Program-made: the position numbers and the translations under genes | The notes under the pieces: generated by a model | What the model was told of the DNA's origin: nothing | Seen by the model: only the letters and a program-made list of their open reading frames with translations | Database searches by the model: none | Assembly (NCBI RefSeq): GCF_016632335.1 | Contig: NZ_JAEPBG010000004.1 | Location: 248,001 to 312,000 of the forward strand | DNA length: 64,000 nucleotides | Source of the DNA: Noviherbaspirillum pedocola | GTDB lineage: Bacteria > Pseudomonadota > Gammaproteobacteria > Burkholderiales > Burkholderiaceae_D | Direction of reading: 5' to 3' | In this document: positions 1 to 64,000 of the stretch, piece after piece | How positions within the stretch are numbered: position 1 is the first letter of the stretch | How the letters are laid out: each line of letters opens with the position of its first letter

Positions 1-543
1 CGGCGTCACCGGCTGGCCATGCCTGGCAAGGTAATCGGGCGAAGCCACCACGACACGCTGCAGATCGCAGAGCTTGCGGCTGCGCAGCGAAGAGTCCTGC
101 AGCCGCCCCATGCGTATCGCGACGTCGAAGTTGTCTTCGATGAGATTGACGTTCGAGTCCGACAGCGAAAAGTGCATGCAGATCTTCGGGTATTTCGCCA
201 TGAACCCCGGCAGCGCCGGCACCAGCTGATCCATGCCGAATGCGTGCGGTGCACTGATGCGCAGATTGCCGGAGGGCTCGCTTGCCCGCACTTGCGCTTC
301 GGCTTCCTCGAGACTGTCGAGGATGCTGTTACAGGACAGCAGAAAGCGCTCGCCCTCGCTGGTCAATCGTTGCATGCGCGTCGATCGGTGCAGCAGCTGA
401 ACGCCAAGCCGTCGCTCGAGGCTGCTCATCATCTGGCTGACAAAGGGCTGGCTCACACCGAGCAGGTTCGCGGCGGCGGTAAAGCCGCCAGCCTCGACCA
501 CTGCCTTGAACACGCGCATCTCCAGCAAGCGCTCATCTCTCAT
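1..543 (-). CDS. LysR-family transcriptional regulator, C-terminus cut by window edge
   Basis: The first 181 residues of a LysR-type regulator are present. The N-terminus (MRDERLLEMRVFKAVVEAGG) is the winged helix-turn-helix, followed by the usual LQLLHRSTR-type wing (here VQLLHRSTRMQRL). The start of the LysR substrate-binding domain follows (NLRISAPHAFGMDQLVPALP, later LIEDNFDVAIRMGRLQDSSL), which resembles the group of LysR proteins that control efflux or catabolic genes. The ATG at 543 is preceded by AGGAGG at about 9 bases. The reading frame is open through base 1, so the gene is cut by the window rather than broken. The target is unknown; the next gene to the right (956) is divergent and about 410 bases away. 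Confidence 0.9.
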   Translation of the reverse strand, partial: MRDERLLEMRVFKAVVEAGGFTAAANLLGVSQPFVSQMMSSLERRLGVQLLHRSTRMQRLTSEGERFLLSCNSILDSLEEAEAQVRASEPSGNLRISAPHAFGMDQLVPALPGFMAKYPKICMHFSLSDSNVNLIEDNFDVAIRMGRLQDSSLRSRKLCDLQRVVVASPDYLARHGQPVTP

Positions 544-955
544 CGCGCGATTTCCTCCTCGTGGAATCCAATGACCAGTCCGATGTGAAAGCGGATATTC
601 TCAAACGCCTCTAGCGATTCATGCATCCTGTTACATTGCATCTCACTCATCTCTTGCCGGCCCGCCAGGGCTGTGACAAACACACGGGACCGTCAATATA
701 CAGGTCCGCTTCCCCGCAAGATTTCCGATCTGCACGAACGGCGCGCTCATAAGCCTTCTTTCTTCGTTGAGCTCATTGTGACTGCGACGCGAGATATGCC
801 TGGGCACGGCGGCTCATGCGCCGCTTGTGACTGCGCAATGCCGAAGCAATCCCTTTTCAGGATTACATTCATACAAACTAGAATGGCCCTGCCGCCGATC
901 CGGTGGCCGATCCGGTATCCCGGATGAATAACTAAAACGCGATCAGGAGACACAA
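544..955. other. Divergent intergenic region between LysR gene and binding-protein gene
   Basis: This 412-base gap separates the LysR gene from the plus-strand ABC binding-protein gene and should hold both promoters. TAGAAT at 879-884 is a fair -10 hexamer for the rightward gene, but no good -35 is visible. A 10-base direct repeat CCGATCCGGT occurs at 895-904 and 907-916 with a 2-base spacer (period 12), just downstream, and could be an operator. Open frames here have no recognisable domains and look like chance. Confidence 0.4.
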
Positions 956-2167
956 ATGACACGGCACAACAACGTACTTGCGGTACTGGCATCGACGCTG
1001 GCGCTCGGCCTCGCCGCTCCTGCCTCGGCGCAGATTTCAGGCGACTCGGTGAAGATAGGCTTCATCACCGACCTCTCGGGCTTGTATTCCGATACCGACG
1101 GCACCGGCGGCATCGAGGCGATCAAGATGGCGATCGCGGATTTCGGCGGCAACCTGGACGGGAAAAAAATCGAGCTGCTTACTGCCGATCACCAGAACAA
1201 GGCCGATATCGCGGCCGGCAAGGCGCGCGAATGGATAGACCGCGAAGGCGTGGACATGATCATCGGCGGCACCAATTCCGCGACCAGCCTGTCAATGGCA
1301 AAGGTCGCCGCCGAAAAGAAAAAACCTTTCATCTCGGTCGGTGCGGGTACGGCGCGATTGACCAATGAGGAATGCACGCCGTACACGGTCCACTATGCGT
1401 ACGACACGGTTGCGCTCGCCAGGGGAACAGGCGGCGCAGTGGTGAAGCAGGGGGGCAAGACCTGGTTCTTCCTGACCGCCGATTATGCGTTCGGCACCTC
1501 GCTGGAAAACGATACTGCCGCAGTGGTGAAGGCTTCGGGTGGCAAGGTGCTCGGTTCGGTGCGGCATCCGCTGTCGGCTTCGGATTTCTCTTCCTTCCTG
1601 TTGCAGGCGCAGGCGTCGAAGGCGGAGATCCTGGGCCTGGCCGATGCCGGCGGCGACACGATCAATGCCATCAAGTCCGCCAACGAGTTCGGCATTACCA
1701 AGACCATGAAGCTGGCCGGCCTGCTGATGTTCATTACCGACGTGCATTCGCTCACCCCGGCGCTGGCCAAGGGCATGTACCTGACCGACAGCTGGTACTG
1801 GGACCGGGACGATGACAGCCGCGCCTTCGCCAAGCGCTTCTACGCAAAGGAACACAAGATGCCGTCCAGCCTGCAGGCAGCCGATTACTCTTCCGCGCTG
1901 CAATACCTGAAGGCAGTCAAGGCGGCCGGCACGGACGATGGCGACAAGGTGATGGCGCAGTTGCGGTCGATGAAGCTCAACGACATGTATGTCAAGAACG
2001 GAACGGTAAGGCCGGACGGCACGATGGTGCATGACATGTATCTCATGCAGGTCAAGGAACCCGGGCAAGTCAAGCAGGGCTGGGACCTGCTGAATATCGT
2101 GCAGACGATCCCGGGCGAGCAGGCCTGGACCACCAAGGCGGAGACCAAGTGCACGTTATGGAAATAA
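956..2167 (+). CDS. ABC transporter substrate-binding protein, branched-chain amino acid (LivK) type
   Basis: A 403-residue periplasmic binding protein of the Peripla_BP_6 type. An N-terminal signal peptide ends at about residue 25 (LGLAAPASAQ). The mature protein opens with VKIGFITDLSGLYSDTDGTG, the hallmark of this family, and continues with WIDREGVDMIIGGTNSATS and GKTWFFLTADYAFGTSLEND. The ATG is preceded by AGGAG at a 6-base spacing. No permease or ATPase gene lies beside it: the next genes are a PsiF-like protein and glycogen enzymes, so it is an orphan component. In this family the ligand may be an amino acid, an amide or an aromatic acid and cannot be told from the sequence. Confidence 0.92.
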   Translation: MTRHNNVLAVLASTLALGLAAPASAQISGDSVKIGFITDLSGLYSDTDGTGGIEAIKMAIADFGGNLDGKKIELLTADHQNKADIAAGKAREWIDREGVDMIIGGTNSATSLSMAKVAAEKKKPFISVGAGTARLTNEECTPYTVHYAYDTVALARGTGGAVVKQGGKTWFFLTADYAFGTSLENDTAAVVKASGGKVLGSVRHPLSASDFSSFLLQAQASKAEILGLADAGGDTINAIKSANEFGITKTMKLAGLLMFITDVHSLTPALAKGMYLTDSWYWDRDDDSRAFAKRFYAKEHKMPSSLQAADYSSALQYLKAVKAAGTDDGDKVMAQLRSMKLNDMYVKNGTVRPDGTMVHDMYLMQVKEPGQVKQGWDLLNIVQTIPGEQAWTTKAETKCTLWK

Positions 2168-2211
2168 TCTGGCGGCCCGCCTGAAGCCGCATGACGCGGT
2201 GTTCGCCGACT

Positions 2212-2247
2212 GTCGACTTTCATGATGGCTTTCCCTGGAAAGTCGAC
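2212..2247. repeat. 10-base inverted repeat after the binding-protein gene
   Basis: GTCGACTTTC at 2212-2221 is exactly complementary to GAAAGTCGAC at 2238-2247, separated by 16 bases. It sits about 45 bases after the stop codon of the binding-protein gene. No run of T follows on the plus strand, so it is not a typical intrinsic terminator. It could be an RNA 3' end structure or a protein-binding site. Confidence 0.5.
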
Positions 2248-2346
2248 GTGAAAAGACAAGACAGGTGAACATCGCTTCAACGACTTGCGTACCTGCACAT
2301 TTTCGATGACCAGGCACCTTGCCTGATTAAACCAAAGGAAGCTTCG

Positions 2347-2616
2347 ATGAAGTCCATACTCGCCATCACTGTAGCGACACTGTTTTGCGCCGGCTCGGCG
2401 TTTGCCCAGGCACCTGCTGCCCCTGCGAAGCCCGCAGCGACAGTTGCAGCGCCTGCGATCCCGCCGCAGGGAAACACGGCAGCCGCGTCAGCAGCCGCAG
2501 CTTCTCCCGCCGCATCGATCTGCGCAACCAAGGCAGTTGACAAGAACGGACGCAAGCTGCACGGCGCCGCGAAAGCTTCGTTCATGAAAAAGTGCGAGGT
2601 CAATACGCTGAAGTAA
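2347..2616 (+). CDS. Small exported PsiF-like protein
   Basis: An 89-residue protein with a signal peptide (MKSILAITVATLFCAGSAFA) and an Ala/Pro-rich linker to about residue 55. A C-terminal segment with two cysteines (CATKAVDKNGRKLHGAAKAS, then FMKKCEV) matches the PsiF repeat pattern (C-x-A-x-K-x-L-x-G-x-A-R-x-x-F-M-x-x-C). PsiF proteins are periplasmic proteins of unknown function, phosphate-starvation inducible in E. coli. AAAGGAAGCTTCG precedes the ATG. It has no obvious partner among its neighbours. Confidence 0.75.
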   Translation: MKSILAITVATLFCAGSAFAQAPAAPAKPAATVAAPAIPPQGNTAAASAAAASPAASICATKAVDKNGRKLHGAAKASFMKKCEVNTLK

Positions 2617-2987
2617 GCGGCAGCGACTTGGAGGCGTTTGAAAACGGATTGAAGGCCTTCAATCCCGGTGCCTGATGGACGTATGGCGCAGGCGGCACTG
2701 CCGTGTGTTCCAGTGAGCGCCGGGCAAGAGCGCTGACCCGGATCGGGAGCACAAGCGCTATGTGCATGATCTGCGCGGGCCTGCCTCCCTGCCAGGGACA
2801 TCTCACGCATCCGGGTTGGCGTTTTCCGCTGGCAACGCCTCTCTCGGCAGGAGCGGTGTCCGTGTCAAGTTCACCTGCCGCTGGATTGGTCCGCGTCAAT
2901 GTGGCGTTTCAGCTCACGCACACAATGAAATTCCGTCAGTGCTGCGCGTGCGACGGGTAGCGATACACATGCGCAAGGATGGTATCG
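2617..2987. other. Intergenic region with a perfect palindrome and no recognised gene
   Basis: About 370 bases between the PsiF-like gene and the glycosyltransferase. The only structure noted is the 20-base perfect palindrome at 2646-2665 (separate entry). Open frames in this stretch carry no domain or convincing ribosome-binding site. The glycosyltransferase promoter should be near the right end, but no convincing -35/-10 pair was found. Confidence 0.4.
2646..2665. repeat. 20-base perfect palindrome without spacer
   Basis: GGATTGAAGG at 2646-2655 is followed directly by its reverse complement CCTTCAATCC at 2656-2665. It lies 30 bases downstream of the PsiF-like stop codon. A gapless 10+10 palindrome is expected by chance less than once in a window of this size. 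As RNA it would form a short hairpin with a tight GGCC loop, and no T-run follows. A dimeric-regulator operator or a weak terminator are both possible. Confidence 0.6.
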
Positions 2988-4040
2988 ATGACGCGGATCG
3001 CACAGGTCGCGCCACTGTTCGAGAGCGTGCCGCCGAAGGCCTATGGCGGCACTGAAAGAGTGGTGTCCTACCTGACAGAAGAGCTGGTTCGACTCGGACA
3101 TGAGGTAACGCTGTTCGCTTCCGCGGACTCGGTGACCGCGGCGCGCCTGCTCGCGCCTGTTGCGAGCAGCATCCGCCCGGTTCCCGGCAACCAGGAATGG
3201 CTTGCCTACCACGCGATACAGATGGATGAGGTGCGCCGGCATGCGCATGAGTTCGACATCATCCACTTTCATACCGATATGCTGCATTTCCCGACCGCGT
3301 TGCAGTTGGGCGTGCCGCATCTCACCACCCTGCATGGCCGGCTCGACCTGCCGCAGCTGACGCCGCTATTGCGCCATTTTTCGGGCTCGCCGCTGGTGTC
3401 CATTTCAGATGCCCAACGCCGTCCGCAGGCCGCCGCGAACTGGGCCGGCACCGTGCATCACGGCTTGCCGGCGGATCTATACCGGCTATCCGAGACAGCC
3501 AGCGAATATCTGTTGTTCATCGGCCGGGTTTCGCCGGAAAAGCGCGTCGACCGGGCTATTGATATCGCATGCCGCTGCGGCATGCCGCTGTACATAGGCG
3601 CGAAGGTCGATCCTGCCGATGCCGCCTACTTTGAACGCGAGATTGCGCCCCTGCTGCGGCTGCCCGGCGTGCACTTTCTCGGCGAGATCAGTCAGTCGCA
3701 GAAACGTGAATTGCTCGAGCATGCGAAGGCACTGCTTTTTCCCATCGATTGGCCAGAACCATTTGGCCTGGTCATGATCGAAGCGTTCGCGTGCGGCACG
3801 CCGGTGATTGCTTACGACCATGGATCGGTATCGGAAGTTGTCGAGCACGGCGCTACCGGCTTCATCGTTCATGACCAGGAAGAAGCGGTCGAGATGACGC
3901 GCCGTATCGGCATGCTCGATCGCCTTGCATGCCGCGCGGAATTCGAGCGACGCTTCACCGCGACGCGGATGGCAGAGGGCTATCTGCGGATCTACGAACA
4001 ATTGCTGTCTTCGGGATCAGCCTCAAGGAGCACGCCATGA
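2988..4040 (+). CDS. Glycosyltransferase family 4 (GT-B fold)
   Basis: A 350-residue retaining GT-B glycosyltransferase. The N-terminal acceptor domain starts MTRIAQVAPLFESVPPKAYG followed by GTERVVSYLTEELVRLGHEV, as in GT4 enzymes. The C-terminal donor domain has FIGRVSPEKRVDRAIDIA and the E-x7-E motif in PEPFGLVMIEAFACGTPVI, which binds the nucleotide-sugar. The ATG at 2988 was chosen over the one at 2979 because AAGG at 2975-2978 lies 9 bases before 2988 but touches 2979. The stop codon overlaps the next start (ATGA), so it is translationally coupled to a glycogen-debranching-type enzyme. The pair probably acts on an alpha-glucan or on a glucoside; the exact product is unknown. Confidence 0.88.
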   Translation: MTRIAQVAPLFESVPPKAYGGTERVVSYLTEELVRLGHEVTLFASADSVTAARLLAPVASSIRPVPGNQEWLAYHAIQMDEVRRHAHEFDIIHFHTDMLHFPTALQLGVPHLTTLHGRLDLPQLTPLLRHFSGSPLVSISDAQRRPQAAANWAGTVHHGLPADLYRLSETASEYLLFIGRVSPEKRVDRAIDIACRCGMPLYIGAKVDPADAAYFEREIAPLLRLPGVHFLGEISQSQKRELLEHAKALLFPIDWPEPFGLVMIEAFACGTPVIAYDHGSVSEVVEHGATGFIVHDQEEAVEMTRRIGMLDRLACRAEFERRFTATRMAEGYLRIYEQLLSSGSASRSTP

Positions 4041-6205
4041 TCCAAAAAGTCCGGCTTGGCGAGGAGTGGTACATCCTCGCAGCGGCATCTCCGGTGGACG
4101 AGCGCCGCCGCGTGCTGAAAGACAATGAAACCTTCGCCGTCTTCGACCGCTTCGGGGATGCCCAGTCCATCGGCCTGGGCGAGGAAGGCATCTATTACGG
4201 CGACACCTGCTTCCTGTCCCATCTCGAAATGCAGATCGGCGGCATGCGGCCGATGTTCCTGAACTCGACAGTCCGCGGCGACAACGGCCTGTTCGTCATC
4301 GAACTGATGAACCCGGACCTGCATCCCGGCACCGATGAAGCCATACCGAAAGGCGTGCTGCATCTGTTCCGTGCCAAGCTGCTGCGCAATAACGCTTCCT
4401 ACGAGCACGTGCGCATCGTCAACTTCGGACTGGAACGCATACGCACCTCGCTGACCTTCCTGTTCGGCTCGGACTTCAAGGACATCTTCGAAGTGCGCGG
4501 TTTCAATCGCACCAGGCGCGGCGTCGATCTGCCGCCGCAGGTTAGCGTCGCCGAGGTCCTGCTCGGCTATCGGGGCCTGGATGAGATCGTGCGGCACACC
4601 CGCGTGGAATTCGATCCGGCGCCGCAGCGACTGGTGCAGGACCAGGCCGAGTTCCAACTGGACCTGGCGCCGAAGGAGGAAGCGCATTGCTACCTCACGA
4701 TAGGCTACGAGGAAGGCCAGGCCAGCGCTGCGCCGCGGCCTGCATACTTCGAGGTCTACCGCCGTTGCGATGAAGAGATGCGCGCGCGGCAGCAGCAGCG
4801 CTGCCGGATATCGAGTTCCGACCCGCTGTTCAACAGCTGGGTCGACCGTTCCACTTCGGACCTGATCATGCTGAGCACCCGGCTGCGGGACGGCGAGTAT
4901 CCGTATGCCGGCTTGCCCTGGTATTCCACCACCTTCGGCCGCGACGGCATCCTGACCGCATGGGAAATGCTATGGGTCGAGCCGCAGATGGCGCGCGGCG
5001 TGCTCGGCTTTCTGGCGGCGAACCAGGCAAGCGACATGGACCCGGCGCGCGATGCCGAGCCCGGCAAGATCCTGCATGAAGCACGCAATGGCGAGCTGGC
5101 GCGGCTGGGCGAGACGCCATTTCGTCGCTATTACGGCACCGTCGACGCCACGCCGCTGTTTGTCGGACTGGCCGGCGCCTATCACCAGCGCACCGGCGAC
5201 CTCGAGTTCATCCGCTCGATCTGGACCAATATCCTCGATGCGCTCAGCTGGATCGATGAATACGGCGACCGCGACGGCGATGGCTTCGTCGAATATGCGC
5301 GCCATACCGAAAAGGGGCTGGCGCAGCAGGGTTGGAAAGATTCGCATGATTCGGTGTTTCATCACGATGGCCAGCTTGCCGAGGCGCCGATTGCGCTGTG
5401 TGAAGTGCAGGGCTATGTCTATGATGCGAAAGTCCAGGCGGCACGGCTGGCGAACCTGCTCGGCGACCATGAAATGGCGCGGCGGCTGGAAAGCGCCGCA
5501 GCCGAGTTGAAGCGCGAATTCAATCGTCGCTTCTGGTGTCCTGAAATTCGCATGTATGCGCTGGCGCTGGATGGCAGCAAGCGCCAGTGCGCAGTTGGGG
5601 CCTCGAATGCCGGGCATGCGCTGTGGAGCGGCATTGCCACCGAGGAGTATGCGTCGCAAGTGGCGCAATCCCTGGTGTCGGCAGACTTCTTCTGCGGCTG
5701 GGGCGTGCGCACGCTGCGCGCGGACGAGGTGCGTTACAACCCGATGGCGTATCACAACGGCTCGGTATGGCCGCATGACAATGCATTGATCGCGGCCGGC
5801 ATGGCGCGTTACGGGATGACTGACAAGGCGCTGCAGATCTTCACCGGCATGCGCGAAGTGAGCCTGTACATGGATCAGCATCGCATGCCCGAGCTGTTCT
5901 GCGGTTTCGAGAAGCGGCCGGAAGAAGGGCCGACACTGTATCCCGTCGCCTGTTCGCCGCAAGCCTGGGCGGCAGCAAGCGTTTTCTATCTGTTGCAGGC
6001 ATGCCTGGGTCTGTCCTTCGATGCGGCGCAGAACCGCGTATGTTTCCGCAACCCGCGCCTTCCCGACTTCCTCGACTCGCTGAGCTTCCGCGACCTTGCG
6101 GTCGGGAATGCGACCGTCGACCTGCAACTGCAGCGCTACCCGCACAACGTCGGCATCAATATCGTGCGCAAGGATGGCAATGTCAGCGTCGTGAATCTGG
6201 CCTGA
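4037..6205 (+). CDS. Amylo-alpha-1,6-glucosidase / glycogen-debranching-type protein
   Basis: A 722-residue protein starting at the ATG of an ATGA overlap with the glycosyltransferase gene, with AAGGAG at 4025-4030. Residues about 30-230 form the GDE N-terminal domain found in bacterial debranching-type enzymes. The rest is an (alpha/alpha)6-barrel GH-like domain with GLPWYSTTFGRDGILTAWEM, DRDGDGFVEYARH and YNPMAYHNGSVWPHDNALIA, typical of amylo-alpha-1,6-glucosidase. It would hydrolyse alpha-1,6 branch stubs of glycogen or a related glucan in the cytoplasm; no signal peptide is seen. Many proteins of this group next to GT4 genes have no proven activity, so the substrate is inferred. An earlier in-frame start at 3929 lies deep inside the previous gene and was rejected. 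Confidence 0.9.
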   Translation: MIQKVRLGEEWYILAAASPVDERRRVLKDNETFAVFDRFGDAQSIGLGEEGIYYGDTCFLSHLEMQIGGMRPMFLNSTVRGDNGLFVIELMNPDLHPGTDEAIPKGVLHLFRAKLLRNNASYEHVRIVNFGLERIRTSLTFLFGSDFKDIFEVRGFNRTRRGVDLPPQVSVAEVLLGYRGLDEIVRHTRVEFDPAPQRLVQDQAEFQLDLAPKEEAHCYLTIGYEEGQASAAPRPAYFEVYRRCDEEMRARQQQRCRISSSDPLFNSWVDRSTSDLIMLSTRLRDGEYPYAGLPWYSTTFGRDGILTAWEMLWVEPQMARGVLGFLAANQASDMDPARDAEPGKILHEARNGELARLGETPFRRYYGTVDATPLFVGLAGAYHQRTGDLEFIRSIWTNILDALSWIDEYGDRDGDGFVEYARHTEKGLAQQGWKDSHDSVFHHDGQLAEAPIALCEVQGYVYDAKVQAARLANLLGDHEMARRLESAAAELKREFNRRFWCPEIRMYALALDGSKRQCAVGASNAGHALWSGIATEEYASQVAQSLVSADFFCGWGVRTLRADEVRYNPMAYHNGSVWPHDNALIAAGMARYGMTDKALQIFTGMREVSLYMDQHRMPELFCGFEKRPEEGPTLYPVACSPQAWAAASVFYLLQACLGLSFDAAQNRVCFRNPRLPDFLDSLSFRDLAVGNATVDLQLQRYPHNVGINIVRKDGNVSVVNLA

Positions 6206-6284
6206 TGTCACGGTAAGCGCAAGAATGCGGCCGGCATCGCACTGATGGCCTTGGGCGGCAACAGCAACTTACAGGAGACGGGAA

Positions 6285-7868
6285 TTGCGCCAAGGTTCGT
6301 TTCCCGTCCTGCAACTGATCGGCCCGCTCATTGCGGCGGGCGGACTGCTACTTTCGGGATGCGCTCGATGGAGAGCGGATCCGGCAGAAACGCCGCGCAG
6401 CATGGCGTCGGTCACGGCCGAAGCGCATGGCGCGGACCATTACGATATCGGCCGGATGAATTTCAATAGCCCGCCCGCGGTCGTTACCACGGAGCGCCAC
6501 ACCGGCCCGTTCGCGGCTGGCCGCGCGCTCAGCTACGCGGCCGCTCTCCAACCCCTGGATCCGGATCCGGTCAAGGAAATCCGCATCGACGCCATGCATC
6601 GGATCATTGAACTTGCACCGGGCGTGCAATATGGCGCGTGGACTCTGGGCGGCACCGTACCTGGGCCAACGATACGCGCGCGCGTCGGTGACCGTATCAG
6701 GTTTTCGATGACGAACCGCTCGGATGAGTTGATGCCGGGCGTCCAGATGGTGGCCGCTCCCCTGATGCACTCGATGGATTTCCATGCCGCCATGGTGGCG
6801 CCACAGGACAAGTACCGTTCCATCGCTCCCGGACTAAGCATCTCGTTCGAGTTCACCCTGAACTACCCCGGGGTGTACATGTACCACTGCGGTACGCCGA
6901 TGGTGCTGGAGCATATCGCCTCCGGCATGTACGGCATGGTGGTTGTGGAGCCGCGCGCGGGCTATCCCACCAAAGCCGATCGCGAGTATGCCGTGATCCA
7001 GAGCGAGTTCTACACGAAGCCCGATCCGGACAATCGGCGTATCGACGGGCAGCCCCTCCATGTGCTGGACGGCGACCGGGTACGCTCAAGAGCACCGACC
7101 TATACGGTGTTCAACGGCCGATACAACGGCATGGTCGACCAGCCCCTGGTGGCCAAGCCCGGCGAACGGGTACGCCTGTTCGTGCTGAACGTGGGACCGT
7201 CGAATACGTCCAGCTTCCATGTGGTCGGCACGATTTTCGATCGTGTCTGGCTCGAAGGGAATCCCGACAACCAGCTGCGCGGCGCGCAGACCGTTCTGCT
7301 TGGCTCGTCCAATAGTGCCATCGTGGAGTTCGTGGTGCCGCAAGCCGGCATCTACACCATGGTGGACCACGAGTTCGCCAGCGCGTCCCAGGGAGCCGTC
7401 GGCCTGATCGACGCGGGCGGCAAATCTGAGCAAGGCACGCATGGGGCAGAGCACCACAACATCCCGGCGACAGCGGTCCCCACAGATCCGGTTGCGGTCA
7501 GGGGCAAGATGGCTTTCGACTCGAAATGCCTGGCATGCCACTCTATCGGCGGTGGCCCCAGGTTGGGGCCGGATCTACTCGGCGTGACCGGACGGCGTGA
7601 TACCGCCTGGCTGAAACGGTGGCTGAAATCACCGGAGAAAATGCTGCAAGGCGATCCGCAGGCGCAGGAACTGCTCGCGCAATGGAAGGTGCCGATGCCG
7701 AATCAGAACCTGGCGGACCGCGACATTGACCAGTACCTTGCGTATCTCAGGTGGGCCGATGAAAACCTGCAGCCGCGTGGCAAGGTGCAGCCCCAGCCTG
7801 GCGCCCCGGGTGCTGCCTTGCCGCCGGACCGGAAGCAATTGGTAGAGCCCATGCCGGCGAGAAGGTAG
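6285..7868 (+). CDS. nirK: Copper nitrite reductase (NirK) fused to C-terminal cytochrome c, lipoprotein
   Basis: A 527-residue protein read from a TTG at 6285, preceded by AGGAG at 6273-6277. Residues 1-26 form a lipoprotein signal with lipobox LLSGC (Cys26). Two cupredoxin domains carry the NirK ligands. Type 1 copper: His162, Cys202, His210, Met215. Type 2 copper: His167, His201, His362. Catalytic pair: Asp165 and His312. A C-terminal class I cytochrome c domain has CLACH (415-419) and a likely axial Met471. This heme-copper architecture is known from Ralstonia pickettii NirK, which reduces nitrite to NO with electrons from its own heme. No other denitrification genes (nor, nos, nnr) are in the window. 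The spacing Cys202 to His210 is one residue shorter than in classical enzymes, as in many NirK relatives, so activity is inferred. Confidence 0.85.
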   Translation: MRQGSFPVLQLIGPLIAAGGLLLSGCARWRADPAETPRSMASVTAEAHGADHYDIGRMNFNSPPAVVTTERHTGPFAAGRALSYAAALQPLDPDPVKEIRIDAMHRIIELAPGVQYGAWTLGGTVPGPTIRARVGDRIRFSMTNRSDELMPGVQMVAAPLMHSMDFHAAMVAPQDKYRSIAPGLSISFEFTLNYPGVYMYHCGTPMVLEHIASGMYGMVVVEPRAGYPTKADREYAVIQSEFYTKPDPDNRRIDGQPLHVLDGDRVRSRAPTYTVFNGRYNGMVDQPLVAKPGERVRLFVLNVGPSNTSSFHVVGTIFDRVWLEGNPDNQLRGAQTVLLGSSNSAIVEFVVPQAGIYTMVDHEFASASQGAVGLIDAGGKSEQGTHGAEHHNIPATAVPTDPVAVRGKMAFDSKCLACHSIGGGPRLGPDLLGVTGRRDTAWLKRWLKSPEKMLQGDPQAQELLAQWKVPMPNQNLADRDIDQYLAYLRWADENLQPRGKVQPQPGAPGAALPPDRKQLVEPMPARR

Positions 7869-7919
7869 AAGAGCAGGATGCATCCGGCACCGCATCGCAT
7901 CACATCGTGCGGACCGGCT

Positions 7920-8915
7920 TCAGCCGCGCCGCGTCGCCAGAGTAATTGCCTGGCGCATGGCTTCCAGCATGCTGCCTTCATCGGCGATGCCTTTGCCGGC
8001 GATGTCGAAAGCCGTGCCGTGGTCCACCGAGGTGCGGATGACCGGCAAGCCAACCGTGATGTTGACCCCGGCCTCGAGTCCCATCACCTTTACCGGCCCA
8101 TGGCCCTGGTCGTGGTACATCGCGACCACCAGGTCGAAGTCTCCGCGCCCCGCGCGGTAAAACAGCGTATCGGCCGGCAACGGTCCTTCGACCATGCGCC
8201 CCAGCGCCTGTTGCGCCCGCACTGCGGGGATGATCTTCTCTTCTTCCTCGCCGTGGCCGAACAAGCCGTTCTCGCCGGCATGCGGGTTGATGCCGCATAC
8301 GCCGATGCGAGGGTTCGCGATCCCGGCGCGCACCAGCGTCGTATACCCGCGTTCGATCGTACGCTCGACCAGTCCCGGCTCGATCTTGCGGATGGCATCG
8401 AGCAGCCCGATGTGCGTGGTTACATGGATCACGCGCAGCTTCGGCGCCACCAGCATCATCGATACTTCGGGCGTGTTGGTGAGCTTGGCCAGCATTTCAG
8501 TGTGGCCGGGAAAAATATGTCCACCGGCGTGCAGGGCTTCCTTGTTCAGCGGGGCGGTGCAGATGGCATCGATTTCCTCCCTGAGCGCCAACTGCACCGC
8601 GCGCTCGATATAGCAGTAAGCGGCATGGCCGCACAGGGCGGACAGCTGGCCGAAAGGAAGATGCGGCGGGATCAGTCCCAGGTCGATGCATTCGACGACG
8701 CCATATTCGTAACTTGCGGCATGCACATCCTCGATGGCATGCAGCTTGAGCTTGCTTCCAACGATTTCTCCTGCCTCGCGCAAACGGTTGATATCGCCGA
8801 TGACCAGCGGCCGGCAGTGTTCGTACAAATCCTTGGCGGCCAGGCATTTCATGATGACCTCTGGACCGACGCCCGCGGCGTCGCCCATGGTGATGGCAAT
8901 GATCGGACGGTACAT
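7920..8915 (-). CDS. PdxA-family 4-phospho acid-sugar dehydrogenase (PdxA2 type)
   Basis: A 331-residue member of the 4-hydroxythreonine-4-phosphate dehydrogenase family: it begins MYRPIIAITMGDAAGVGPEV and has CTAPLNKEALHAGGHIFPGHTEML (split here only by reading), YHDQGHGPVK with metal-ligand His residues, and INITVGLP-like VNITVGLPVIRTSVDHGTAFD. It follows a DUF1537 kinase by 34 bases. In known four-carbon acid-sugar pathways the kinase phosphorylates D-threonate or D-erythronate, and this enzyme (PdxA2) oxidises and decarboxylates the 4-phosphate to dihydroxyacetone phosphate. The pairing makes that role likelier than vitamin B6 synthesis. TTTGCCTTTGAA-type A/G-rich sequence (AAAGGAAAG) precedes the start. 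Confidence 0.88.
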   Translation of the reverse strand: MYRPIIAITMGDAAGVGPEVIMKCLAAKDLYEHCRPLVIGDINRLREAGEIVGSKLKLHAIEDVHAASYEYGVVECIDLGLIPPHLPFGQLSALCGHAAYCYIERAVQLALREEIDAICTAPLNKEALHAGGHIFPGHTEMLAKLTNTPEVSMMLVAPKLRVIHVTTHIGLLDAIRKIEPGLVERTIERGYTTLVRAGIANPRIGVCGINPHAGENGLFGHGEEEEKIIPAVRAQQALGRMVEGPLPADTLFYRAGRGDFDLVVAMYHDQGHGPVKVMGLEAGVNITVGLPVIRTSVDHGTAFDIAGKGIADEGSMLEAMRQAITLATRRG

Positions 8916-8949
8916 GATGAGCTTTCCTTTGAATGGCTGTTGGGCCGGA

Positions 8950-10218
8950 TCAGGTTCCGGCGGGATTGACTCGCGCGCGCTGGTCTATGCGCGCCTGCCG
9001 CAAGGTGTGATAACAGCGCAGTAGGGTTTCGCGCGACCCGAATGCGCCAGCTTTGGTGATGACCGGTACGGAGTGCACGCCGGCGGCAACGGACAGGGGC
9101 ACGCCCGACTCGACTTCTCCGACCAGGTACAGGCCTTGCGACCCCATGGCGGACAGCAATGCGCGCGCCGTCTCGCCTCCCGTGGAGACGATGGCACCGA
9201 TATGTCCGGCCAACGGAGCGATCATATCGGCGAGCGCCTGGCACAGCTGCAAGCCCTCATCCATGATGACCGTCCCTTCCTTCCCGATCAGCAGCAAGGT
9301 ATCCCGGTTTGCAAGCAGCGAATCCGCGACGGCACGGCGGATCTCGGGCCACTGGGGATGAGATTGGCCCTCGCGCAATGCGGCCACCGGGACTTCAATG
9401 CGGTTCAAGTCGGCATTGTCGAATAAATGCTCGGCCTGTCCTCTCGACACGCTCGACAGGCTGCCCACCACCGTGAGGATGGCTCCTTCAACAAACACCG
9501 AAGGAGCTGCCGGCGGCGGTCCGGCGGCAGGCAGCATGGCTGAAAGATGCGTGCTTAGGCCCGCGGAGCCCACCCAGAAACGGCGAACCCGGAGGTCGAG
9601 CGTCGCGCGGGCAATGCTCTGCAGATCCTGTTCCCGCCCGACGTCCAGCACCACTGCCTGAACACCGTCGGCCGCATGCTGCTCCAGAATGGCGCGCAGG
9701 CGGGGCGGCCCCAATCGAATGGTTTCGATGTCGATCGACACGGCATGGATACCGTGGCGGTTCAGCATGGCCGGGATATCCGCAGTGCCTGTCATGCCTT
9801 CGTTGCGCCAGATTTCCGTTTGCTCCAGCGGCACGGCATTCACATATTGGCGACCCCGTGAAGTCAGGCGGCCGGCGCGCGGGAACGCCGGGGCAACGAT
9901 AGCCAGGCCCGCAACGCCGATGATGGCAGCCAGCTCCTGCACGAAGTTACCGCGCAAGGTCGAATCGATTTTCTTGTACAGCAGTTCGGCGGGCGTCCAA
10001 TAGCGATCGAGCAGCTCGGCATGGATTGCCGCTGCCTGTTCCGGCGGCAGGCGCCGCGTATCCGCATCGATTGCGATGACTGCAGCGGATTGGCTGTCGC
10101 TGCCGTGCGCGGCTTCGCGGTCAAGGACCACCAGGGTTTTCCGCCCGGACCTGACGAAGGCACTGGCACAGTCCGCCGCTCCTGAAAGATCATCCGCAAT
10201 GATCACGATGCGCGACAT
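8950..10218 (-). CDS. Four-carbon acid-sugar kinase (DUF1537 family)
   Basis: A 422-residue kinase of the DUF1537 family (DtnK/DenK/OtnK type). The N-terminal SBD domain begins MSRIVIIADDLSGAADCASA, the diagnostic motif with the acidic pair. The C-terminal nucleotide-binding domain contains GSLSSVSRGQAEH and STGGETARALLSAMG. The ATG at 10218 is favoured over 10245 because TGAGG lies about 7 bases upstream and because the family motif starts there. A 46-codon ORF ends 8 bases upstream. It phosphorylates four-carbon sugar acids (threonate or erythronate) at C4 to feed the adjacent PdxA2-like dehydrogenase. The exact stereochemistry of the substrate cannot be read from sequence. Confidence 0.9.
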   Translation of the reverse strand: MSRIVIIADDLSGAADCASAFVRSGRKTLVVLDREAAHGSDSQSAAVIAIDADTRRLPPEQAAAIHAELLDRYWTPAELLYKKIDSTLRGNFVQELAAIIGVAGLAIVAPAFPRAGRLTSRGRQYVNAVPLEQTEIWRNEGMTGTADIPAMLNRHGIHAVSIDIETIRLGPPRLRAILEQHAADGVQAVVLDVGREQDLQSIARATLDLRVRRFWVGSAGLSTHLSAMLPAAGPPPAAPSVFVEGAILTVVGSLSSVSRGQAEHLFDNADLNRIEVPVAALREGQSHPQWPEIRRAVADSLLANRDTLLLIGKEGTVIMDEGLQLCQALADMIAPLAGHIGAIVSTGGETARALLSAMGSQGLYLVGEVESGVPLSVAAGVHSVPVITKAGAFGSRETLLRCYHTLRQARIDQRARVNPAGT

Positions 10219-10225
10219 GATGGCC

Positions 10226-10366
10226 TCAGGCTGATTCGATGACATGGGCCGGTATGCCGACGAATGCCATGACAGGGACGCGCCTTCCCGCGCGGAGCAG
10301 TGAAGGCGCGATCAGCATGCCGCCGTGAATGCAATCCAGGGGGCGCTGGGTAGGGAATCGACCCAT
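10226..10366 (-). CDS. Possible 46-residue small protein upstream of the acid-sugar kinase
   Basis: This ORF starts MGRFPTQRPLDCIHGGMLIA and ends with IESA; the middle part is hydrophobic (VPVMAFVGIPAHVI). The ATG at 10366 is preceded by GGAGATGGAGAC, a good ribosome-binding site, and its TGA lies 8 bases before the kinase ATG, so its translation could be coupled to the kinase. No family was recognised. It may be a true small protein, a leader peptide, or chance. About 245 bases of non-coding sequence to its right separate it from the LysR gene and include a possible hairpin (GGCGCG/CGCGCC around 10573-10592). Confidence 0.35.
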   Translation of the reverse strand: MGRFPTQRPLDCIHGGMLIAPSLLRAGRRVPVMAFVGIPAHVIESA

Positions 10367-10610
10367 GTCTCCATCTCCGTAAGCCATGGCTATGACTGCT
10401 TGATATGCCTGGAATGCGCATATTGGAGGGGAATTTAAACGATTTGCGCAGCACGAGCGAGAAATAAGGTGTCAACGATGTGTGTATGCGCAATGGGAGC
10501 ATTTCACCTGATCGTTCCGATGGCAGACCATCCCGGCCAAAGCGACGGGATCGGTGCCCGGTCCGATATGTGATCCGGCGCGAGTTCGCGCGCCCTCGTG
10601 CCGGGCTCAC

Positions 10611-11600
10611 TCACGCCATGGCGTTCTGCTGTCCGAGGATGGACACGAACATCTTTCCGGCAGATGACAATGTGACGTTTTTCCGCCAGACGACGCCATA
10701 CGGCTCCATCTTCGATTTGAGATGGGTCGGCAGAATGCACAGGATGCCTTTTGCGGCGAAGAAGTGCGCTATGTCCAGCGGCATGACGGCGACCATCTCC
10801 GAATCCTGCAGGAGGGAGGTGGCAACGAATGTCGACGAGGTCTCGATCACATTCTTCGGAAGCATGACGCCCGCCTGCCTGAACTCGTGCTCGACCAGCA
10901 CGCGCAAGGGCGCATTGGCGGTGTACAGAACCCACGATTGCCTTCCTAGCTCATGCAGGCTCACGTCGCGCGCCTGCGCCAGCGGATGATTGCTCCCGGC
11001 GACGATGCAGATGGGCTCTTCGCGCAGCACCGTGTAGTCGTACAGATGCGGCTGGAGCGAAACGGTAGGGCGGCCGATGACCACATCAAGACGGCCTTCA
11101 TCCAGCAGCTGGAGCTGCTTCGTGCTGGTTTCCTCGAAGATTTCGATCGACAGCTCCGGCTGCAGGCTTCTCAGTTTGGCGAGGGCTCGCGTGAGCAGGA
11201 TAGGCACCGCTCCCATGATTGTTCCCACTGCCAACCGGCCGCCCTGGCCATTCATGATGTCCGTCAGCTCCTCGCGCAGATTGCCGAGGTCGCTCTGGAT
11301 AAGCCGCGCATAGCGGATCACGCATCGGCCAAGCTCCGTTGCTTCGATCCCTCTCGACGAACGATCGAACAACGTGATGCCGAAGGATGTCTCCAGCTCA
11401 TGCAAGGCCTTGGTGGCGGCGGGCTGTGTCATGCACATGACCTCGGCCGCCTTGTGCAATGAGCCCTGTTCATCCAGCGCGGTGAGCAGCGCGATCTGGC
11501 GCAGGCGCAGACGGCCGATGATGAAGCTCAGTGGAGGGAGGGAATGCGACGTGTCTTCCAAAAAGTTATCGCCCGATAAAATTTGATCATTAGACGGCAT
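10611..11600 (-). CDS. LysR-family regulator, GbpR-like, of the sugar-acid locus
   Basis: A 329-residue LysR-type regulator starting MPSNDQILSGDNFLEDTSHS at 11600, with GAGG upstream. The helix-turn-helix lies at about residues 35-95 (LRLRQIALLTALDEQGSLHK, QPAATKALHELE, LFDRSSRGIEATELG). The effector domain follows (LAVGTIMGAVPILLTRALAKL). The style resembles GbpR-type LysR regulators that sense sugars or sugar acids. A longer frame to 11747 adds an unlikely Cys-rich segment and was rejected. It is transcribed divergently from the GguC-like gene at 11944, a typical arrangement for a LysR protein that controls the adjacent catabolic operon. Confidence 0.9.
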   Translation of the reverse strand: MPSNDQILSGDNFLEDTSHSLPPLSFIIGRLRLRQIALLTALDEQGSLHKAAEVMCMTQPAATKALHELETSFGITLFDRSSRGIEATELGRCVIRYARLIQSDLGNLREELTDIMNGQGGRLAVGTIMGAVPILLTRALAKLRSLQPELSIEIFEETSTKQLQLLDEGRLDVVIGRPTVSLQPHLYDYTVLREEPICIVAGSNHPLAQARDVSLHELGRQSWVLYTANAPLRVLVEHEFRQAGVMLPKNVIETSSTFVATSLLQDSEMVAVMPLDIAHFFAAKGILCILPTHLKSKMEPYGVVWRKNVTLSSAGKMFVSILGQQNAMA

Positions 11601-11943
11601 GCAACAAGCCTCATATATTCGACAGCAACAACAAACAAATGCGGTGGTCCAGTTTGCCTGGCCCGACACGATACAACGGAGACACTCCTCAAATGCATAG
11701 AATCCCGAAAAAAGTGCCCGGGCGCAGTCCTTGATGCGCTGAGGCATCGAGCCTCGTCATCCATAACCCAAGCCGCATCCGCAATCCAACGATCGAGATA
11801 CCGCCCAGGTAGCTGCCATGCTGCGCGCATGCGGCCGGGCCACGTCTGATCATGCGAACGCAGACTAGGTGCGCAGCGCTTGCCGAAGGCAGGCGTCTCA
11901 TCGATTCACTGGTCCCTATTCGGGCTTTAGGAGCATTACCGAG
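11601..11943. other. Divergent control region of the sugar-acid locus
   Basis: This 343-base gap lies between the LysR gene and the GguC-like gene and should hold the LysR autoregulatory site and the promoter of the long plus-strand catabolic series. The left third is AT-richer (ATATATTC, ACAACAAACAAAT). A small hairpin GAGGC-ATCGA-GCCTC is at 11741-11755. No unambiguous T-N11-A box could be singled out by eye. Nothing coding is supported here. Confidence 0.4.
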
Positions 11944-12939
11944 ATGAGACTGATCCAGTTCGAAACCCCGCAGGGAAGTCGCAAGGTCGGGAAGATACGG
12001 GGATGGGATATCGAAGTCATTCCGCATGCTTCGTCGGTGCGCGAACTGGCACTCGCCGCGATCCGAACCGGTGAACCGCTGGAGCGCCATGTGCATGCGC
12101 TGGGCATCGAAGGTCATGAGGATTATCGGATCGTGCTGAGCGAAGGGCGGGTGCTGCCGCCGCTGGACCATGCGGACCATGCGCATTGCCTGGTATCAGG
12201 CTCGGGCCTGACCCACCTGGGTAGCGCATCCACGCGCGACAGCATGCACCGCGGTGCCGGCCGCAGGGAAACCGGTCCGAGCGACGCGATGCGCCTGTTC
12301 AAATCGGGCATGGCCGGCGGGCGTCCTGCCGAGGGCCAAGCCGGCATCGCGACGGGATGGTTCTACAAGGGGGACGGAGCCATCGTGGTCCGTCCGGGCG
12401 CGGCGATCCCTGTTCCCGATTTCGCCGACGACGCTGGTGAAGAGCCTGAACTGGCAGGGTTGTACGTCATCGGCGACGACGGTGCGCCGTACCGCATAGG
12501 CTTCGCGATCGGCAACGAATTCGCCGACCACGGAACCGAGGGCAAGAATTACCTGTATCTCGCCCATTCCAAGCTTGGCTACTGCTCATTCGGACCGGAA
12601 CTCTATGTCGGCGCCTTGCCTGCAACCCTGATCGGCATGAGCCGCATCCGGCGCGAGGGGCGCGTGATCTGGGAAAGGGAGTTCATCAGTGGCCAGGACC
12701 ATATGAGCCATTCGATCGAAAACCTGGAGTACCACCATTTCAAATACAACCAGTTTCTGCGACCGGGCGATGTCCATGTCCATTTCTTCGGAGCGCCCGC
12801 ACTGTCCTTCGCGGACGGGGTTCATATCCAGTCCGGCGACACCTTTGAAATCAGTATTCCGGAGTTCGGCGAGCCGCTGACCAACGCCGTCACGAGCAGC
12901 AGGCCACGCGTGGCCATGAACGGTGTCGCCGTCCTTTGA
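11944..12939 (+). CDS. GguC / AraD1-family protein (fumarylacetoacetate-hydrolase superfamily)
   Basis: A 331-residue protein starting MRLIQFETPQGSRKVGKIRG, with AGGAG at 11929-11933. It has the FAH-superfamily fold signs: GSGLTHLGSASTRD, IGFAIGNEFADHGTEGKNY, and SFGPELYVG. Members called GguC or AraD1 occur in sugar and sugar-acid operons of Agrobacterium and Burkholderiales and are thought to act on 2-keto-3-deoxy sugar acids, for example as dehydratases, but the reaction is poorly defined. It opens the plus-strand operon ahead of the ABC importer (54-base gap), consistent with a catabolic enzyme. The upstream in-frame ATG at 11869 lacks a ribosome-binding site. Confidence 0.8.
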   Translation: MRLIQFETPQGSRKVGKIRGWDIEVIPHASSVRELALAAIRTGEPLERHVHALGIEGHEDYRIVLSEGRVLPPLDHADHAHCLVSGSGLTHLGSASTRDSMHRGAGRRETGPSDAMRLFKSGMAGGRPAEGQAGIATGWFYKGDGAIVVRPGAAIPVPDFADDAGEEPELAGLYVIGDDGAPYRIGFAIGNEFADHGTEGKNYLYLAHSKLGYCSFGPELYVGALPATLIGMSRIRREGRVIWEREFISGQDHMSHSIENLEYHHFKYNQFLRPGDVHVHFFGAPALSFADGVHIQSGDTFEISIPEFGEPLTNAVTSSRPRVAMNGVAVL

Positions 12940-12993
12940 CGTCGGACCACAGCGCAGGCAACTAACAGGAATAAGGGAAGGCTCAGGAGTGCC

Positions 12994-13677
12994 ATGACTT
13001 ACACCTTCGATTTCAATGCAGTATTCGCCAGTTGGCCCCGACTCCTGGAAGGGGCATGGCTGACCATCGAACTGTCCGCCATTTCGATCGCTCTGGGCTT
13101 TGTGCTCGGCACCTTGTGCGCCATTGCCAGCAGGAGCCGCATCAAGCCGCTGCTCTGGCTGATCAATGCGTACATCGAAGTGATCCGCAACACGCCCTTG
13201 CTGGTACAGGTGTTCCTGGTGTTCTTTGGCCTGGCCAGCATCGGCCTCAAGCTGTCCGCCGAAGTCGCCGCCGTGATTGCATTGGTCCTCAACGTTGGCG
13301 CCTACACCACCGAGATCATGCGCGCCGGGATCAACTCCATCCATCCGGGTCAGATTGAAGCAGCGGAATGCCTCGGCATGTCCAAGGCGCATGTCTACTG
13401 GCATGTGGTGCTGCTGCCGGCGGTCGAGCGGGTGTATCCGGCGCTGAGCAGCCAGTTCATCCTGCTCATGCTCGCTTCAAGCATCGTTTCCCAGATATCG
13501 GCGGAAGAGCTGACCGCGACCGCCAATATCGTCCAGTCCGAAACCTTCAGGAGCTTCGAGGTGTATTTCGTGGTGGCCTTTGCCTACCTGCTCCTGTCCT
13601 TCCTGTTCCGCGGCGTGTTCTGGCTGATCGGCAACGGCGTATTCGTGCGCAGGCGCAAGCTCGGCACGCCCATCTGA
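12994..13677 (+). CDS. ABC transporter permease, polar amino acid (HisM/GlnP) type
   Basis: A 227-residue inner-membrane protein with about five membrane segments. It has the EAA loop that contacts the ATPase (QIEAAECLGMSKAHVYWHVV) and the family motif YIEVIRNTPLLVQVFLVFFG. It is followed after 9 bases by a second permease, then by the ATPase and binding protein, so it forms one importer of the polar-amino-acid class. Because all flanking genes are for sugar-acid breakdown, the substrate may be a sugar acid rather than an amino acid; that is inference from context. Confidence 0.92.
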   Translation: MTYTFDFNAVFASWPRLLEGAWLTIELSAISIALGFVLGTLCAIASRSRIKPLLWLINAYIEVIRNTPLLVQVFLVFFGLASIGLKLSAEVAAVIALVLNVGAYTTEIMRAGINSIHPGQIEAAECLGMSKAHVYWHVVLLPAVERVYPALSSQFILLMLASSIVSQISAEELTATANIVQSETFRSFEVYFVVAFAYLLLSFLFRGVFWLIGNGVFVRRRKLGTPI

Positions 13678-13686
13678 GGAGCGTTC

Positions 13687-14337
13687 ATGACCCAGTTTTC
13701 TTCCACCCACGTCATGTACCTGTTGCAGGCGGCGCTCTGGACGATTGCGCTCTCGCTCATCGCGTTCGCCGGCGGCGGCCTGTTCGGATTCATCATTGCT
13801 CTGGCCCGGACTTCGCGTTCCACGTTGGCCAGGAGGCTGGCCAGCGGCTATATCCAGATCGTGCAGGGTATCCCGCTGCTGGTGATCCTGTTCATCTCGT
13901 ATTTCGGCCTGAGCATCGCCGGTCTCGACCTGTCGGGACTGGTCGCAGCCGGCATCTCGTTCACCATTTATTCCGCGGCCTTCCTGGGCGAGATCTGGCG
14001 CGGCTGCATCGAAGCGGTGCCTCGTACGCAATGGGAAGCTTCCGAATGCCTGGGCTTCAACCGCTTCGAGCAATTGCAGAAGGTAATCCTGCCACAGGCC
14101 GCGCGCATTGCCATACCGCCGACCGTGGGCTTCATGGTCCAGATCGTGAAGAACACTTCGCTGGCATCGATCATCGGGTTCGTCGACTTGTCGCGTGCCG
14201 GGCAGATCGTCAACAACGCAACGTTTCAGCCATTCACGGTGTTTGGCTGTGTCGCCGTGATCTATTTCTTCATGTGCTATCCGCTCTCAGCGCTGAGCAA
14301 GTCCCTGGAAAGGAAATTGAATGTCAGCCATCGTTAG
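13687..14337 (+). CDS. ABC transporter permease, polar amino acid (HisQ/GlnP) type
   Basis: A 216-residue permease, partner of the one immediately upstream. It carries YIQIVQGIPLLVILFISYFG, the EAA loop region TQWEASECLGFNRFEQLQKV, and a conserved C-terminal transmembrane segment. Its 3' end overlaps the start of the ATPase gene by 17 bases, indicating translational coupling. The start is preceded by GAGGAG. Confidence 0.92.
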   Translation: MTQFSSTHVMYLLQAALWTIALSLIAFAGGGLFGFIIALARTSRSTLARRLASGYIQIVQGIPLLVILFISYFGLSIAGLDLSGLVAAGISFTIYSAAFLGEIWRGCIEAVPRTQWEASECLGFNRFEQLQKVILPQAARIAIPPTVGFMVQIVKNTSLASIIGFVDLSRAGQIVNNATFQPFTVFGCVAVIYFFMCYPLSALSKSLERKLNVSHR

Positions 14338-15055
14338 TATCCGCAATCTGCACAAGAGCTTTGGCCCGGCCAAGGTGTTGAACGGCGTATCGCTGGAAGT
14401 CAAGAAGAGCCAGATGGTGGCCATCATCGGCCGCAGCGGCTCGGGGAAGAGCACGCTGCTGCGTTGCCTGAACGGTCTCGAAAAGGTCGACTCCGGCGAT
14501 ATCGAAGTCTGCGGCTACCAGGTCAGCCGGCCGGAAGGCCTGGACCTGCGCCAGCTGCGCAAAAAGGTCGGCATCGTGTTCCAGAGCTACAACCTGTTTC
14601 CGCACCTGACGGTCGAGCGCAATGTCACGCTCGCGCTCACCACGATCAAGAAGATGCCGCTTGCCGAGGCGAAGAGCACGGCCGACTCCGTGCTGCAGAT
14701 GGTCGGCATGGAACACAAGAAGGACGCCTATCCGGAACAGCTCTCGGGCGGACAGCAGCAACGGGTGGCGATTGCGCGCTCGCTGGCGATGGCGCCGGAA
14801 CTGATGCTGTTCGATGAGGTGACGTCAGCGCTCGACCCCGAGCTGACCGCCGAAGTCCTGAAGGTCATGGAAAACCTTGCCAGGAACGGCATGACGATGG
14901 CCCTGGTCACGCATGAGATGGCCTTCGCCCGCAAGCTGGCCGATGTGCTGGTGTTCATGCATCAGGGGAAGGTATGGGAAGTGGGACCGCCGGAAGAACT
15001 CTTCGAACGTCCGAAGACATCCGAGCTGGCCAAATTCGTAAGCAGTGAACTTTAA
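14321..15055 (+). CDS. ABC transporter ATP-binding protein, polar amino acid (GlnQ/HisP) type
   Basis: A 244-residue ATPase with Walker A GRSGSGKSTLLRCLNGLE, Q-loop FQSYNLFPHLTVERN, signature LSGGQQQRVAIARSLA, Walker B LMLFDEVTSALDPE and H-loop LVTHEMAFA. The D/E in Walker B is intact. Length and motifs match GlnQ/HisP. It energises the two permeases encoded just before it. Confidence 0.93.
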   Translation: MSAIVSIRNLHKSFGPAKVLNGVSLEVKKSQMVAIIGRSGSGKSTLLRCLNGLEKVDSGDIEVCGYQVSRPEGLDLRQLRKKVGIVFQSYNLFPHLTVERNVTLALTTIKKMPLAEAKSTADSVLQMVGMEHKKDAYPEQLSGGQQQRVAIARSLAMAPELMLFDEVTSALDPELTAEVLKVMENLARNGMTMALVTHEMAFARKLADVLVFMHQGKVWEVGPPEELFERPKTSELAKFVSSEL

Positions 15056-15084
15056 CAAGCGTCGCAAACCATCTGGAGACAACA

Positions 15085-15891
15085 ATGAAATCGATATTCA
15101 AGGCCACACAAAAACTCGCCGCCGTCGTACTCGGCATGGCTTTCCTGGCGCAGGCGGCGCAGGCCGTCACGCCGGCCGAGATCAAGCAGCGCAAGAAGGT
15201 GCTGGTCGCGATCGATCTCGGCACGCCGCCGTTCGGATCCACCGACGCGCAGATGCAGCCGCAGGGATCCGATGTCGAAGTGGCGCGCATGATGGCCAAG
15301 GACCTGGGTGTGGAGCTGGAAATCGTGCCCGTGACCGGTCCGAACCGGATTCCGTTCCTGATGACGAACAAGGCCGACATGGTCATTTCCTCGTTCAGCA
15401 TCTCTCCCGAGCGCGCGAAAGTGGTGGCATTCAGCGCTCCGTATGGCGCGATCCAGTTCGTGGTTGCGGCGCCGAAGTCGGTGCCGATCAAGGGAATCGA
15501 TGATCTGGTGGGCAAGCGTACCGGCGTCGTGCGCGGAAACATCCAGGACAATCTGCTGACCCCGATGGCCCCGAAAGGCGCCACGGTCGTGCGCTTCGAT
15601 GACGATGCCACGGTGACCGCCGCTGTACTGTCCGGGCAGGTCGATGCGCTGTGCACGCCGAGCATCCTGTCCGCGGCCATTGCGAAACAGAATCCGGACA
15701 AGCAGATCGAAACGAAGTTCGCGATCAAGACCGGTCCCTATGCGGTCGGACTGCGCAAGAGCGATACCGAGCTCAAGCAGTGGGTCGACACCTGGATCGC
15801 GGCGAACCTGAAGAATGGCCGCCTGGGCGAAGCCTATGCGCGCTGGGTCGGCCAGCCGCTGCCTGATCTGACGCCCTTCATGACCAACTGA
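15085..15891 (+). CDS. ABC transporter substrate-binding protein, SBP family 3
   Basis: A 268-residue periplasmic protein with a signal peptide ending near residue 27 (AQAAQAVTPAEIKQRKKV). It has the SBP_bac_3 pattern: LVAIDLGTPPFGSTDAQMQP, MVISSFSISPERAKVVAFSA, and a C-terminal AYARWVGQPLPDLTP. GGAGACAAC precedes the ATG. It is the last gene of the importer set and precedes the UxaA-type dehydratase by 113 bases. Sugar acid, polyol acid or amino acid ligands are all possible. Confidence 0.92.
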   Translation: MKSIFKATQKLAAVVLGMAFLAQAAQAVTPAEIKQRKKVLVAIDLGTPPFGSTDAQMQPQGSDVEVARMMAKDLGVELEIVPVTGPNRIPFLMTNKADMVISSFSISPERAKVVAFSAPYGAIQFVVAAPKSVPIKGIDDLVGKRTGVVRGNIQDNLLTPMAPKGATVVRFDDDATVTAAVLSGQVDALCTPSILSAAIAKQNPDKQIETKFAIKTGPYAVGLRKSDTELKQWVDTWIAANLKNGRLGEAYARWVGQPLPDLTPFMTN

Positions 15892-16004
15892 AGCCGCGGG
15901 CGGCCGGAGTCGCTCTGGCTGCCCATCGTTTCTCCCACGCAGCGATTCCCCGTTCCGCTGCGCACCGGCTGTGGTCGGCATGCGCAAGGGAATGAGGTGA
16001 TCGC

Positions 16005-17576
16005 ATGCCCGCCGCACGAATCACAACAAGCTGTCGAACCATGATGCAAACCCTCTCTCCAGTCATTCGGCTCCATCCCAACGACGATGTCGTCATCGCC
16101 CGGCGGCAGCTCCTGCCCGGCACACGCATCGATACGGAAGGCGTGACGGTGGCTTCCCTGATCCCCGCGGGCCACAAGATGGCGACGCGCCGCCTCGACT
16201 CCGGGCAGCCGGTCAAGCGCTACGACCAGGTCATCGGCACCGCGAGCCGGGACATCGAGCCCGGCCAGCATGTGCACACGCAGAACCTGGCGATGGCCGA
16301 TTTCGCGCGCCGGCATGAGGCAGGCGCCGACGCGCGGCCCACCGATTACCTGCCCGAACCCGCGACCTTCATGGGCATCGTACGGCCGGATGGCCGCGTT
16401 GCCACGCGCAACTACATCGGCGTACTGACCTCGGTGAATTGTTCCGCCACTGTGGCGCATGCCATTGCCGACCATTTCAGGAGGGACTTCAATCCCGGCG
16501 CGCTCGCGGCTTTCCCCAATGTGGACGGCGTCGTGGCATTAACGCATGGCCTGGGTTGCGCGGTCGACTCAGAAGGCGAAGCGCTCGCAATGCTGCGCCG
16601 AACGCTCGCCGGCTATGCCAGGCATGCCAACTTCGCCGCGGTATTGATCGTCGGCCTGGGCTGCGAGACCAACCAGATCGCCGGCATGCTCGACGCGCAC
16701 GGATTGAAGGAGCATGAGTTCTTCCACACGTTCACCATCCAGGGCAGCGGCGGCACCGCAAAGACGGTACGCCTGGGTGTGGAGAAGATCATGAGCATGC
16801 TGCCCAAGGCGAACGACATCCGGCGCGAACCGGTGTCGGCGCGCCATCTGACGCTGGGGCTGCAATGCGGAGGATCGGACGGCTATTCGGGCATCACCGC
16901 CAATCCGGCTTTGGGCGCCGCGGTGGATCTGCTGGTGCGCCATGGCGGTACAGCCATCCTGTCCGAGACCCCGGAAATCTATGGCGCTGAACACCTGCTT
17001 ACGCGCCGGGCCGTGTCGCCCGTGGTCGCCGACAAGCTGAACGAACGCATCGCATGGTGGGAGCAGTATTGCGCGCACAACGGCGCCGAACTGAACAACA
17101 ACCCTTCCGCAGGCAACAAGGCCGGCGGCTTGACCACCATCCTGGAAAAATCGCTGGGCGCCGTGGCCAAGGGCGGCACCACCAATCTGGTCGAAGTCTA
17201 TCGCTATGCCGAACCCGTAAACGCACGCGGGCTGGTCTTCATGGACACGCCCGGGTATGACCCGGTCTCGGCCACCGGCCAGGTCGCCGGCGGCGCCAAC
17301 ATGATCTGCTTCACCACCGGCCGTGGCTCCGCCTATGGCTGCGCGCCGGCGCCGTCGCTGAAGCTCGCGACCAATACGGCGCTGTGGGAAAGGCAGGAAG
17401 ACGATATGGACATCAATTGCGGCGGCATTGCCGACGGTACGGAAAGCATCGAAGAAGCCGGCGCGCGCTTTTTCCAGATGATCCTCGACACCGCTTCCGG
17501 CGCGAAGACGAAGAGCGAAATGCATGGATATGGCCAGAACGAATTCGTGCCCTGGAACACCGGCGTGCTGACCTGA
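16005..17576 (+). CDS. Altronate/galactarate dehydratase family protein (UxaA type)
   Basis: A 523-residue hydro-lyase. The N-terminal SAF domain (about residues 20-90, starting LHPNDDVVIARRQLLPGTRI) is followed by the catalytic UxaA domain with TRNYIGVLTSVNCSATVAHA, ALTHGLGCAVDSEGEA, LGLQCGGSDGYSGITANPAL and GAELNNNPSAGNKAGGLTTI. UxaA and GarD family enzymes remove water from altronate or galactarate with an Fe cofactor to give 2-keto-3-deoxy acids. The 16005 start has GAGGTGAT upstream; 16041 is an alternative that would shorten the protein by 12 residues and fits the family N-terminus. It is shared between the importer and downstream sugar-acid enzymes. Confidence 0.88.
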   Translation: MPAARITTSCRTMMQTLSPVIRLHPNDDVVIARRQLLPGTRIDTEGVTVASLIPAGHKMATRRLDSGQPVKRYDQVIGTASRDIEPGQHVHTQNLAMADFARRHEAGADARPTDYLPEPATFMGIVRPDGRVATRNYIGVLTSVNCSATVAHAIADHFRRDFNPGALAAFPNVDGVVALTHGLGCAVDSEGEALAMLRRTLAGYARHANFAAVLIVGLGCETNQIAGMLDAHGLKEHEFFHTFTIQGSGGTAKTVRLGVEKIMSMLPKANDIRREPVSARHLTLGLQCGGSDGYSGITANPALGAAVDLLVRHGGTAILSETPEIYGAEHLLTRRAVSPVVADKLNERIAWWEQYCAHNGAELNNNPSAGNKAGGLTTILEKSLGAVAKGGTTNLVEVYRYAEPVNARGLVFMDTPGYDPVSATGQVAGGANMICFTTGRGSAYGCAPAPSLKLATNTALWERQEDDMDINCGGIADGTESIEEAGARFFQMILDTASGAKTKSEMHGYGQNEFVPWNTGVLT

Positions 17577-17647
17577 ACCAGGCCGGATTGCTTCAGGGCG
17601 CGCCGCATACCGCGGCCCGCAAGTCAAAGAACTGCAAGAGGAAAAAA

Positions 17648-18823
17648 TTGGAACAGAAAATCAGCGTGGCAGCCTGCCTGCCCGAGGACCATCATCAGGC
17701 CATTCTCGTCGGCCGCATTTGGCAACCCGATGTCGGCCCGACCCTGGTCAGGGTGCAGCAGGACGGCATCTATGACCTGAGCACGATTGCGGCCACGTCC
17801 AGCCAGCTGTTCGAACGGCAGGACGCGGCACAGGTGGTGCGCAGCGCGCGCGACATGCCGCGCCTCGCCGACCTCGACGCCGTGCTGGACAACTCCATTG
17901 CCGCCAGGCGCGATCCAACCCTGCCCTGGCTGCTGGCGCCGTGCGACCTGCAGGCCGTCAAGGCGAGCGGCGTCACCTTCGTTTCCAGCATGCTCGAGCG
18001 GGTGATCGAAGAGCAGGCGAGGGGCGATGCGTCGAAAGCGGAGAAGGTGCGCGAGTCCATCGTCGCGATCATCGGCGACAACCTGGCAAGCGTGGTGCCG
18101 GGCTCGGCGCAGGCGGCAAAGCTCAAGGAAGTGCTGATCGGGCAGGGCGCCTGGTCGCAATACCTGGAAGTCGGCATCGGTCCCGATGCGGAGATCTTCA
18201 CGAAGACCCAGCCGATGTCGAGCGTCGGCTTCGGCAGCGAGATCGGCATCCATCCGAAATCGGAATGGAACAACCCCGAGCCCGAGATCGTGCTCGTCGT
18301 CAACAGCCGTGGAGAAACGCTGGGAGCGACGCTGGGCAATGACGTCAACCTGCGCGATTTCGAAGGCCGCAGCGCCCTGCTGCTGGGCAAGGCCAAGGAC
18401 AACAATGCGTCGTGCGCGATCGGCCCGTTCATCCGCCTGTTCGACGACAACTACTCCATCGATGATGTGCGCCGATGCGACCTGGCCATGCGCATCGAAG
18501 GCAGTGAGGGTTTTGCATTGACGGGCAATAGTCCGATGTCCCTCATCAGCCGCGATCCGCTCGATCTGGTCAGCCATGCGATCGGACCCAACCACCAGTA
18601 TCCGGATGGGCTGGTGCTCTTTCTCGGCACCATGTTCGCGCCGACCGAGGACCGCGGCGCGCCGGGCCTGGGCTTTACTCATGCGATAGGCGATGTCGTC
18701 ACGATTACCACGCCCGGGCTGGGTGCCCTGGTCAACCGCGTCAATCACTCGGACCGCATCGAGCCGTGGCGCTTCGGCGCCGTGGCGCTGATGCAGAACC
18801 TGGCACGCAGGCATCTGCTCTGA
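17648..18823 (+). CDS. FAH-family 2-keto-3-deoxy-pentonate dehydratase (KdaD/XylX-like)
   Basis: A 391-residue fumarylacetoacetate-hydrolase family protein read from a TTG at 17648, with AAGAGG just upstream. Landmarks are EIFTKTQPMSSVGFGSEIGI, WNNPEPEIVLVVNSRGE and GNDVNLRDFEGRSALLLGKA with acidic metal ligands of the family. Length and motifs match enzymes that dehydrate 2-keto-3-deoxy-D-arabinonate or xylonate to 2-oxoglutarate semialdehyde. The reading frame is open back to 17384, but that part overlaps the UxaA-type gene and is not family-like. It gives the locus a second, non-phosphorylating route besides the DHDPS-type enzyme at 23987. Confidence 0.83.
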   Translation: MEQKISVAACLPEDHHQAILVGRIWQPDVGPTLVRVQQDGIYDLSTIAATSSQLFERQDAAQVVRSARDMPRLADLDAVLDNSIAARRDPTLPWLLAPCDLQAVKASGVTFVSSMLERVIEEQARGDASKAEKVRESIVAIIGDNLASVVPGSAQAAKLKEVLIGQGAWSQYLEVGIGPDAEIFTKTQPMSSVGFGSEIGIHPKSEWNNPEPEIVLVVNSRGETLGATLGNDVNLRDFEGRSALLLGKAKDNNASCAIGPFIRLFDDNYSIDDVRRCDLAMRIEGSEGFALTGNSPMSLISRDPLDLVSHAIGPNHQYPDGLVLFLGTMFAPTEDRGAPGLGFTHAIGDVVTITTPGLGALVNRVNHSDRIEPWRFGAVALMQNLARRHLL

Positions 18824-18873
18824 TCCGGCCGCTGCCAATGCAAGACCGACCACCACTCGTGACGACCCCAAGC

Positions 18874-19809
18874 ATGAAACCGCAAATTCTCCTGGCCGCC
18901 AAGGTGCCGCCATTTCTGGTCGAAGCCCTGGCGCAGCGCTACATCGTGCATGACATGCTGGCGCAGCCGGACCCCGGATTCGTCGACCGTGTCGCACCGC
19001 AGGTGCGTGCCGTCGTCGCCAACGGGGAATCCACCATCACGGCGGACTTTCTGGCGCGCCTTCCGGCCGTCGAGCTTGTCAGCGTATTCGGCGTGGGCTA
19101 TGACGGCGTCGACGTTCAGGCGGCCCGCCAGCGCGGCATCCAGGTCACCAATACGCCGGATGTGTTGACCGACGACGTGGCCGATATGGCCATGGCGCTG
19201 CTGCTGGCGGTCGCCCGCAAGGTGCCGCAGGCGGATCGATACGTGCGTGACGGCCAATGGGGCAGGGCGGCGTTTCCCTTCACGCGCAAGGTCAGCGGCG
19301 CGCGCCTGGGCATCGTCGGGCTCGGTCGCATCGGCAGCGCCATCGCGCAGCGAGCGCGCGGCTTCGGCATGCATATCGCCTACACGGCACGCAGCCGCAA
19401 GGACGGCATCGATTATCCGTATTACCCGACGCCGCGCGACCTCGCGGAACAGGTGGACATGCTGATCGTCAGCACGGTCGGCGGCCCGGCAACCCATGGG
19501 CTGATCGATGCCGAAACGCTGCGCGCGCTCGGACCACAGGGGATCCTGGTCAACATCGCGCGCGGCACGGTGGTCGACGAGGATGCCCTGGTCGAAGCGC
19601 TTGCGACGAAAGCGATCGCCGGCGCAGGCCTCGACGTGTTCGCCAGCGAGCCGCGGGTGCCAGCGGCGCTCGCCAGCATGGACAACGTCGTGCTCACGCC
19701 GCACATGGCAAGCGGCACGCTCGAGACACGCACCGCCATGGCGAACCTGGTTCTCGACAATCTGGATGCGCACTTCGCCGGCCGGCCCTTGCCGACGCCG
19801 GTGCCGTGA
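18874..19809 (+). CDS. NAD(P)-dependent 2-hydroxyacid dehydrogenase (GhrB/hydroxypyruvate reductase type)
   Basis: A 311-residue D-2-hydroxyacid dehydrogenase. It has the Rossmann motif LGIVGLGRIGSAIAQRARGF, NIARGTVVDEDALVEAL with the catalytic Arg region, the Glu loop FASEPRVPAALA and the catalytic His in VLTPHMASGT. It likely reduces glyoxylate, hydroxypyruvate or a 2-keto sugar acid in the cytoplasm. The start at 18874 was taken from the family N-terminus (MKPQILLAAKVPPF); 18838 is another in-frame ATG, and neither has a strong ribosome-binding site. It lies 50 bases after the FAH gene. Confidence 0.87.
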   Translation: MKPQILLAAKVPPFLVEALAQRYIVHDMLAQPDPGFVDRVAPQVRAVVANGESTITADFLARLPAVELVSVFGVGYDGVDVQAARQRGIQVTNTPDVLTDDVADMAMALLLAVARKVPQADRYVRDGQWGRAAFPFTRKVSGARLGIVGLGRIGSAIAQRARGFGMHIAYTARSRKDGIDYPYYPTPRDLAEQVDMLIVSTVGGPATHGLIDAETLRALGPQGILVNIARGTVVDEDALVEALATKAIAGAGLDVFASEPRVPAALASMDNVVLTPHMASGTLETRTAMANLVLDNLDAHFAGRPLPTPVP

Positions 19810-19885
19810 CGAGTCGACAGCTTGAGCACCCGCCATTCATGGCTCTGTAGATCAACAGAACGCTAACAACGGAAAGAATGCTTCG

Positions 19886-21625
19886 ATGTCGCATACGAAA
19901 TCACGCCCCCTACGTTCCGCGCAATGGTTCGGCACCGCTGACAAGAACGGCTTCATGTATCGAAGCTGGATGAAGAACCAGGGCATTCCCGACCATGAAT
20001 TCCAGGGCAAGCCCATCATCGGCATCTGCAACACCTGGTCCGAACTCACGCCGTGCAACGCGCACTTCCGCAAGATCGCCGAGCATGTGAAGCGCGGCAT
20101 CTTCGAGGCCGGCGGCTTTCCGGTGGAGTTCCCGGTGTTCTCCAACGGCGAGTCGAACCTGCGCCCGACCGCGATGCTCACGCGCAACCTGGCGAGCATG
20201 GATGTGGAAGAGTCCATCTGCGGCAACCCGGTCGACGGCGTAGTGCTGCTAACCGGCTGCGACAAGACCACGCCGGCTTTGCTGATGGGAGCGGCCAGTT
20301 GCGATATCCCGGCCATCGTCGTCACCGGCGGGCCCATGCTCAACGGCAAGCATGAGGGCAAGGACATTGGCTCCGGCACGGCGGTCTGGCAGTTGCATGA
20401 AGCGGTCAAGGCAGGGCAGATCACCCTGCATGAATTCATGTCGGCCGAAGCCGGCATGTCGCGTTCGGCCGGCACCTGCAACACCATGGGCACCGCCTCG
20501 ACCATGGCATGCATGGCAGAAGCGCTGGGCACATCGCTGCCGCACAACGCGGCGATTCCCGCGGTCGATGCGCGCCGTTATGTGCTGGCCCACATGTCGG
20601 GCATGCGCATCGTCGACATGGTCTGGGAAGACCTTCGGCTGTCCAAGGTCCTCACGCGCCAGGCTTTCGAGAATGCGATACGCGTGAACGCCGCCATCGG
20701 CGGCTCGACCAATGCGGTGATCCACCTGAAAGCCATCGCCGGGCGCATCGGCGTGCCGCTGGAATTGGAGGATTGGACGATCACGGGGCGCGGCACGCCG
20801 ACCATCGTCGACCTGATGCCGTCGGGCCGCTTCCTGATGGAAGACTTTTACTACGCCGGCGGTTTGCCGGGAGTGTTGCGTCGGCTGCTCGAAGCCGGCC
20901 TGCTGCCGCATCCGGACGCGCTGACCGTCAACGGCAACACTCTGGGCGAGAATACGCGCGGCGCGCCTATCCACAATGAAGAGGTGATACGCCCGCTGGA
21001 CCGCCCGCTGGTTGCCGACGGCGGCATCTGCATCCTGCGCGGCAATCTGGCGCCGCGCGGCGCGGTGCTCAAACCGTCGGCGGCATCGCCCGCATTGATG
21101 CGGCATCGCGGTCAGGCCATCGTCTTCGAGGACTTCGACCACTACAAATCCCGCATCAACGATCCCGACCTGCCGGTCGATGCGAACTCGGTGCTGGTGA
21201 TGAAGCATTGCGGGCCCAAGGGCTATCCCGGCATGGCCGAGGTCGGCAACATGGGACTTCCTCCGAAACTCCTGGCGCAGGGCGTCACAGACATGGTGCG
21301 CATTTCGGATGCGCGCATGAGCGGCACCGCGTATGGCACCGTGGTGCTGCATGTGGCGCCGGAAGCGGCCGCCGGCGGCCCGCTGGCGATCGTGCGGGAC
21401 GGCGACTGGATCGAGCTCGATTGCGGCGCCGGGCGTCTGCACCTCGATATCAGCGCCGAGGAAATGGCGGCACGCCTCGAGCGGATACAGAACATGCCGG
21501 CTGCGCCGAATCGTGGCGGCTACCAGAAGCTGTATGTCGACCATGTATTGCAGGCCGACGAGGGATGCGACTTCGACTTCCTCGTCGGTTGCCGCGGCGC
21601 GGAGGTGCCGAAGCATTCGCATTGA
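19886..21625 (+). CDS. IlvD/Edd-family aldonate dehydratase (arabinonate/galactonate dehydratase type)
   Basis: A 579-residue Fe-S dehydratase. The N-terminal SRPLRSAQWFGTADKNGFMY and WMKNQGIPDHEFQGKPIIGI are characteristic of the sugar-acid branch rather than dihydroxy-acid dehydratase. Cluster cysteines are seen in CNTWSELTPCN, LLTGCDKTTPALLMG and SAGTCNTMGTASTMACMAEA. It dehydrates an aldonic acid (L-arabinonate, D-galactonate or D-fuconate class) to the 2-keto-3-deoxy acid used by the DHDPS-type enzyme or the DgoK/DgoA pair downstream. The C-terminal DARMSGTAYGTVVLHVAPEA is intact. Confidence 0.9.
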   Translation: MSHTKSRPLRSAQWFGTADKNGFMYRSWMKNQGIPDHEFQGKPIIGICNTWSELTPCNAHFRKIAEHVKRGIFEAGGFPVEFPVFSNGESNLRPTAMLTRNLASMDVEESICGNPVDGVVLLTGCDKTTPALLMGAASCDIPAIVVTGGPMLNGKHEGKDIGSGTAVWQLHEAVKAGQITLHEFMSAEAGMSRSAGTCNTMGTASTMACMAEALGTSLPHNAAIPAVDARRYVLAHMSGMRIVDMVWEDLRLSKVLTRQAFENAIRVNAAIGGSTNAVIHLKAIAGRIGVPLELEDWTITGRGTPTIVDLMPSGRFLMEDFYYAGGLPGVLRRLLEAGLLPHPDALTVNGNTLGENTRGAPIHNEEVIRPLDRPLVADGGICILRGNLAPRGAVLKPSAASPALMRHRGQAIVFEDFDHYKSRINDPDLPVDANSVLVMKHCGPKGYPGMAEVGNMGLPPKLLAQGVTDMVRISDARMSGTAYGTVVLHVAPEAAAGGPLAIVRDGDWIELDCGAGRLHLDISAEEMAARLERIQNMPAAPNRGGYQKLYVDHVLQADEGCDFDFLVGCRGAEVPKHSH

Positions 21626-21712
21626 GGCCGCATTTCCGGCGTAAGGGCGGCAACGGCTCATGCGCCGGCTTGCGTCCACCCATGAACAGACCAGCAGAAA
21701 GACGATCCATCC

Positions 21713-22897
21713 ATGAAAACAGCCAACATCGCGGATCTGAGAGAACAGGCGCGCCGGCGCCTGCCCACCATGTTTTTCGACTACATCGATGGCGGGTCAT
21801 TCAGCGAAAGGACGATGCGCGCCAATGAAGCCGACTTCGACGACTGGCTGCTCGACCCGCTGGTCCTGCGCGACGTTTCCCACCGCGATCTATCGGCATC
21901 CTTCCTGGGCGGCGAGCATGCATTGCCCATCGTGCTCGGCCCGGTCGGCTTTGCCGGCCTGTTCGCCGGAAATGGCGAAGCGCAGGCGGCGCAGGCCGCC
22001 GCCGCGGCGGGAATTCCGATGTGCCTGTCCACCTTTTCAATCTGCTCGATGGAGGAAGTCGCGCGCGCGGCCGACATGCCGCTCTACCTCCAGCTCTACA
22101 TCCTTCGCGACCGCATCCTGTGTGAAGAGATGATCGAGCGCGCGAGGAATGCCAACGTGAAGGCGCTGGTGCTGACGGTCGATTCAGCGGTCTCGAGCAT
22201 ACGCGAGCGCGATACGCGCAATGGCTTCCGAACGGCGTCCAGGCTTAGGCCGGGAGCGGCGCTGGATATGGCCCTGCATCCGCGCTGGGCTGCCGACATG
22301 CTGCTGTCCCGGCGTCCCAGGCTGGGGAATATCTCGCCGCGCTGCAGCGCCGGCAGGAACTTCATGGACCAGGTCAGCTTCCTGTCGAATCAGCTCGATC
22401 CGACGCTGCGCTGGGAAGACATCCGCTGGCTGAAGGAGCGCTGGAATGGGCCGCTGGTCATCAAGGGCATCCTGACGCCGGACGATGCGCGGCGCGCAGT
22501 CGACCATGGAGCGACCGCCATCGTCGTCAGCAATCACGGCGGCCGCCAGCTCGACGGCGCCATGTCCACCATTTCCGCGTTGCCCAGCGTCGCCGCCGCG
22601 GTCGACGGCGAAGTCGAAATTTTCCTCGATGGCGGCGTGCGACGCGGCACGCACATCGTCAAGGCCCTGGCGCTCGGCGCCGACGGCGTGTTTCTCGGGC
22701 GCGCCTGGGTGTACGGACTTGCTGCCCATGGCCGCTCGGGAGTGGCCGATGCCATCAGCCTGCTGCGCGCCGAGTTCGATCTCACGCTGGCGCTGATGGG
22801 CGTCACCAGCATCGCCGAGTTGCGCAAGACAGGCACCAGGCTGCGGCGCACGCAGCCCGGCATCGGCAACGCAGCGGTATTGCGGCGAGCATCCTAG
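21713..22897 (+). CDS. FMN-dependent alpha-hydroxy-acid oxidase/dehydrogenase (LldD family)
   Basis: A 394-residue (S)-2-hydroxyacid oxidoreductase. Evidence includes the N-terminal FFDYIDGGSFSERTMRANEA, LVLTVDSAVSSIRERDTRNG, the catalytic His and Arg in SNHGGRQLDGA, and FLDGGVRRGTHIVKALALGA for phosphate/FMN binding. It oxidises L-lactate, glycolate or a similar 2-hydroxyacid to the keto acid, passing electrons to oxygen or the respiratory chain. In this locus it may handle a hydroxyacid product of sugar-acid cleavage. It starts 87 bases after the dehydratase. Confidence 0.9.
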   Translation: MKTANIADLREQARRRLPTMFFDYIDGGSFSERTMRANEADFDDWLLDPLVLRDVSHRDLSASFLGGEHALPIVLGPVGFAGLFAGNGEAQAAQAAAAAGIPMCLSTFSICSMEEVARAADMPLYLQLYILRDRILCEEMIERARNANVKALVLTVDSAVSSIRERDTRNGFRTASRLRPGAALDMALHPRWAADMLLSRRPRLGNISPRCSAGRNFMDQVSFLSNQLDPTLRWEDIRWLKERWNGPLVIKGILTPDDARRAVDHGATAIVVSNHGGRQLDGAMSTISALPSVAAAVDGEVEIFLDGGVRRGTHIVKALALGADGVFLGRAWVYGLAAHGRSGVADAISLLRAEFDLTLALMGVTSIAELRKTGTRLRRTQPGIGNAAVLRRAS

Positions 22898-22909
22898 CCA
22901 TGTTCGAAC

Positions 22910-23947
22910 ATGCATTACGGCGCGCCGATCCGAAAGGTCGACCATGAACCTGCCATGCGCCTTCCGGCGATTGCACGCCTTCGGGCGGCGGCACAAGCGT
23001 GCAGTTGGCCTATGACTGCGTCATGCGGACGGCGCCATGCTGCCACGGCGATCGTCATGATCCTGTTCTCCGCCCTGTTCCTGGCGACGATGGATGCGGC
23101 GACCAAGCAGGTGAGCGGCGCGCTGTCGGTCGCCTTCGTGATGTGGGCGCGCTATACCATCCAGGCCATTGTCATGGCCGTCTGCATCGCCAGGGCAGTG
23201 GGCCGGGACGGGTTCCGAACGGCGCATCCGCGCTTTCAGATCCTGCGCGGCACGGCGCTGGTAACCGCCAGCGGCATGGCATTCATCAGCCTGCGCTACA
23301 TGCCGCTGGCCGAGGTCACCGCCATCGTGATGCTGTCTCCGGTGCTCGTGACAGCCGCATCGCGCAGGATGTCGCGCGACGGTATCGGTGCTATGCGCTG
23401 GCTGCTGGTCTGCGGCGCATTCCTCGGCACGCTGGTCATCATTCGGCCCGGCAGCGGCGCCTTCGGCCCGATCGTGATCGTGCCCCTGCTCGGCATGCTG
23501 GTGGTTTCGGCATACAGCCTGCTGACGGGCCGCCTGGCCCTGCTCGAACAGCCCAGCACGACCCAGTTCTATTCGGGCGTGACAGGCAGCGTGCTGTCGG
23601 CATGCGCCATGCTGTTTGTCGACGCGGGATTCCCCGATGCGCTGCCCGCGTCGATCGCTGTTCATGTCACGCTGCTGCTGTTGATCGGCGCATGCTCGAC
23701 GCTCGGCCACCTGCTGCTTGCCATGGCATTTCGCCGCAGCAATCCTGCGTCGCTGATGCCGTTCACCTATGCGCAGATCGGCTTCGCCGCCATCCTGAGC
23801 TGGGTGGTGTTTCATCATGCGCCCGACTTCTGGACCTGTGTCGGCATGGGCACCATCGCGGCTTGCGGCGCCATCACTGCCTGGATCAATATGCGTTCGA
23901 AGACCGCTGCGGCCCTGGAAACGTCAAGCCTGGAAATCACTTCCTGA
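22910..23947 (+). CDS. DMT-superfamily (EamA) transporter
   Basis: An inner-membrane protein of up to 345 residues with about ten hydrophobic segments in two EamA halves: AIVMILFSALFLATMDAATK opens the first, and VPLLGMLVVSAYSLLTGRLA the second. Family signs are the ARYTIQAIVMA stretch, ITLRYMPLAEVTAIV-type FISLRYMPLAEVTAIVML and RSNPASLMPFTYAQIGFAAI. The start is uncertain; 22955 and 23012 are also possible, the latter beginning just before the first membrane span. It lies 12 bases after the oxidase and probably imports or exports a metabolite of the locus. Confidence 0.85.
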   Translation: MHYGAPIRKVDHEPAMRLPAIARLRAAAQACSWPMTASCGRRHAATAIVMILFSALFLATMDAATKQVSGALSVAFVMWARYTIQAIVMAVCIARAVGRDGFRTAHPRFQILRGTALVTASGMAFISLRYMPLAEVTAIVMLSPVLVTAASRRMSRDGIGAMRWLLVCGAFLGTLVIIRPGSGAFGPIVIVPLLGMLVVSAYSLLTGRLALLEQPSTTQFYSGVTGSVLSACAMLFVDAGFPDALPASIAVHVTLLLLIGACSTLGHLLLAMAFRRSNPASLMPFTYAQIGFAAILSWVVFHHAPDFWTCVGMGTIAACGAITAWINMRSKTAAALETSSLEITS

Positions 23948-23986
23948 TTGGCGTCATCAGCTTCCATCCACCAGAAAGGAAACCCA

Positions 23987-24928
23987 ATGACTGACATAGC
24001 AAGACAAGCCTCTCGCACCGCGTACAAGGGGGTGTTCCCGGTAGTCCCGACGATTTTCAATGACCAGGGCGAGCTCGATCTCGAAGGACAGCGCCGCTGC
24101 GTGGACTTCATGATCGATGCCGGATCGAACGGACTGTGCATCCTTGCGAATTTTTCCGAGCAATTCGTATTGACCGATGAAGAACGTAATCAGGTGATGG
24201 ACACGGTGCTCGAGCATGTCGGCGGCAGGGTGCCAGTGATCGTTACCACGACCCACTTCGCAACGCAGATCTGCGCGGAGCGCAGCCGCCGTGCCCAGGA
24301 GCGTGGCGCCGCCATGGTGATGATCATGCCTCCGTATCACGGCGCGACGATCCGGGTTGGTGAACGCGGTATCCATGAATTCTTCAGCCGGGTCTCGGAT
24401 GCGATCCGTATCCCGATCATGATCCAGGACGCGCCCGTGGCCGGCACCACGCTGTCGGCGGCCTTCCTCGCCAGGATGGCAACCGAGATCGCCAATGTCG
24501 CGTATTTCAAGATCGAAGTGCCGCAGGCCGCGGCCAAGCTGCGCGAGCTGATCGCCCTGGGCGGCGACGCCATCGCCGGACCGTGGGATGGCGAGGAAGC
24601 CATCACCCTCATGGCCGATCTGGATGCCGGGGCGACCGGTTCCATGACCGGCGGCGGCTATCCGGACGGCATCCGGCAGATCATGGACGCGTATGCGGGC
24701 AACCGGCGTGAAGAGGCTGCTCGCCTGTATGAAAAGTGGCTGCCGCTGATCAATTTCGAAAACCGCCAGTGCGGCTTGATCGCTGCCAAGGCGCTGATGA
24801 AAGAGGGCGGCATCATCGCCTCCGAGGCGGTCAGGCATCCGCTCCAGCCGCTGCATCCCGCCACGCGCGCGGACCTGATCGACATTGCCAGGCGCCTCGA
24901 CCCGGTGGTGCTGCGCTGGGGTAAGTAA
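23987..24928 (+). CDS. DHDPS-family 2-keto-3-deoxy acid dehydratase or aldolase
   Basis: A 313-residue class I lyase of the dihydrodipicolinate synthase/N-acetylneuraminate lyase family. AAGGAAACCCA precedes the ATG. The Schiff-base lysine is in VAYFKIEVPQAAAKLRE and the catalytic tyrosine in MIMPPYHGAT. The usual GTTGE loop is replaced by NFSEQFVLTDEER, as in L-2-keto-3-deoxyarabonate dehydratases of the DHDPS family. It would convert 2-keto-3-deoxy-L-arabonate to 2-oxoglutarate semialdehyde, or cleave a related acid. It precedes DgoK by three bases and is clearly in the same operon. Confidence 0.87.
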   Translation: MTDIARQASRTAYKGVFPVVPTIFNDQGELDLEGQRRCVDFMIDAGSNGLCILANFSEQFVLTDEERNQVMDTVLEHVGGRVPVIVTTTHFATQICAERSRRAQERGAAMVMIMPPYHGATIRVGERGIHEFFSRVSDAIRIPIMIQDAPVAGTTLSAAFLARMATEIANVAYFKIEVPQAAAKLRELIALGGDAIAGPWDGEEAITLMADLDAGATGSMTGGGYPDGIRQIMDAYAGNRREEAARLYEKWLPLINFENRQCGLIAAKALMKEGGIIASEAVRHPLQPLHPATRADLIDIARRLDPVVLRWGK

Positions 24929-24931
24929 GAC

Positions 24932-25870
24932 ATGATGAACAGCTCCACGCTACGCCCTGACATGTCACGTGCGCGCTTCGTGGCGGTCGATTGGGGGACC
25001 AGCAGCTTTCGCGCCTGGCCGATGTCCGCCGATGGCATGCCGCTGGCGCAAAGCCGGGGCCCCGAAGGAATGCTGCACTGCATGACTGAAGGCTTCGAAC
25101 CCGTGCTGCGCCAGCACCTCGAGCGGCTGGGGGCGCCGGCCCACCTTCCGATCCTGATCAGCGGCATGGCGGGAGCAAGACAGGGCTGGAAGGAAGCGCC
25201 GTATCTGCAGACGCCGACGCGTCCGGATGAACTGCATCGCGGCGCGGTGAAGATCGATGCGCTTGGGGACGTTCGCATTCTTCCTGGCATCGCGCAGCGT
25301 GATGCGTCGCGTCCGGACGTCATGCGCGGCGAGGAAACGCAGCTCCTTGGCGCGGTGCGCGGCGACTTCTCCGGTCTGGTCTGCATCCCTGGAACCCATA
25401 GCAAGTGGATCAGGCTCGAGACAGGCTGCGTCATGACATTCTCGACTTACCTGACGGGCGAGCTGTTCTCGGTCCTCGGCAAACACAGCATCCTGGCGCA
25501 TGCGGTGGAGCCGGACCAGCCGCCATTGCCGGATGCGCCTGCCTTTCGCAGCGGGCTCGACGCCGGGATGCACCGGGGATTGCAGGAACAGTTATTCCGC
25601 CTGCGTGCAGCGCAGTTGCTCGGCTTTGAACAGCGTGGGGATGGTGCCGCCCGCTTGTCCGGTCTGCTGATAGGGGCCGAACTTGCCGATGCCGGGCGGC
25701 AGTATGGTGGCAACGGACCTATCCTGCTGATTGCAGCCGGCATGCTGGGTCAACTGTATGAGGCTGCGCTACGGCAAGCGGGCTGGGATGTCGAAACCGT
25801 GGACGCGGAAAAGGCCGCGCAGGCCGGCCTGGCAAGAGCTGCAGCCAATCTCTGGGGGGAACACTTCTGA
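24932..25870 (+). CDS. dgoK: 2-dehydro-3-deoxygalactonokinase
   Basis: A 312-residue ASKHA-type sugar-acid kinase. The start region has RFVAVDWGTSSFRAWPMSAD (phosphate 1 motif), followed by ILISGMAGARQGWKEAPYLQ and VCIPGTHSKWIRLETGCVMT and FSTYLTGELFSVLGKHSIL, all diagnostic of DgoK. It phosphorylates 2-keto-3-deoxygalactonate at C6 for the aldolase encoded directly after it. With the IlvD/Edd dehydratase this completes a De Ley-Doudoroff galactonate route. The ATG at 24932 is three bases after the previous stop. Confidence 0.92.
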   Translation: MMNSSTLRPDMSRARFVAVDWGTSSFRAWPMSADGMPLAQSRGPEGMLHCMTEGFEPVLRQHLERLGAPAHLPILISGMAGARQGWKEAPYLQTPTRPDELHRGAVKIDALGDVRILPGIAQRDASRPDVMRGEETQLLGAVRGDFSGLVCIPGTHSKWIRLETGCVMTFSTYLTGELFSVLGKHSILAHAVEPDQPPLPDAPAFRSGLDAGMHRGLQEQLFRLRAAQLLGFEQRGDGAARLSGLLIGAELADAGRQYGGNGPILLIAAGMLGQLYEAALRQAGWDVETVDAEKAAQAGLARAAANLWGEHF

Positions 25871-25871
25871 C

Positions 25872-26543
25872 ATGAGCACTTTTGAATTGAAGGCATCCGT
25901 GCCCTGGCCCGATACGAGGCGAGCGCTCGTCGCGATCATGCGTGGCATCCGGCCGGAAGAGGTCGAGGCCATTGGTGAAGCATTGATCGACAGCGGTTTC
26001 GAGATCATCGAAGTGCCGCTGAATTCCCCCGAGCCGTTCGCGTCGATCGAACGCCTGGCGCGGCGCTTTGGCGCAGATTGCCTCATCGGTGCGGGAACGG
26101 TGGTGAGCGCGGCGCAATGTGACAAGGTCGCCGCCGCGGGCGGACGATTGATGGTCAGCCCCAATGTGAATGCCGAAGTCATGGCCGCTGCGCAGGCGCA
26201 TGGCATGGTTACCATGCCGGGCGTGTTCACTGCCACCGAGGCCTATCTGGCGCTGAGCCTGGGCGCTTCGGCATTGAAATTCTTTCCCGCTTCGGTGCTT
26301 GGTCCCAGCGGCATCGCCGCACTGCGCGCCATCCTGCCGCAGGATGCAGTCCTTGGCGCCGTGGGTGGCATCTCCGAAATCAATTTCGGCGCTTACGCTG
26401 CCGCCGGCATCCGTACCTTCGGGCTGGGCAGCAGCCTCTACCGTCCGGGAATGTCGGCCGAGGAGGTCAGGCGAACCGCTTCGGCCTCCATCAAGGCATA
26501 TGAGCTCGCGATGCATGAGAATGCGCGTGCGGCGCAGGGTTAA
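25872..26543 (+). CDS. dgoA: 2-dehydro-3-deoxy-6-phosphogalactonate aldolase
   Basis: A 223-residue KDPG/KDPGal aldolase. The ATG is two bases after the DgoK stop. It has LVAIMRGIRPEEVEAIGEAL, the catalytic Glu region FEIIEVPLNSPEPFASIE, GAGTVVSAAQCDKVAAAGG, the Schiff-base lysine in ASALKFFPASVLGPSGIAAL and GGISEINFGAYAAAGIRTFG. It splits 2-keto-3-deoxy-6-phosphogalactonate into pyruvate and glyceraldehyde-3-phosphate. It ends the catabolic operon; only a 62-codon ORF follows closely. Confidence 0.93.
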   Translation: MSTFELKASVPWPDTRRALVAIMRGIRPEEVEAIGEALIDSGFEIIEVPLNSPEPFASIERLARRFGADCLIGAGTVVSAAQCDKVAAAGGRLMVSPNVNAEVMAAAQAHGMVTMPGVFTATEAYLALSLGASALKFFPASVLGPSGIAALRAILPQDAVLGAVGGISEINFGAYAAAGIRTFGLGSSLYRPGMSAEEVRRTASASIKAYELAMHENARAAQG

Positions 26544-26554
26544 TGAGGTGAAGC

Positions 26555-26743
26555 ATGGACAATAACGGCACGCTGAAAGAATGTACGTTGGCACACCCGA
26601 TGCCAGCGGCAGAGGCGGAAGCGGGAGGATGGGTTCACCAGGACGTCGATGAGCTGCGCGACCTCGATGTATTTGGTGTTGAGTACCGCTGCCGAGCGTG
26701 CGGCCTGACATTCATTGCTGAAAATACGCGCTACACGCGCTAG
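26555..26743 (+). CDS. Hypothetical 62-residue protein with one CxxC pair
   Basis: A small, soluble, acidic protein. It starts MDNNGTLKECTLAHPMPAAE and has CRACG near residue 46 in YRCRACGLTFIAENTR, the only CxxC. GAGGTGAAGC precedes the ATG, and it begins 11 bases after the DgoA stop, so it can be translated. The C-terminal part looks like half a zinc ribbon and could dimerise round a metal. The family and function are not recognised. Confidence 0.55.
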   Translation: MDNNGTLKECTLAHPMPAAEAEAGGWVHQDVDELRDLDVFGVEYRCRACGLTFIAENTRYTR

Positions 26744-27043
26744 AACCACCGGGGCACGAAGAGCTGGTGGCAGCAATAAAGGTCATCGTCTGGATGATCA
26801 GATTCAACACCTTCATCAAGCCATGAAGACCTCACCCGACACCGGCAGGATTATTCCAGTATCTGGAATGAATATTTGACGTATGTGCTGTTTATTGCCA
26901 CCGATCTGGTAAGTAAACTGTGCTTCATCGATGAACACACAAATAAACAAGTGCGCTTCAGCGAGGCAGGACCCGACGGGCGACAACCATTGCCTGACCG
27001 CCGAGCCTGAAAAACACGGATTAACCTGATCTTGGAGAACAAC
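26744..27043. other. Intergenic region upstream of the DUF4148 gene
   Basis: About 300 bases without a supported gene, AT-richer than the surroundings. It contains a perfect dyad, ATTCCAG at 26853-26859 and CTGGAAT at 26863-26869 with a TAT centre. TTGACG at 26877-26882 resembles a -35 hexamer just after the dyad, but no good -10 is found at the right spacing. The dyad may be an operator of a regulator for the DUF4148 gene, 175 bases downstream. Confidence 0.4.
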
Positions 27044-27346
27044 ATGAACGTCAAACAACTGATTGCCGCTGCTGCCGTTTTCGCTGCCGCTGGTTCCGCT
27101 TTTGCACAGCAGACTGAATTTGTCGCACCGGATGCCGGCTTCAAATCGACGCTGACGCGTGCCGAAGTGCGCCAGGACCTGGCCCAGGCGCAAGCGCAAG
27201 GCCAAACCGCAATGCGCGAGCATGATGGCCAGGACACCATCTACGCACGTAGCGACAAATCACGCCAGGACGCAAAGATCGAGCAAGCCAAGGCCGTTAA
27301 GGAGCAGCACAGCAAGTCGCCGGTCAATAGCTTGTATTTCGGCTAA
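27044..27346 (+). CDS. DUF4148 exported small protein
   Basis: A 100-residue protein with a signal peptide (MNVKQLIAAAAVFAAAGSAF, cleavage near AFAQ) and a mature part with LTRAEVRQDLAQAQAQG and a lysine/glutamine-rich tail ending in NSLYFG. This is the DUF4148 pattern, abundant in Burkholderiales, often as stress-induced periplasmic proteins of unknown role. GGAG precedes the ATG at 27044; the slightly earlier 27032 start is not supported. A hairpin terminator follows at 27393. Confidence 0.82.
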   Translation: MNVKQLIAAAAVFAAAGSAFAQQTEFVAPDAGFKSTLTRAEVRQDLAQAQAQGQTAMREHDGQDTIYARSDKSRQDAKIEQAKAVKEQHSKSPVNSLYFG

Positions 27347-27392
27347 TCCTGATAAAACCGCACCAGCCGCCGTTCTCGGCCTGGGATAGCAC

Positions 27393-27415
27393 AGCCGGCA
27401 TGACGCCGGCTTTGT
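27393..27415 (+). terminator. Rho-independent terminator-like hairpin
   Basis: AGCCGGC at 27393-27399 pairs exactly with GCCGGCT at 27405-27411 around the loop ATGAC, and TTGTC follows. It lies 47 bases after the DUF4148 stop. The T-run is short, so efficiency is uncertain. Confidence 0.6.
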
Positions 27416-27549
27416 CATTGGTGCGGCATGGTCGCCAGAGCAGACCATGCTGCCGGAGCGAGATGAGGCCGCGTGGGCCTATCCATGACCCATGAGGCGG
27501 CACGCTCCGAGCAATTGGTGATTGCCGTGCCGCCGCATGTCCTTGCAGT

Positions 27550-28890
27550 TCAGTGAGTCACATCCAGCAACGATGCCTGGATGCCTTGCACACCTGATAG
27601 ACCAAGAATGGTGAGCAGCACGTTTTGCGGGCCGATATGGGCATTTACCGGAGCCCACCATTCGTTTTTCGCCGAGTGTATGCCTGATGAAGAACCGCCG
27701 CCGCTCATCGTGATCGCGGGGATTCCCAGGCTCATCGGCAAATTGGCATCGGTGGAGTGGGCACTGTCGAGAGCGGGCTTTCTGCCCTGTGCTGCCGCCG
27801 CGGCCAACGCTACCTGGACAATTGGCGAGTTCACGGACATCTTTCCTGCCGGCCGATCTCCAATCAGCACCGGTTCAGCCTTGATCGCCGTGCTGTTCCA
27901 CCGCTGATTGGTGTCTTCCACGCCTTGTTGCACAGCAGCCAGAATCTGCTTTTCTATCCGCTGCAACGCCGTCTTGTCTTCCGAACGCATGTCGACCAGC
28001 ATGGAGGCCGACCCTGCGATCGTATTGACGGACTGGCCTCCCTCAATGACCCCGACATTGAACGTCACCTTCGGATCGGTGGTGACGCGCAAATCATCGA
28101 TTCTGGCCACGGCTCTTCCCAAAGCATGAATTGCGGAAGGCAGGCCAAACGCCTCATAGCTATGTCCGCCCGGCCCCTTGAAGTTGATCTTGTAGCGACG
28201 GCTGCCGGTGGCAAGGTAAGTCACCGGCTCGCCTGCGTCGCCACCCAGGGCTGGCTCCAGGCCGACAAACGCCTTGATCTCCTTGTGCTCTGCAAAGATA
28301 TGCTTGACGCCTTTCAGGTCACCCAGGCCTTCTTCGCCCACATTGCCGCAAAAGATAATGTCGCCGTCCGTTTGAATCTTTGCCGCCTTCATCGCCTCGA
28401 CGATCGTCAGGATCGCTGCCAGCGATCGCGCATTGTCCGCAATGCCGGGGGCGTACAGCCGGCCATCCCTTTCCGAAAGGGTCAGATCGGTATTCGTGGG
28501 GTACACCGTATCGAGATGCGCTGCCAGCATGATGGTAGGGCCGCTCCCATTTCCCTTGTAGGTCCCCATCGCATTTCCTGCGTCATCGATATGTACCTGC
28601 TCCAGGCCCAGCGCCTTGAAACGTTCAGCGACAGCGCTTGCGCGCTTTCCTTCCTGGAAGGTGGGTGCGGGAATGGCATTGAGGGTCTTTGTATTGGCGA
28701 CGGTCTTCGCCTCATTCTTTTCAATGAAGTCCAGCGCCTGCCTGATTGAAGGCTGCTGAACGAGTTTATTCATCGGCTCGTTGATTCCCGGCAGAAGAGG
28801 AGGGGACGCTTCTGCGGCAAAGGCGAAAGATGCGACCAAGGTTCCTGTGACAAGTGTGGAAAGTGCGGCAAGTCGTACGCTGGCATGCAT
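27550..28890 (-). CDS. Exported M20-family metallopeptidase
   Basis: A 446-residue zinc-dependent peptidase of the M20 family. The ATG at 28890 is preceded by AAAGGAG; a longer frame to 28965 is not supported. A signal peptide (LSTLVTGTLVASFAFAAEA) targets the periplasm. Metal ligands and catalytic residues are visible: HLDTVYPTNTDL (H-x-D), LYAPGIADNARSLAAILTIV, NVGEEGLGDLKG with the catalytic Glu, VGLEPALGG and SAHSTDANLPMSLGIPA. Members cleave small peptides or acyl amino acids. Neighbours give no hint of a specific substrate. Confidence 0.88.
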   Translation of the reverse strand: MHASVRLAALSTLVTGTLVASFAFAAEASPPLLPGINEPMNKLVQQPSIRQALDFIEKNEAKTVANTKTLNAIPAPTFQEGKRASAVAERFKALGLEQVHIDDAGNAMGTYKGNGSGPTIMLAAHLDTVYPTNTDLTLSERDGRLYAPGIADNARSLAAILTIVEAMKAAKIQTDGDIIFCGNVGEEGLGDLKGVKHIFAEHKEIKAFVGLEPALGGDAGEPVTYLATGSRRYKINFKGPGGHSYEAFGLPSAIHALGRAVARIDDLRVTTDPKVTFNVGVIEGGQSVNTIAGSASMLVDMRSEDKTALQRIEKQILAAVQQGVEDTNQRWNSTAIKAEPVLIGDRPAGKMSVNSPIVQVALAAAAAQGRKPALDSAHSTDANLPMSLGIPAITMSGGGSSSGIHSAKNEWWAPVNAHIGPQNVLLTILGLSGVQGIQASLLDVTH

Positions 28891-29028
28891 TACTGCGGTC
28901 TCCTTTTGGTTTGAATGATGGCTGCGAAGCTGCGCTCGACAATACACGGTTTGGGATGCCGCCATCGGAAAAGCTTAGTTCCGCCTTGGAGCCGAGGCAC
29001 CCGCAGAGCGCTTCAGGGAAGTTGCTTG

Positions 29029-29670
29029 TCAATGCCCGGATTCTTCTTGCCGATGCCGTTGTATGCACTGGTTCAGCTGGTGCTTCGGGGCACGTTGAAT
29101 CTTGCACAGCAGCGCATGCGAAACCTCGTGGACCTCGTATCGTTGTCCCAATTCCCCTATCAGCTTGACAAATAGACTGGCAGCCATTTCCGCGTCAGCC
29201 AGCGCCCGGTGAGCGCGTCCAGCCACAGGAAGATTCGCATACTCGACAAGTGCGCCAAGCCTGTGACTCGGTGCCTGCGGGAACAGACGCCGTGACAGCA
29301 GCAAGGAGCATGCGAACTGCTGAGGTCTGACTCGGTCGATATGCGCCAGCTCGGCGTCCCAGAATTTGCTGTCGAAAGACGCGTTGTGGGCAACCAATGG
29401 ATAGTCGCCTACGAAATCCGATACTTCCTGCATGACTGCGGCAGCTTTTGGCGCCTTGCGTATCATCGCGTCGGAAATTCCGGTGAGGGTTTCGATGTAA
29501 GAAGGGATGCGTACTCCCGCATTCATCAGACTCTGGTAACGGTCCACGACCTTTCCATTCTCCAGGAGGACAGCGGCAATTTCAGTAGCGCGGTCTCCTT
29601 GCGCGGGTGACAACCCGGTTGTTTCAAAATCGATTACAGCCACAATTTCCACAGTACGTTCCTCTGGCAT
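29029..29670 (-). CDS. DEDDh 3'-5' exonuclease (DnaQ/PolC epsilon-like)
   Basis: A 213-residue exonuclease of the RNase T/DnaQ superfamily. The DEDDh motifs are seen: Exo I VIDFETTGLSP (Asp and Glu), Exo II VAHNASFDSKFWDAEL, and Exo III HRALADAEMAASLFVKLIG with the catalytic His. It resembles the stand-alone proofreading-type exonucleases near DNA polymerase subunits rather than oligoribonuclease. It is monocistronic as far as the sequence shows. Confidence 0.85.
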   Translation of the reverse strand: MPEERTVEIVAVIDFETTGLSPAQGDRATEIAAVLLENGKVVDRYQSLMNAGVRIPSYIETLTGISDAMIRKAPKAAAVMQEVSDFVGDYPLVAHNASFDSKFWDAELAHIDRVRPQQFACSLLLSRRLFPQAPSHRLGALVEYANLPVAGRAHRALADAEMAASLFVKLIGELGQRYEVHEVSHALLCKIQRAPKHQLNQCIQRHRQEESGH

Positions 29671-29886
29671 TCACATTCCAATGTCCGGATTGTCTCATCC
29701 GAAGCGATGTCGATAAGGACTTTGGGACAGTTTGTGGCAAACCATCTCCCAGGCCGAAAAGACCATTGCTGGCACAAGAGCGGCCCTATGATTGCTCATT
29801 CGATACATGGACTTGCTCGCGATGTCGCTTCGAGCCTGGTACCGGCATATCGAGAAGCAAGACCCGTCATTGGAAAGGAAGCATGA

Positions 29887-30651
29887 ATGATTGCAGCAAA
29901 AGGGCTTGTGGCGGCAGTACTCGCGGTCGTGGTATCGCTTTCCTGGGCAGAAGAAAATACGGGCGTTACGCCATACCGGCCCTCCCTATCCAATCCGGCA
30001 CAATTGCCGAAGCCGGGCCAGCTCGAGCTGGAATTCGGTGGCTTGCACTCGAAGACCGGAAATGCCCGGGAAGACAGTCTGCCTTACCTTTTGAAGCTTG
30101 GATTTTCCAAAGAATGGGGAATCCTCATTGGCGGCGAAGCCTACGTCTGGTCCCGCGATGAAGAAGGTTCACGAGAACACGGCGTAGGTGACACGAGCTT
30201 CATTCTCAAACGCGCATTCATTGTGAATAGCAAGACGGCTTTTGGATTGGAGCTCGATGCAAAGGTGCCGACTGCGAAGGAAGCCATTGGCAGCGGAAAG
30301 GCCGAGTACACCTTGAACGGCATCTACAGCCAGGACATGGGCAGCATGCACCTGGACGCGAACCTCAATACGACTCGGGTCGGCGTCATCGAGCCCGGCA
30401 CGGCACGCATGCAGACCGGCCTGTCTGCATCGCTTTCCATGCCATTGGTGAAGGGATGGCGGGGCGTCACTGAACTGTCCGGGACACGGCGCAGCGGTAC
30501 ACCAACCACGGCGCAACTGCTTGCTGCGGTCGTGTACAACCCAAGTAAGTGGTATGCCATCGACGTCGGCATGGCCAAGGGTCTCACCAGCAAGTCACAG
30601 GACTGGTCCATCTTTAGTGGTTTTGTCATTCCCATTGCCAGGCTTTGGTAG
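29887..30651 (+). CDS. Outer-membrane transporter-like protein (MetA-pathway phenol-degradation type)
   Basis: A 254-residue exported protein with a signal peptide (MIAAKGLVAAVLAVVVSLSW, then AEENTGVTPYRPSLSNPAQL). The mature part is rich in alternating beta-strand segments with Gly/aromatic residues, including GQLELEFGGLHSKTGN and GDTSFILKRAFIVNSK, as in the beta-barrel family annotated 'MetA-pathway of phenol degradation'. The N-terminus PKPGQLELEFGG and C-terminal FVIPIARLW fit that family. A specific substrate cannot be assigned; family members occur in hydrocarbon and aromatic operons but also outside them. Confidence 0.6.
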   Translation: MIAAKGLVAAVLAVVVSLSWAEENTGVTPYRPSLSNPAQLPKPGQLELEFGGLHSKTGNAREDSLPYLLKLGFSKEWGILIGGEAYVWSRDEEGSREHGVGDTSFILKRAFIVNSKTAFGLELDAKVPTAKEAIGSGKAEYTLNGIYSQDMGSMHLDANLNTTRVGVIEPGTARMQTGLSASLSMPLVKGWRGVTELSGTRRSGTPTTAQLLAAVVYNPSKWYAIDVGMAKGLTSKSQDWSIFSGFVIPIARLW

Positions 30652-30714
30652 CACGGATGACCAGTCACACTTCGCTAGTGTTCGTGCCGGTGATGGTGTT
30701 CGCACCGCCATGCG

Positions 30715-32154
30715 TCAGCTGACGAATACCATCTTCTTCAGCAATGCATGCACGCCCCAATTGCCATCCACGACCTGGGTGACGCCGAAGTCGACCCCCA
30801 CGGACATCAGCGAGATCGCTTCGTCCTCGGTGAGTCCCTTCGCCGTCATCAGGAAATGACGCATCTTGCGATACGCATCGCGCATCGCTCGTTCCAGGGA
30901 AGACTTCTGGAATATCTCGCTTTGCGCCTGCTCCCCGAGTTCGGCGAGATAGTTCGCATAACTGAAGCCATGCACCACCCATTCATCGCGGGTCTCGAGC
31001 AGCGGGTAATGCAGCCCGGCCAGCGCCGTTCCATCGAGGTCTGCGCGCTTGTGCAGGATCAGCTGGAAGGTGCCGGTGAGAGAGCATTCGATGGCCGTGC
31101 CGCACAGTTCCGCATCGCCTTGCGACGCATGCGGATCGCCGACCGAGAACATGGCGCCGGCCACGGCCACCAGATAGTAGACCGTCGCCCCCTTGCCGAT
31201 GCGCCAGTTGTCGATGTTGCCGCCGGTGTAGCTCGGCGGAATCGATGAAGCCATCTCGGCTTCGGCCGGCGCCACGCCTATGGTGCCGAAGTGCGCCCGC
31301 ACCGGCACACGGACGTTTTTCAGCACATCATGGTTCTTGACGATGGTGCTGTGATCCACGGGCACGCCCGGGTAGTCGATGCTCGCATGCACGACGCCGA
31401 AGGGATCGGTCTGCGGCGTCCAGCGATAGTTGTAGACGGCGCGCGCCCAGTGGCTGTCGCCCGATGCGTCAAGCTCGTAGATCGTGATGACTTCGCGCTG
31501 CCTGGGCTCGGTAAGCATGTCACCGTAATGGAAGCCCCAGTTCGCCGCGGCGTTGCTGCCATAGGTTTTGCCGCGATACAGCGGATTGGCGCTGGGGCGC
31601 GGCTTGACATCGATGATGCGCACCTCCAGCACGTCGCCGGGTTGCGCATTGCGGACATGGACCGGGCCGGTGCAGATGTGCACGCCCAGACCGCCGCCAG
31701 CGCCGGCCGGATGCTGCATGTCGCCCGTGCCGCGACGATCCACGTTCTTGCCCTTGCTGTCCCAATGGAAGACGCTCTCGGCGCCCGGGTCGCCCTGCAC
31801 CATGCGCTCGATATCGTCCGCGGCATGATGCGTCAGCGTCTCGATGGTGACGTAGTCGCCGGAATTGACTTCCAGTACCGGCGCGGCCGAACGGCTGAAG
31901 TAACCCCAGAGCACCGTATCCTTCGTCGCCGGAATGTAATGATGCGCACGGGGCTCGTCGACCAGCGTCGCGGAATCGGCGCGGGGCGCCGCTGCTTCAC
32001 TGCGCAGCGCAGGCATGCCCGCAGGCGCTGCCTTCGCGGCGCCGTCTTCCTTCAGGCATGCCTGCACGGACTCCTTCAAGGCTTCGGCGGCATCGGCCAG
32101 GTCATCGGGCGATGCGCCATGCGTGCACATGGCAGTGCAGATGTGTTGGTTCAT
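30715..32154 (-). CDS. Acetamidase/formamidase family protein (FmdA)
   Basis: A 479-residue cytoplasmic amidohydrolase of the FmdA_AmdA family. Key stretches include YVTIETLTHHAADDIERMVQ, HICTGPVHVRNAQPGDVLEV, GKTYGSNAAANWGFHYGDML, GTIGVAPAEAEMASSIPPSY, GGNIDNWRIGKGATVYY and VGDPHASQGDAELCGTAIEC. The family hydrolyses formamide, acetamide or longer amides to ammonia and carboxylate. It is the last gene of a leftward operon (SBP, permease-ATPase, RidA) under a sigma-54-type promoter, consistent with nitrogen scavenging. The N-terminal 60 residues form a separate Ala-rich helical extension, longer than in typical family members. Confidence 0.9.
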   Translation of the reverse strand: MNQHICTAMCTHGASPDDLADAAEALKESVQACLKEDGAAKAAPAGMPALRSEAAAPRADSATLVDEPRAHHYIPATKDTVLWGYFSRSAAPVLEVNSGDYVTIETLTHHAADDIERMVQGDPGAESVFHWDSKGKNVDRRGTGDMQHPAGAGGGLGVHICTGPVHVRNAQPGDVLEVRIIDVKPRPSANPLYRGKTYGSNAAANWGFHYGDMLTEPRQREVITIYELDASGDSHWARAVYNYRWTPQTDPFGVVHASIDYPGVPVDHSTIVKNHDVLKNVRVPVRAHFGTIGVAPAEAEMASSIPPSYTGGNIDNWRIGKGATVYYLVAVAGAMFSVGDPHASQGDAELCGTAIECSLTGTFQLILHKRADLDGTALAGLHYPLLETRDEWVVHGFSYANYLAELGEQAQSEIFQKSSLERAMRDAYRKMRHFLMTAKGLTEDEAISLMSVGVDFGVTQVVDGNWGVHALLKKMVFVS

Positions 32155-32242
32155 GGTTGGTGATATTTCCTGTCGAAGTTTTCCGGGAAAAGCGGGCGTG
32201 CCGCTTCCCGCAAGAGCAAGGCATACGCGGGCGCAGCAAGCG

Positions 32243-32641
32243 TCATTTGCGGATGCCGACGATCAAGTCGATTTCGACCAGGGCGCCGACCGCCAGTCCG
32301 GTCACGCCGACGCAGGTGCGGCTCGGCAAGGGGCCGCTGAACCAGGAGGCATAGGCGGCATTGAAGGCGTCGTAGTCGGCGAAGTCGGTCAGGTAGACAC
32401 GCACCATCAGCGCATCGTCGAGCGTGAGCCCGAACTGCGCGAGCACCGCCTCGAGATTCCTGCGAACCCGTTCGGCCTGGACGACGACGTCTCCCTCGAT
32501 GATGTCGCCAGTCGCCGGATCGGTCGGCATCTGCCCGGTGACGAAGAGCAGGTCGCCCCATTGGGTGGCGTGAGAAAACGGGCCCACCTGGGGAGGAACA
32601 CCCTGCTCGGGCCGGAAGCTGAAGCTCTGCTTGCCAATCAT
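32243..32641 (-). CDS. RidA-family enamine/imine deaminase
   Basis: A 132-residue protein of the RidA (YjgF/YER057c/UK114) family. It has VGPFSHATQWGDLLFVTGQM, the core ERVRRNLEAVLAQFGLTLDD, and the C-terminal PSRTCVGVTGLAVGALVEID. The substrate-binding Arg of RidA is in the PSRTCV stretch. RidA proteins hydrolyse reactive enamines released by dehydratases and amino-acid oxidation. Its ATG overlaps the stop of the permease-ATPase gene (ATGA), so it belongs to the same amine/amide operon. Confidence 0.9.
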   Translation of the reverse strand: MIGKQSFSFRPEQGVPPQVGPFSHATQWGDLLFVTGQMPTDPATGDIIEGDVVVQAERVRRNLEAVLAQFGLTLDDALMVRVYLTDFADYDAFNAAYASWFSGPLPSRTCVGVTGLAVGALVEIDLIVGIRK

Positions 32642-34236
32642 GCTGTGATCGTCTCCGGATAGTCGCCTTGCATCACGCTGAGGAATCGCGCGGTCAGCGG
32701 GTGCCTGGGGCGGGTAAGGACTTCGTGCGCCGGTCCTTCTTCAGTGACCGCGCCGTTGCTGAGGAAGACGACACGATCGGCGACTTCCTTCGCGAAACGC
32801 ACCTGGTGGGTGGAAATGATCATGGTCAGACCGTCCTCGGTGGCCAGCTTGCGGATCACCTCGAGCACCTCGTTGACCATTTCCGGGTCCAGCGCGGAAG
32901 TCGGTTCATCGAGCAGCAATACGCTTGGCCTGGGCGCCAGCGCGCGCGCAATGGCGACCCGCTGCTGCTGTCCGCCGGACAGATGCCGTGGCAGAGCATG
33001 CGCGCGGTGCCGCAAGCCTACGCGGTCGAGCAATTCCATGGCCCGGTGCTGCGCATCGGCGGCGCTCATGCCATGCACCCAGCGCAGCGGACCGGCAACG
33101 TTTTCCAGCGCCGTCAGATGGCCGAACAGGTTGAAGTGCTGGAACACCATGCCGACGCCCGCATACGCCCTCTGCCGGGCAATCTCGCTCATCGACATGG
33201 CGCTGCCATCGGCGTGGAATCCAACCCGCTGTCCGGAAATCCGGACCTCGCCCGTGTCCCAGTCCTCGAGGCGATTGATGCAACGTAGCAGGGTGCTTTT
33301 GCCGGATCCGCTGGGCCCGAGGAGCGCCACGACCTCGCCCTGGCGCACTGTCAGCGACAGCGAATGGAATACCGGGTGGTTGTCGTACTGCTTGCCCAGG
33401 CTGCTGACCTCGACCATGGCCTGTGCCGGCGACGGCTTCACCGGCGCCACGGGCGCAGCCGGCCGGCTGTCGCGCTTGACGACGGCCGAACCCGCGGCAT
33501 GCGCATCCGATGCCTGCTGCTCGTCATGGTCCGGGGCCGTTGCGCCTTTGCCGAAGAAGCGGCGGGAGAGCCCGCGCCGCGACGAGGCGCGATCCAGGTC
33601 CAGCCAGCGCTCGGTCAGCAACTGGATGCCGGCGACGGCGCTGGTCAGGATGAGATAGAGCACGCCCGATGCAAAAAAGACCGAAAAGAAATCGAAGGTC
33701 GAGGAGGCCAGCTGCGTGCTGCGCAGCGTCAGTTCCTGCACCGAGATGATCGAGGCGAGGGAACTGTTCTTGAGCGCGCTGACGGCTTCGCTGCCGAAGG
33801 CGGGAATCATCGTGCGGATTGCCTGGGGCGCGACGATGCGGCGCATCAGCATCGCCGAAGGCATGCCCAGCGCCTGACCGGCCGCCACCTGGCCGCGGTC
33901 CACGCTGCGGATACCGGAACGCAGTATCTCGGCGAAGAACGGGCCTTCGTTCGCGGCCAGCGCGATCCCGCCGGCGACCAGGGCGCTGAACTTGATCCCG
34001 ATGTGAGGCAGCGCATCGTAGACGAACACCATCTGCAGGATCAGGGGCGTGCCGCGGAAGATGACGGCATAAGTGCGCGCGAAGCCGGATAGCCAGCGCT
34101 GGCGGGACATCTGCATAGCCGCCAGCGCCATGCCGAGGAACAGGCCACCCGCAAGCCCCAGCGCCGTCACCTGCAGGGTCAGTAAGATACCCTGCAGGAG
34201 ATACGCAAGGCTGAGGTAATGCAGGAAGAGTTCCAT
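32638..34236 (-). CDS. Polar amino acid ABC transporter, permease-ATPase fusion
   Basis: A 532-residue single-chain protein. Residues about 1-215 are a HisM/GlnP-type permease (IFRGTPLILQMVFVYDALPH, EAA-loop-like QVAAGQALGMPSAMLMRRIV). A low-complexity Ala/Pro linker follows (about 220-270). Residues about 275-530 form a GlnQ-type ATPase: Walker A LLGPSGSGKSTLLRCINRLE, signature LSGGQQQRVAIARALA, Walker B VLLLDEPTSALDPE and IISTHQVRFAKE. Fusion of these two is uncommon but known. It follows its binding protein by 18 bases and overlaps RidA. Confidence 0.9.
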   Translation of the reverse strand: MELFLHYLSLAYLLQGILLTLQVTALGLAGGLFLGMALAAMQMSRQRWLSGFARTYAVIFRGTPLILQMVFVYDALPHIGIKFSALVAGGIALAANEGPFFAEILRSGIRSVDRGQVAAGQALGMPSAMLMRRIVAPQAIRTMIPAFGSEAVSALKNSSLASIISVQELTLRSTQLASSTFDFFSVFFASGVLYLILTSAVAGIQLLTERWLDLDRASSRRGLSRRFFGKGATAPDHDEQQASDAHAAGSAVVKRDSRPAAPVAPVKPSPAQAMVEVSSLGKQYDNHPVFHSLSLTVRQGEVVALLGPSGSGKSTLLRCINRLEDWDTGEVRISGQRVGFHADGSAMSMSEIARQRAYAGVGMVFQHFNLFGHLTALENVAGPLRWVHGMSAADAQHRAMELLDRVGLRHRAHALPRHLSGGQQQRVAIARALAPRPSVLLLDEPTSALDPEMVNEVLEVIRKLATEDGLTMIISTHQVRFAKEVADRVVFLSNGAVTEEGPAHEVLTRPRHPLTARFLSVMQGDYPETITA

Positions 34237-34254
34237 GGATGCGCTCGCAGAAGC

Positions 34255-35202
34255 TTACTTGCCGGTGGTCGAGATGATGCGCGGCGCTTCCTGCGCGCCT
34301 TCGTCGAGTCCCCACTTCTTCAGCAGCGCCGCTTCCGCGCCGGTGTTCTGGATCTCGGTCAGCGCGGCGACCATGGCATCGCGGAAGCGCGGCTTGTTCT
34401 GCGGGATGCCTATGCCGATGTAATACGGCAGCGTGACCGCGACAGCCTTGCTGAGCTTGTCGGGATAGGCCTTGACCGCCTGGTCGACCGTATTGATGTC
34501 ATTGATATAGGTGTCGGCGCGGCCGGCCAGGATGGCCTGGATGCAGTTGGCGTTGTTGTCATACAGCTGCACCGTCGGCGCCGGCTTGCCCGCGGCCTTG
34601 CAGGTATCCGCCAGCTTCTCGATCAGCGGCACCTCGACGAAACCGGTGTTCTCGGCCGCGGTCGCGCCGCACAGGGAGAGATTGATGCCGGTGATGTTCT
34701 TCGGATTGCCCTTGGCAACGAGCACGCCGTCGGACACCTTCGAGTAGGTGATGAAATCGACGGCTTTTGCGCGGTCTTCGGTGGCATAGATATCGGAGAT
34801 CACGAAATCGGCCTGACCACTTTGCAGCGTCGGAATCAGTGCGGCGAAGGTGACGGGCTTGTAGTTCACGGCAAAGCCGAGGCAGCGTCCCATCTGTTCA
34901 CCGAGCTCGATATCGAATCCGATGTACTTCGACGGATCCTTGGGATCGGCGGATTCATAACCCGGCGTATGCGGATTGATCGCATTGATCAATGTCTTGC
35001 CTTTGAGCTCCGGGTATTTCGCTTGCAGCGCGGAGCAGGCCGCGGATACGGCTGGCGCATCATTGGCGGCGAAGGCCGGACTGGCGAAGCCCGCCGCGAC
35101 AAACATGCCGATGGCGCATTGCTGCAATCGCTTGAGAGATGAACGGGCGCAGTGCTGGTTGGCGGCGCGCTTCGGATTAAAGGACTCGTAGGCCTGGTTC
35201 AT
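34255..35202 (-). CDS. Polar amino acid ABC transporter substrate-binding protein
   Basis: A 315-residue SBP family 3 protein. The ATG at 35202 is preceded by GGGAG at 12 bases. The frame to 35244 is rejected because the predicted transcription start is about 35243. A signal peptide ends near residue 45 (MFVAAGFASPAFAAN). Motifs are YIGFDIELGEQMGRCLGFAV, LQSGQADFVISDIYATEDRA and NITGINLSLCGATAAENTGF. The mature part has three or more Cys. It is the first gene of the sigma-54-type operon; the ligand is probably an amino acid, amide or related nitrogen compound. Confidence 0.9.
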   Translation of the reverse strand: MNQAYESFNPKRAANQHCARSSLKRLQQCAIGMFVAAGFASPAFAANDAPAVSAACSALQAKYPELKGKTLINAINPHTPGYESADPKDPSKYIGFDIELGEQMGRCLGFAVNYKPVTFAALIPTLQSGQADFVISDIYATEDRAKAVDFITYSKVSDGVLVAKGNPKNITGINLSLCGATAAENTGFVEVPLIEKLADTCKAAGKPAPTVQLYDNNANCIQAILAGRADTYINDINTVDQAVKAYPDKLSKAVAVTLPYYIGIGIPQNKPRFRDAMVAALTEIQNTGAEAALLKKWGLDEGAQEAPRIISTTGK

Positions 35203-35253
35203 TACGGACAGCTCCCTGTGAGAAGGCATGCCAAGCGCATGCATCGAAGGAAG

Positions 35254-35270
35254 TGCAAGACCTATGCCAA
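35254..35270 (-). promoter_or_regulatory. Sigma-54-type (-24/-12) promoter of the polar-amino-acid operon
   Basis: Read leftward, the sequence is TTGGCATAGGTCTTGCA. It keeps the invariant GG and GC with exactly ten bases between (GG-CATAGGTCTT-GC) and matches the consensus TTGGCACG-N4-TTGCA at all but two positions. The start would be near 35243, leaving a leader of about 40 bases before the ATG at 35202. Sigma-54 promoters need an activator such as NtrC, so nitrogen control is expected. Confidence 0.72.
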
Positions 35271-35465
35271 GACGAAATGCGCGATACGTGCCGCCCCGGA
35301 CCGCACATGCTGCGCAAACGCCTCACGGCTGCGCCTGCGCGCGGGCATTTGCGGACCATGCGCCATTCCGAGGTGCGCGCAGTGCGCGGAGACAGTGCAA
35401 GGTCCGGGAGGCGGCGAGCCGGATTGATCAGCCATCCTGGTTGCAAACCATGAAGCCAATGGCAA

Positions 35466-35506
35466 GCGCCGACGCATTGCGTCCGGCATGCGCATGCCAT
35501 CGGCGC
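35466..35506. repeat. Nested inverted repeats with a 14-base palindrome
   Basis: GCGCCGA at 35466-35472 pairs with TCGGCGC at 35500-35506. Inside are GACGC/GCGTC (35471-35475 and 35479-35483) and the perfect palindrome GGCATGCGCATGCC (35485-35498). On the leftward strand it lies 116-156 bases after the dioxygenase stop and about 200 bases before the sigma-54-type promoter. It could be a transcription end structure or a binding region for a regulator. Confidence 0.5.
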
Positions 35507-35621
35507 TTCATTGCTGCGGGGAGAGGAGAGGGGTCTGCAGGCCAGCGGCGCCGGAGAGGAAGCGCCGCAGTCAGGGATGGTCACGGCATGCCTTGCGCTT
35601 CGGCGCCGCGGCCCGCTGCGT

Positions 35622-36611
35622 TCAGTTCTGCGTCGTCACGAATGCATTGCGCAGGTATTCGCCCGAGGTGATCGGCTGGTACCTGGGTACTTCACCTTCC
35701 GCGCGGCATGTCGGTATGCAACTGATCTCGGCGTCGTAGTTCGGGTTGTGGAAGAACACCAGTGACTGGCGCCGGCTGTCTTCACCGGAGCCGGCGGGCG
35801 GATTGACTACCCGGTGCAGCGTCGATACCCAGGTATCGTTGGTCCAGCGTGCCATCAGGTCGCCGATGTTGATGATGTAGCAGTCCGGCACGATCGGCAC
35901 GTCGACCCATACGCCTTCCGCATTGCACACCTGCAGGCCGCCCGGCCGATCTTCTGCGGCAAGTATGGTCAGGCTGCCGTAATCGGAATGCGCGCCGGCG
36001 CGGATCTGTCCGGGCACGGGCTGCGCGATCTGTGCCGGATAGTTCCGCACCCGCAGCCGGCTGATGTGCCTGTCGATCTTGTCATCGAAGAAGGTCTCTT
36101 CCAGGCCCAGTCCAAGCGCGAAGATCCGCATCAGGGTCTGCGCGAGCTTGCCCATCTCCCGGTAATACGCGGACCACACCTCCCGCAGTTCGGCGGGCTG
36201 CTCCGGCCAGAGATTCGGCGCGAAGTGCTTGCCCGCTTCCGGTGCGAAGGCATAGGCTGCCGGCGGCAGGTCGACCGGGCCTATCATCAGGCTTTCATTC
36301 AGGTCGCCCGCCTTCGCATTGGCATCGCGCAGGCGGCCCACCGATTCCTCTTCCATGCCGATATATCCCCGTGTCACATCGGGGGCCGGCCTGGCGACGC
36401 GCGCCTTTTCCGCGTGCGGCAGATCGAAGAAGGCGCGCGACACCCTGCGCATGTCGGCGATGCGCTCCGGCGACACGCCGTGCCCGGAGATCACCAGGAA
36501 GCCGATATCCCGGCAGGCCTGGTCCACTTGCCGGGCAATGTGCTGTTTCTCCTCGGCGGTCCCCGCAGAAAAGGCGGAGATGTCGATCACTGGTACCTGT
36601 AGCAGTTTCAT
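35622..36611 (-). CDS. 2-oxoglutarate/Fe(II)-dependent dioxygenase (isopenicillin-N-synthase family)
   Basis: A 329-residue oxygenase starting MKLLQVPVIDISAFSAGTAE at 36611. The DIOX_N domain (QACRDIGFLVISGHGVSPER) is followed by the 2OG-Fe(II) domain. The metal triad is visible: HSDYGSLTILAAE (His and Asp) and STLHRVVNPPAG (His), with RQSLVFFHNPNYDAEI for 2-oxoglutarate (Arg-x-Ser). Such enzymes hydroxylate, desaturate or ring-modify small molecules. In this operon after a Liv importer and an SDR it probably oxidises the imported compound. Confidence 0.88.
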   Translation of the reverse strand: MKLLQVPVIDISAFSAGTAEEKQHIARQVDQACRDIGFLVISGHGVSPERIADMRRVSRAFFDLPHAEKARVARPAPDVTRGYIGMEEESVGRLRDANAKAGDLNESLMIGPVDLPPAAYAFAPEAGKHFAPNLWPEQPAELREVWSAYYREMGKLAQTLMRIFALGLGLEETFFDDKIDRHISRLRVRNYPAQIAQPVPGQIRAGAHSDYGSLTILAAEDRPGGLQVCNAEGVWVDVPIVPDCYIINIGDLMARWTNDTWVSTLHRVVNPPAGSGEDSRRQSLVFFHNPNYDAEISCIPTCRAEGEVPRYQPITSGEYLRNAFVTTQN

Positions 36612-36688
36612 GGTTGAACCGTCCGTATGTTCATGGCAAGGAAAGAAAGTCGGCCGCGCTGCTACGGCAGGCCTGCGAGTGCGCATCG

Positions 36689-37402
36689 CTAGACGAGCGC
36701 ATCGCCGCCGTCGACGCATATCGTCGCGCCGGTCGAGTAAGGATTGGCGGCCGCATACAGGATGGCGGCCGCGATGTCTTCCGGCTGTCCGATCCGGCCG
36801 GCGGGAAACCGTGCCGCCGCATCGGCATACTTCGCCGCGCGCGCCGCCTCATCGAGCTTGTTCCACAGCGGCGTATCGGTCACGCTCGGCGACACCACGT
36901 TGACCCGCACCGGCGCCAGTTCCAGCGCAAGCCCGCGCGCGAGTCCTTCCAGCGCGGCATTGATCGCTCCCTGGAGCACGGCGTTCCTGCTCGGCCTGCG
37001 GCTGAAGACGCCGGACACCAGCGTCAGCGAGCCGCCCGGCCCGATGCTGCAGGCGCGGGCAACGTGATAGGCGCCCCAAAACTTGCTGTCCATCGCTGCG
37101 TACGCATCCTCGATATCGAGTTCGCGGATGGTCCCGCTCTTCGTCGCCGCTGCGGTGACCACGACATGGTCCCAGGCGCCGCATGCACGGAAATAGTCCT
37201 GCACCGCGTGGACGTCAGTGATGTCGAGCCGCGCGCCCAGGGCTCGTGGTCCGAGCGCGCGTACCGCTGCGTCGAGCTTGTCCGGGGAGCGCGCGGCGAC
37301 CGTCACGCAGGCGCCGGCGTCCGCGGCCGCACGCGCGGTCGCAAGCCCGATGCCGGAGCTGCCGCCGATGACCAGGACGCGGGAGTTCGTGAATGTCCTC
37401 AT
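36689..37402 (-). CDS. Atypical short-chain dehydrogenase/reductase lacking the YxxxK pair
   Basis: A 237-residue SDR with the nucleotide motif IGGSSGIG (12-19) and the expected C-terminal end (TGATICVDGGDAL). The catalytic Ser130 region (LTLVSGVFSRRPSRN) is present, but at the place of the Tyr-x-x-x-Lys pair it has Asn140-x-x-x-Gln144 (NAVLQGAINAALEGLARGLA). Divergent SDRs with this pattern exist in proteobacteria. It may act on an unusual substrate, or be non-catalytic. It lies 58 bases after the Liv binding protein. Confidence 0.82.
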   Translation of the reverse strand: MRTFTNSRVLVIGGSSGIGLATARAAADAGACVTVAARSPDKLDAAVRALGPRALGARLDITDVHAVQDYFRACGAWDHVVVTAAATKSGTIRELDIEDAYAAMDSKFWGAYHVARACSIGPGGSLTLVSGVFSRRPSRNAVLQGAINAALEGLARGLALELAPVRVNVVSPSVTDTPLWNKLDEAARAAKYADAAARFPAGRIGQPEDIAAAILYAAANPYSTGATICVDGGDALV

Positions 37403-37460
37403 GCTTGTCCTCTCTGTGCTACGACGCCGTCCGGCACCAGTGCCATGGTCGATGACTTGC

Positions 37461-38645
37461 CTATTTCGTCATCCCGACCGGAAGGATGCGGTTGTCGATG
37501 AACTGGGCCCACACATAGTCGTTCTCGTTGAGCGCGTCATGGTTGGACGCGTTGAACGGCTTCACATAGGTCTTGATCACGCCTTCATACCGATCGATGT
37601 TGTCCAGGCCTTCGCGGATCGCCTCATGCTCGGCCGAGCCCTTTGCGGCGATGGCCTTGGCCACCAGATGCATGCCGTCATAGGCGTTTGCCACGCCGAT
37701 CGCGGCCGGGATGTCGTCCGGACCCTTGATGGCGGGATACTTTGCCTTCAGTTCCGCGAGCAGCTTTTCGCCCTGCGGCGACTGCTTGCCGAAGAAACTG
37801 TAGGTCTGCACGAAGTGGACGTTCTTCGCGCTCGGGCCCGCGAGCTCGGTGAAACGCCCGGTGGCCGGGCCCCAGTGCGATACGACCGGCACCTTCCAGC
37901 CCATGCGGTCCAGGGACTTCACCACCTGCGCCGCAGGTCCGACATTGCCGACGAGGTACAAGGTATCCGCGCCGGCGGCCTTCAGCCGGGTCAGCTGCGG
38001 CACCACATCGACGTCGCTGCCTTCGAACTTCTCGATGCCCGCGGGCTTCATGCCCTTTTCGGCAAGCGCGGCGGTCAAGCCTTTCTCATTCGACTCGCCC
38101 CACGGATTGTTCACCAGGATCAGACCGGCTTTGGACGCATGAAAGTTCTTTTGCGCGTATTGCACCATCGCCTTGTCCACCAGCTCGTCCACCGCCGACA
38201 CGCGGAACGCGTAGTTCGGGTTGGCGCCGTTCCTGGTGATGCCGGTGCCTGCGGCCCATGGCCCCATGAACGGGGTCTTGGCCTGATTCATCAACGGGAC
38301 GATCGCCATCGATACCGGCGTATCCAGGCCGCCGAAGACGACCGCGACCTTTTCCTTGTAGATGAGTTCGCGCGCGGCGATCACTCCCTTGGCCGGATTG
38401 CTCTCGTCATCGCGGCTCACCAGCTCGAGCTTGCGTCCGCCCAGGAGGCCGCCGCTGGCATTGATGTCATCGATCGCCACGGCCAATCCGCGCGCGATCG
38501 CTTCGCCGCCCTGGGCGGATTGCCCCGACAGGGCAGTGACGAGGCCGATACGGATCGGTTCGGCGGCATGCGCGGCCGGCAGCACGGCGGTGGCGACGAG
38601 AGCCGCGCAGGAAGCGATGAAGGTGCGACGCGGTAGAAAGCTCAT
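37461..38645 (-). CDS. Liv-type ABC transporter substrate-binding protein
   Basis: A 394-residue LivK-like protein. The start at 38645 has GAGGAG upstream, and the signal contains a twin-arginine-like MSFLPRRTFIASCAALVATA; export as a Sec or Tat substrate is possible. The mature part starts EPIRIGLVTALSGQSAQGGE, has FGGLDTPVSMAIVPLMNQAK and WGPATGRFTELAGPSAKN. It is encoded downstream of LivH and the triple fusion, giving a complete importer. The ligand is unknown. Confidence 0.92.
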   Translation of the reverse strand: MSFLPRRTFIASCAALVATAVLPAAHAAEPIRIGLVTALSGQSAQGGEAIARGLAVAIDDINASGGLLGGRKLELVSRDDESNPAKGVIAARELIYKEKVAVVFGGLDTPVSMAIVPLMNQAKTPFMGPWAAGTGITRNGANPNYAFRVSAVDELVDKAMVQYAQKNFHASKAGLILVNNPWGESNEKGLTAALAEKGMKPAGIEKFEGSDVDVVPQLTRLKAAGADTLYLVGNVGPAAQVVKSLDRMGWKVPVVSHWGPATGRFTELAGPSAKNVHFVQTYSFFGKQSPQGEKLLAELKAKYPAIKGPDDIPAAIGVANAYDGMHLVAKAIAAKGSAEHEAIREGLDNIDRYEGVIKTYVKPFNASNHDALNENDYVWAQFIDNRILPVGMTK

Positions 38646-38777
38646 GATGACTCCTCGGGCAAGTGGAAAGGAAAAAAGGGACTGCCGTCGCTTCATGGGA
38701 GCGCCATGGCATCGCGACAGAATCGTGCAGGCATGCACATGCACCGCACCGGAAACGACAGTGCCGGAGCATGGAGT

Positions 38778-41348
38778 TCAGTGGCCGCCAAGATAGGCCT
38801 CGGCAAGCCGGTTGTTCGCGGCGATTTCCATCGCCGTTCCCTGCGCCGCGACGCGGCCGCCTTCAAGCACATAGGCACGGTCGGCGAGCGCCAGCGCCAG
38901 GGCAGCCATCTGGTCGACCAGCAGGATCGTCATGTTCTCCGCACGCAGGCGGTCCAGCGCGGCAAACAGTTCGGCGATCACCTTGGGCGCCAGGCCGAGC
39001 GAGGGTTCGTCGAGCAGCATCGCCTTCGGGCGCGACATCAGGCCGCGCGCCACCGCGAGCATTTGCTGTTCGCCGCCGGACAGCAGCCCGGCACGCTGGT
39101 GCAGTCTTTCGCGCAGGCGTGGAAAGCGCTCCAGCATTTCCTCGACCCGGCTTTCCCTGTCCTGCGGGTACAGGAAGGCGCCGAGGCGCAGGTTGTCGAG
39201 CACCGACAACTCCTTGAACACCTGCCGGCCTTCGGGCACCAGCACCAGGCCGCGCGCGACGATGGCATCCGGCGAGAGGCCGGAGATATCCGCGCCATCG
39301 AAATGCATACCGCCCTTGACCGGGCGGTGCAGCCCGGCGAGCGAGCGCATCAATGTCGATTTGCCCGCGCCATTGGCTCCCAGCAGCGCCACCAGTTCGC
39401 CCTGCCTGACCTGCAGGCTGACTTCCTCGAGCACCGGAGCGGCACCGTAGCCGGTGACCAGCTTGCCCACGCCCAGCAATTCCCTGCCGATCGCGGCCGT
39501 GCCCGTTCGCGAGCGCAGCGCGCCGACGCCCATAGCCGGATCGCCGAGATAAGCCTGGCGCACCGATGCATCGTTCTGTATCTCGGACGGGCTCCCCGCA
39601 GCCAGGCGCTGGCCGGCGTCGAGCACCACGATGTGCTCGCAGACTTCCATGACCAGCGGCATATCGTGTTCGACCACCACCACGCTGACGCCCGCGGCCG
39701 CGACGCGGCGCAATAGCGCGGACAGGCTGCGCTTGTCTTCGGCCGACAGGCCCGCCGCGGGTTCGTCGAGCAGCAGCACGTCGGGATCGGTGGCCAGCGC
39801 GCGCGCGATTTCCACCAGGCGCTTGTCGACATGGGCCAGATCTGCCGCCGGCAAATCCGGCGCGCCGCGATAGCCGCAGAACTGCAGCAGCGCGCGGCTG
39901 CGTGCGCGCACGTGCGGCGCGTGAAAGCGCACGGCATCGAGCAGATGTCCTAGGCGGCCTCGGCACATTGCCAGCGCGACGTTGTCTTCCACGCTCAGGC
40001 TGCTGAACAGCTCGGAGGTCTGGTAGGTACGGGCAATGCCGCGCCGCGCGATGTCGACCGCGCTCCTTCCCTGCAGCGCTTCATCGCCGAGATGAAAGCC
40101 GCCGCCGCTGGGCTGGTAATAGCCGCTGAGCATGTTGAGAACGGTAGTCTTGCCCGCGCCATTGGGCCCGATCAGCCCATTGACGGCGGCGGGTCGCATG
40201 GCGAAGCTGACCTCGCTGGCCGCCCGCACGCCGCCGAACACCATGCTGAGCGATTCGGCGCGCAATGCGCGACGCTGGCGCGGCGCAAGAACCGCTTCCG
40301 GGTTCGCCATGTTCAGCGTGTCGCCGGGTCGCGCCCCCGCCTGCGCATGACGGCGCAGGCGACGGTGCAGCGCGCCGACGATGCCTTGCGGCGCAATCCA
40401 CAGCACGACCAGCAGCAGCGCGCCGAATACCAGCAGCCGGTACTGCGCGAGTCCGGCCAGCAGTTCGGGCAGGATGCCGACGATGACGGCGCCCGCCAGC
40501 GGTCCCGCGACCGTGCCGGCGCCGCCTATCACGACGACCAGCACGAAGAGTATGGATTGCATGAAGCCGAAACTGTCCGGCGTCACGAAGCCCGACAGCG
40601 GCGCGAACAGTCCGCCCGCCAGGCCGGCGAGCAAGGCCGATACCGCGAAGGCAGTGGTCTTGATCACCAGCGGATTGAGGCCGATCGACTCGGATGCGGT
40701 TTCGCTGTCCATCACCGCGCGCATGGCCGCGCCCCAGGTGCCGCGGGACAAGCGCGTGAACCCGGCGACGAGCACCATCACGGCAGCCACCGCCAGCAGC
40801 GCGATGCCCTGTTCGGTGGACAGGCCGCCGAAGGAAGGCGCCGGTATGCCCATGATGCCGTTCTGTCCGCCGGTCACGCTGCGCATCTCGATGATCGCGT
40901 GCTGCACGATGAAGCTGAACGCGATGGTGATCATCGCCAGGTAAGGGCCCTTGACCCGCAGCGCCGGCAGCGCAAGCAGCATGCCCAGCGCACCCGCCAC
41001 CAGGGCCGCGATCGGCCAGGCCAGCCAGAAGCTCCAGCCCAGCGTGGCCTCAAGTATCGCGACCACATACGCGCCCACCGCGTAGAAGCCGACATGCCCG
41101 AACGAAACCTGGCCGGTAAGGCCGAACAGCACGTTCAGGCCAATGCCGACGATGGCGGTCAGCATGACGTTGGCCAGCACGAAGACGTAGTAGCTGTTCA
41201 GCGTGAGCGCCAGTCCGAAGGCGGCGGCGAAGGCGATCGCCCAGAGCACGAGCTCGGCCGGCGTGCCCAGGCCGAGCAGCCGCCCCCTGGGCGCCCGGGT
41301 ATCGGCGCGCGTGTCGCGTGCGGCAAGCAGGATGGACGAGGGCTTCAT
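38778..41348 (-). CDS. LivM-LivG-LivF triple fusion (permease plus two ATPases)
   Basis: An 856-residue protein from the ATG at 41348 (AGAGGTGAAAAAGGT upstream), overlapping the LivH stop (ATGA). Residues 1-325 are a LivM permease (FGLTGQVSFGHVGFYAVGAY). Residues 360-610 are a LivG-like ATPase with Walker A GPNGAGKTTVLNM (394-406) and Walker B VLLLDEPAAGLS. Its signature segment reads DLAHVDKRLVEIARALA, lacking the normal LSGGQ-type Gly. Residues 620-856 are a LivF-like ATPase with Walker A GANGAGKSTLMRS (657-669) and an intact LSGGEQQMLAVARGLM. The open frame extends to 42053, but that part overlaps LivH in another frame and is spurious. Bifunctional Liv fusions occur; this triple is unusual. 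Confidence 0.9.
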   Translation of the reverse strand: MKPSSILLAARDTRADTRAPRGRLLGLGTPAELVLWAIAFAAAFGLALTLNSYYVFVLANVMLTAIVGIGLNVLFGLTGQVSFGHVGFYAVGAYVVAILEATLGWSFWLAWPIAALVAGALGMLLALPALRVKGPYLAMITIAFSFIVQHAIIEMRSVTGGQNGIMGIPAPSFGGLSTEQGIALLAVAAVMVLVAGFTRLSRGTWGAAMRAVMDSETASESIGLNPLVIKTTAFAVSALLAGLAGGLFAPLSGFVTPDSFGFMQSILFVLVVVIGGAGTVAGPLAGAVIVGILPELLAGLAQYRLLVFGALLLVVLWIAPQGIVGALHRRLRRHAQAGARPGDTLNMANPEAVLAPRQRRALRAESLSMVFGGVRAASEVSFAMRPAAVNGLIGPNGAGKTTVLNMLSGYYQPSGGGFHLGDEALQGRSAVDIARRGIARTYQTSELFSSLSVEDNVALAMCRGRLGHLLDAVRFHAPHVRARSRALLQFCGYRGAPDLPAADLAHVDKRLVEIARALATDPDVLLLDEPAAGLSAEDKRSLSALLRRVAAAGVSVVVVEHDMPLVMEVCEHIVVLDAGQRLAAGSPSEIQNDASVRQAYLGDPAMGVGALRSRTGTAAIGRELLGVGKLVTGYGAAPVLEEVSLQVRQGELVALLGANGAGKSTLMRSLAGLHRPVKGGMHFDGADISGLSPDAIVARGLVLVPEGRQVFKELSVLDNLRLGAFLYPQDRESRVEEMLERFPRLRERLHQRAGLLSGGEQQMLAVARGLMSRPKAMLLDEPSLGLAPKVIAELFAALDRLRAENMTILLVDQMAALALALADRAYVLEGGRVAAQGTAMEIAANNRLAEAYLGGH

Positions 41349-42220
41349 ACCTTTTTCACCTCTTTTCTGCCGAACAGGCCGTTGGGACGCAGCGCAAGCA
41401 TGACGATCACCAGCGCAAAGCTGATGATCTGGGTGTAGCCGGAACCCAGCGTAGCCGTCACCAGCGCCTCGACGATGCCGAACAGCAGTCCGGCCAGCAT
41501 CACGCCCCATGCGCTGCCGATGCCGCCGAGGATCGCCGCTGAAAACGCCTTGAGGCCGAACAGCGTGCCCATGTCGGCATTCACATTGAACAGCGGCGCG
41601 ATCAGCACGCCGGCCACGCCCGCCAGCAGCGTCGACAGCGCGAACGCCGCGGTGACGACGCGCCTGATCGGTATGCCCATCAATTGCGCGGCCGCGCGGT
41701 TCTGCACCACGGCCAGCATCGCGACGCCCCAGCGGGTGCGGCGCGCCACCGTGCTCAGAAGAGCGGCCAGCGCCAGGCCGAGCAGCGGGATCAGCAGATG
41801 CAGGGGATAGATGCCCAGGCCGAGTCCGCCGATATCGACAGGCGTATTCGCCAGCGGCGAGGGCAGGCTGCGCGGCTCCTTGCCGAAGGTGTGCAGCACC
41901 AGGTTGTCCAGCACGATGCCCAGCGCCACGGTGGCGATCAGCCAGGCATTCGAGCCGCGGCTGGCGAAGGGACGCACCGCCAGCGCCTCGACCAGCGCCC
42001 CATATGCCGCGCACAGCGCCAACGCGATCGGGATCGCCAGCCACATCGGCCATCCCAGCGTTTGCGCAAAGCTGTAGCAGAGCACCGCGCCAAGCATCAT
42101 GGAGCTGCCCTGCGCGAAATTGACGGTGCCGGAAACCGCATAGGTGATGTAGAAGCCGAGGGCCATCAGGCCATACATGCTTCCCAGGCTGAAACCGCTG
42201 ATGAGGGCCGATAACAGCAT
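41345..42220 (-). CDS. Liv-type ABC transporter permease (LivH)
   Basis: A 291-residue membrane protein starting MLLSALISGFSLGSMYGLMA, with GLMALGFYITYAVSGTVNFA, the LivH hallmark, and AFSAAILGGIGSAWGVMLAG. It is the first gene of the leftward operon and has a 104-base leader from the predicted sigma-54-type start near 42324. It pairs with the LivM half of the fusion. AGGAGCTGATTC precedes the ATG. Confidence 0.92.
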   Translation of the reverse strand: MLLSALISGFSLGSMYGLMALGFYITYAVSGTVNFAQGSSMMLGAVLCYSFAQTLGWPMWLAIPIALALCAAYGALVEALAVRPFASRGSNAWLIATVALGIVLDNLVLHTFGKEPRSLPSPLANTPVDIGGLGLGIYPLHLLIPLLGLALAALLSTVARRTRWGVAMLAVVQNRAAAQLMGIPIRRVVTAAFALSTLLAGVAGVLIAPLFNVNADMGTLFGLKAFSAAILGGIGSAWGVMLAGLLFGIVEALVTATLGSGYTQIISFALVIVMLALRPNGLFGRKEVKKV

Positions 42221-42300
42221 GAATCAGCTCCTCGCTTGCACTTCATGAGGCGGCACATCGGCGCGCCGGGCAAAGCAGTTCATGGTGGTTCCCCTTGAAA

Positions 42301-42310
42301 CGTTGCAACG
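42301..42310. promoter_or_regulatory. CGTTGCAACG palindrome beside the divergent sigma-54-type promoters
   Basis: A perfect 10-base palindrome lies just upstream of the rightward -24 element and downstream of the leftward start point. It is in the right place for a repressor or activator site, but its binding protein is unknown and a 10-mer palindrome can occur by chance. Confidence 0.35.
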
Positions 42311-42322
42311 GGTTGGCTTTCC

Positions 42323-42338
42323 CGGCACGACTTATGCA
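42323..42338 (+). promoter_or_regulatory. Rightward sigma-54-type promoter of the ring-cleavage operon
   Basis: CGGCACGACTTATGCA has GG at 42324-42325 and GC at 42336-42337 with exactly ten bases between. It matches TGGCACG-N4-TTGCA with two changes (C for T at the start, A for T in the -12 element). The start would be near 42349 and the leader about 159 bases to the ATG at 42508. It overlaps the leftward promoter at the shared TGCA. Confidence 0.55.
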
Positions 42339-42350
42339 AAGCCCATGCCA
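42335..42350 (-). promoter_or_regulatory. Leftward sigma-54-type promoter of the Liv operon
   Basis: Read leftward, TGGCATGGGCTTTGCA has GG at 42349-42348 and GC at 42337-42336 with ten bases between; only one position deviates from the TGGCACG-N4-TTGCA consensus. The start would be near 42324, 104 bases before the LivH ATG. The -12 element shares its TGCA with the opposing promoter, so each promoter's start region covers the other's -24 element. Confidence 0.68.
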
Positions 42351-42507
42351 TCGCAACAGAAAACAGGCTGCTTTGCCGGCAATCAGACGGAGCGATTCGC
42401 AGCAATCGCATTCAACGTTCCGCTGCGATGCCCGCCGGCAGTGCGCGCTCATGCAAGAAAACGATGCACGACGCACCCTCTTTGAACATGGACCTGGACC
42501 TTCAAGC

Positions 42508-43461
42508 ATGAAGAACAACGACTTCGGACCGCTTCCCACGCACGACCGCTTTCCCTATTCCGCGATCGGCGCGCGGCCGCGCTACCGCTGGCCCAACGGC
42601 GCCGGGCTGGCTGTCTACATCGGCTTCAATATCGAGCACTTCGCTTTCGGCGAAGGCATGGGCGCCAGGCTGGGCCCGGCGTGCCCGGAACCGGATGTGC
42701 TGAATTACTCCTGGCGCGAATACGGCAATCGCGTTGGCGCCTGGCGCTGCCTCGAGATGTTCGATGCGCTCGGCCTGCCTGCCGGCGTGCTGGCCAACAC
42801 CGCGCTCTACGATCACTGCCCCGAGCTGCTCGAGGCCTGCGTGCGGCGCGGCGACGAGCTCATCGGCCACGGGCATACCAATGCGATGCAGCAGGGCACG
42901 CTGCCCGAGCCCGATGAGCGTCTGTTGCTCGAGCATTGCCGCGAGCGCATGCGCGCGTCGAGCGGCAAGGCGCCGGCCGGATGGCTGTCGCCATGGATCT
43001 CGGAGAGCCGGGTCACACCCGATCTCCTTGCCGAGACCGGCTATCGATATACGCTGAACTGGGCCCACGACGATCAGCCGATACGCATGCGCACCCGCAG
43101 CGGCAAGACCCTCTGGTCGATTCCGTATCCGCAGGAAATCAACGACATCCCGATGATCATCGCCCGGCAAATGGATGGACGGGACTTCGCCGCGATGATC
43201 ACGGACCACTTCGATGAAATGCTGGAGCAGTCCCGTCGCGAACCGCTGGTGATGGGAATCGCGCTGCATCCCTACCTGGTCGGCCAGCCCTATCGCCTGC
43301 GCCATCTGCGGCGCGCGCTCGAGCATGTGTGCCGCGCGCGCGACCGCGGCGACATCTGGTTCACCACGCCGGGAGCCGTTTGCGATCATGTCGATGCGCT
43401 CGGTCTTGCGGAAGCCGGCAGCGACACCGCGCATCGCGTCCTGATGAAAGGCGCCGCATGA
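42508..43461 (+). CDS. Polysaccharide deacetylase-family amidohydrolase (PuuE-like)
   Basis: A 317-residue NodB-homology protein. The N-terminal FPYSAIGARPRYRWPNGAGL, NYSWREYGNRVGAWRCLEMF, SNT-like VLANTALYDHCPELLEAC and GDELIGHGHTNAMQQGTLPE match the PuuE/allantoinase-like branch that hydrolyses cyclic ureides or amides rather than polysaccharide. The ATG at 42508 is the best start; 42451 is possible, and the frame further upstream overlaps the predicted promoter. It is first in the rightward operon, 70 bases before the GntR gene. Confidence 0.82.
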   Translation: MKNNDFGPLPTHDRFPYSAIGARPRYRWPNGAGLAVYIGFNIEHFAFGEGMGARLGPACPEPDVLNYSWREYGNRVGAWRCLEMFDALGLPAGVLANTALYDHCPELLEACVRRGDELIGHGHTNAMQQGTLPEPDERLLLEHCRERMRASSGKAPAGWLSPWISESRVTPDLLAETGYRYTLNWAHDDQPIRMRTRSGKTLWSIPYPQEINDIPMIIARQMDGRDFAAMITDHFDEMLEQSRREPLVMGIALHPYLVGQPYRLRHLRRALEHVCRARDRGDIWFTTPGAVCDHVDALGLAEAGSDTAHRVLMKGAA

Positions 43462-43531
43462 CTTCCCTGGCGCCCCAGCAAACGATGCAGCCGGATTCCC
43501 GGTGTCCGGATGAACCGGCGATGACAAGACG

Positions 43532-44266
43532 ATGAAAAGACACCCCAGGCTCGTAGCCGCCCCTGATGCCGAACCTGCGTCCACCGAAAGCGCGGACGCT
43601 GCCGCGCAGCGGGTTTACCAGACCATCTTCGACAGCGTGATGAGCCAGCGCCTGTTGCCCGGAACGAAGCTGCCGGAAGCGGCGCTGTGCGAGCTGTTCC
43701 ATGTCGGGCGGACCACCGTGCAGAAGGCGCTGCAGCGACTGGCGCATGAATACATCGTCGAGCTGCGCCCGAACCGCGGCGCGATGGTGGCCATGCCCAC
43801 GCCGCAGGAAATGCGCGAGATCTTCGAGGCGCGCCAGGCTCTGGAGGCGGCCATTCTGGGGCTGGCGGCGCGCAACGCCACCGACGAGGACCTGGCGCGG
43901 CTGCATGTCCACCTGGAACGCGAGCATGCGGTCATGCATACCTGGAGGCAGGCCGAATGGGCGCGGCTGGCGAGCGACTTCCACCTGCGCGTCGCCGAGC
44001 TGTCCCATAACGCCATCCTGCAGCGCTACCTGGCCGAGTTGCTGTCTCGCTGCTCGCTGATCGTGGCCTTGCATGAGCCCGGCGGACATGCTTCCTGCGA
44101 GCATGAGGAACATGCCGGCATCGTTGCCTGCCTGGAGCGGCGCGACGCCGAGGGCGCGGTGCGCGCGATGCAGGCGCACCTGGCGGTGCTGGAGCAGCGC
44201 ATACAGCTCGACAGTGAAGGTTCGGGCAAGAACCTGGCGCGCATGCTCGGCTTCGACGAGCGATGA
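43532..44266 (+). CDS. GntR-family regulator, FCD subfamily
   Basis: A 244-residue FadR-type GntR regulator. The winged helix DNA-binding part has VYQTIFDSVMSQRLLPGTKL and LFHVGRTTVQKALQRLAHEY. The FCD effector domain shows metal-ligand-like residues: SDFHLRVAELSHNAILQRYL, HEEHAGIVACLERRDAEGAV and AMQAHLAVLEQRI. FCD members sense carboxylates or ring-cleavage products. Its stop overlaps the next start (ATGA). Confidence 0.9.
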   Translation: MKRHPRLVAAPDAEPASTESADAAAQRVYQTIFDSVMSQRLLPGTKLPEAALCELFHVGRTTVQKALQRLAHEYIVELRPNRGAMVAMPTPQEMREIFEARQALEAAILGLAARNATDEDLARLHVHLEREHAVMHTWRQAEWARLASDFHLRVAELSHNAILQRYLAELLSRCSLIVALHEPGGHASCEHEEHAGIVACLERRDAEGAVRAMQAHLAVLEQRIQLDSEGSGKNLARMLGFDER

Positions 44267-45192
44267 CCATGCTGCATCCGCCGCGGCTTTACGTGTATCT
44301 CGATGCGGTGGCCCGCGCCGGGTCGATCCGCAAGGCAGCCGAACAGCTGCATGTGGCCTCGACGGCGCTGAACCGCAGAATCCTCGAGGCCGAGCAGGCG
44401 CTGGGCACGCCCCTGTTCGAGAGATTGCCGCGCGGCGTGCGGCTGACAGCGGCCGGCGAAGTCATGCTTTCCTTCGTACGGCGCAGCCTGGCGGAGCTGG
44501 AATCCGCCACCAGCCATATCGAGCAGCTGCGCGGCCTGATGCGCGGCACGGTGCGGCTGGCCTGCGCCGAATCGGTGGGCACGGATATCGTGCCGCGCAT
44601 CGTCGCGCTCTGGCAGGCCCGGCATCCGGGCGTGCAATTCCGCCTGCAGGTGGGCGGCACCCAGAGCCTGGTGGCGGCCCTGCTCGACGACGAGGTCGAG
44701 CTCGTGGCCGCGCATGACCCGCCGCCGCATCCGCAACTCGAGGTGCTGGCCGACATGGCGCAGCCGCTGCATGTGATGATGCGTCCCGATCATCCGCTCG
44801 CCGCGCGCGGCAGCCTCAAGCTGGCGGATTGCCAGGCCTATCCGGTCGCCCTTGGCGACGCCTCGTTCGGCAGCCGGCGCCTGCTGGATGCGCATGTGGC
44901 GCGCTCGCGCCTGCGGCTGCAGGTGGTGCTTGAGTCCGGTTCGGTGGAAACCATCAAGGCCTACGCGCGCCATGGCGGCGCGCTGTGCTTTCAGTTCGAA
45001 GCCGGCACGCGGCGCGACTGCGCGCTGGGCGAGCTGGCGAGCGTGCCGCTGAGCGACGCCGCGCTGGCCGGCAGCCGGCTGCAACTGGCGGTGCGGGCCG
45101 GGCGCAGCCTGCCGATCGCGGCGATGAAGTTTGCCGAAGCCTTGCAAGCCGAGTTGTTCCGGGTTCAGCGGCATTCCGACCTGCCCGCATGA
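44263..45192 (+). CDS. LysR-family regulator, ring-cleavage cluster
   Basis: A 309-residue LysR regulator. The HTH region is RLYVYLDAVARAGSIRKAAE and ASTALNRRILEAEQALGTPL, followed by FERLPRGVRLTAAGEVMLS. The effector domain begins near residue 90 (GTVRLACAESVGTDIVPRIV). It lies immediately before the ring-opening amidohydrolase, the same relation as AtzR to the cyanurate genes atzDEF. It is co-transcribed rather than divergent, as its start overlaps GntR. Confidence 0.9.
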   Translation: MTMLHPPRLYVYLDAVARAGSIRKAAEQLHVASTALNRRILEAEQALGTPLFERLPRGVRLTAAGEVMLSFVRRSLAELESATSHIEQLRGLMRGTVRLACAESVGTDIVPRIVALWQARHPGVQFRLQVGGTQSLVAALLDDEVELVAAHDPPPHPQLEVLADMAQPLHVMMRPDHPLAARGSLKLADCQAYPVALGDASFGSRRLLDAHVARSRLRLQVVLESGSVETIKAYARHGGALCFQFEAGTRRDCALGELASVPLSDAALAGSRLQLAVRAGRSLPIAAMKFAEALQAELFRVQRHSDLPA

Positions 45193-45268
45193 GCGCACAC
45201 AATTTGCGCTCGCTGCGATCGAAATTCGGCGCTACCTGCGCGCACTCGGCATGCCGGAAGATGGGCAC

Positions 45269-46384
45269 ATGAGAACCGATGTCCACCTCCTTTCCATGGC
45301 CCATCCGGGCGACGTCTCCGCCCTGGATGCCCTTATCCGCAGCGGCGCGATTTGCGCGGCACGGATCGTCGCCGTCATCGGCAAGACCGAAGGCAATGGC
45401 GGCGTCAACGATTTCACGCGCGCCTATTTCACCCAGTCGCTGATGCACCTGCTTGCACGGCATCTCGGGGACGAGCCGGCGCGCTTGGCCGCGCGCATCC
45501 CGTGCATCCTGTCCGGCGGCACCGAGGGCGTGCTGAGCCCGCACTATGTCGTCTTCTGCCGCGATCAAGCGACGGGCGATGACGATGGCGAAGGCGGCGC
45601 GCTCGCGCTCGGGCTGGCCTTCAGCGAAGCCACCCCGACCGAGCGCATCGGTCGCGCCAGCCATGCACGCCAGGTCGCCGACGCGGTGCGCGCGGCCATG
45701 CGCGATGCCGGCATCGAACGCACGAGCGATGTGCATTTCGTGCAGGTCAAGACGCCGTGCATCACGGTTGCGCGCGCCGAAGAAGCGCGTGCGCGCGGCG
45801 TCGAGCCCGTCACCGGCGACCCGAACCGCGCGATGGCCTATGCCAGGGCCGCCGGCGCGCTCGGCGTGGCGCTCGCGCTCGGGGAAATCGACGATGACGT
45901 GCTGAGCGACGCCGCGCTGCTGCGCGACATGCATCTCCATTCGGATCGCGCCAGCGTGTCTTCCGGCGTCGAGATCGCCGGCAATGAAGTCATCGTGCTG
46001 GGCAACAGTCCGCGCTGCAACGGCCCTTATCGGATCGCGCACCGGCCGATGCGCGACGCGCTCGATATCCATGCCGTGGTGGATGTGCTTGCCGAGCTTG
46101 GCCTGCAGGCGTCGCCGCAGATCGATGGCGCAAGCCTGCAACGCATTGCCGGCGTGTTCGTCAAGTGCGAGCCGCAGCGCCAGGGCCGGGTGCGCGCTTC
46201 GCGCCACACCATGCTGGACGACACCGACATCAATGCCCAGCGCCATGTGCGCGGCGCGGTCGGCGGGCTGGTGGCAGGCGTGATCGGCGATGGCCGCATC
46301 TTCGTCTCGGGCGGCGCCGAGCACCAGGGACCGGACGGCGGCGGCCTGGTCGCCGTCATCGCCAATACGGCACGAGACGACTGA
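45269..46384 (+). CDS. Ring-opening amidohydrolase (cyanuric acid hydrolase/barbiturase family)
   Basis: A 371-residue protein of the AtzD/barbiturase family, a unique fold with threefold internal symmetry and Ser-Lys pairs. Candidate catalytic residues are Lys39 (VIGKTEGNGGVNDFT), Ser82 (LSGGTEGVLSPH), Lys161 (HFVQVKTP), Ser231 or 232 (VSSGVEIAG), Lys299 (GVFVKCEP) and Ser347 (FVSGGAEHQGPDGGG). The family hydrolyses the C-N bond of cyanuric acid or barbituric acid; others have unknown substrates. The ATG at 45269 has GGAAG at 11 bases; longer starts are weaker. It is followed at once by the amidase (TGATG). Confidence 0.9.
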   Translation: MRTDVHLLSMAHPGDVSALDALIRSGAICAARIVAVIGKTEGNGGVNDFTRAYFTQSLMHLLARHLGDEPARLAARIPCILSGGTEGVLSPHYVVFCRDQATGDDDGEGGALALGLAFSEATPTERIGRASHARQVADAVRAAMRDAGIERTSDVHFVQVKTPCITVARAEEARARGVEPVTGDPNRAMAYARAAGALGVALALGEIDDDVLSDAALLRDMHLHSDRASVSSGVEIAGNEVIVLGNSPRCNGPYRIAHRPMRDALDIHAVVDVLAELGLQASPQIDGASLQRIAGVFVKCEPQRQGRVRASRHTMLDDTDINAQRHVRGAVGGLVAGVIGDGRIFVSGGAEHQGPDGGGLVAVIANTARDD

Positions 46385-47871
46385 TGCGAGCCGAGCCGTG
46401 GATGCTGTCAGCCTCCGCGCTTGCGCGGGCTTATCGCGACGGCGACTTGTCGCCGGTGCAGGCGCTGCAATCGGTGCTTGCGCGCATGGATGCGGTCAAT
46501 CCGGCGATCAATGCTGTCGTCACCTGCGACCGCGAGGCCGCGCTCGCGGCTGCCGCGCGCAGCCAGGCGCGCTGGCGCGAGGGCAGGGCGCTGTCCGCGC
46601 TGGACGGCGTTCCCTTTACCGTGAAGGACAATCTCGCCACCGCCGGCATGCGCTCGACCTTTGGCAGCAGGCTGTACGCCGACCATGTCCCCGACAGCGA
46701 CGAGCTGCCGGTGGCGCGCCTGCTGGGCGCGGGAGCGGTGTTGCTGGGCAAGACCAATGTGCCGGAGCTGGCGCTGCACGGCTATACCGACAATGCCCTG
46801 TTCGGCGTCACCCGCAACCCCTGGAATACCGCGCTCACGCCCGGCGGCTCCAGCGGCGGCGCGGCCGCGGCCGTGGCTGCCGGCATCGCGCCGCTGGCGC
46901 TGGCCACCGACGGCGGCGGATCGATCCGCCGCCCGTGCGCGCATACCGGCTGCGTCGGCCTGAAACCCGGCACGGGCCGCGTGCCGCGCAGCGGCGGCTT
47001 TCCGGTGTTCCTGCACGATTTCGAAGTGGCCGGCCCGATCGCGCGTTGCGTCGACGACCTGATCCTTGCAATGCACGCCTTGTCGCCATCCTCGTCGCAA
47101 GATGCCCGCTCGGCGGTCTTTGCCGACATGCCGTTCTCGGCCGCGCCGCATGTGAGCGCGGCGCGCATCGCGTTGATCGATGCGCTCGGTGATGCGCCAG
47201 TGGATGCCGAAAGCGCGCAGGCGGCAGAGGAGGCGCTGCGCTCGCTTGCCGCCCTGGGACACCGGCCGGTGTCATTGCCGCCGGCGCAGCGCGCAGCCCT
47301 GGTGCGCGCGATCACCGCGATCAACGAGGATGCCTGGCCCGTGCTCAGCACGAGCGGCCTGGCATGGCTGATGGCGACGCATTTCCCAGGGCGCGAGTCC
47401 GCGCTGTCGCCGCCGCTGGCAGTCCTGCTGGAGCAGGGCCGCGCGCGCAGCGGGGTCGACATGATGCGCGCCCTGGAGGCGATACGCCATCTGCGCCAGA
47501 CGCTGGCGCAAGTGTTGCACGACATCGATTGCCTGTTGCTGCCGTCGGCGGCAAGCCAGCCGTGGCAGGCGGCCGAACCGCATCCGCCTGACATTGCCGG
47601 CCAGCCGGTCGGTCCGCGCGGTCACGCGATTTTCACCGCCTTCGTCAATGCCGCCGGCCTGCCAGCCGTGGCGCTGCCCGTCGGCATGAGCACGGGCGGC
47701 ATGCCGCTGGGCGTGCAGCTGGTCGGCCGTCACGGCGCCGACGGCTGGCTCTGCGCACTTGGCCGCCAGCTCGAAGGGACGCATCAGTTTGAACCGCTGT
47801 GGCGCCGCCATGCGACGCACGAAGCCGGTGCAGGCGCACCTGGCATGCAATCCGCTAGAGAGAACGCATGA
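46384..47871 (+). CDS. Amidase-signature hydrolase (AtzE/ureidomalonase-like)
   Basis: A 495-residue amidase with catalytic Lys81 (FTVKDNLATAG), cis-Ser156 (PGGSSGGAAAAVAAG) and nucleophile Ser180 (TDGGGSIRRPCAHTG). It starts on the overlapping TGATG after the ring-opener. In known pathways this family acts just after the AtzD/barbiturase step: AtzE deaminates 1-carboxybiuret, and ureidomalonase cleaves ureidomalonate to urea and malonate. AtzE needs the small subunit AtzG (DUF4089, about 60 residues); no such gene lies beside it, so a ureidomalonase-type single subunit or an unknown amidase is more likely. Confidence 0.9.
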   Translation: MRAEPWMLSASALARAYRDGDLSPVQALQSVLARMDAVNPAINAVVTCDREAALAAAARSQARWREGRALSALDGVPFTVKDNLATAGMRSTFGSRLYADHVPDSDELPVARLLGAGAVLLGKTNVPELALHGYTDNALFGVTRNPWNTALTPGGSSGGAAAAVAAGIAPLALATDGGGSIRRPCAHTGCVGLKPGTGRVPRSGGFPVFLHDFEVAGPIARCVDDLILAMHALSPSSSQDARSAVFADMPFSAAPHVSAARIALIDALGDAPVDAESAQAAEEALRSLAALGHRPVSLPPAQRAALVRAITAINEDAWPVLSTSGLAWLMATHFPGRESALSPPLAVLLEQGRARSGVDMMRALEAIRHLRQTLAQVLHDIDCLLLPSAASQPWQAAEPHPPDIAGQPVGPRGHAIFTAFVNAAGLPAVALPVGMSTGGMPLGVQLVGRHGADGWLCALGRQLEGTHQFEPLWRRHATHEAGAGAPGMQSARENA

Positions 47872-49112
47872 ACATGACTTCCGCTACTTCCCCTTCCTCA
47901 TTCGCTGCACGTCCGCTGCGCATCGTCATCGTCGGGGCCGGCGTGGCCGGCTGCATCGTCGCGCGCCTTCTGGCGGGACGCAGCGATGTGGAAGTCATCT
48001 GCCTCGAGCGCGTCGCGCGCGACGATCACAGCGAGGCCGGCACCGGCCTGAACATCGGGCCCAACGCGATCAAGCTGCTGCGCGCGCGCGATCCGGCGCT
48101 GGCTGATGCCATCGCTGCCGCGAGCTGGCCCTGGAAGACCTGGCGCACGTCGCTGACCGATGGCACGGAACTGTTCTCCCTGCCTCTAGCCGAAGTCGCC
48201 GATAACGATGGCGTGCGCATACGCTGGTCCGAGCTGTATCGGGTGCTGCGCGTGGCTGCCGGCGATGCGGTCCGCTATGGCGTGGAGATCACCGACATCG
48301 GGCGCGGCGTTGACGGCCGCTGCCGCCTGCGCTATGAAGCCGATGGGCAGACCCAGCAGCTCGACGACATCGACTTGCTCATTGGCGCCGACGGCCGCTA
48401 TTCCGCGACGCGTCGCGCGCTGTCGGGCGCGCCGGCGATGCGCCAGGTCGGCGTGGCGATCTTCCGCCTGCTGGTGCCGGACAGCGCGGGCGGACTCATC
48501 GACGATTACGAGCAGTGGTTCAACGGCGCGCACCGGCTGCTGGCGTTCAGGGTGCCTCCCGGCCATGTCTACATCGCCGGCACCTTTCCCTTGCGTCCCG
48601 ACCACGAGATCGGCGCGCACGACAAGTCGGCCGATGCATTGCGCCGCTATTACCTGCCGCCGAACGCCGCGCCGAGCGCGCAGGCGCGCTGGCTGACCGA
48701 AACCCTGTGCGCCAATGTCGAGCAAATCCACTGGGCGCGCCTGCAGGAAACCGCGGTCAGTTACTGCGACGGCGCCGCGCCACTGCTCTACCTTGGCGAC
48801 GCCGCGCACGGCATGGTGCCGACCCTGGGGCAGGGCGCGACCCAGGCGATCGAGGATGGCTGCGTGGCCGGCGCGCTGATCGCCGCAAGGCTCGCGGCGG
48901 GCAGCCGCGATATCGGCGAGTGGCTGCGCGCCTTCGAAACGCTACGGGCCGAGCGCATCCGTTTCGTGATGGATTTTTCGCTGGAAGCCAGCGACACCTT
49001 GTTCGCAGGCGCCGATCCGGTCGCAGGCGCGCTGAAAAAGATGGAGCCGCCGTTCCGCGCCAAGCTCGCCCGGCTGTATCGCGATGTCACGCCGCAGGGA
49101 GCAGGGGCATGA
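47868..49112 (+). CDS. FAD-dependent aromatic-type monooxygenase
   Basis: A 414-residue group A flavin monooxygenase. The FAD-binding motif is RIVIVGAGVAGCIVARLLAG, the DG-type motif DLLIGADGRYSATRRAL, and GDAAHGMVPTLGQGATQAIE. Family members hydroxylate aromatic or heteroaromatic rings; HpxO, an FAD urate hydroxylase of this class, acts in purine breakdown. Its ATG overlaps the amidase stop, so it likely supplies a hydroxylated ring for the hydrolases. The substrate is unknown. Confidence 0.9.
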   Translation: MNMTSATSPSSFAARPLRIVIVGAGVAGCIVARLLAGRSDVEVICLERVARDDHSEAGTGLNIGPNAIKLLRARDPALADAIAAASWPWKTWRTSLTDGTELFSLPLAEVADNDGVRIRWSELYRVLRVAAGDAVRYGVEITDIGRGVDGRCRLRYEADGQTQQLDDIDLLIGADGRYSATRRALSGAPAMRQVGVAIFRLLVPDSAGGLIDDYEQWFNGAHRLLAFRVPPGHVYIAGTFPLRPDHEIGAHDKSADALRRYYLPPNAAPSAQARWLTETLCANVEQIHWARLQETAVSYCDGAAPLLYLGDAAHGMVPTLGQGATQAIEDGCVAGALIAARLAAGSRDIGEWLRAFETLRAERIRFVMDFSLEASDTLFAGADPVAGALKKMEPPFRAKLARLYRDVTPQGAGA

Positions 49113-49609
49113 GCGGCGCCGCCATCCATGGCCTGTTTCATGTCGCGATCAAGACCGCGGACCTGGAAGCGACGCGCCGCTTCTACATCGACGTGCTTGG
49201 CCTGGTCGAAGTGCCCAGGCCCGACTTCGGCTATCCCGGCGCATGGCTGGCCTGCCCACACCCCGGCGGCGGCGCGATCGTGCACATCTATGCCGGCGGC
49301 CCGGCGCTCGGCACTGAAGGCCAGGCGCCGCAGGGCAGCGCCGCGATCGACCATCTGTCGCTGTCGTGCAGCGGCTTTGCGCAGTATCGCGAGCGCTTCG
49401 CCGCGCATGGCCTGGACTGGCGCGAGTTCCTGGTGCCCGGCACCAGCCTGTGGCAACTGTTCGTCTACGACCCGAGCGGCGTGCAGCTCGAACTGACTTT
49501 CGAAGGCCGCGCCGAACCCGGAGATCCGCCTGACATGTCGCCGTCTCGGGCCTATGTCGCCGGCTCCAGCTTCTTCGATCGGAACACCTATCCCCTGTTA
49601 TCAGCCTGA
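49109..49609 (+). CDS. VOC-family (glyoxalase/bleomycin-resistance/dioxygenase) protein
   Basis: A 166-residue single-module VOC protein with metal-ligand positions His in GLFHVAIKTADLEATRRFYI, His in AAIDHLSLSC and Glu in VQLELTFEGR. It overlaps the monooxygenase stop by four bases (ATGA). Such proteins can be isomerases, lyases or dioxygenases. In this cluster it might rearrange or cleave a ring-opened product. Confidence 0.85.
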   Translation: MSGAAIHGLFHVAIKTADLEATRRFYIDVLGLVEVPRPDFGYPGAWLACPHPGGGAIVHIYAGGPALGTEGQAPQGSAAIDHLSLSCSGFAQYRERFAAHGLDWREFLVPGTSLWQLFVYDPSGVQLELTFEGRAEPGDPPDMSPSRAYVAGSSFFDRNTYPLLSA

Positions 49610-49619
49610 AGGATTGCCC

Positions 49620-50591
49620 ATGAAAATCTCCACTCTGTTCCGCTACGCCTTCAGCCTCGCCGCCGGCCTTGCCGCGATCTCGATCGCGCATGCGGACGAC
49701 AAGGTGCGCGTCGGCGTATTCGCGTCCAGTTCGGCGCTTCCCTATTTCGTCGGCCTGGAGCGTGGCTACTTCAAGGAAGCCGGCATCGCTGTCGAAACGG
49801 TGACGCTGGCATCGGCGCCGCTGATCGTGCAATCGCTGGTTACCGGGGACATCGATGCCGCTTCCAACCTGGTGACGCTGGAAGGCGCGAACATCAGCCA
49901 GCGCCGCCCCAACACGCTGACCTACATCTCGCTCAACGGCCAGAATGCGCAGTACATCACGGAACAATTCGTGGTCAAGGCCGGCTCTGCCGCCAAGAGC
50001 CTGAAGGACCTGAAAGGCGCAAAACTGTTCTCGGCGCCAGGACCGGCCAATATCGGCACCGCGAAGGCGGTGCTCAAGGCGGCGGGACTGGAAGAGAACC
50101 GGGATTACACGATCCAGGAGCAGCAATTGTCGGTGCACCTGGGCGCGCTGCAGGCCGGCACCTTCGATGGCGGCTATACCCTCGAACCGGTGGCAAGCAC
50201 CATGATCAAGCAGGGCGTGGCGCGCAGGCTCGAGGCTGGGTTGATTTCCACTTACCTGCTCGGCAACGCCTCGGCGCAGGCCTATGCCGCCGGCGGCGCG
50301 CTGTCCAACAAGCTCCTGGCCGAGCGGCCCGACGTAGCGGCCCGATTCGCGAAGGCCTGGGCCAAATCGGTGGCCGCGGCCAATACCGACCCGAGCGCGC
50401 GCGAACTGCTGGCCAAGGACATGAACGTGCCGGCGCAGCTTGCCTCGACCGTGCCGCTGGCCAATTTCGTCATGGTCAGGGACATGTCCGCATCGCAGAA
50501 GGCCGACTTCCAGAAATTCGTCGATATCGGCGTTGGCCTGGGCGTGGTCAAGGGCGCCATCGACACCGCTACCATCATCAAGGGGATGTGA
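49620..50591 (+). CDS. SsuA/TauA-type ABC substrate-binding protein
   Basis: A 323-residue NMT1/SsuA-like protein. The signal peptide MKISTLFRYAFSLAAGLAAI ends near AHADD. The mature part has SSALPYFVGLERGYFKEAGI, ITLEG-like NLVTLEGANISQRRP and GLEENRDYTIQEQQLSVHL. This family binds taurine, sulfonates, nitrate, bicarbonate, pyrimidines or thiamine precursors. It starts 10 bases after the VOC gene and is followed by its ATPase and permease. A heterocycle or ureide ligand is inferred from context. Confidence 0.9.
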   Translation: MKISTLFRYAFSLAAGLAAISIAHADDKVRVGVFASSSALPYFVGLERGYFKEAGIAVETVTLASAPLIVQSLVTGDIDAASNLVTLEGANISQRRPNTLTYISLNGQNAQYITEQFVVKAGSAAKSLKDLKGAKLFSAPGPANIGTAKAVLKAAGLEENRDYTIQEQQLSVHLGALQAGTFDGGYTLEPVASTMIKQGVARRLEAGLISTYLLGNASAQAYAAGGALSNKLLAERPDVAARFAKAWAKSVAAANTDPSARELLAKDMNVPAQLASTVPLANFVMVRDMSASQKADFQKFVDIGVGLGVVKGAIDTATIIKGM

Positions 50592-51454
50592 TGCGATTGC
50601 TGAAATCGATGCCGCAGCCACAGCCGGATCCGCGTGAACAGAACGGCGCCTGGCGCGGCCAGCAGGAGGGCAGGGACCTCGGACACCGCTGGTATGCGCC
50701 GGGCACGCACATCACGATCCGCGGACTGTGCAAGCGCTTCGGCGCACACACGCTGTACGAGGACTTCGACCTCGATATCCCGAAGGGCAAACTGATCTCG
50801 ATCTTCGGTCCCAACGGTTGCGGCAAGAGCACGCTGATCAACATGATCGCCGGCATACTTCCGCATGACCGCGGGCAGATCCTGTTCGATGGCAAGGACG
50901 TGCATGAAACCCGCATCGGCTATGTCTTCCAGAATTACCGCGAAGCTGTCTTTCCCTGGATGCGCGCCATCGACAACATCCGCTATCCGCTCAAATACCT
51001 GAAGCTGTCGAAGGCGGAGAAGGAGAATCGCATCGATCAGCTGGTGCAGAGCTTCGATGTGAAGATCGACCTGAACAAGTATCCGTACCAGATGTCGGGC
51101 GGGCAGCAGCAGATGGTGTCCATCATGCGCTCGCTGGTGATCGAGCCGGAAGTGCTGTTCCTGGACGAGCCGTTTTCCGCACTGGACTACGAGATGACGC
51201 AATTCCTGCGCGAGAAGCTGCAGAAGGTCTTCATCGAGCGGCCGGTGACGACGCTCCTGGTGTCGCATGACCTGGATGAAGCGGTGTACCTGGCCGACTA
51301 TGTGCTGCTGCTGTCGCGCAATCCGACCCGGATTGCCGACTTCGTTCCCTTCGACGCGCCGCGGCCGCGCAATGCGGAAACGACGCTGACGACGGACTTC
51401 ATCCGCGTCAAGGGTCACAGCCTCGAGATATTCCAGCGCGAGGTGCGGAAATGA
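50591..51454 (+). CDS. ABC transporter ATP-binding protein, SsuB/TauB type
   Basis: A 287-residue ATPase, read from the ATG of TGATG at 50591 (a GTG at 50588 is also possible). Walker A GPNGCGKSTLINMIAGIL, signature MSGGQQQMVSIMRSLV, Walker B VLFLDEPFSALDYE and LVSHDLDEAVYLADYVLLLS are present. The N-terminal 40 residues form an extra, charged extension. It serves the adjacent binding protein and permease. Confidence 0.9.
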   Translation: MRLLKSMPQPQPDPREQNGAWRGQQEGRDLGHRWYAPGTHITIRGLCKRFGAHTLYEDFDLDIPKGKLISIFGPNGCGKSTLINMIAGILPHDRGQILFDGKDVHETRIGYVFQNYREAVFPWMRAIDNIRYPLKYLKLSKAEKENRIDQLVQSFDVKIDLNKYPYQMSGGQQQMVSIMRSLVIEPEVLFLDEPFSALDYEMTQFLREKLQKVFIERPVTTLLVSHDLDEAVYLADYVLLLSRNPTRIADFVPFDAPRPRNAETTLTTDFIRVKGHSLEIFQREVRK

Positions 51455-52218
51455 CCGGCGGCCGCGCGCTCGCCGCGCGCTTCAAGCCCTTGCTCGGCCT
51501 GTGCCTGATGGTGGCCTTGTGGGAATTCGCTTTCCGGATGCGCCTGATCGACCCGGTGCTGCTGCCTTCGCCGGTGCAGGCGCTTTCTGCCTTCTGGCAC
51601 GGGCTGCGCGAAGGCACGCTGTGGGTCGACTTCGAGCGCACCATCGTGCGCACCGCCAGCTCCTTCGGCATCGCGCTGGTGCTGGCCGTGCCGCTGGGTA
51701 TCCTGCTGGGCTCGTCCGACAAGGTCTACCAGGCGCTGGAATTCCCGATTGATTTTTTCCGGTCCACGCCGGCATCGGCAATGTTCCCGCTGTTCCTGAT
51801 CCTGTTCGGCAGCGGCGAAGGCACGAAGATCGCGGTTGCCGCCTTCGGCGCGGCGCTGGCGATTCTGTTCAATGTGGCCTATGGCGTGATGCATGCCCGC
51901 AAGCAGCGCCAGCTCGCGGCGCGCGTCATGGGCGCCTCGCGCCTGAAGGTGCTGACCGACGTGACCCTGTGGGAATGCCTGCCGCAGACTTTCGTGGGCA
52001 TGCGCTCCGGCGTTTCCCTGGCGCTGGTCATCGTCATCGTGGCCGAGATGTTCATCGGTTCCACCGACGGGCTGGGACAGCGCATCCTGAAGTCGCAAAT
52101 GGTGTTCGACATGCCGGACATGTATTCATCCATCTTCGCCGCCGGCGCACTCGGCTATGTCCTCAATCTGCTGTTCATCGTGGTCGAGCGGCGCTTCGTG
52201 CACTGGGGTGGCAAATAA
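51451..52218 (+). CDS. ABC transporter permease, SsuC/TauC type
   Basis: A 255-residue inner-membrane protein starting on the ATGA overlap. It has about six membrane spans, PSPVQALSAFWHGLREGTLW near the N-terminus and SSDKVYQALEFPIDFFRSTP and the EAA-loop AAARVMGASRLKVLTDVTLW-like motif. It completes the third importer of the nitrogen island. Confidence 0.9.
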   Translation: MTGGRALAARFKPLLGLCLMVALWEFAFRMRLIDPVLLPSPVQALSAFWHGLREGTLWVDFERTIVRTASSFGIALVLAVPLGILLGSSDKVYQALEFPIDFFRSTPASAMFPLFLILFGSGEGTKIAVAAFGAALAILFNVAYGVMHARKQRQLAARVMGASRLKVLTDVTLWECLPQTFVGMRSGVSLALVIVIVAEMFIGSTDGLGQRILKSQMVFDMPDMYSSIFAAGALGYVLNLLFIVVERRFVHWGGK

Positions 52219-52238
52219 CAAATGAGGAGTTTTCGCTA

Positions 52239-52616
52239 ATGGTGATCAATGAACCGCAGGTGCTGGCCGAACTGGAGAAGGTCTTCGCCGAGTATGAGCA
52301 GGCGCTGGTCGGGAACGACATCGCCACGCTGGACCGCCTGTTCTGGAATTCGCCGCACACGCTGCGCTACGGCGCCGGTGAAAACCTGTACGGGTTCGAC
52401 GAGATACAGGCGTTTCGCAATGCCAGGCCGGCGCACAATCTCAATCGCACCGTCATCCGCACTGCGCTGACCAGCTTTGGCAAGGACTACGGCGTGACCA
52501 ACATCGAGTTCAAGCGCGCCGGCAGCGAGCGCACCGGGCGCCAATCCCAGACCTGGGTGCGTTTCGAGGATGGCTGGAAGGTCGTCGCTGCGCATGTCAG
52601 CCTGATGACGAGCTGA
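52239..52616 (+). CDS. AtzH/HpxZ-like DUF3225 protein
   Basis: A 125-residue SnoaL-fold protein: VINEPQVLAELEKVFAEYEQ, LDRLFWNSPHTLRYGAGENL and QSQTWVRFEDGWKVVAAHVS. It is close in form to HpxZ (oxalurate catabolism) and AtzH, which in Pseudomonas strain ADP hydrolyses 1,3-dicarboxyurea on the way to allophanate. GAGGAG lies nine bases before the ATG. It is the last gene of the rightward series and supports a ureide or N-carboxyurea intermediate in the pathway. Confidence 0.85.
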   Translation: MVINEPQVLAELEKVFAEYEQALVGNDIATLDRLFWNSPHTLRYGAGENLYGFDEIQAFRNARPAHNLNRTVIRTALTSFGKDYGVTNIEFKRAGSERTGRQSQTWVRFEDGWKVVAAHVSLMTS

Positions 52617-52753
52617 TCTTCATCGCGCTCACTTGTGTTCAGGCTTACTGGTGCCGATGCACCACCACGCCGAGGAACAGGAAATCCGGCCGCGCTGCGG
52701 GCACCGTTTCTATTGGCTACACCAGCCTTGCGAGACTACGCGGCACGTATCGG

Positions 52754-53989
52754 TTAACGCAGATGACAGGCTTGCTCAAGGTGCTTGGGCCTGCCGACTT
52801 TGCGCAAGCGGTAGCCGGCCCAGAGCAGCAATATCGCCAGCGGCATCGTCGCGCCGGCAATGGTCAGGCCGAACCAGCCGCCGGCCGCAAAGCTGGCGCT
52901 GGCGATGCCCGATCCGGCAGCCGCACCGACGAAGCCGGAACCGATGAAGACGGTGGTGATGCGCGCCCGCGCCTGGGGCGCGAGTTGATAGATGACCGAC
53001 TGGTGTGCCACCTGCAGTCCCATCACGCCGATGTCCAGCAACAGCACGCCAGCCAGCAGGGCGACCAGCGTATGGGCGCCGAAGCCGATGAATACCCAGG
53101 ACGCCAGCGTGAGCAGCGCGAGGCCCCAGGTTGCGGCATTGCCATGGCCCCGGTCGGTCAGCCGGCCGACGGTATTCGCGGCAAGCGCGCCGGCGGCGCC
53201 GACCAGTCCAAACAAGCCGATCTGTGCTTCGCCGTAATGGTAGGGCGCCCCGGAGAGCAGAAAGGTCAGCCCGGTCCAGAAAACGCTGAAGGTGCCCAGG
53301 CCAAGCGCCGAAAAGAGCGCGCGCTGGCGCAGCAGCGGTTCGGCGCGGACGATATCGGCCAGCGAATGCAGCAGCTTGCCGTATTGCAGTGTGCCGCGCG
53401 GCGCTTCCGCAGGCAGGATCTGCCGCAGCGCAACCAGCAGTATCGACACCGCCAGCGCAGCGATCACATACATCGGCCGCCAACCGCCGCTCAGTCCGGC
53501 AACGGCACCAGCGACGGTACGCGCCAACAGGATGCCGAGCAGAAGGCCAGTCATGACGGTGCCGACCATGCGGCCGCGGCTCTGGTCCGGCGCATGGGAG
53601 GCGACCATCGAGGTAATCACCATCACCGCGCTCGACGACATGCCGATCAGCAGTCCGGAAAACGCAAAGACCACGAAGTTCGGGCTGAGCGCCGCAAGCA
53701 TCAGCGAGGCGATGTTCGCGCCAAGCATCAGCGACAGCAGGGAGCGACGGTCGAGTACGTCGCTCAGGGGCACCAGCAGGAACACGCCCAGCACATAGCC
53801 GATCTGGGTCGTGGTGACCAGGTAGCCGGCCCAGCTGAGCCGGATATGAAACGACGCCGCCAGCAGGGCCGTCAACGGCTGTACGTAATACAGGTTGGCG
53901 ACCAGGACGCCGGCCGCCAGGGCGAACAGGAACAGCCGGATGGGTGAGAGCAGCTTGCCGGCGTCGGCAGCGGTGGAGAGGGGTGACAT
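52754..53989 (-). CDS. MFS transporter, drug-efflux type
   Basis: A 411-residue major facilitator with 12 predicted membrane spans. It starts MSPLSTAADAGKLLSPIRLF at 53989, with AAAGG upstream, and has VANLYYVQPLTALLAASFHI, GYVLGVFLLVPLSDVLDRRS and the second-half MLVALLAGVLLLDIGVMGLQ-like stretch. Such genes export toxic compounds or catabolites. The open frame continues upstream to 55012 but enters the divergent LysR gene and is not part of it. It is controlled probably by the LysR protein at 54119. Confidence 0.87.
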   Translation of the reverse strand: MSPLSTAADAGKLLSPIRLFLFALAAGVLVANLYYVQPLTALLAASFHIRLSWAGYLVTTTQIGYVLGVFLLVPLSDVLDRRSLLSLMLGANIASLMLAALSPNFVVFAFSGLLIGMSSSAVMVITSMVASHAPDQSRGRMVGTVMTGLLLGILLARTVAGAVAGLSGGWRPMYVIAALAVSILLVALRQILPAEAPRGTLQYGKLLHSLADIVRAEPLLRQRALFSALGLGTFSVFWTGLTFLLSGAPYHYGEAQIGLFGLVGAAGALAANTVGRLTDRGHGNAATWGLALLTLASWVFIGFGAHTLVALLAGVLLLDIGVMGLQVAHQSVIYQLAPQARARITTVFIGSGFVGAAAGSGIASASFAAGGWFGLTIAGATMPLAILLLWAGYRLRKVGRPKHLEQACHLR

Positions 53990-54118
53990 GGGCAGACCTT
54001 TCAGGGGAGTGTTGGTGTACTTGACGGTCCCCAGTCTAGGCGGGTCGGCGATGAAGATAATTACCGCATAATGCGCCTTTACAATTCGTTTTATATGAAC
54101 AATAGGTAGGTGAACATC

Positions 54119-55048
54119 GTGGACCGGCTCAAGGCGATGCAAACTTTTGTACGTATTGTCGAAGCGAACAGCTTCTCGAAGGCGGCAGAGACCATGAACC
54201 TGCCCCGCGCGTCGCTGACCGCAACCATGCAGAACCTGGAGGCTTACCTGGGCACGCGGCTCCTGCACCGCACGACGCGGCGCATCTCGCTGACGCCCGA
54301 CGGCGCCGGATACTACGAGACCTGCCTGCGCATCCTCGGCGAAATCGATGAAGCGGAAAATGCATTTCGCGCCCAGGCTGCGCATGACCCGAGCGGAAAG
54401 TTGCGGCTGGATCTGCCGGGTGCGCTGGGAAGAAACCTGGTGCTGCCGCAACTGGGCCGCTTCATGGCGCTGTATCCGCGGATCGAACTGGTTCTGAGTC
54501 TGGGCGACCGGCTGGTCGACCTGACCCGCCAGGGCGTGGATTGCGCAGTGCGGGTCGGGAGCCTGCAGGACTCGTCGCTGGTCGGTCGCCAGATCGGCTC
54601 GATGCAATTCGCCACTTGCGCGGCGCCGTCCTACCTGCAGCGCCATGGCACGCCGGTTGGCCTCGACGATCTGGAGCGGCATGTCGCCGTGGTGCATCTG
54701 TCGGGCCGCACCGGGCGCGGGCTGGACATGGACTTCGTGGTCGATGGCAAGGTCGTACCGGTAAAAATGAATGGCCGGATCGCGGTCGACGATGCCGATG
54801 CCTATGTCTCCTGCGGCCTGCAAGGCCTGGGGCTGATCCAGGCGGCGCGCTACCAGGTCGCCGCGCACCTGGCGTCGGGCGCGCTGGCGGAAGTGCTGCC
54901 GCAGTGGCGCCCGGCGGCAATGCCGGTATCGCTGATTTATCCGCAGGGCCGGTCGTCGGCGCCCAGGGTGCGCGCCTTCATCGCGTGGATCAGCGAGGTG
55001 TTCCATCAGCATCCCGACTTTCAGGACGACGTCAGCGGTGCGCGCTGA
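54119..55048 (+). CDS. LysR-family regulator divergent from the MFS gene
   Basis: A 309-residue LysR protein (MDRLKAMQTFVRIVEANSFS, then FSKAAETMNLPRASLTATMQ, LEAYLGTRLLHRTTRRISLT) of the AaeR/CrgA class, read from GTG at 54119 with AGGTGA at five bases. GTG at 54110 is an alternative. The divergent arrangement to the MFS gene, 129 bases away, suggests that it controls that transporter and itself. Confidence 0.88.
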   Translation: MDRLKAMQTFVRIVEANSFSKAAETMNLPRASLTATMQNLEAYLGTRLLHRTTRRISLTPDGAGYYETCLRILGEIDEAENAFRAQAAHDPSGKLRLDLPGALGRNLVLPQLGRFMALYPRIELVLSLGDRLVDLTRQGVDCAVRVGSLQDSSLVGRQIGSMQFATCAAPSYLQRHGTPVGLDDLERHVAVVHLSGRTGRGLDMDFVVDGKVVPVKMNGRIAVDDADAYVSCGLQGLGLIQAARYQVAAHLASGALAEVLPQWRPAAMPVSLIYPQGRSSAPRVRAFIAWISEVFHQHPDFQDDVSGAR

Positions 55049-55484
55049 AGACCGGCGCGATTGCGGTCGCTGCCATCCATGCCTGGATAGACTTCAACCG
55101 ATGCAGCTCCCCAAGGGCCCGTCGTCACCGCTGCCATATCGTTCAATGTCCGCTCCGATTGCCTCGCGATCAGCATATCTGCGGGGTCAGGCCAGCATTT
55201 GAATCCGGCCCGCATCGGGGCATTTGAAAATGGTTTGAACAGGCTTACTGGGGCGTAATGTAGATTATGTAAAACTAGCTATATCAGGATGCGCTGTGCA
55301 ACGAGACGACGCGTACCTTTGCACACCGATCCTCTTTGTGCGCAACACCGAAATTTTCCGCACGAAAAAGTCAAATGAAAATATTTGCATCGCGGCATGC
55401 CTTTTGTTCATTGTGCTTTCTAAAAGTTGTCGCTTAGCATACCCTCCAGAAATTAGAACAATTTTCACACCCCTAGGAGACAAC
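55049..55484. other. AT-richer intergenic region upstream of the PQQ-dehydrogenase gene
   Basis: A 436-base gap. TTGAAC (55235-55240) could be a -35 and TAGATT (55261-55266) a -10, but the spacing is 20 bases. TTGTGC (55411-55416) with TAGCAT (55435-55440) is a weak alternative nearer the gene. CAGGCTTACTGG at 55240-55251 recurs at 52640-52651. No coding frame is supported. Confidence 0.4.
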
Positions 55485-56744
55485 ATGAGAGCGAAGCACA
55501 GCATCGCCATGGCTGCGGCCGTCCTGATTGCATCGGCATCGGCGCTGGTCCATGCGGACGACAACCTGCAGAAACTTGAGGGCTTCAAGAGCACCGGGGC
55601 ATCCCTGGACATCGAAACCGTGCCGCAAACCGGCGCGCGCGCCGACGCGCTGCGCTCGAACCTGAAGAACATCAAGCTGCCGCCCGGTTTCAAGATCGAT
55701 CTGTATGCGGTAGTGCCTGACGCGCGCCACATGGCCGTGGGCCCGTCCACCGGCATCGTCTACGTCGGCACCCGCAAGACCCGCGTCTGGGCCGTCACCG
55801 ACCGCACCAAGACCCGCGTGGCCGATGAAGTGAAAGTGTTCTCGCCCTCGATTCCGATGCGCGTGCCCAATGGCGTGTGCTTCTCGCCGGATGGCGTGCT
55901 GTACGTGGTCGAGCACAACCGCGTGCTCGCCTTCCCGGCCGCCGAGTTCTTCTATGAAGGCCCGGACGTGGCAGCAGCGCAGGTCGTGCCGCAGGGCCAG
56001 CTGATCCCGACCACCGAGGAAAGCTTCAACCACGGCGCGCGCACCTGCCGCATCGGTCCGGACAACAAGCTCTACATCACGCTGGGCAACCCGTTCAATG
56101 TGCCGGCCAAGGAAAAGCTCGCGCTATACGGCAAGACCGGCATGATGGGCATCATCCGCATGGACCAGGATGGCAAGAACCGCGAGGTGTTCGCCCAGGG
56201 GGTGCGCAACTCGGTGGGCATGGACTTCAATCCGAAGGACAAGACCCTGTGGTTCACCGATAACCAGGTCGATGGCATGGGCGACGACACCCCGCCGGGT
56301 GAGCTGAACCGCGCGGCCAAGGCTGGCGAGAACTTCGGCTTCCCGTATTACGGTGGCGGCCATGTGCGTACCGTCGAATACAAGAGCGATACCCCGCCGG
56401 CCAACGCCGTGTTCCCGGAAGTCGAGTTCGCTGCGCATGCGGCTGACCTTGGCATGAACTTCTATCGCGGCAACATGTTCCCGGCCAAGTACCAGGGCGG
56501 CGTATTCGTGGCCGAACATGGCTCCTGGAACCGCACCACCCCGATCGGCGCGCGCGTGATGTTCGTGCCGGTGGGCTCCGATGGTCATGCCGGCAAGGCT
56601 GAAGTCTTTGCCGACGGCTGGCTGACGAAGTCGAACGAGTACATGGGCCGCCCGGTCGACGTGGCGCAGCTGCCGGATGGCTCGCTGCTGGTGTCGGACG
56701 ATTACGCCGGCGCCATCTACCGCATCTCGTATGCCGGCAAGTAA
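55485..56744 (+). CDS. PQQ-dependent sugar dehydrogenase (sorbosone dehydrogenase family)
   Basis: A 419-residue periplasmic enzyme with a signal peptide (MRAKHSIAMAAAVLIASASA, then LVHADD). The six-bladed beta-propeller signs are HMAVGPSTGIVYVGTRKTRV, VPNGVCFSPDGVLYVVEHNR, GARTCRIGPDNKLYITLGNP, FAQGVRNSVGMDFNPKDKTL and AEHGSWNRTTPIGARVMFVP. These are characteristic of GDH/sorbosone-type soluble PQQ enzymes. It oxidises a sugar or alcohol and passes electrons to the cytochrome encoded by the overlapping next gene. TAGGAG precedes the ATG. Confidence 0.88.
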   Translation: MRAKHSIAMAAAVLIASASALVHADDNLQKLEGFKSTGASLDIETVPQTGARADALRSNLKNIKLPPGFKIDLYAVVPDARHMAVGPSTGIVYVGTRKTRVWAVTDRTKTRVADEVKVFSPSIPMRVPNGVCFSPDGVLYVVEHNRVLAFPAAEFFYEGPDVAAAQVVPQGQLIPTTEESFNHGARTCRIGPDNKLYITLGNPFNVPAKEKLALYGKTGMMGIIRMDQDGKNREVFAQGVRNSVGMDFNPKDKTLWFTDNQVDGMGDDTPPGELNRAAKAGENFGFPYYGGGHVRTVEYKSDTPPANAVFPEVEFAAHAADLGMNFYRGNMFPAKYQGGVFVAEHGSWNRTTPIGARVMFVPVGSDGHAGKAEVFADGWLTKSNEYMGRPVDVAQLPDGSLLVSDDYAGAIYRISYAGK

Positions 56745-57051
56745 GTTCAGAGCGCTCGTTCTGGCCCTGCTGACGGGCGCGGCCTCCCTTGCCTACGCGC
56801 AGGGAGCCGCGCCCGCGAAGGCGGCGCAGTGCTTCGCCTGCCATGGTGCCGACGGCATCGCCAAGATGCCCGACGCGCCGAATCTGGCAGGCCAGAACGA
56901 AAGCTATCTGATCAAGGCGCTGCACGATTTCAAGTCGGGCCATCGCGAAAACGAGATGATGTCGCTGATGGCCAAGCCCTTGTCGGATGAGGACATCCAG
57001 CAGCTCGCGGCTTACTTCAGCGGTTTCACGATCAGCATCAAGCGTCCCTGA
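56731..57051 (+). CDS. Small periplasmic c-type cytochrome (c553-like)
   Basis: A 106-residue cytochrome c with signal peptide MPASKFRALVLALLTGAASL, heme motif CFACH (QCFACHGADGIAKMPD) and a likely axial Met in the MMSLMAKPLSDEDIQQLAAY segment. Its ATG lies 14 bases inside the PQQ-enzyme gene, so translation is coupled. It is the natural electron acceptor for that dehydrogenase. A strong terminator follows. Confidence 0.9.
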   Translation: MPASKFRALVLALLTGAASLAYAQGAAPAKAAQCFACHGADGIAKMPDAPNLAGQNESYLIKALHDFKSGHRENEMMSLMAKPLSDEDIQQLAAYFSGFTISIKRP

Positions 57052-57066
57052 GAAGGAACGCTGAAC

Positions 57067-57100
57067 GAGGGGGCAGCTCGCAGCTTGCCCCCCTTCTTTT
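57067..57100 (+). terminator. Rho-independent terminator
   Basis: GGGGGCA (57069-57075) pairs with TGCCCCC (57086-57092) around a ten-base loop that can itself form a small stem (AGC/GCT). The downstream part is CTTCTTTT. It lies 18 bases after the cytochrome stop. Confidence 0.8.
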
Positions 57101-57303
57101 CTTCCCCGGCCGCAGGCAAGGAAAACTTCGCCGAGCGCGCCTCCGTTTCTCTTGCGGTCGGCTGCCGCAGCGAGCGCACAAAAACCATGCTTCGCTCACG
57201 AACCGCGCAATGCCTGCGTGGAACGACCTCGTGATGAAAGCATCTATCAGCTATCACGCGGCACCCGAGCAAGCAACAGCAGCGTCCTCACCCTTTTCGA
57301 GAT

Positions 57304-58569
57304 ATGGCTTCCAACGAAATCGGCGCACCCACTCACGGACCGTTTCCCGCGCAACAACCGGCTACGCATGCGCTTCACGCCAGCTGGCGCTATGACGACC
57401 GCGGCTGGACCCGCGATCTGCGCATCGATTTCCTGCGCGGTTTCGTCTTTGTTCTGCTGTTCACCAGCCACTTCCCGTTCTTTTCCTGGTTCTCGCTGAT
57501 CGGCTGGGAGCGGCTTGGCGTCATCTCCTCCGCGGAGATGTTCATTCTGCTGTCCGGCATCGTCACCGGCGCCGTCTACGGCAAGCGCTTGAAGACCGAT
57601 GGTCTGGATGAATGCACGGTCAAGCTGCTCAAGCGCTCCTGGACGCTGTACAAGACCGCCGTAATCGCGGCCGGCATCGTGGCCTTGCTGCGCCTGCTGC
57701 CCTGGCTGGACATGACCGCGCTGACCACGTTCACGGACCCGGTCACCGGCAAGGTCTACCCGCTGTATCCGCCTCTGGATGCCGGCTTCCTGTCGAACCT
57801 GTTTCATGTGCTGGTGCTTGCCGCCAGCCCGCATCAGTTCCAGATCGTCGGCCTGTATGTGGTGTTGTTCATCCTGACGCCGTTCCTGTTCTGGGCCATC
57901 GATCGCGCCTGGACTGTCCCGCTGCTGATCCTCAGCTGGGTCTGTTACTTCATCAATGTCTTCACGCCCGAGACGCAACCCGGGACCGCGGAAATTACGA
58001 TCACCGTCGGCCAGTTTGAATATGCATTTCCCCTGATCGCCTGGCAGGTGCTGTTCGTGCATGGCGTCGTCGTCGGCTATTTCCGCCGGCAGATCATGGA
58101 TTTCTTCGCGACAGTGCCAGGCCGCGCGCTGATTGCGCTGTGCATCCTGCTTTCGCTCGCGCTGATGGCGTTCTCACTGAACCATCCGCTGGAACAGATG
58201 CCTTCCTGGTCGAAGCTCAGCATCGTCCCGAGCGCGAGTTTCGACGCGCTGTACCACGCCTACTTCCTCAAGTACAAGCTCGGCTTCGGCCGGATCGTCA
58301 ACATCACGGCGCTGCTCGTCTCCGGCATGGCGCTATTGACCGTGGCATGGAAACCGATCCACAAGTGGCTCGGCTGGCTGTTCATACCGCTGGGGCAGGA
58401 ATCGATGTACGTGTTCTTCATGCACCTTTTCCTGATCCTCCTGGTGTTCAATACGCCCTTGCCCGATCTGGACAATGTATGGCTCAACACCGCCCTGCAT
58501 GCGGCGGCCATCCTTACCTGCTGGATCATGGTGAAAACACGCTTCCTGTTCCGGTGGGTGCCGCACTGA
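57304..58569 (+). CDS. OpgC-domain acyltransferase
   Basis: A 421-residue integral membrane protein with about ten spans. The N-terminal RDLRIDFLRGFVFVLLFTSH and SSAEMFILLSGIVTGAVYGK are OpgC motifs. The C-terminal GWLFIPLGQESMYVFFMHLF is also family-like. OpgC transfers succinyl groups to osmoregulated periplasmic glucans in enterobacteria; related proteins modify other glycans. It is the first of several glycan genes in this part of the window. The start has a weak ribosome-binding site. Confidence 0.85.
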   Translation: MASNEIGAPTHGPFPAQQPATHALHASWRYDDRGWTRDLRIDFLRGFVFVLLFTSHFPFFSWFSLIGWERLGVISSAEMFILLSGIVTGAVYGKRLKTDGLDECTVKLLKRSWTLYKTAVIAAGIVALLRLLPWLDMTALTTFTDPVTGKVYPLYPPLDAGFLSNLFHVLVLAASPHQFQIVGLYVVLFILTPFLFWAIDRAWTVPLLILSWVCYFINVFTPETQPGTAEITITVGQFEYAFPLIAWQVLFVHGVVVGYFRRQIMDFFATVPGRALIALCILLSLALMAFSLNHPLEQMPSWSKLSIVPSASFDALYHAYFLKYKLGFGRIVNITALLVSGMALLTVAWKPIHKWLGWLFIPLGQESMYVFFMHLFLILLVFNTPLPDLDNVWLNTALHAAAILTCWIMVKTRFLFRWVPH

Positions 58570-58679
58570 ACCACACAGGCGTGCCAGGCTTTGAAAACCC
58601 GCTGCGTGCGCTTATCCCTGCTTCCGCGTGTGCCAACGCAATATGCTGTACTGCCCAAGCAACAAGCTGCCAAAAACTA

Positions 58680-58709
58680 TTGCCGCACAGAAACTGACAC
58701 CACTATAAT
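58680..58709 (+). promoter_or_regulatory. Sigma-70-type promoter for the GH16 gene
   Basis: TTGCCG at 58680-58685 and the consensus hexamer TATAAT at 58704-58709 are separated by 18 bases. The -10 element is inside the left arm of the inverted repeat at 58704-58731. A start point near 58716 would leave a leader of about 36 bases to the ATG at 58752. Confidence 0.6.
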
Positions 58710-58731
58710 ATTTCTGCAGGGAAATATTATA
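58704..58731. repeat. 11-base AT-rich inverted repeat over the GH16 promoter
   Basis: TATAATATTTC at 58704-58714 is exactly complementary to GAAATATTATA at 58721-58731, with TGCAGG between. It overlaps the -10 hexamer and the expected start, a classic operator position. Its AT-richness stands out against the GC-rich surroundings. Confidence 0.65.
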
Positions 58732-58751
58732 AACAGCACGTGGATGTCATC

Positions 58752-59498
58752 ATGCGATTCAAGCCGCTCCAGCGCCATCTGGCCAAACTCATTACGCCTT
58801 TGCTGCTGATCGGCAGCACTGTTCTTCCGATGTCAGCCTCCGCGCAAAGCACGCAAGTTTTCTTTGACGACTTCACTGCCAAGGGCAGTCTCGGCAGCGC
58901 CTGGCAGGTTTCTTCCTGGGTGAATGGCCATCCGTTTGGCTGCACCTTCTCGACGCAGGATGTGTCTGTCAACAAGAGCCTGCTGACGCTCAGCTTCAGC
59001 GGCAATTCCGGCAAATGCGCGGAGGTCCGCACCGTCAAGTCATGGCAGTACGGCAGCTTCTCGGTCAGCATGAAGCCGGCCAATGTCGCTGGCACGGTCA
59101 GCTCGTTTTTCCTTTATACCGGCGTCGCCGGAACGAGCACCCATTACGAGATCGACATCGAATTCCTCGGCGGCTCGAACATCCTTCATACCAATTACTG
59201 GCTGGCGGGCCAGCAGTATCCGCTCGATATCGACTTGTCGACCCTGGGCATCAATCCGTACAAGTCGCTGCGCAAATATGGCTACTCCTGGACATCGACC
59301 GGCATCGCCTGGTACGTGATGACCGATGCCGGCCAGTGGCTGCAGCTGCGCCAGGTCGCGGTCCCGGCCATGCCGGCGATGCAACTGATGATGAATGCCT
59401 GGTACGGCGACAACCTGGATACCGCGCTGCAGTTTCCCGGGTATTACGCGGGCCAGGCCGGTTCGGCCCAGTACGATTCGGTGTCGATCAGCCAGTAG
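58752..59498 (+). CDS. Secreted glycoside hydrolase family 16 (beta-glucanase type)
   Basis: A 248-residue secreted enzyme. A signal peptide (MRFKPLQRHLAKLITPLLLI) ends near SASAQ at 30-32. The mature jelly-roll starts with VFFDDFTAKGSLGSAW and has HYEIDIEFLG with the catalytic E-x-D-x-E residues Glu133, Asp135 and Glu137. The later WTSTGIAWYV and NAWYGDNLDTAL are family-like. GH16 enzymes cleave or transglycosylate beta-1,3/1,4-glucans, agar-like polymers or exopolysaccharide. The GTG at 58740 is an alternative start. It is expressed from a promoter with an inverted repeat. Confidence 0.88.
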   Translation: MRFKPLQRHLAKLITPLLLIGSTVLPMSASAQSTQVFFDDFTAKGSLGSAWQVSSWVNGHPFGCTFSTQDVSVNKSLLTLSFSGNSGKCAEVRTVKSWQYGSFSVSMKPANVAGTVSSFFLYTGVAGTSTHYEIDIEFLGGSNILHTNYWLAGQQYPLDIDLSTLGINPYKSLRKYGYSWTSTGIAWYVMTDAGQWLQLRQVAVPAMPAMQLMMNAWYGDNLDTALQFPGYYAGQAGSAQYDSVSISQ

Positions 59499-59537
59499 TC
59501 TTCAACGGCGCCTGAAAAAACGCTCCCGGGCTAGGCG

Positions 59538-60689
59538 CTAAGGGCTTGCCGCCTCGCGCAAGGCTTCATACACCGGGTCATGCATGACCTGCCTGCGCGC
59601 GTCGTCCAGCAGCCAGCCGATATCGGCATCGTTGATGTCCACCGAAGCGCCGTAAGGATCGATGAGCTTGCCGGCGAAGACGATGCTGTCCGAGACATTG
59701 GCGGCGGAGCTGACACGGGTGTAATCGTCCAGGATGCTTTCGCGCACCACTGCGCCTGCTTCAATCACGCAGTTCGAGCCGATCAGCGTGGGACCGGTGA
59801 TCTGCGCGCCATCGCCGATGGACGCGCCGCTGCCGATATACACCGGCCCGCTGACATGGATGCGGTCCCAGTTGGCGCGCACGCCCAGGCCCGCGCGTAT
59901 GCCCGGCCGGATCTCCCTGCCCGGCAGGCGAAAGCCCTGGACCTGCCCGGTCAGCGCCAGTCGCGTCGCATTCCAGAAGTCCACTACGGAGCCGATGTCC
60001 ACCCATTGGAATGGCAGCGACACCGCGTGCACCGGCAGGCCCTTGCGGATCAGGTCCGGGAACAGCTGGCCGCCGATGTCGTATTCCTGGCCCGCGGGAA
60101 TGTGATCGAAGATGGCCGGCTCGAAGACATAGATGCCGGTATTGATCTCGGTGGACGCCGCTTCCGCGATGCTCGGCTTCTCCTGGAAACGCAATACCCT
60201 GCCCGTGTCGTCGGTGACCACCACGCCATACTTCGACACTTCCTCGCGCGGCACCGAGCGTGTGACGATGCTCGCTATCGCGCCGCTGCGCCGATGGCTG
60301 TCGATCACGGCCTTCAGGTCGACATCGATCAGCGCATCGCCGCAAAGCACGACGAAGCTTTGATCGAAGAAGCGGCAGAAGTCCTGGATGCGGCGCATGC
60401 CGCCGGCCGAACCGATGGGCTTGTCGATGAATTCGCCATTCTCGAGCTCGCCTTCATAGGAATAGGCGATCTCTACGCCGAAGCGGTCGCCGTCGCGGAA
60501 ATAGTTCTCGATGTGGCCGGACAGGTAGCTGGTGTTGATGTAGATCTCATCGAATCCATGCCGCGCAAGATGCTCGATGATGGATTCCATCACGGGCTTG
60601 CGGACCAGGGGAATCATCGGCTTGGGCATCACCGAAGTCAGCGGCCGTACCCGGGTACCCTTGCCGGCGGCCAGAATCATGGCTTTCAT
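59538..60689 (-). CDS. Sugar-nucleotide pyrophosphorylase (mannose-1-phosphate guanylyltransferase-like)
   Basis: A 383-residue NDP-sugar pyrophosphorylase. The N-terminal nucleotidyltransferase has MKAMILAAGKGTRVRPLTSV (GxGTRxxPLT) and PKPMIPLVRKPVMESIIEHL. GDALIDVDLKAVIDSHRRSG carries the metal Asp. The C-terminal left-handed beta-helix region (SGPVYIGSGASIGDGAQITG) is present. It makes an activated sugar, probably GDP-mannose or a glucose nucleotide, for a glycan. It is the last gene of the leftward operon, 18 bases after the STAS gene. Confidence 0.85.
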   Translation of the reverse strand: MKAMILAAGKGTRVRPLTSVMPKPMIPLVRKPVMESIIEHLARHGFDEIYINTSYLSGHIENYFRDGDRFGVEIAYSYEGELENGEFIDKPIGSAGGMRRIQDFCRFFDQSFVVLCGDALIDVDLKAVIDSHRRSGAIASIVTRSVPREEVSKYGVVVTDDTGRVLRFQEKPSIAEAASTEINTGIYVFEPAIFDHIPAGQEYDIGGQLFPDLIRKGLPVHAVSLPFQWVDIGSVVDFWNATRLALTGQVQGFRLPGREIRPGIRAGLGVRANWDRIHVSGPVYIGSGASIGDGAQITGPTLIGSNCVIEAGAVVRESILDDYTRVSSAANVSDSIVFAGKLIDPYGASVDINDADIGWLLDDARRQVMHDPVYEALREAASP

Positions 60690-60707
60690 GGTCGGATCCT
60701 CTTCAGG

Positions 60708-61049
60708 CTATGCAGCGGCGCGCCTGAGCGCGTCCTCGCGGGTGTCGGCAATGGCAAATACCTTGTCCATGCGGGTCAGCTTGAACAGGCTCAGCACGCC
60801 GCCGCGCACATTGCACACGGCCAGCGCGCCTGTGCCGCCCAGCGCTTTCAGCACCGAGACCATGGCGCCCAGGCCGCTGGAATCCATGAAGTCCACGCCT
60901 TCGAGATCCAGCACCAGCCGTTTCTCGCCGCGTCCGATGAGCTCCTGCATTGCGCCCTTGAACGCGGGAGCAACCGAACCGTCCAGGCGCTTCATCGTCG
61001 GCCTGACCACAGCCACGTCCTGCTCCTTGCTCACACTGATCAGTTCCAT
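60708..61049 (-). CDS. STAS-domain anti-sigma factor antagonist
   Basis: A 113-residue SpoIIAA-like protein: MELISVSKEQDVAVVRPTMK, then LVLDLEGVDFMDSSGLGAMV with the phosphorylatable Ser57 or Ser58, and CNVRGGVLSLFKLTRMDKVF. AAAGGAG precedes the ATG at 61049. Upstream codons belong to no family. No partner kinase or phosphatase is in the window. It probably tunes an anti-sigma or a glycan-synthesis switch, as STAS proteins in exopolysaccharide operons do. Confidence 0.88.
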   Translation of the reverse strand: MELISVSKEQDVAVVRPTMKRLDGSVAPAFKGAMQELIGRGEKRLVLDLEGVDFMDSSGLGAMVSVLKALGGTGALAVCNVRGGVLSLFKLTRMDKVFAIADTREDALRRAAA

Positions 61050-61086
61050 GCCATTCTCCTTTGCTGTGTTTGCCTGATGCACAACC

Positions 61087-62103
61087 TCACCAGGCCATGC
61101 TCCATGAAATCGAGATGCTGCCGTACCGGAAATTGCCCTGCCCTGGCGAACCTGCGTGCCATGGATAGCGATTGCCCGAGTAGTTGTTGTACTGGACCGT
61201 GACGGTGCCCGGATGCCAGTCGAAATAGCCGAAGCCGTAGGTGAAGTCCGGATCCCAGGGCTGCTGCTGCGAGCGGTCCGGGTAGTACAGGAAGGTGCCG
61301 TTGACATACCAGTTCTCCGGCGTCGTGTAGCGGCACGACAGCGACACCGAGCGCTTGCCCGAGCGCAGCTTCGATGTCTTCAGGTCGGTATAACGCGGCG
61401 TGTAGTTGAAGTTGGTCGAGCAGCCGACATCGTCGCGCTCCCTGAGCACCAGCCATGACTTCACCGTTTGCGGAATGACCAGTTTGTAGCCGAGCGACAG
61501 TTGCCCCTGCCTGAAATGCGTGAATTCTTCGCGCTGCCCTTCGATCAGGTGGCTGCGATCCGGATTCAGACGGTTGCCGGTGTAATTGCCATACACCAGG
61601 CTGAATGTCCCGGGATGCCAGTCGTCGTAGCCGAATACATAGGTAAAGTCGGGATTCCATGGCCTTTGCCTGTCGCCCATCAGATAGCGGTAGAAGGTCA
61701 CGCCGATGAACCATGCGCTGTACGGGTTGTAGCGAATGTCGGCCTGCAGCGTTGGCGAGACCGCGGGCGAGCCCTGAAAACCGGCGCCCTTGGCTCCGCC
61801 CTCCTCGGTGCGCAATGGCATGTCGAGGCCGAGGCGAAGGCGCCAATGGGTGTCTTCAGGCGCCGCGCTGTCGCCTGCCGATGCGCTCGGTGCCACATCG
61901 GCGGGTAGTGCCCGACCTTCCCACGACGGCACCTGTTCCGGAAAGCTGCCGGCGCGATTGATCTGCGCCGCGGCCGCCGCATCCGACATACCGTTCAAGC
62001 CTTCTGCCGCGCCGCAACTGCCCGCAGCCAGGGCAAGGCCACCGACGATTGCCGCCATGCCCGGCCAGCGGCGCGCGCAGCCTGCGATCCCGGTGATCCG
62101 CAT
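61087..62103 (-). CDS. Exported protein with an internal duplication, unknown function
   Basis: A 338-residue protein with a signal peptide (MAAIVGGLALAAGSCGAAEG region, about residues 15-35). The mature part contains two copies of a 31-residue segment at 148-178 and 282-312, both of the form PW-x-PDFTY-x-FGY-x-DWHPGT followed by Y-x-NY-x-GNR. Between the repeats are aromatic, beta-strand-rich stretches (FYRYLMGD, LYYPDRSQ). The design suggests an outer-membrane beta-barrel or a periplasmic carbohydrate-binding protein. It is 6 bases after the DUF3131 gene and shares its operon. No family was recognised with certainty. Confidence 0.6.
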   Translation of the reverse strand: MRITGIAGCARRWPGMAAIVGGLALAAGSCGAAEGLNGMSDAAAAAQINRAGSFPEQVPSWEGRALPADVAPSASAGDSAAPEDTHWRLRLGLDMPLRTEEGGAKGAGFQGSPAVSPTLQADIRYNPYSAWFIGVTFYRYLMGDRQRPWNPDFTYVFGYDDWHPGTFSLVYGNYTGNRLNPDRSHLIEGQREEFTHFRQGQLSLGYKLVIPQTVKSWLVLRERDDVGCSTNFNYTPRYTDLKTSKLRSGKRSVSLSCRYTTPENWYVNGTFLYYPDRSQQQPWDPDFTYGFGYFDWHPGTVTVQYNNYSGNRYPWHAGSPGQGNFRYGSISISWSMAW

Positions 62104-62109
62104 GACGCC

Positions 62110-63543
62110 CTACGGGACCAGCGCCCGGGCCTGCGGCTTGGGCACGCAGGCCGGCCGCTCGGCTGGGAAACAGCGGTTCGGACGGTCATACGGGTCGGCG
62201 GTCTGGCGCGCGAGATAGCGCGCCGGCCCCGGCTCGGGCAGCAGCGTTCCCTTCAGCTTGAAGAGCAGCACTTCGAGGATCTCGGCGTTGGTGGTGAGGC
62301 CGATGCTGTCGCGCGCGGCGCCGCTGTTCTCCATGCGTCCGTCGAACCAGCCGCGCTCGGCGCTGTACAGCGTCTGCACCGAGCGCATCAGCAGATCCGT
62401 GTACTCGCCGGGCCAAAGCACCCACATGCCGAAGGCGGCGCGGGTCGACACCATGGCCAGCTTCGGATATTCCTTGCCGTCCGGTCCCACGGTATTGAAG
62501 GCATAGCCGGCGGCGAACACCGCGTCGTAGACCAGGTAAGGCGGCTCGCGCAGCGCGTAGTCGGTGCGCGCGGTCAGCACGCCTTCCCTTTCATGCCGCA
62601 AGGCCTGCACCTTGTAGACCGCGTCCGCCATGCCGCGCCAATCGGTCGCGCCTGCGGTGTCTTCACCGGGATACCTGAAGCCGTACTCCATGCCGAGCAG
62701 CACATACGGCATGGTCAGCACCGGCGTCTGCACGCCGGACAAGCGCGATTCGCGCGCGTCGTACTGCACCGGAATGCCATAGATGTTGACCGTCTCCGTC
62801 TCGGGCTCGCGCCACAGCCGGCGTGCATCGAAGCCCCATGCCGCGAATCCGGCGGCTCCGACCTGCTCGTAACCGAGCCTGCCTTCCTGGTAGCGATTGC
62901 GCTTGCCGTTCTCGATCGAGACGCCGTACATGGCGCCGCAGTCGTCGATGACCTGGCAGAAGTTCATCCGGAACACGACCTTGTCGACATATTCGCGGTA
63001 TTGCGGATAGCGCTCGCCAACGATCCGCATCCAGGCCAGCAGCCTGCCTGTCTCCACCGCGGACCAGCCGATGTCGGCCGGCTTGTTGTCGTAGCTGACC
63101 ATCTTCCCGGTCAGCGCGTTGTAGACCTTGCCCGGCACGCTGGCTTCGGACAGGTCCATCTGCTGCAGGAATGCGAGCACCCGGGAAAGCCGGGCGTCGA
63201 ACTCATGGGCGTCGATCAGCTCGATCTCGCGCGCTGCGACCAGTGCGGCAAGGTAATCGCCGAGATGCCACATCGAAAACGTCGGCGTGCGGTCGCTTCC
63301 ATTCACCAGCCCGTTCTCCGGGTTGGTGTTGTTCTCAAAGTAGCGCCAGGCAATCTTGGCCCATTGGGTTTCCTTCTCCGTGAGCTTGCCGTAGCGCCCG
63401 ATGCCGCCGACATGCTCGGCATACGCCTTGGCGCGCTCAACGCCGCCGGACAGCAGGCCGCATCCGGCCAGGCTTGCGAGCAGCATCAGCACGGCGCAGC
63501 AGCGCAGCCGCTTGCCTATTGCGATCCTCATCGGGCGCAGCAT
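62110..63543 (-). CDS. DUF3131-domain lipoprotein
   Basis: A 477-residue protein from the ATG at 63543, on a TGATG overlap with the preceding paralogue. A lipoprotein signal has the LAGC box (Cys28 in MLLASLAGCGLLSG). DUF3131 follows: WRYFENNTNPENGLVNGSDR, TFSMWHLGDYLAALVAAREI, SWSAVETGRLL-like DIGWSAVETGRLLAWMRIVG and an alpha/alpha-barrel-like repetitive fold. DUF3131 proteins are predicted to have a glycoside-hydrolase-like (alpha/alpha)6 fold and are common in exopolysaccharide loci. The earlier in-frame start at 63657 lies inside the upstream paralogue and is unlikely. Confidence 0.85.
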   Translation of the reverse strand: MLRPMRIAIGKRLRCCAVLMLLASLAGCGLLSGGVERAKAYAEHVGGIGRYGKLTEKETQWAKIAWRYFENNTNPENGLVNGSDRTPTFSMWHLGDYLAALVAAREIELIDAHEFDARLSRVLAFLQQMDLSEASVPGKVYNALTGKMVSYDNKPADIGWSAVETGRLLAWMRIVGERYPQYREYVDKVVFRMNFCQVIDDCGAMYGVSIENGKRNRYQEGRLGYEQVGAAGFAAWGFDARRLWREPETETVNIYGIPVQYDARESRLSGVQTPVLTMPYVLLGMEYGFRYPGEDTAGATDWRGMADAVYKVQALRHEREGVLTARTDYALREPPYLVYDAVFAAGYAFNTVGPDGKEYPKLAMVSTRAAFGMWVLWPGEYTDLLMRSVQTLYSAERGWFDGRMENSGAARDSIGLTTNAEILEVLLFKLKGTLLPEPGPARYLARQTADPYDRPNRCFPAERPACVPKPQARALVP

Positions 63544-64000
63544 CAGCATGCGGGACCGCCGTCGCCGCGGCATGCCGCATTCGTGTCCGGCTCGCGCGCC
63601 ACGTTGAAGTTTGTCCGCAGCTCGGCGCCGTAAGGATTCGCCGCCGCCCTTTCCCACAATCCCTTGCGCTGCGCGCCTTCCTTCAACAGCGTGCCCTGTG
63701 TCTTGAACAGCAGCGCTTCGAGCATGATGCCGTTGTTATTGGCCGTGAATGCCTTGATCGGCCCCTTGCCGTTCTCCAGCAGCGCTTCATAAAAGCCCTT
63801 GCCCGGATCATGCTGTTTGGCGATGGCCGCAAACAGCCGATCGGTGTAATCGGACTTCCACAATACCCACATGCCGAGCGCGGCCTTCAGCGACACCGCC
63901 GCGAACTGCGGCACGTACTTGCCGGTATCGGTGATCGTGTTCCACGGAAAGCCATCCGAATACACGGTGTCATAGACGAAATAGGGTTCCTGGTCGAGCT
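63543..64000 (-). CDS. DUF3131-domain protein, N-terminus beyond window edge
   Basis: The C-terminal 151 or so residues of a second DUF3131 protein. The frame stays open to the window edge (LDQEPYFVYDTVYSDGFPW), matching the paralogue's PPYLVYDAVFAAGYAF segment. Other shared stretches are AALGMWVLWKSDYTDRL and MLEALLFKTQGTLL. The stop overlaps the start of the next gene (TGATG). Whether it has a lipoprotein signal cannot be seen. Tandem DUF3131 genes are in the same operon with overlapping ends. Confidence 0.88.
   Translation of the reverse strand, partial: LDQEPYFVYDTVYSDGFPWNTITDTGKYVPQFAAVSLKAALGMWVLWKSDYTDRLFAAIAKQHDPGKGFYEALLENGKGPIKAFTANNNGIMLEALLFKTQGTLLKEGAQRKGLWERAAANPYGAELRTNFNVAREPDTNAACRGDGGPAC

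Follow-up and report, generated by a model that had tools for sequence, protein, structure and literature searches.

The operon analysed here, which is conserved in many other bacteria, apparently serves the import of a cyclic nitrogen compound, its oxidation by a flavin enzyme and the opening of its ring by a member of a distinct branch of the cyanuric acid hydrolase family. On balance we favour the view that it serves the uptake and use (as a source of nitrogen, perhaps also of carbon) of a natural N-heterocycle and of no simple s-triazine; a natural pyrimidine- or pyridine-type ring is our best reading of the candidate compound. The window, i.e. the whole stretch of DNA analysed (64,000 nucleotides), comes from Noviherbaspirillum pedocola. 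An earlier sequence-only reading had proposed an uncharacterised N-heterocycle cluster built round a ring opener of the AtzD/barbiturase family, and this proposal is supported.

Gene content and layout of the operon

Eleven genes, all on the plus strand, occupy positions 42508-52616 (Table 1). Coordinates and family scores confirm the gene series as it was first described, and chance is no explanation of the scores. The ring opener, amidase, FAD monooxygenase, VOC protein, three ABC transporter genes and AtzH-like gene form one tight run of eight genes (45269-52616), in which neighbours overlap by 1-4 bases or are separated by gaps of 10 and 20 bases. Spacing is looser between the PuuE-like and GntR genes (70 bases) and between the LysR gene and the ring opener (76 bases). 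The description of the series as tightly overlapping is therefore limited to the eight-gene run and the GntR/LysR pair and does not extend to these two junctions. A divergent minus-strand block of nitrogen-compound genes, including a 2OG oxygenase and an SDR, lies outside this region at about 30.7-42.2 kb. The host is a soil-type bacterium.

Table 1. Genes of the region, their positions in the window and family assignments
Gene product	Positions	Strand	Family score or remark
PuuE-like / cyclic-imide-hydrolase-like protein (NodB fold)	42508-43461	+	accessory, outside conserved core
GntR/FCD regulator	43532-44266	+	PF07729 80 bits, PF00392 60 bits
LysR regulator	44263-45192	+	PF03466 134 bits
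Ring-opening amidohydrolase, AtzD/barbiturase family, Gln321 branch	45269-46384	+	PF09663 443 bits
Amidase-signature amidase	46384-47871	+	PF01425 340 bits
FAD-dependent aromatic-type monooxygenase	47868-49112	+	PF01494 50 bits
Single-domain VOC protein	49109-49609	+	PF00903 28.5 bits (cut-off 20.6), scored on the longer frame 48515-49609
NMT1/THI5/SsuA-type periplasmic binding protein	49620-50591	+	PF09084 55 bits
ABC transporter ATPase	50588-51454	+	best NCBIfam model NF040729 (SaoA) 209 bits, below cut-off 360; profile scan with NCBIfam only
ABC transporter permease	51451-52218	+	PF00528 (BPD_transp_1) 67 bits
AtzH/HpxZ-like NTF2-fold protein	52239-52616	+	PF11533 199 bits; NF033625 195 bits (cut-off 135)

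The ring opener belongs to a separate branch of its family

The ring opener (371 aa) is a member of the AtzD/barbiturase superfamily, covering positions 2-357 of the 358 in PF09663, and is the sole match to this profile in its own genome. It keeps the three Ser-Lys pairs and three Arg residues, Arg54 and Arg325 among them. According to PMC3758960, cyanuric acid hydrolases are marked by Arg195, Thr321, Arg325, Gly345 and Gly346, and barbiturases by Asn195, His321, Lys325, Val345 and Ser/Ala346; the residues that differ between AtzD and barbiturase mirror the difference of their substrates at ring position 5. At these five positions the alignment gives Arg, Gln, Arg, Gly and Gly in our protein. 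Thus four of the five cyanurate residues are kept, with Gln in place of Thr321, and the barbiturase residue is absent from every one.

Gln321 was found in all 53 aligned rows of FAD-linked ring openers (52 distinct genes). Among the 29 rows lacking an FAD link 27 have Thr, the two exceptions being Gln-type proteins of Verrucomicrobiota, and 4/4 solved cyanurate hydrolases have Thr as well. The FAD-linked ring openers form one branch of the family tree (support 100/100); the four solved cyanurate hydrolases lie on the other side of it, and the protein of the window is not among them. At least 11 genomes carry both a Thr-type and a Gln-type ring opener. A search of 72,556 plasmid records returned ring opener matches in 129 records, with less than 60% identity among the matches listed.

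The NCBI cyanuric acid hydrolase model NF052395 passes the protein (483.6, cut-off 360) and therefore also takes in the Gln-type protein of the window. We consider this database name probably wrong and cyanurate a less likely substrate. The ring opener may nevertheless act on cyanurate, since it retains every catalytic residue of AtzD and differs at only one of the five specificity positions.

The flavin monooxygenase accompanies Gln-type ring openers

The gene for the FAD enzyme lies near 52/54 Gln-type ring openers as compared to 0/27 of the Thr type, which supports the proposal that the flavin hydroxylase is a genuine member of the route. In an order scan of 399 genomes the FAD model matched 9, all of them among the 26 with PF09663 (p 5e-12); 3 of the 10 places where it matched are on contigs other than those of any ring opener. 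Among 25 further genomes, 23 of them picked for having a Thr-type ring opener, the model matched four, each time beside a second, previously unseen ring opener of the Gln type. At E 1e-60 the FAD enzyme had no match in the two Verrucomicrobiota genomes with Gln-type proteins. Plasmid-borne copies of the module were considered and set aside, since at E 1e-20 the FAD enzyme has no match in the 72,556 plasmid records. Three loci (L113, L115 and L116) contain a sister FAD-VOC pair and no ring opener within the stretch read.

The correlation of protein trees with that of the ring opener (mirror-tree r) is 0.81 for the FAD enzyme, 0.75 for the VOC protein, 0.83 for the amidase, 0.77 for the binding protein and 0.95 for the LysR regulator, and does not single out the FAD enzyme as partner. 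The solved chains nearest to this enzyme are 8rqh, a tropone 2-monooxygenase (E 4e-16), and 3rp6, a 'flavoprotein monooxygenase' (E 3e-14) which we take to be HpxO. Some residues in the alignment with 3rp6 are presumably those that bind urate in HpxO. An Arg among them aligns in the tropone monooxygenase as well, and for this reason the active-site comparison is given no weight. The score against the HpxO model NF033623 is 71 bits, below the cut-off of 500.

Other genes of the module

A VOC gene is present in 42/54 Gln-type loci. With the FAD enzyme and the VOC protein thus conserved beside orthologues of the ring opener, the genomic side of the sequence-only reading was not refuted; its third gene, the PuuE-like one, is not conserved in this way. 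Residues H11, H59, H82 and E128 of the VOC domain are invariant in an alignment of 17 rows, and these conserved His and Glu residues are probably metal ligands.

Of the Gln-type loci 38/54 carry the amidase cluster, as against 1/27 of the Thr type; it is absent from the other 16/54 Gln-type loci in the stretch covered. Against the AtzE model TIGR02715 the amidase scores 196 bits, below the cut-off of 425.75, and by gap measurement the genes of the run are spaced too closely for AtzG to fit between them. The AtzH-like gene is present in 21/54 Gln-type loci and was not found in 33/54 within the stretch covered; read by eye in the alignment, its product keeps nine of nine AtzH pocket residues given in PMC6219798. 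Both proteins are consistent with the earlier suggestion that an amidase acts together with an AtzH-like protein. The binding protein recurs in 39/54 and the permease in 36/54 Gln-type loci, and by tblastn ATPase homologues adjoin the two in many loci.

A LysR gene of the same cluster occurs in 24/54 Gln-type loci; by our count it immediately precedes the ring opener, on the same strand, in 16 of them. LysR is probably the regulator of the operon. Genes 39-40% identical to the GntR gene were found in six Pseudacidovorax loci.

The earlier reading had the PuuE-like protein act on side or later intermediates; as a core member this gene is not supported: the type found in the window is present in 1/54 Gln-type loci (the window itself), so we do not count it in the core. 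A second PuuE-like kind occurs in 9/54. The window's type recurs near other ring openers; genes of 65-70% identity share their loci with Thr-type proteins in L047, L049 and L070. Its nearest PDB matches are 3cl6, PuuE (E 1e-23), and 3qbu (E 3e-13); it falls below the cut-offs of the PuuE allantoinase model TIGR03212 (97 bits, cut-off 424.6) and Polysacc_deac_1 (21.2 bits, cut-off 23.1).

Two observations go beyond the earlier reading. A Mo-hydroxylase of the xanthine dehydrogenase (CoxL) type lies within 3 kb of the ring opener in 18/54 Gln-type loci, and a second ring opener, of the Glu321 type, was seen among relatives in genomes that lack the VOC gene.

Alternative readings

The operon could be a variant cyanuric acid operon, in which the ring opener would yield 1-carboxybiuret, the amidase would act as AtzE, the AtzH-like protein would lead to allophanate and the cell's own allophanate hydrolase would end the pathway; the FAD enzyme would supply cyanurate, e.g. 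by oxidising a substituted triazine. We consider this unlikely. The NF052395 score, the catalytic residues kept together with R195, R325, G345 and G346, the retained AtzH pocket and an allophanate hydrolase in the same genome (G000:C2, 824 bits) agree with it, but Gln replaces Thr321 in every FAD-linked row, the ring openers form their own branch, and the genomes with both types retain a Thr-type enzyme besides. Moreover, an isochorismatase cluster that 10/27 Thr-type loci contain is found in 0/54 Gln-type loci (a different isochorismatase cluster occurs in 3/54), the amidase is not AtzE by score, and there is no space for AtzG. The idea that the FAD or Mo enzyme converts oxonate or 5-azauracil to cyanurate found no genomic support and was dropped. 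An oxidative pyrimidine route seems quite unlikely as well: the Mo-hydroxylase of 18/54 loci would form barbiturate, the ring opener would be a proteobacterial barbiturase and the adjoining amidase a ureidomalonase, with the FAD enzyme acting upstream on a 5-substituted pyrimidine. NMT1/THI5, Bmp-type and YkoE-type transporters nearby would suit such a route; it is opposed by the missing barbiturase signature, and it offers no obvious reason for the tie between FAD enzyme and ring opener.

We give very little credit to a urate-like purine route, with an HpxO/TmuM-type hydroxylase and the ring opener in place of 5-hydroxyisourate hydrolase. Two things point to it: the similarity to 3rp6, taken to be HpxO, and urate genes that adjoin the module in L005 and L015 and, in L113, the sister FAD-VOC pair. 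However, among 22 genomes with the FAD enzyme or its sister, our own included, PuuD-type urate oxidase (PF06181) is present in 20 and OHCU decarboxylase in 19, and urate hydroxylation by the FAD enzyme was therefore rejected as the main reading. L005 and L015 also contain HIUase and uricase (the latter by family call in L015, by cluster in L005), and the HpxO model score is low. Uricase PF01014 was found in 0/15 genomes. Urate is an unlikely substrate. A pyridine route resembling fungal nicotinate degradation (Mo-hydroxylase, FAD monooxygenases, cyclic imide hydrolase and amidase), in which the ring opener would open a pyridine-derived imide, appears quite unlikely too. The same enzyme classes meet in the Aspergillus hxn pathway (PMC9304392), and the window has a PuuE/imidase-like gene and, in the divergent block, the 2OG oxygenase and SDR. 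On the other hand, an AtzD-type site with three Arg residues would suit three carbonyls at alternate ring positions, and a pyridine imide would need no AtzH-type acylurea chemistry.

Relation to known systems

AtzD/TrzD and the atzDGEHF operon share with our operon the fold family, the Ser-Lys pairs, the Arg triad and an amidase with an AtzH-like partner. Unlike these, the operon described here has the Gln321 branch, an FAD enzyme, a VOC protein and its own ABC importer, lacks AtzG and contains an amidase that does not score as AtzE. Barbiturase and ureidomalonase form an oxidative route of pyrimidine catabolism, with a ring opener of the same family and an amidase as the next step; our ring opener is without the barbiturase specificity residues. 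To our knowledge neither an FAD hydroxylase nor AtzH takes part in that route.

Caffeine C-8 oxidation (cdhABC-tmuM; PMC4408171) and the hpx urate operon have in common with our module a Mo-hydroxylase (here in some relatives), an FAD monooxygenase and an HpxZ-like protein. Here the ring opener, VOC protein and amidase replace HIU hydrolase and OHCU decarboxylase, and the FAD enzyme is only distantly HpxO-like. The fungal hxn system works in a similar way, with ring oxidation by a Mo-hydroxylase and an FAD enzyme followed by imide hydrolysis and an amidase; its ring opener, according to PMC9304392, is kin to imidases of the PuuE/peptidoglycan deacetylase type and not of the AtzD fold, and the systems are not homologous. 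No published description of the module of ring opener and FAD enzyme was found among the matches listed in the open-licence literature. The name atzD is used in PMC9456165 for a chlorimuron-ethyl gene; its product is 26 kDa there and our ring opener has 371 aa, and the two were not equated.

Proposed route and its meaning

Sequence and comparative genomics show which genes make up the set, how FAD enzyme and ring opener go together, that the ring opener has a branch of its own and that its catalytic residues are conserved. The succession of steps, the individual reactions and the substrate we infer as follows. The compound would be imported by the NMT1/THI5-type ABC transporter, and in some relatives a Mo-hydroxylase would put oxygen on the ring. 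The flavin monooxygenase would then hydroxylate an electron-rich ring carbon, and the Gln321-type AtzD-fold ring opener, fitted to this product, would cleave by hydrolysis a C-N bond in the oxidised ring, a cyclic ureide or imide. The VOC metalloenzyme, or the Glu321-type second ring opener in other genomes, would handle a neighbouring intermediate, and the amidase and AtzH-like protein (by AtzH-like decarboxylation) would take ammonia and CO2 off the resulting acylurea or amide. Our first guess for the substrate of the ring opener is a C5-oxygenated barbiturate of the 5-hydroxybarbiturate type. This is extrapolated from the relation of the specificity residues to ring position 5 (PMC3758960) and from the change, among those five residues, of 321 alone, to a longer polar one.

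Tentatively, and with less confidence than in the general reading, we suggest a widespread, previously undescribed route in which a natural ring, either nucleobase-like or derived from a vitamin, would be oxidised and hydrolysed. In such a route the Gln321 branch, though called cyanuric acid hydrolase by the NCBI model, would be tied to one flavin hydroxylase, and one step would be made either by a VOC protein or by an unrelated AtzD-fold enzyme of the Glu321 type. The AtzD label serves to infer cyanurate or triazine degradation; our comparison suggests that a large branch passing the cut-off of this label (tried on the window's protein) has another function. The branch can be told apart by a one-residue marker, Gln at AtzD position 321, and a marker gene, that of the FAD enzyme. 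The module is found in Bradyrhizobium, Variovorax, Hydrogenophaga, Noviherbaspirillum and freshwater bacteria, where it points to a natural N-heterocycle route.

Further neighbours in related loci

Carbon-metabolism genes (CaiB CoA-transferase, enoyl-CoA hydratase, MmgE/PrpD, SDR-epimerase and acyl-CoA dehydrogenase) are neighbours in 14/54 loci and may be bystanders. An SDR cluster occurs in Thr-type loci as well (11 loci).

Gene content of the cluster

The ring-opening amidohydrolase of the AtzD/barbiturase family in the window (RING) is the sole PF09663 match in its 7.24-Mb host genome. It fits the family model over its full length (443 bits) and lies above the NCBIfam cut-off for cyanuric acid hydrolase (484 vs 360). 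RINGs from two Noviherbaspirillum species, 79% identical, group with it, which makes a host in the Oxalobacteraceae probable. All eleven genes that the sequence-only reading had placed in a ring-degradation cluster are confirmed. RING, amidase, FAD-dependent monooxygenase (FAD), VOC protein, the importer genes SBP, ATP and PERM and an AtzH-like gene form an uninterrupted run, in which neighbouring genes either overlap by 1-4 bases or leave gaps of 10 and 20.

Positions of the features in the window
Feature	Position	Strand
Eleven-gene cluster	42508-52616	plus
Divergent N-compound block	30715-42220	minus
2OG-Fe(II) oxygenase (DIOX_N)	35622-36719	minus

Besides the 2OG-Fe(II) oxygenase and an SDR, the divergent block holds FmdA/AmdA formamidase, RidA, a fused ABC permease-ATPase, a family 3 SBP, a Liv-type SBP, a fused LivM-G-F and LivH. 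Homologues of the oxygenase adjoin a RING with Thr at the position of AtzD residue 321 in Polaromonas (L063/L080, 49-50%), and one is found near uricase in locus L005 (40%).

FAD accompanies one branch of RING

From a scan of the genome collection the best 80 of 190 RING relatives were kept, and their loci were typed by the residue at 321: 54 are Gln-type (the window counted, its duplicate L001 excluded) and 27 Thr only. Neighbours were counted up to 10 kb either side of RING, on genes predicted by our own codon-usage script and clustered by blastp; these are computed, heuristic calls, not curated ones. Gln-type loci contain the FAD cluster in 52 of 54 cases and Thr-type loci in none of 27; the corresponding counts are 42 vs 0 for VOC, 39 vs 0 for SBP, 38 vs 1 for the window-type amidase, 21 vs 0 for AtzH and 18 vs 0 for the Mo-hydroxylase CoxL. 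These counts are influenced by the sampling via RING and by related genomes (many Bradyrhizobium, six Pseudacidovorax). The FAD gene lies within 3 kb of a RING in 49/52 cases and on the same strand in 50/52. The FAD and VOC genes are thus kept beside RING orthologues as the sequence-only reading required; its third companion, the PuuE-like gene, lies outside the FAD-RING core.

BiuH is isochorismatase-like. One isochorismatase cluster is found in 10/27 Thr-type and 0/54 Gln-type loci and would suit candidate biuret hydrolases acting alongside true cyanurate hydrolases (PMC5806882 names BiuH); a different one is found in 3/54 Gln-type and 0/27 Thr-type loci.

Two less biased checks were made. 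Among 399 genomes of the order, the host genome included, 26 carry PF09663 and 9 match the FAD model (E <= 1e-80, up to four first-look candidates scored per genome), all nine within the 26 (p 5e-12). The top five FAD places each lie about 1.6 kb or less from a RING: the window, the re-found L039, L041 and L048, and a new one (G152:C86). Of the remaining places, two are separated from a divergent RING by about 9-10 kb and three lie on contigs that carry no RING. When 25 genomes were searched, 4 of the 23 selected for a Thr-type RING had a FAD match, each adjoining a previously unseen Gln-type RING; the two Verrucomicrobiota with Gln-type RING gave no FAD match. Both RING types occur together in at least 11 genomes (G003, G005, G007, G011, G012, G424, G426, G429, G436 and, paired by record name, L039+L058 and L046+L077), which argues for different tasks of the two.

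In the tree the FAD-linked RINGs form one branch (support 100/100) that includes the two Verrucomicrobiota Gln-types. On the opposite side are four solved cyanurate hydrolases (AtzD, TrzD and two more) and, as a separate branch, the five Glu-type RINGs. In the alignment (53 rows, the L001 row repeating the window gene) all published catalytic residues are retained. PMC3758960 names five specificity positions, of which four are AtzD-like and the fifth, 321, is Gln in every row; the barbiturase signature described there is absent from FAD-linked RINGs. More changes typical of the branch are near the catalytic lysines and Ser344.

Possible substrates

Residue 321, the RING branch, the extra genes and the carbon-handling neighbours argue against cyanurate. 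Genes for carbon acids or CoA esters are neighbours in 14/54 loci and, although they may be bystanders, count against cyanurate because it leaves no carbon skeleton. Urate is disfavoured by PuuD in 20 and OHCU decarboxylase in 19 of the 22 genomes tested, the host genome among them. A nucleobase-like or pyridine-like ring appears favoured by the Mo-hydroxylase in 18/54 loci, the transporters (NMT1/THI5, Bmp and YkoE-type, PF09819) and the purine genes adjoining the module in L005 and L015.

AtzH may convert 1,3-dicarboxyurea to allophanate, according to PMC6219798. Since the window's AtzH-like protein retains nine of nine pocket residues in alignment with those given there, an N-carboxyl amide, formed from an acylurea losing ammonia, is a likely intermediate. 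PMC9304392 describes a fungal nicotinate pathway that follows the same logic as such a route: Mo- and FAD-enzymes oxidise the ring, an imide is hydrolysed and an amidase acts, but the ring opener there is unrelated to RING.

In two Bradyrhizobium (L005 and L015; ~14.8-19.6 kb) a CoxMSL-RING-FAD-VOC-amidase run is followed by canonical urate genes: PuuE, an OHCU decarboxylase-HIUase fusion and uricase (family calls for L015, by cluster for L005). In three Hydrogenophaga (L013, L025, L028) the cluster is flanked by guaA-like and guaB-like genes, as read from proteins. A YkoE-type ECF transporter (PF09819, CbiQ, double ATPase), of a family linked to the thiamin pyrimidine, lies near Gln- and Glu-type RINGs in L040, L054 and L055.

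PuuE-like gene, VOC and Glu-type RING

At 97 bits, the PuuE-like gene falls far short of the 424.6 needed for PuuE. Genes 65-70% identical to it are present in Thr-type loci L047, L049 and L070; in L111, L112 and the Gln-type L130, more distant relatives (48-59%) are next to another RING or no more than about 10 kb from it. The gene appears to be a general companion of ring openers. A role as cyclic imide hydrolase is possible because HxnM of the fungal nicotinate pathway and the P. putida imidase have a fold related to that of this gene's product (PMC9304392).

An additional RING with Glu at 321 is present in five of the 54 Gln-type loci and in two Verrucomicrobiota genomes; it abuts an amidase in L009, L034 and the Verrucomicrobiota loci L091 and L092. 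In 15 hand-picked genomes a VOC orthologue occurs in six, none with Glu-type RING, and Glu-type RING in seven of the nine without VOC (G006 and G007 have neither); the nominal p of 0.007 ignores kinship. We hypothesize that VOC and Glu-type RING are alternative means of carrying out a single step. The VOC alignment retains three His and one Glu in 17/17 rows.

A sister FAD-VOC pair without RING in the stretch read was found in L113 (4760-17546), L115 and L116, its FAD 47-52% identical to the nearest core FAD and its VOC 64-65%. In L113 its neighbours are racemase, PuuE, amidohydrolase, amidase, UPRTase, two HIUase-like genes, OHCU decarboxylase and allantoate amidohydrolase. In the plasmid collection PF09663-type RING relatives are on 129 records (67 Rhizobium, 17 Citrobacter, 10 Klebsiella, others); among the matches listed (60 of 129) they are 44-48% identical and mostly annotated as ring-opening amidohydrolase or atzD.
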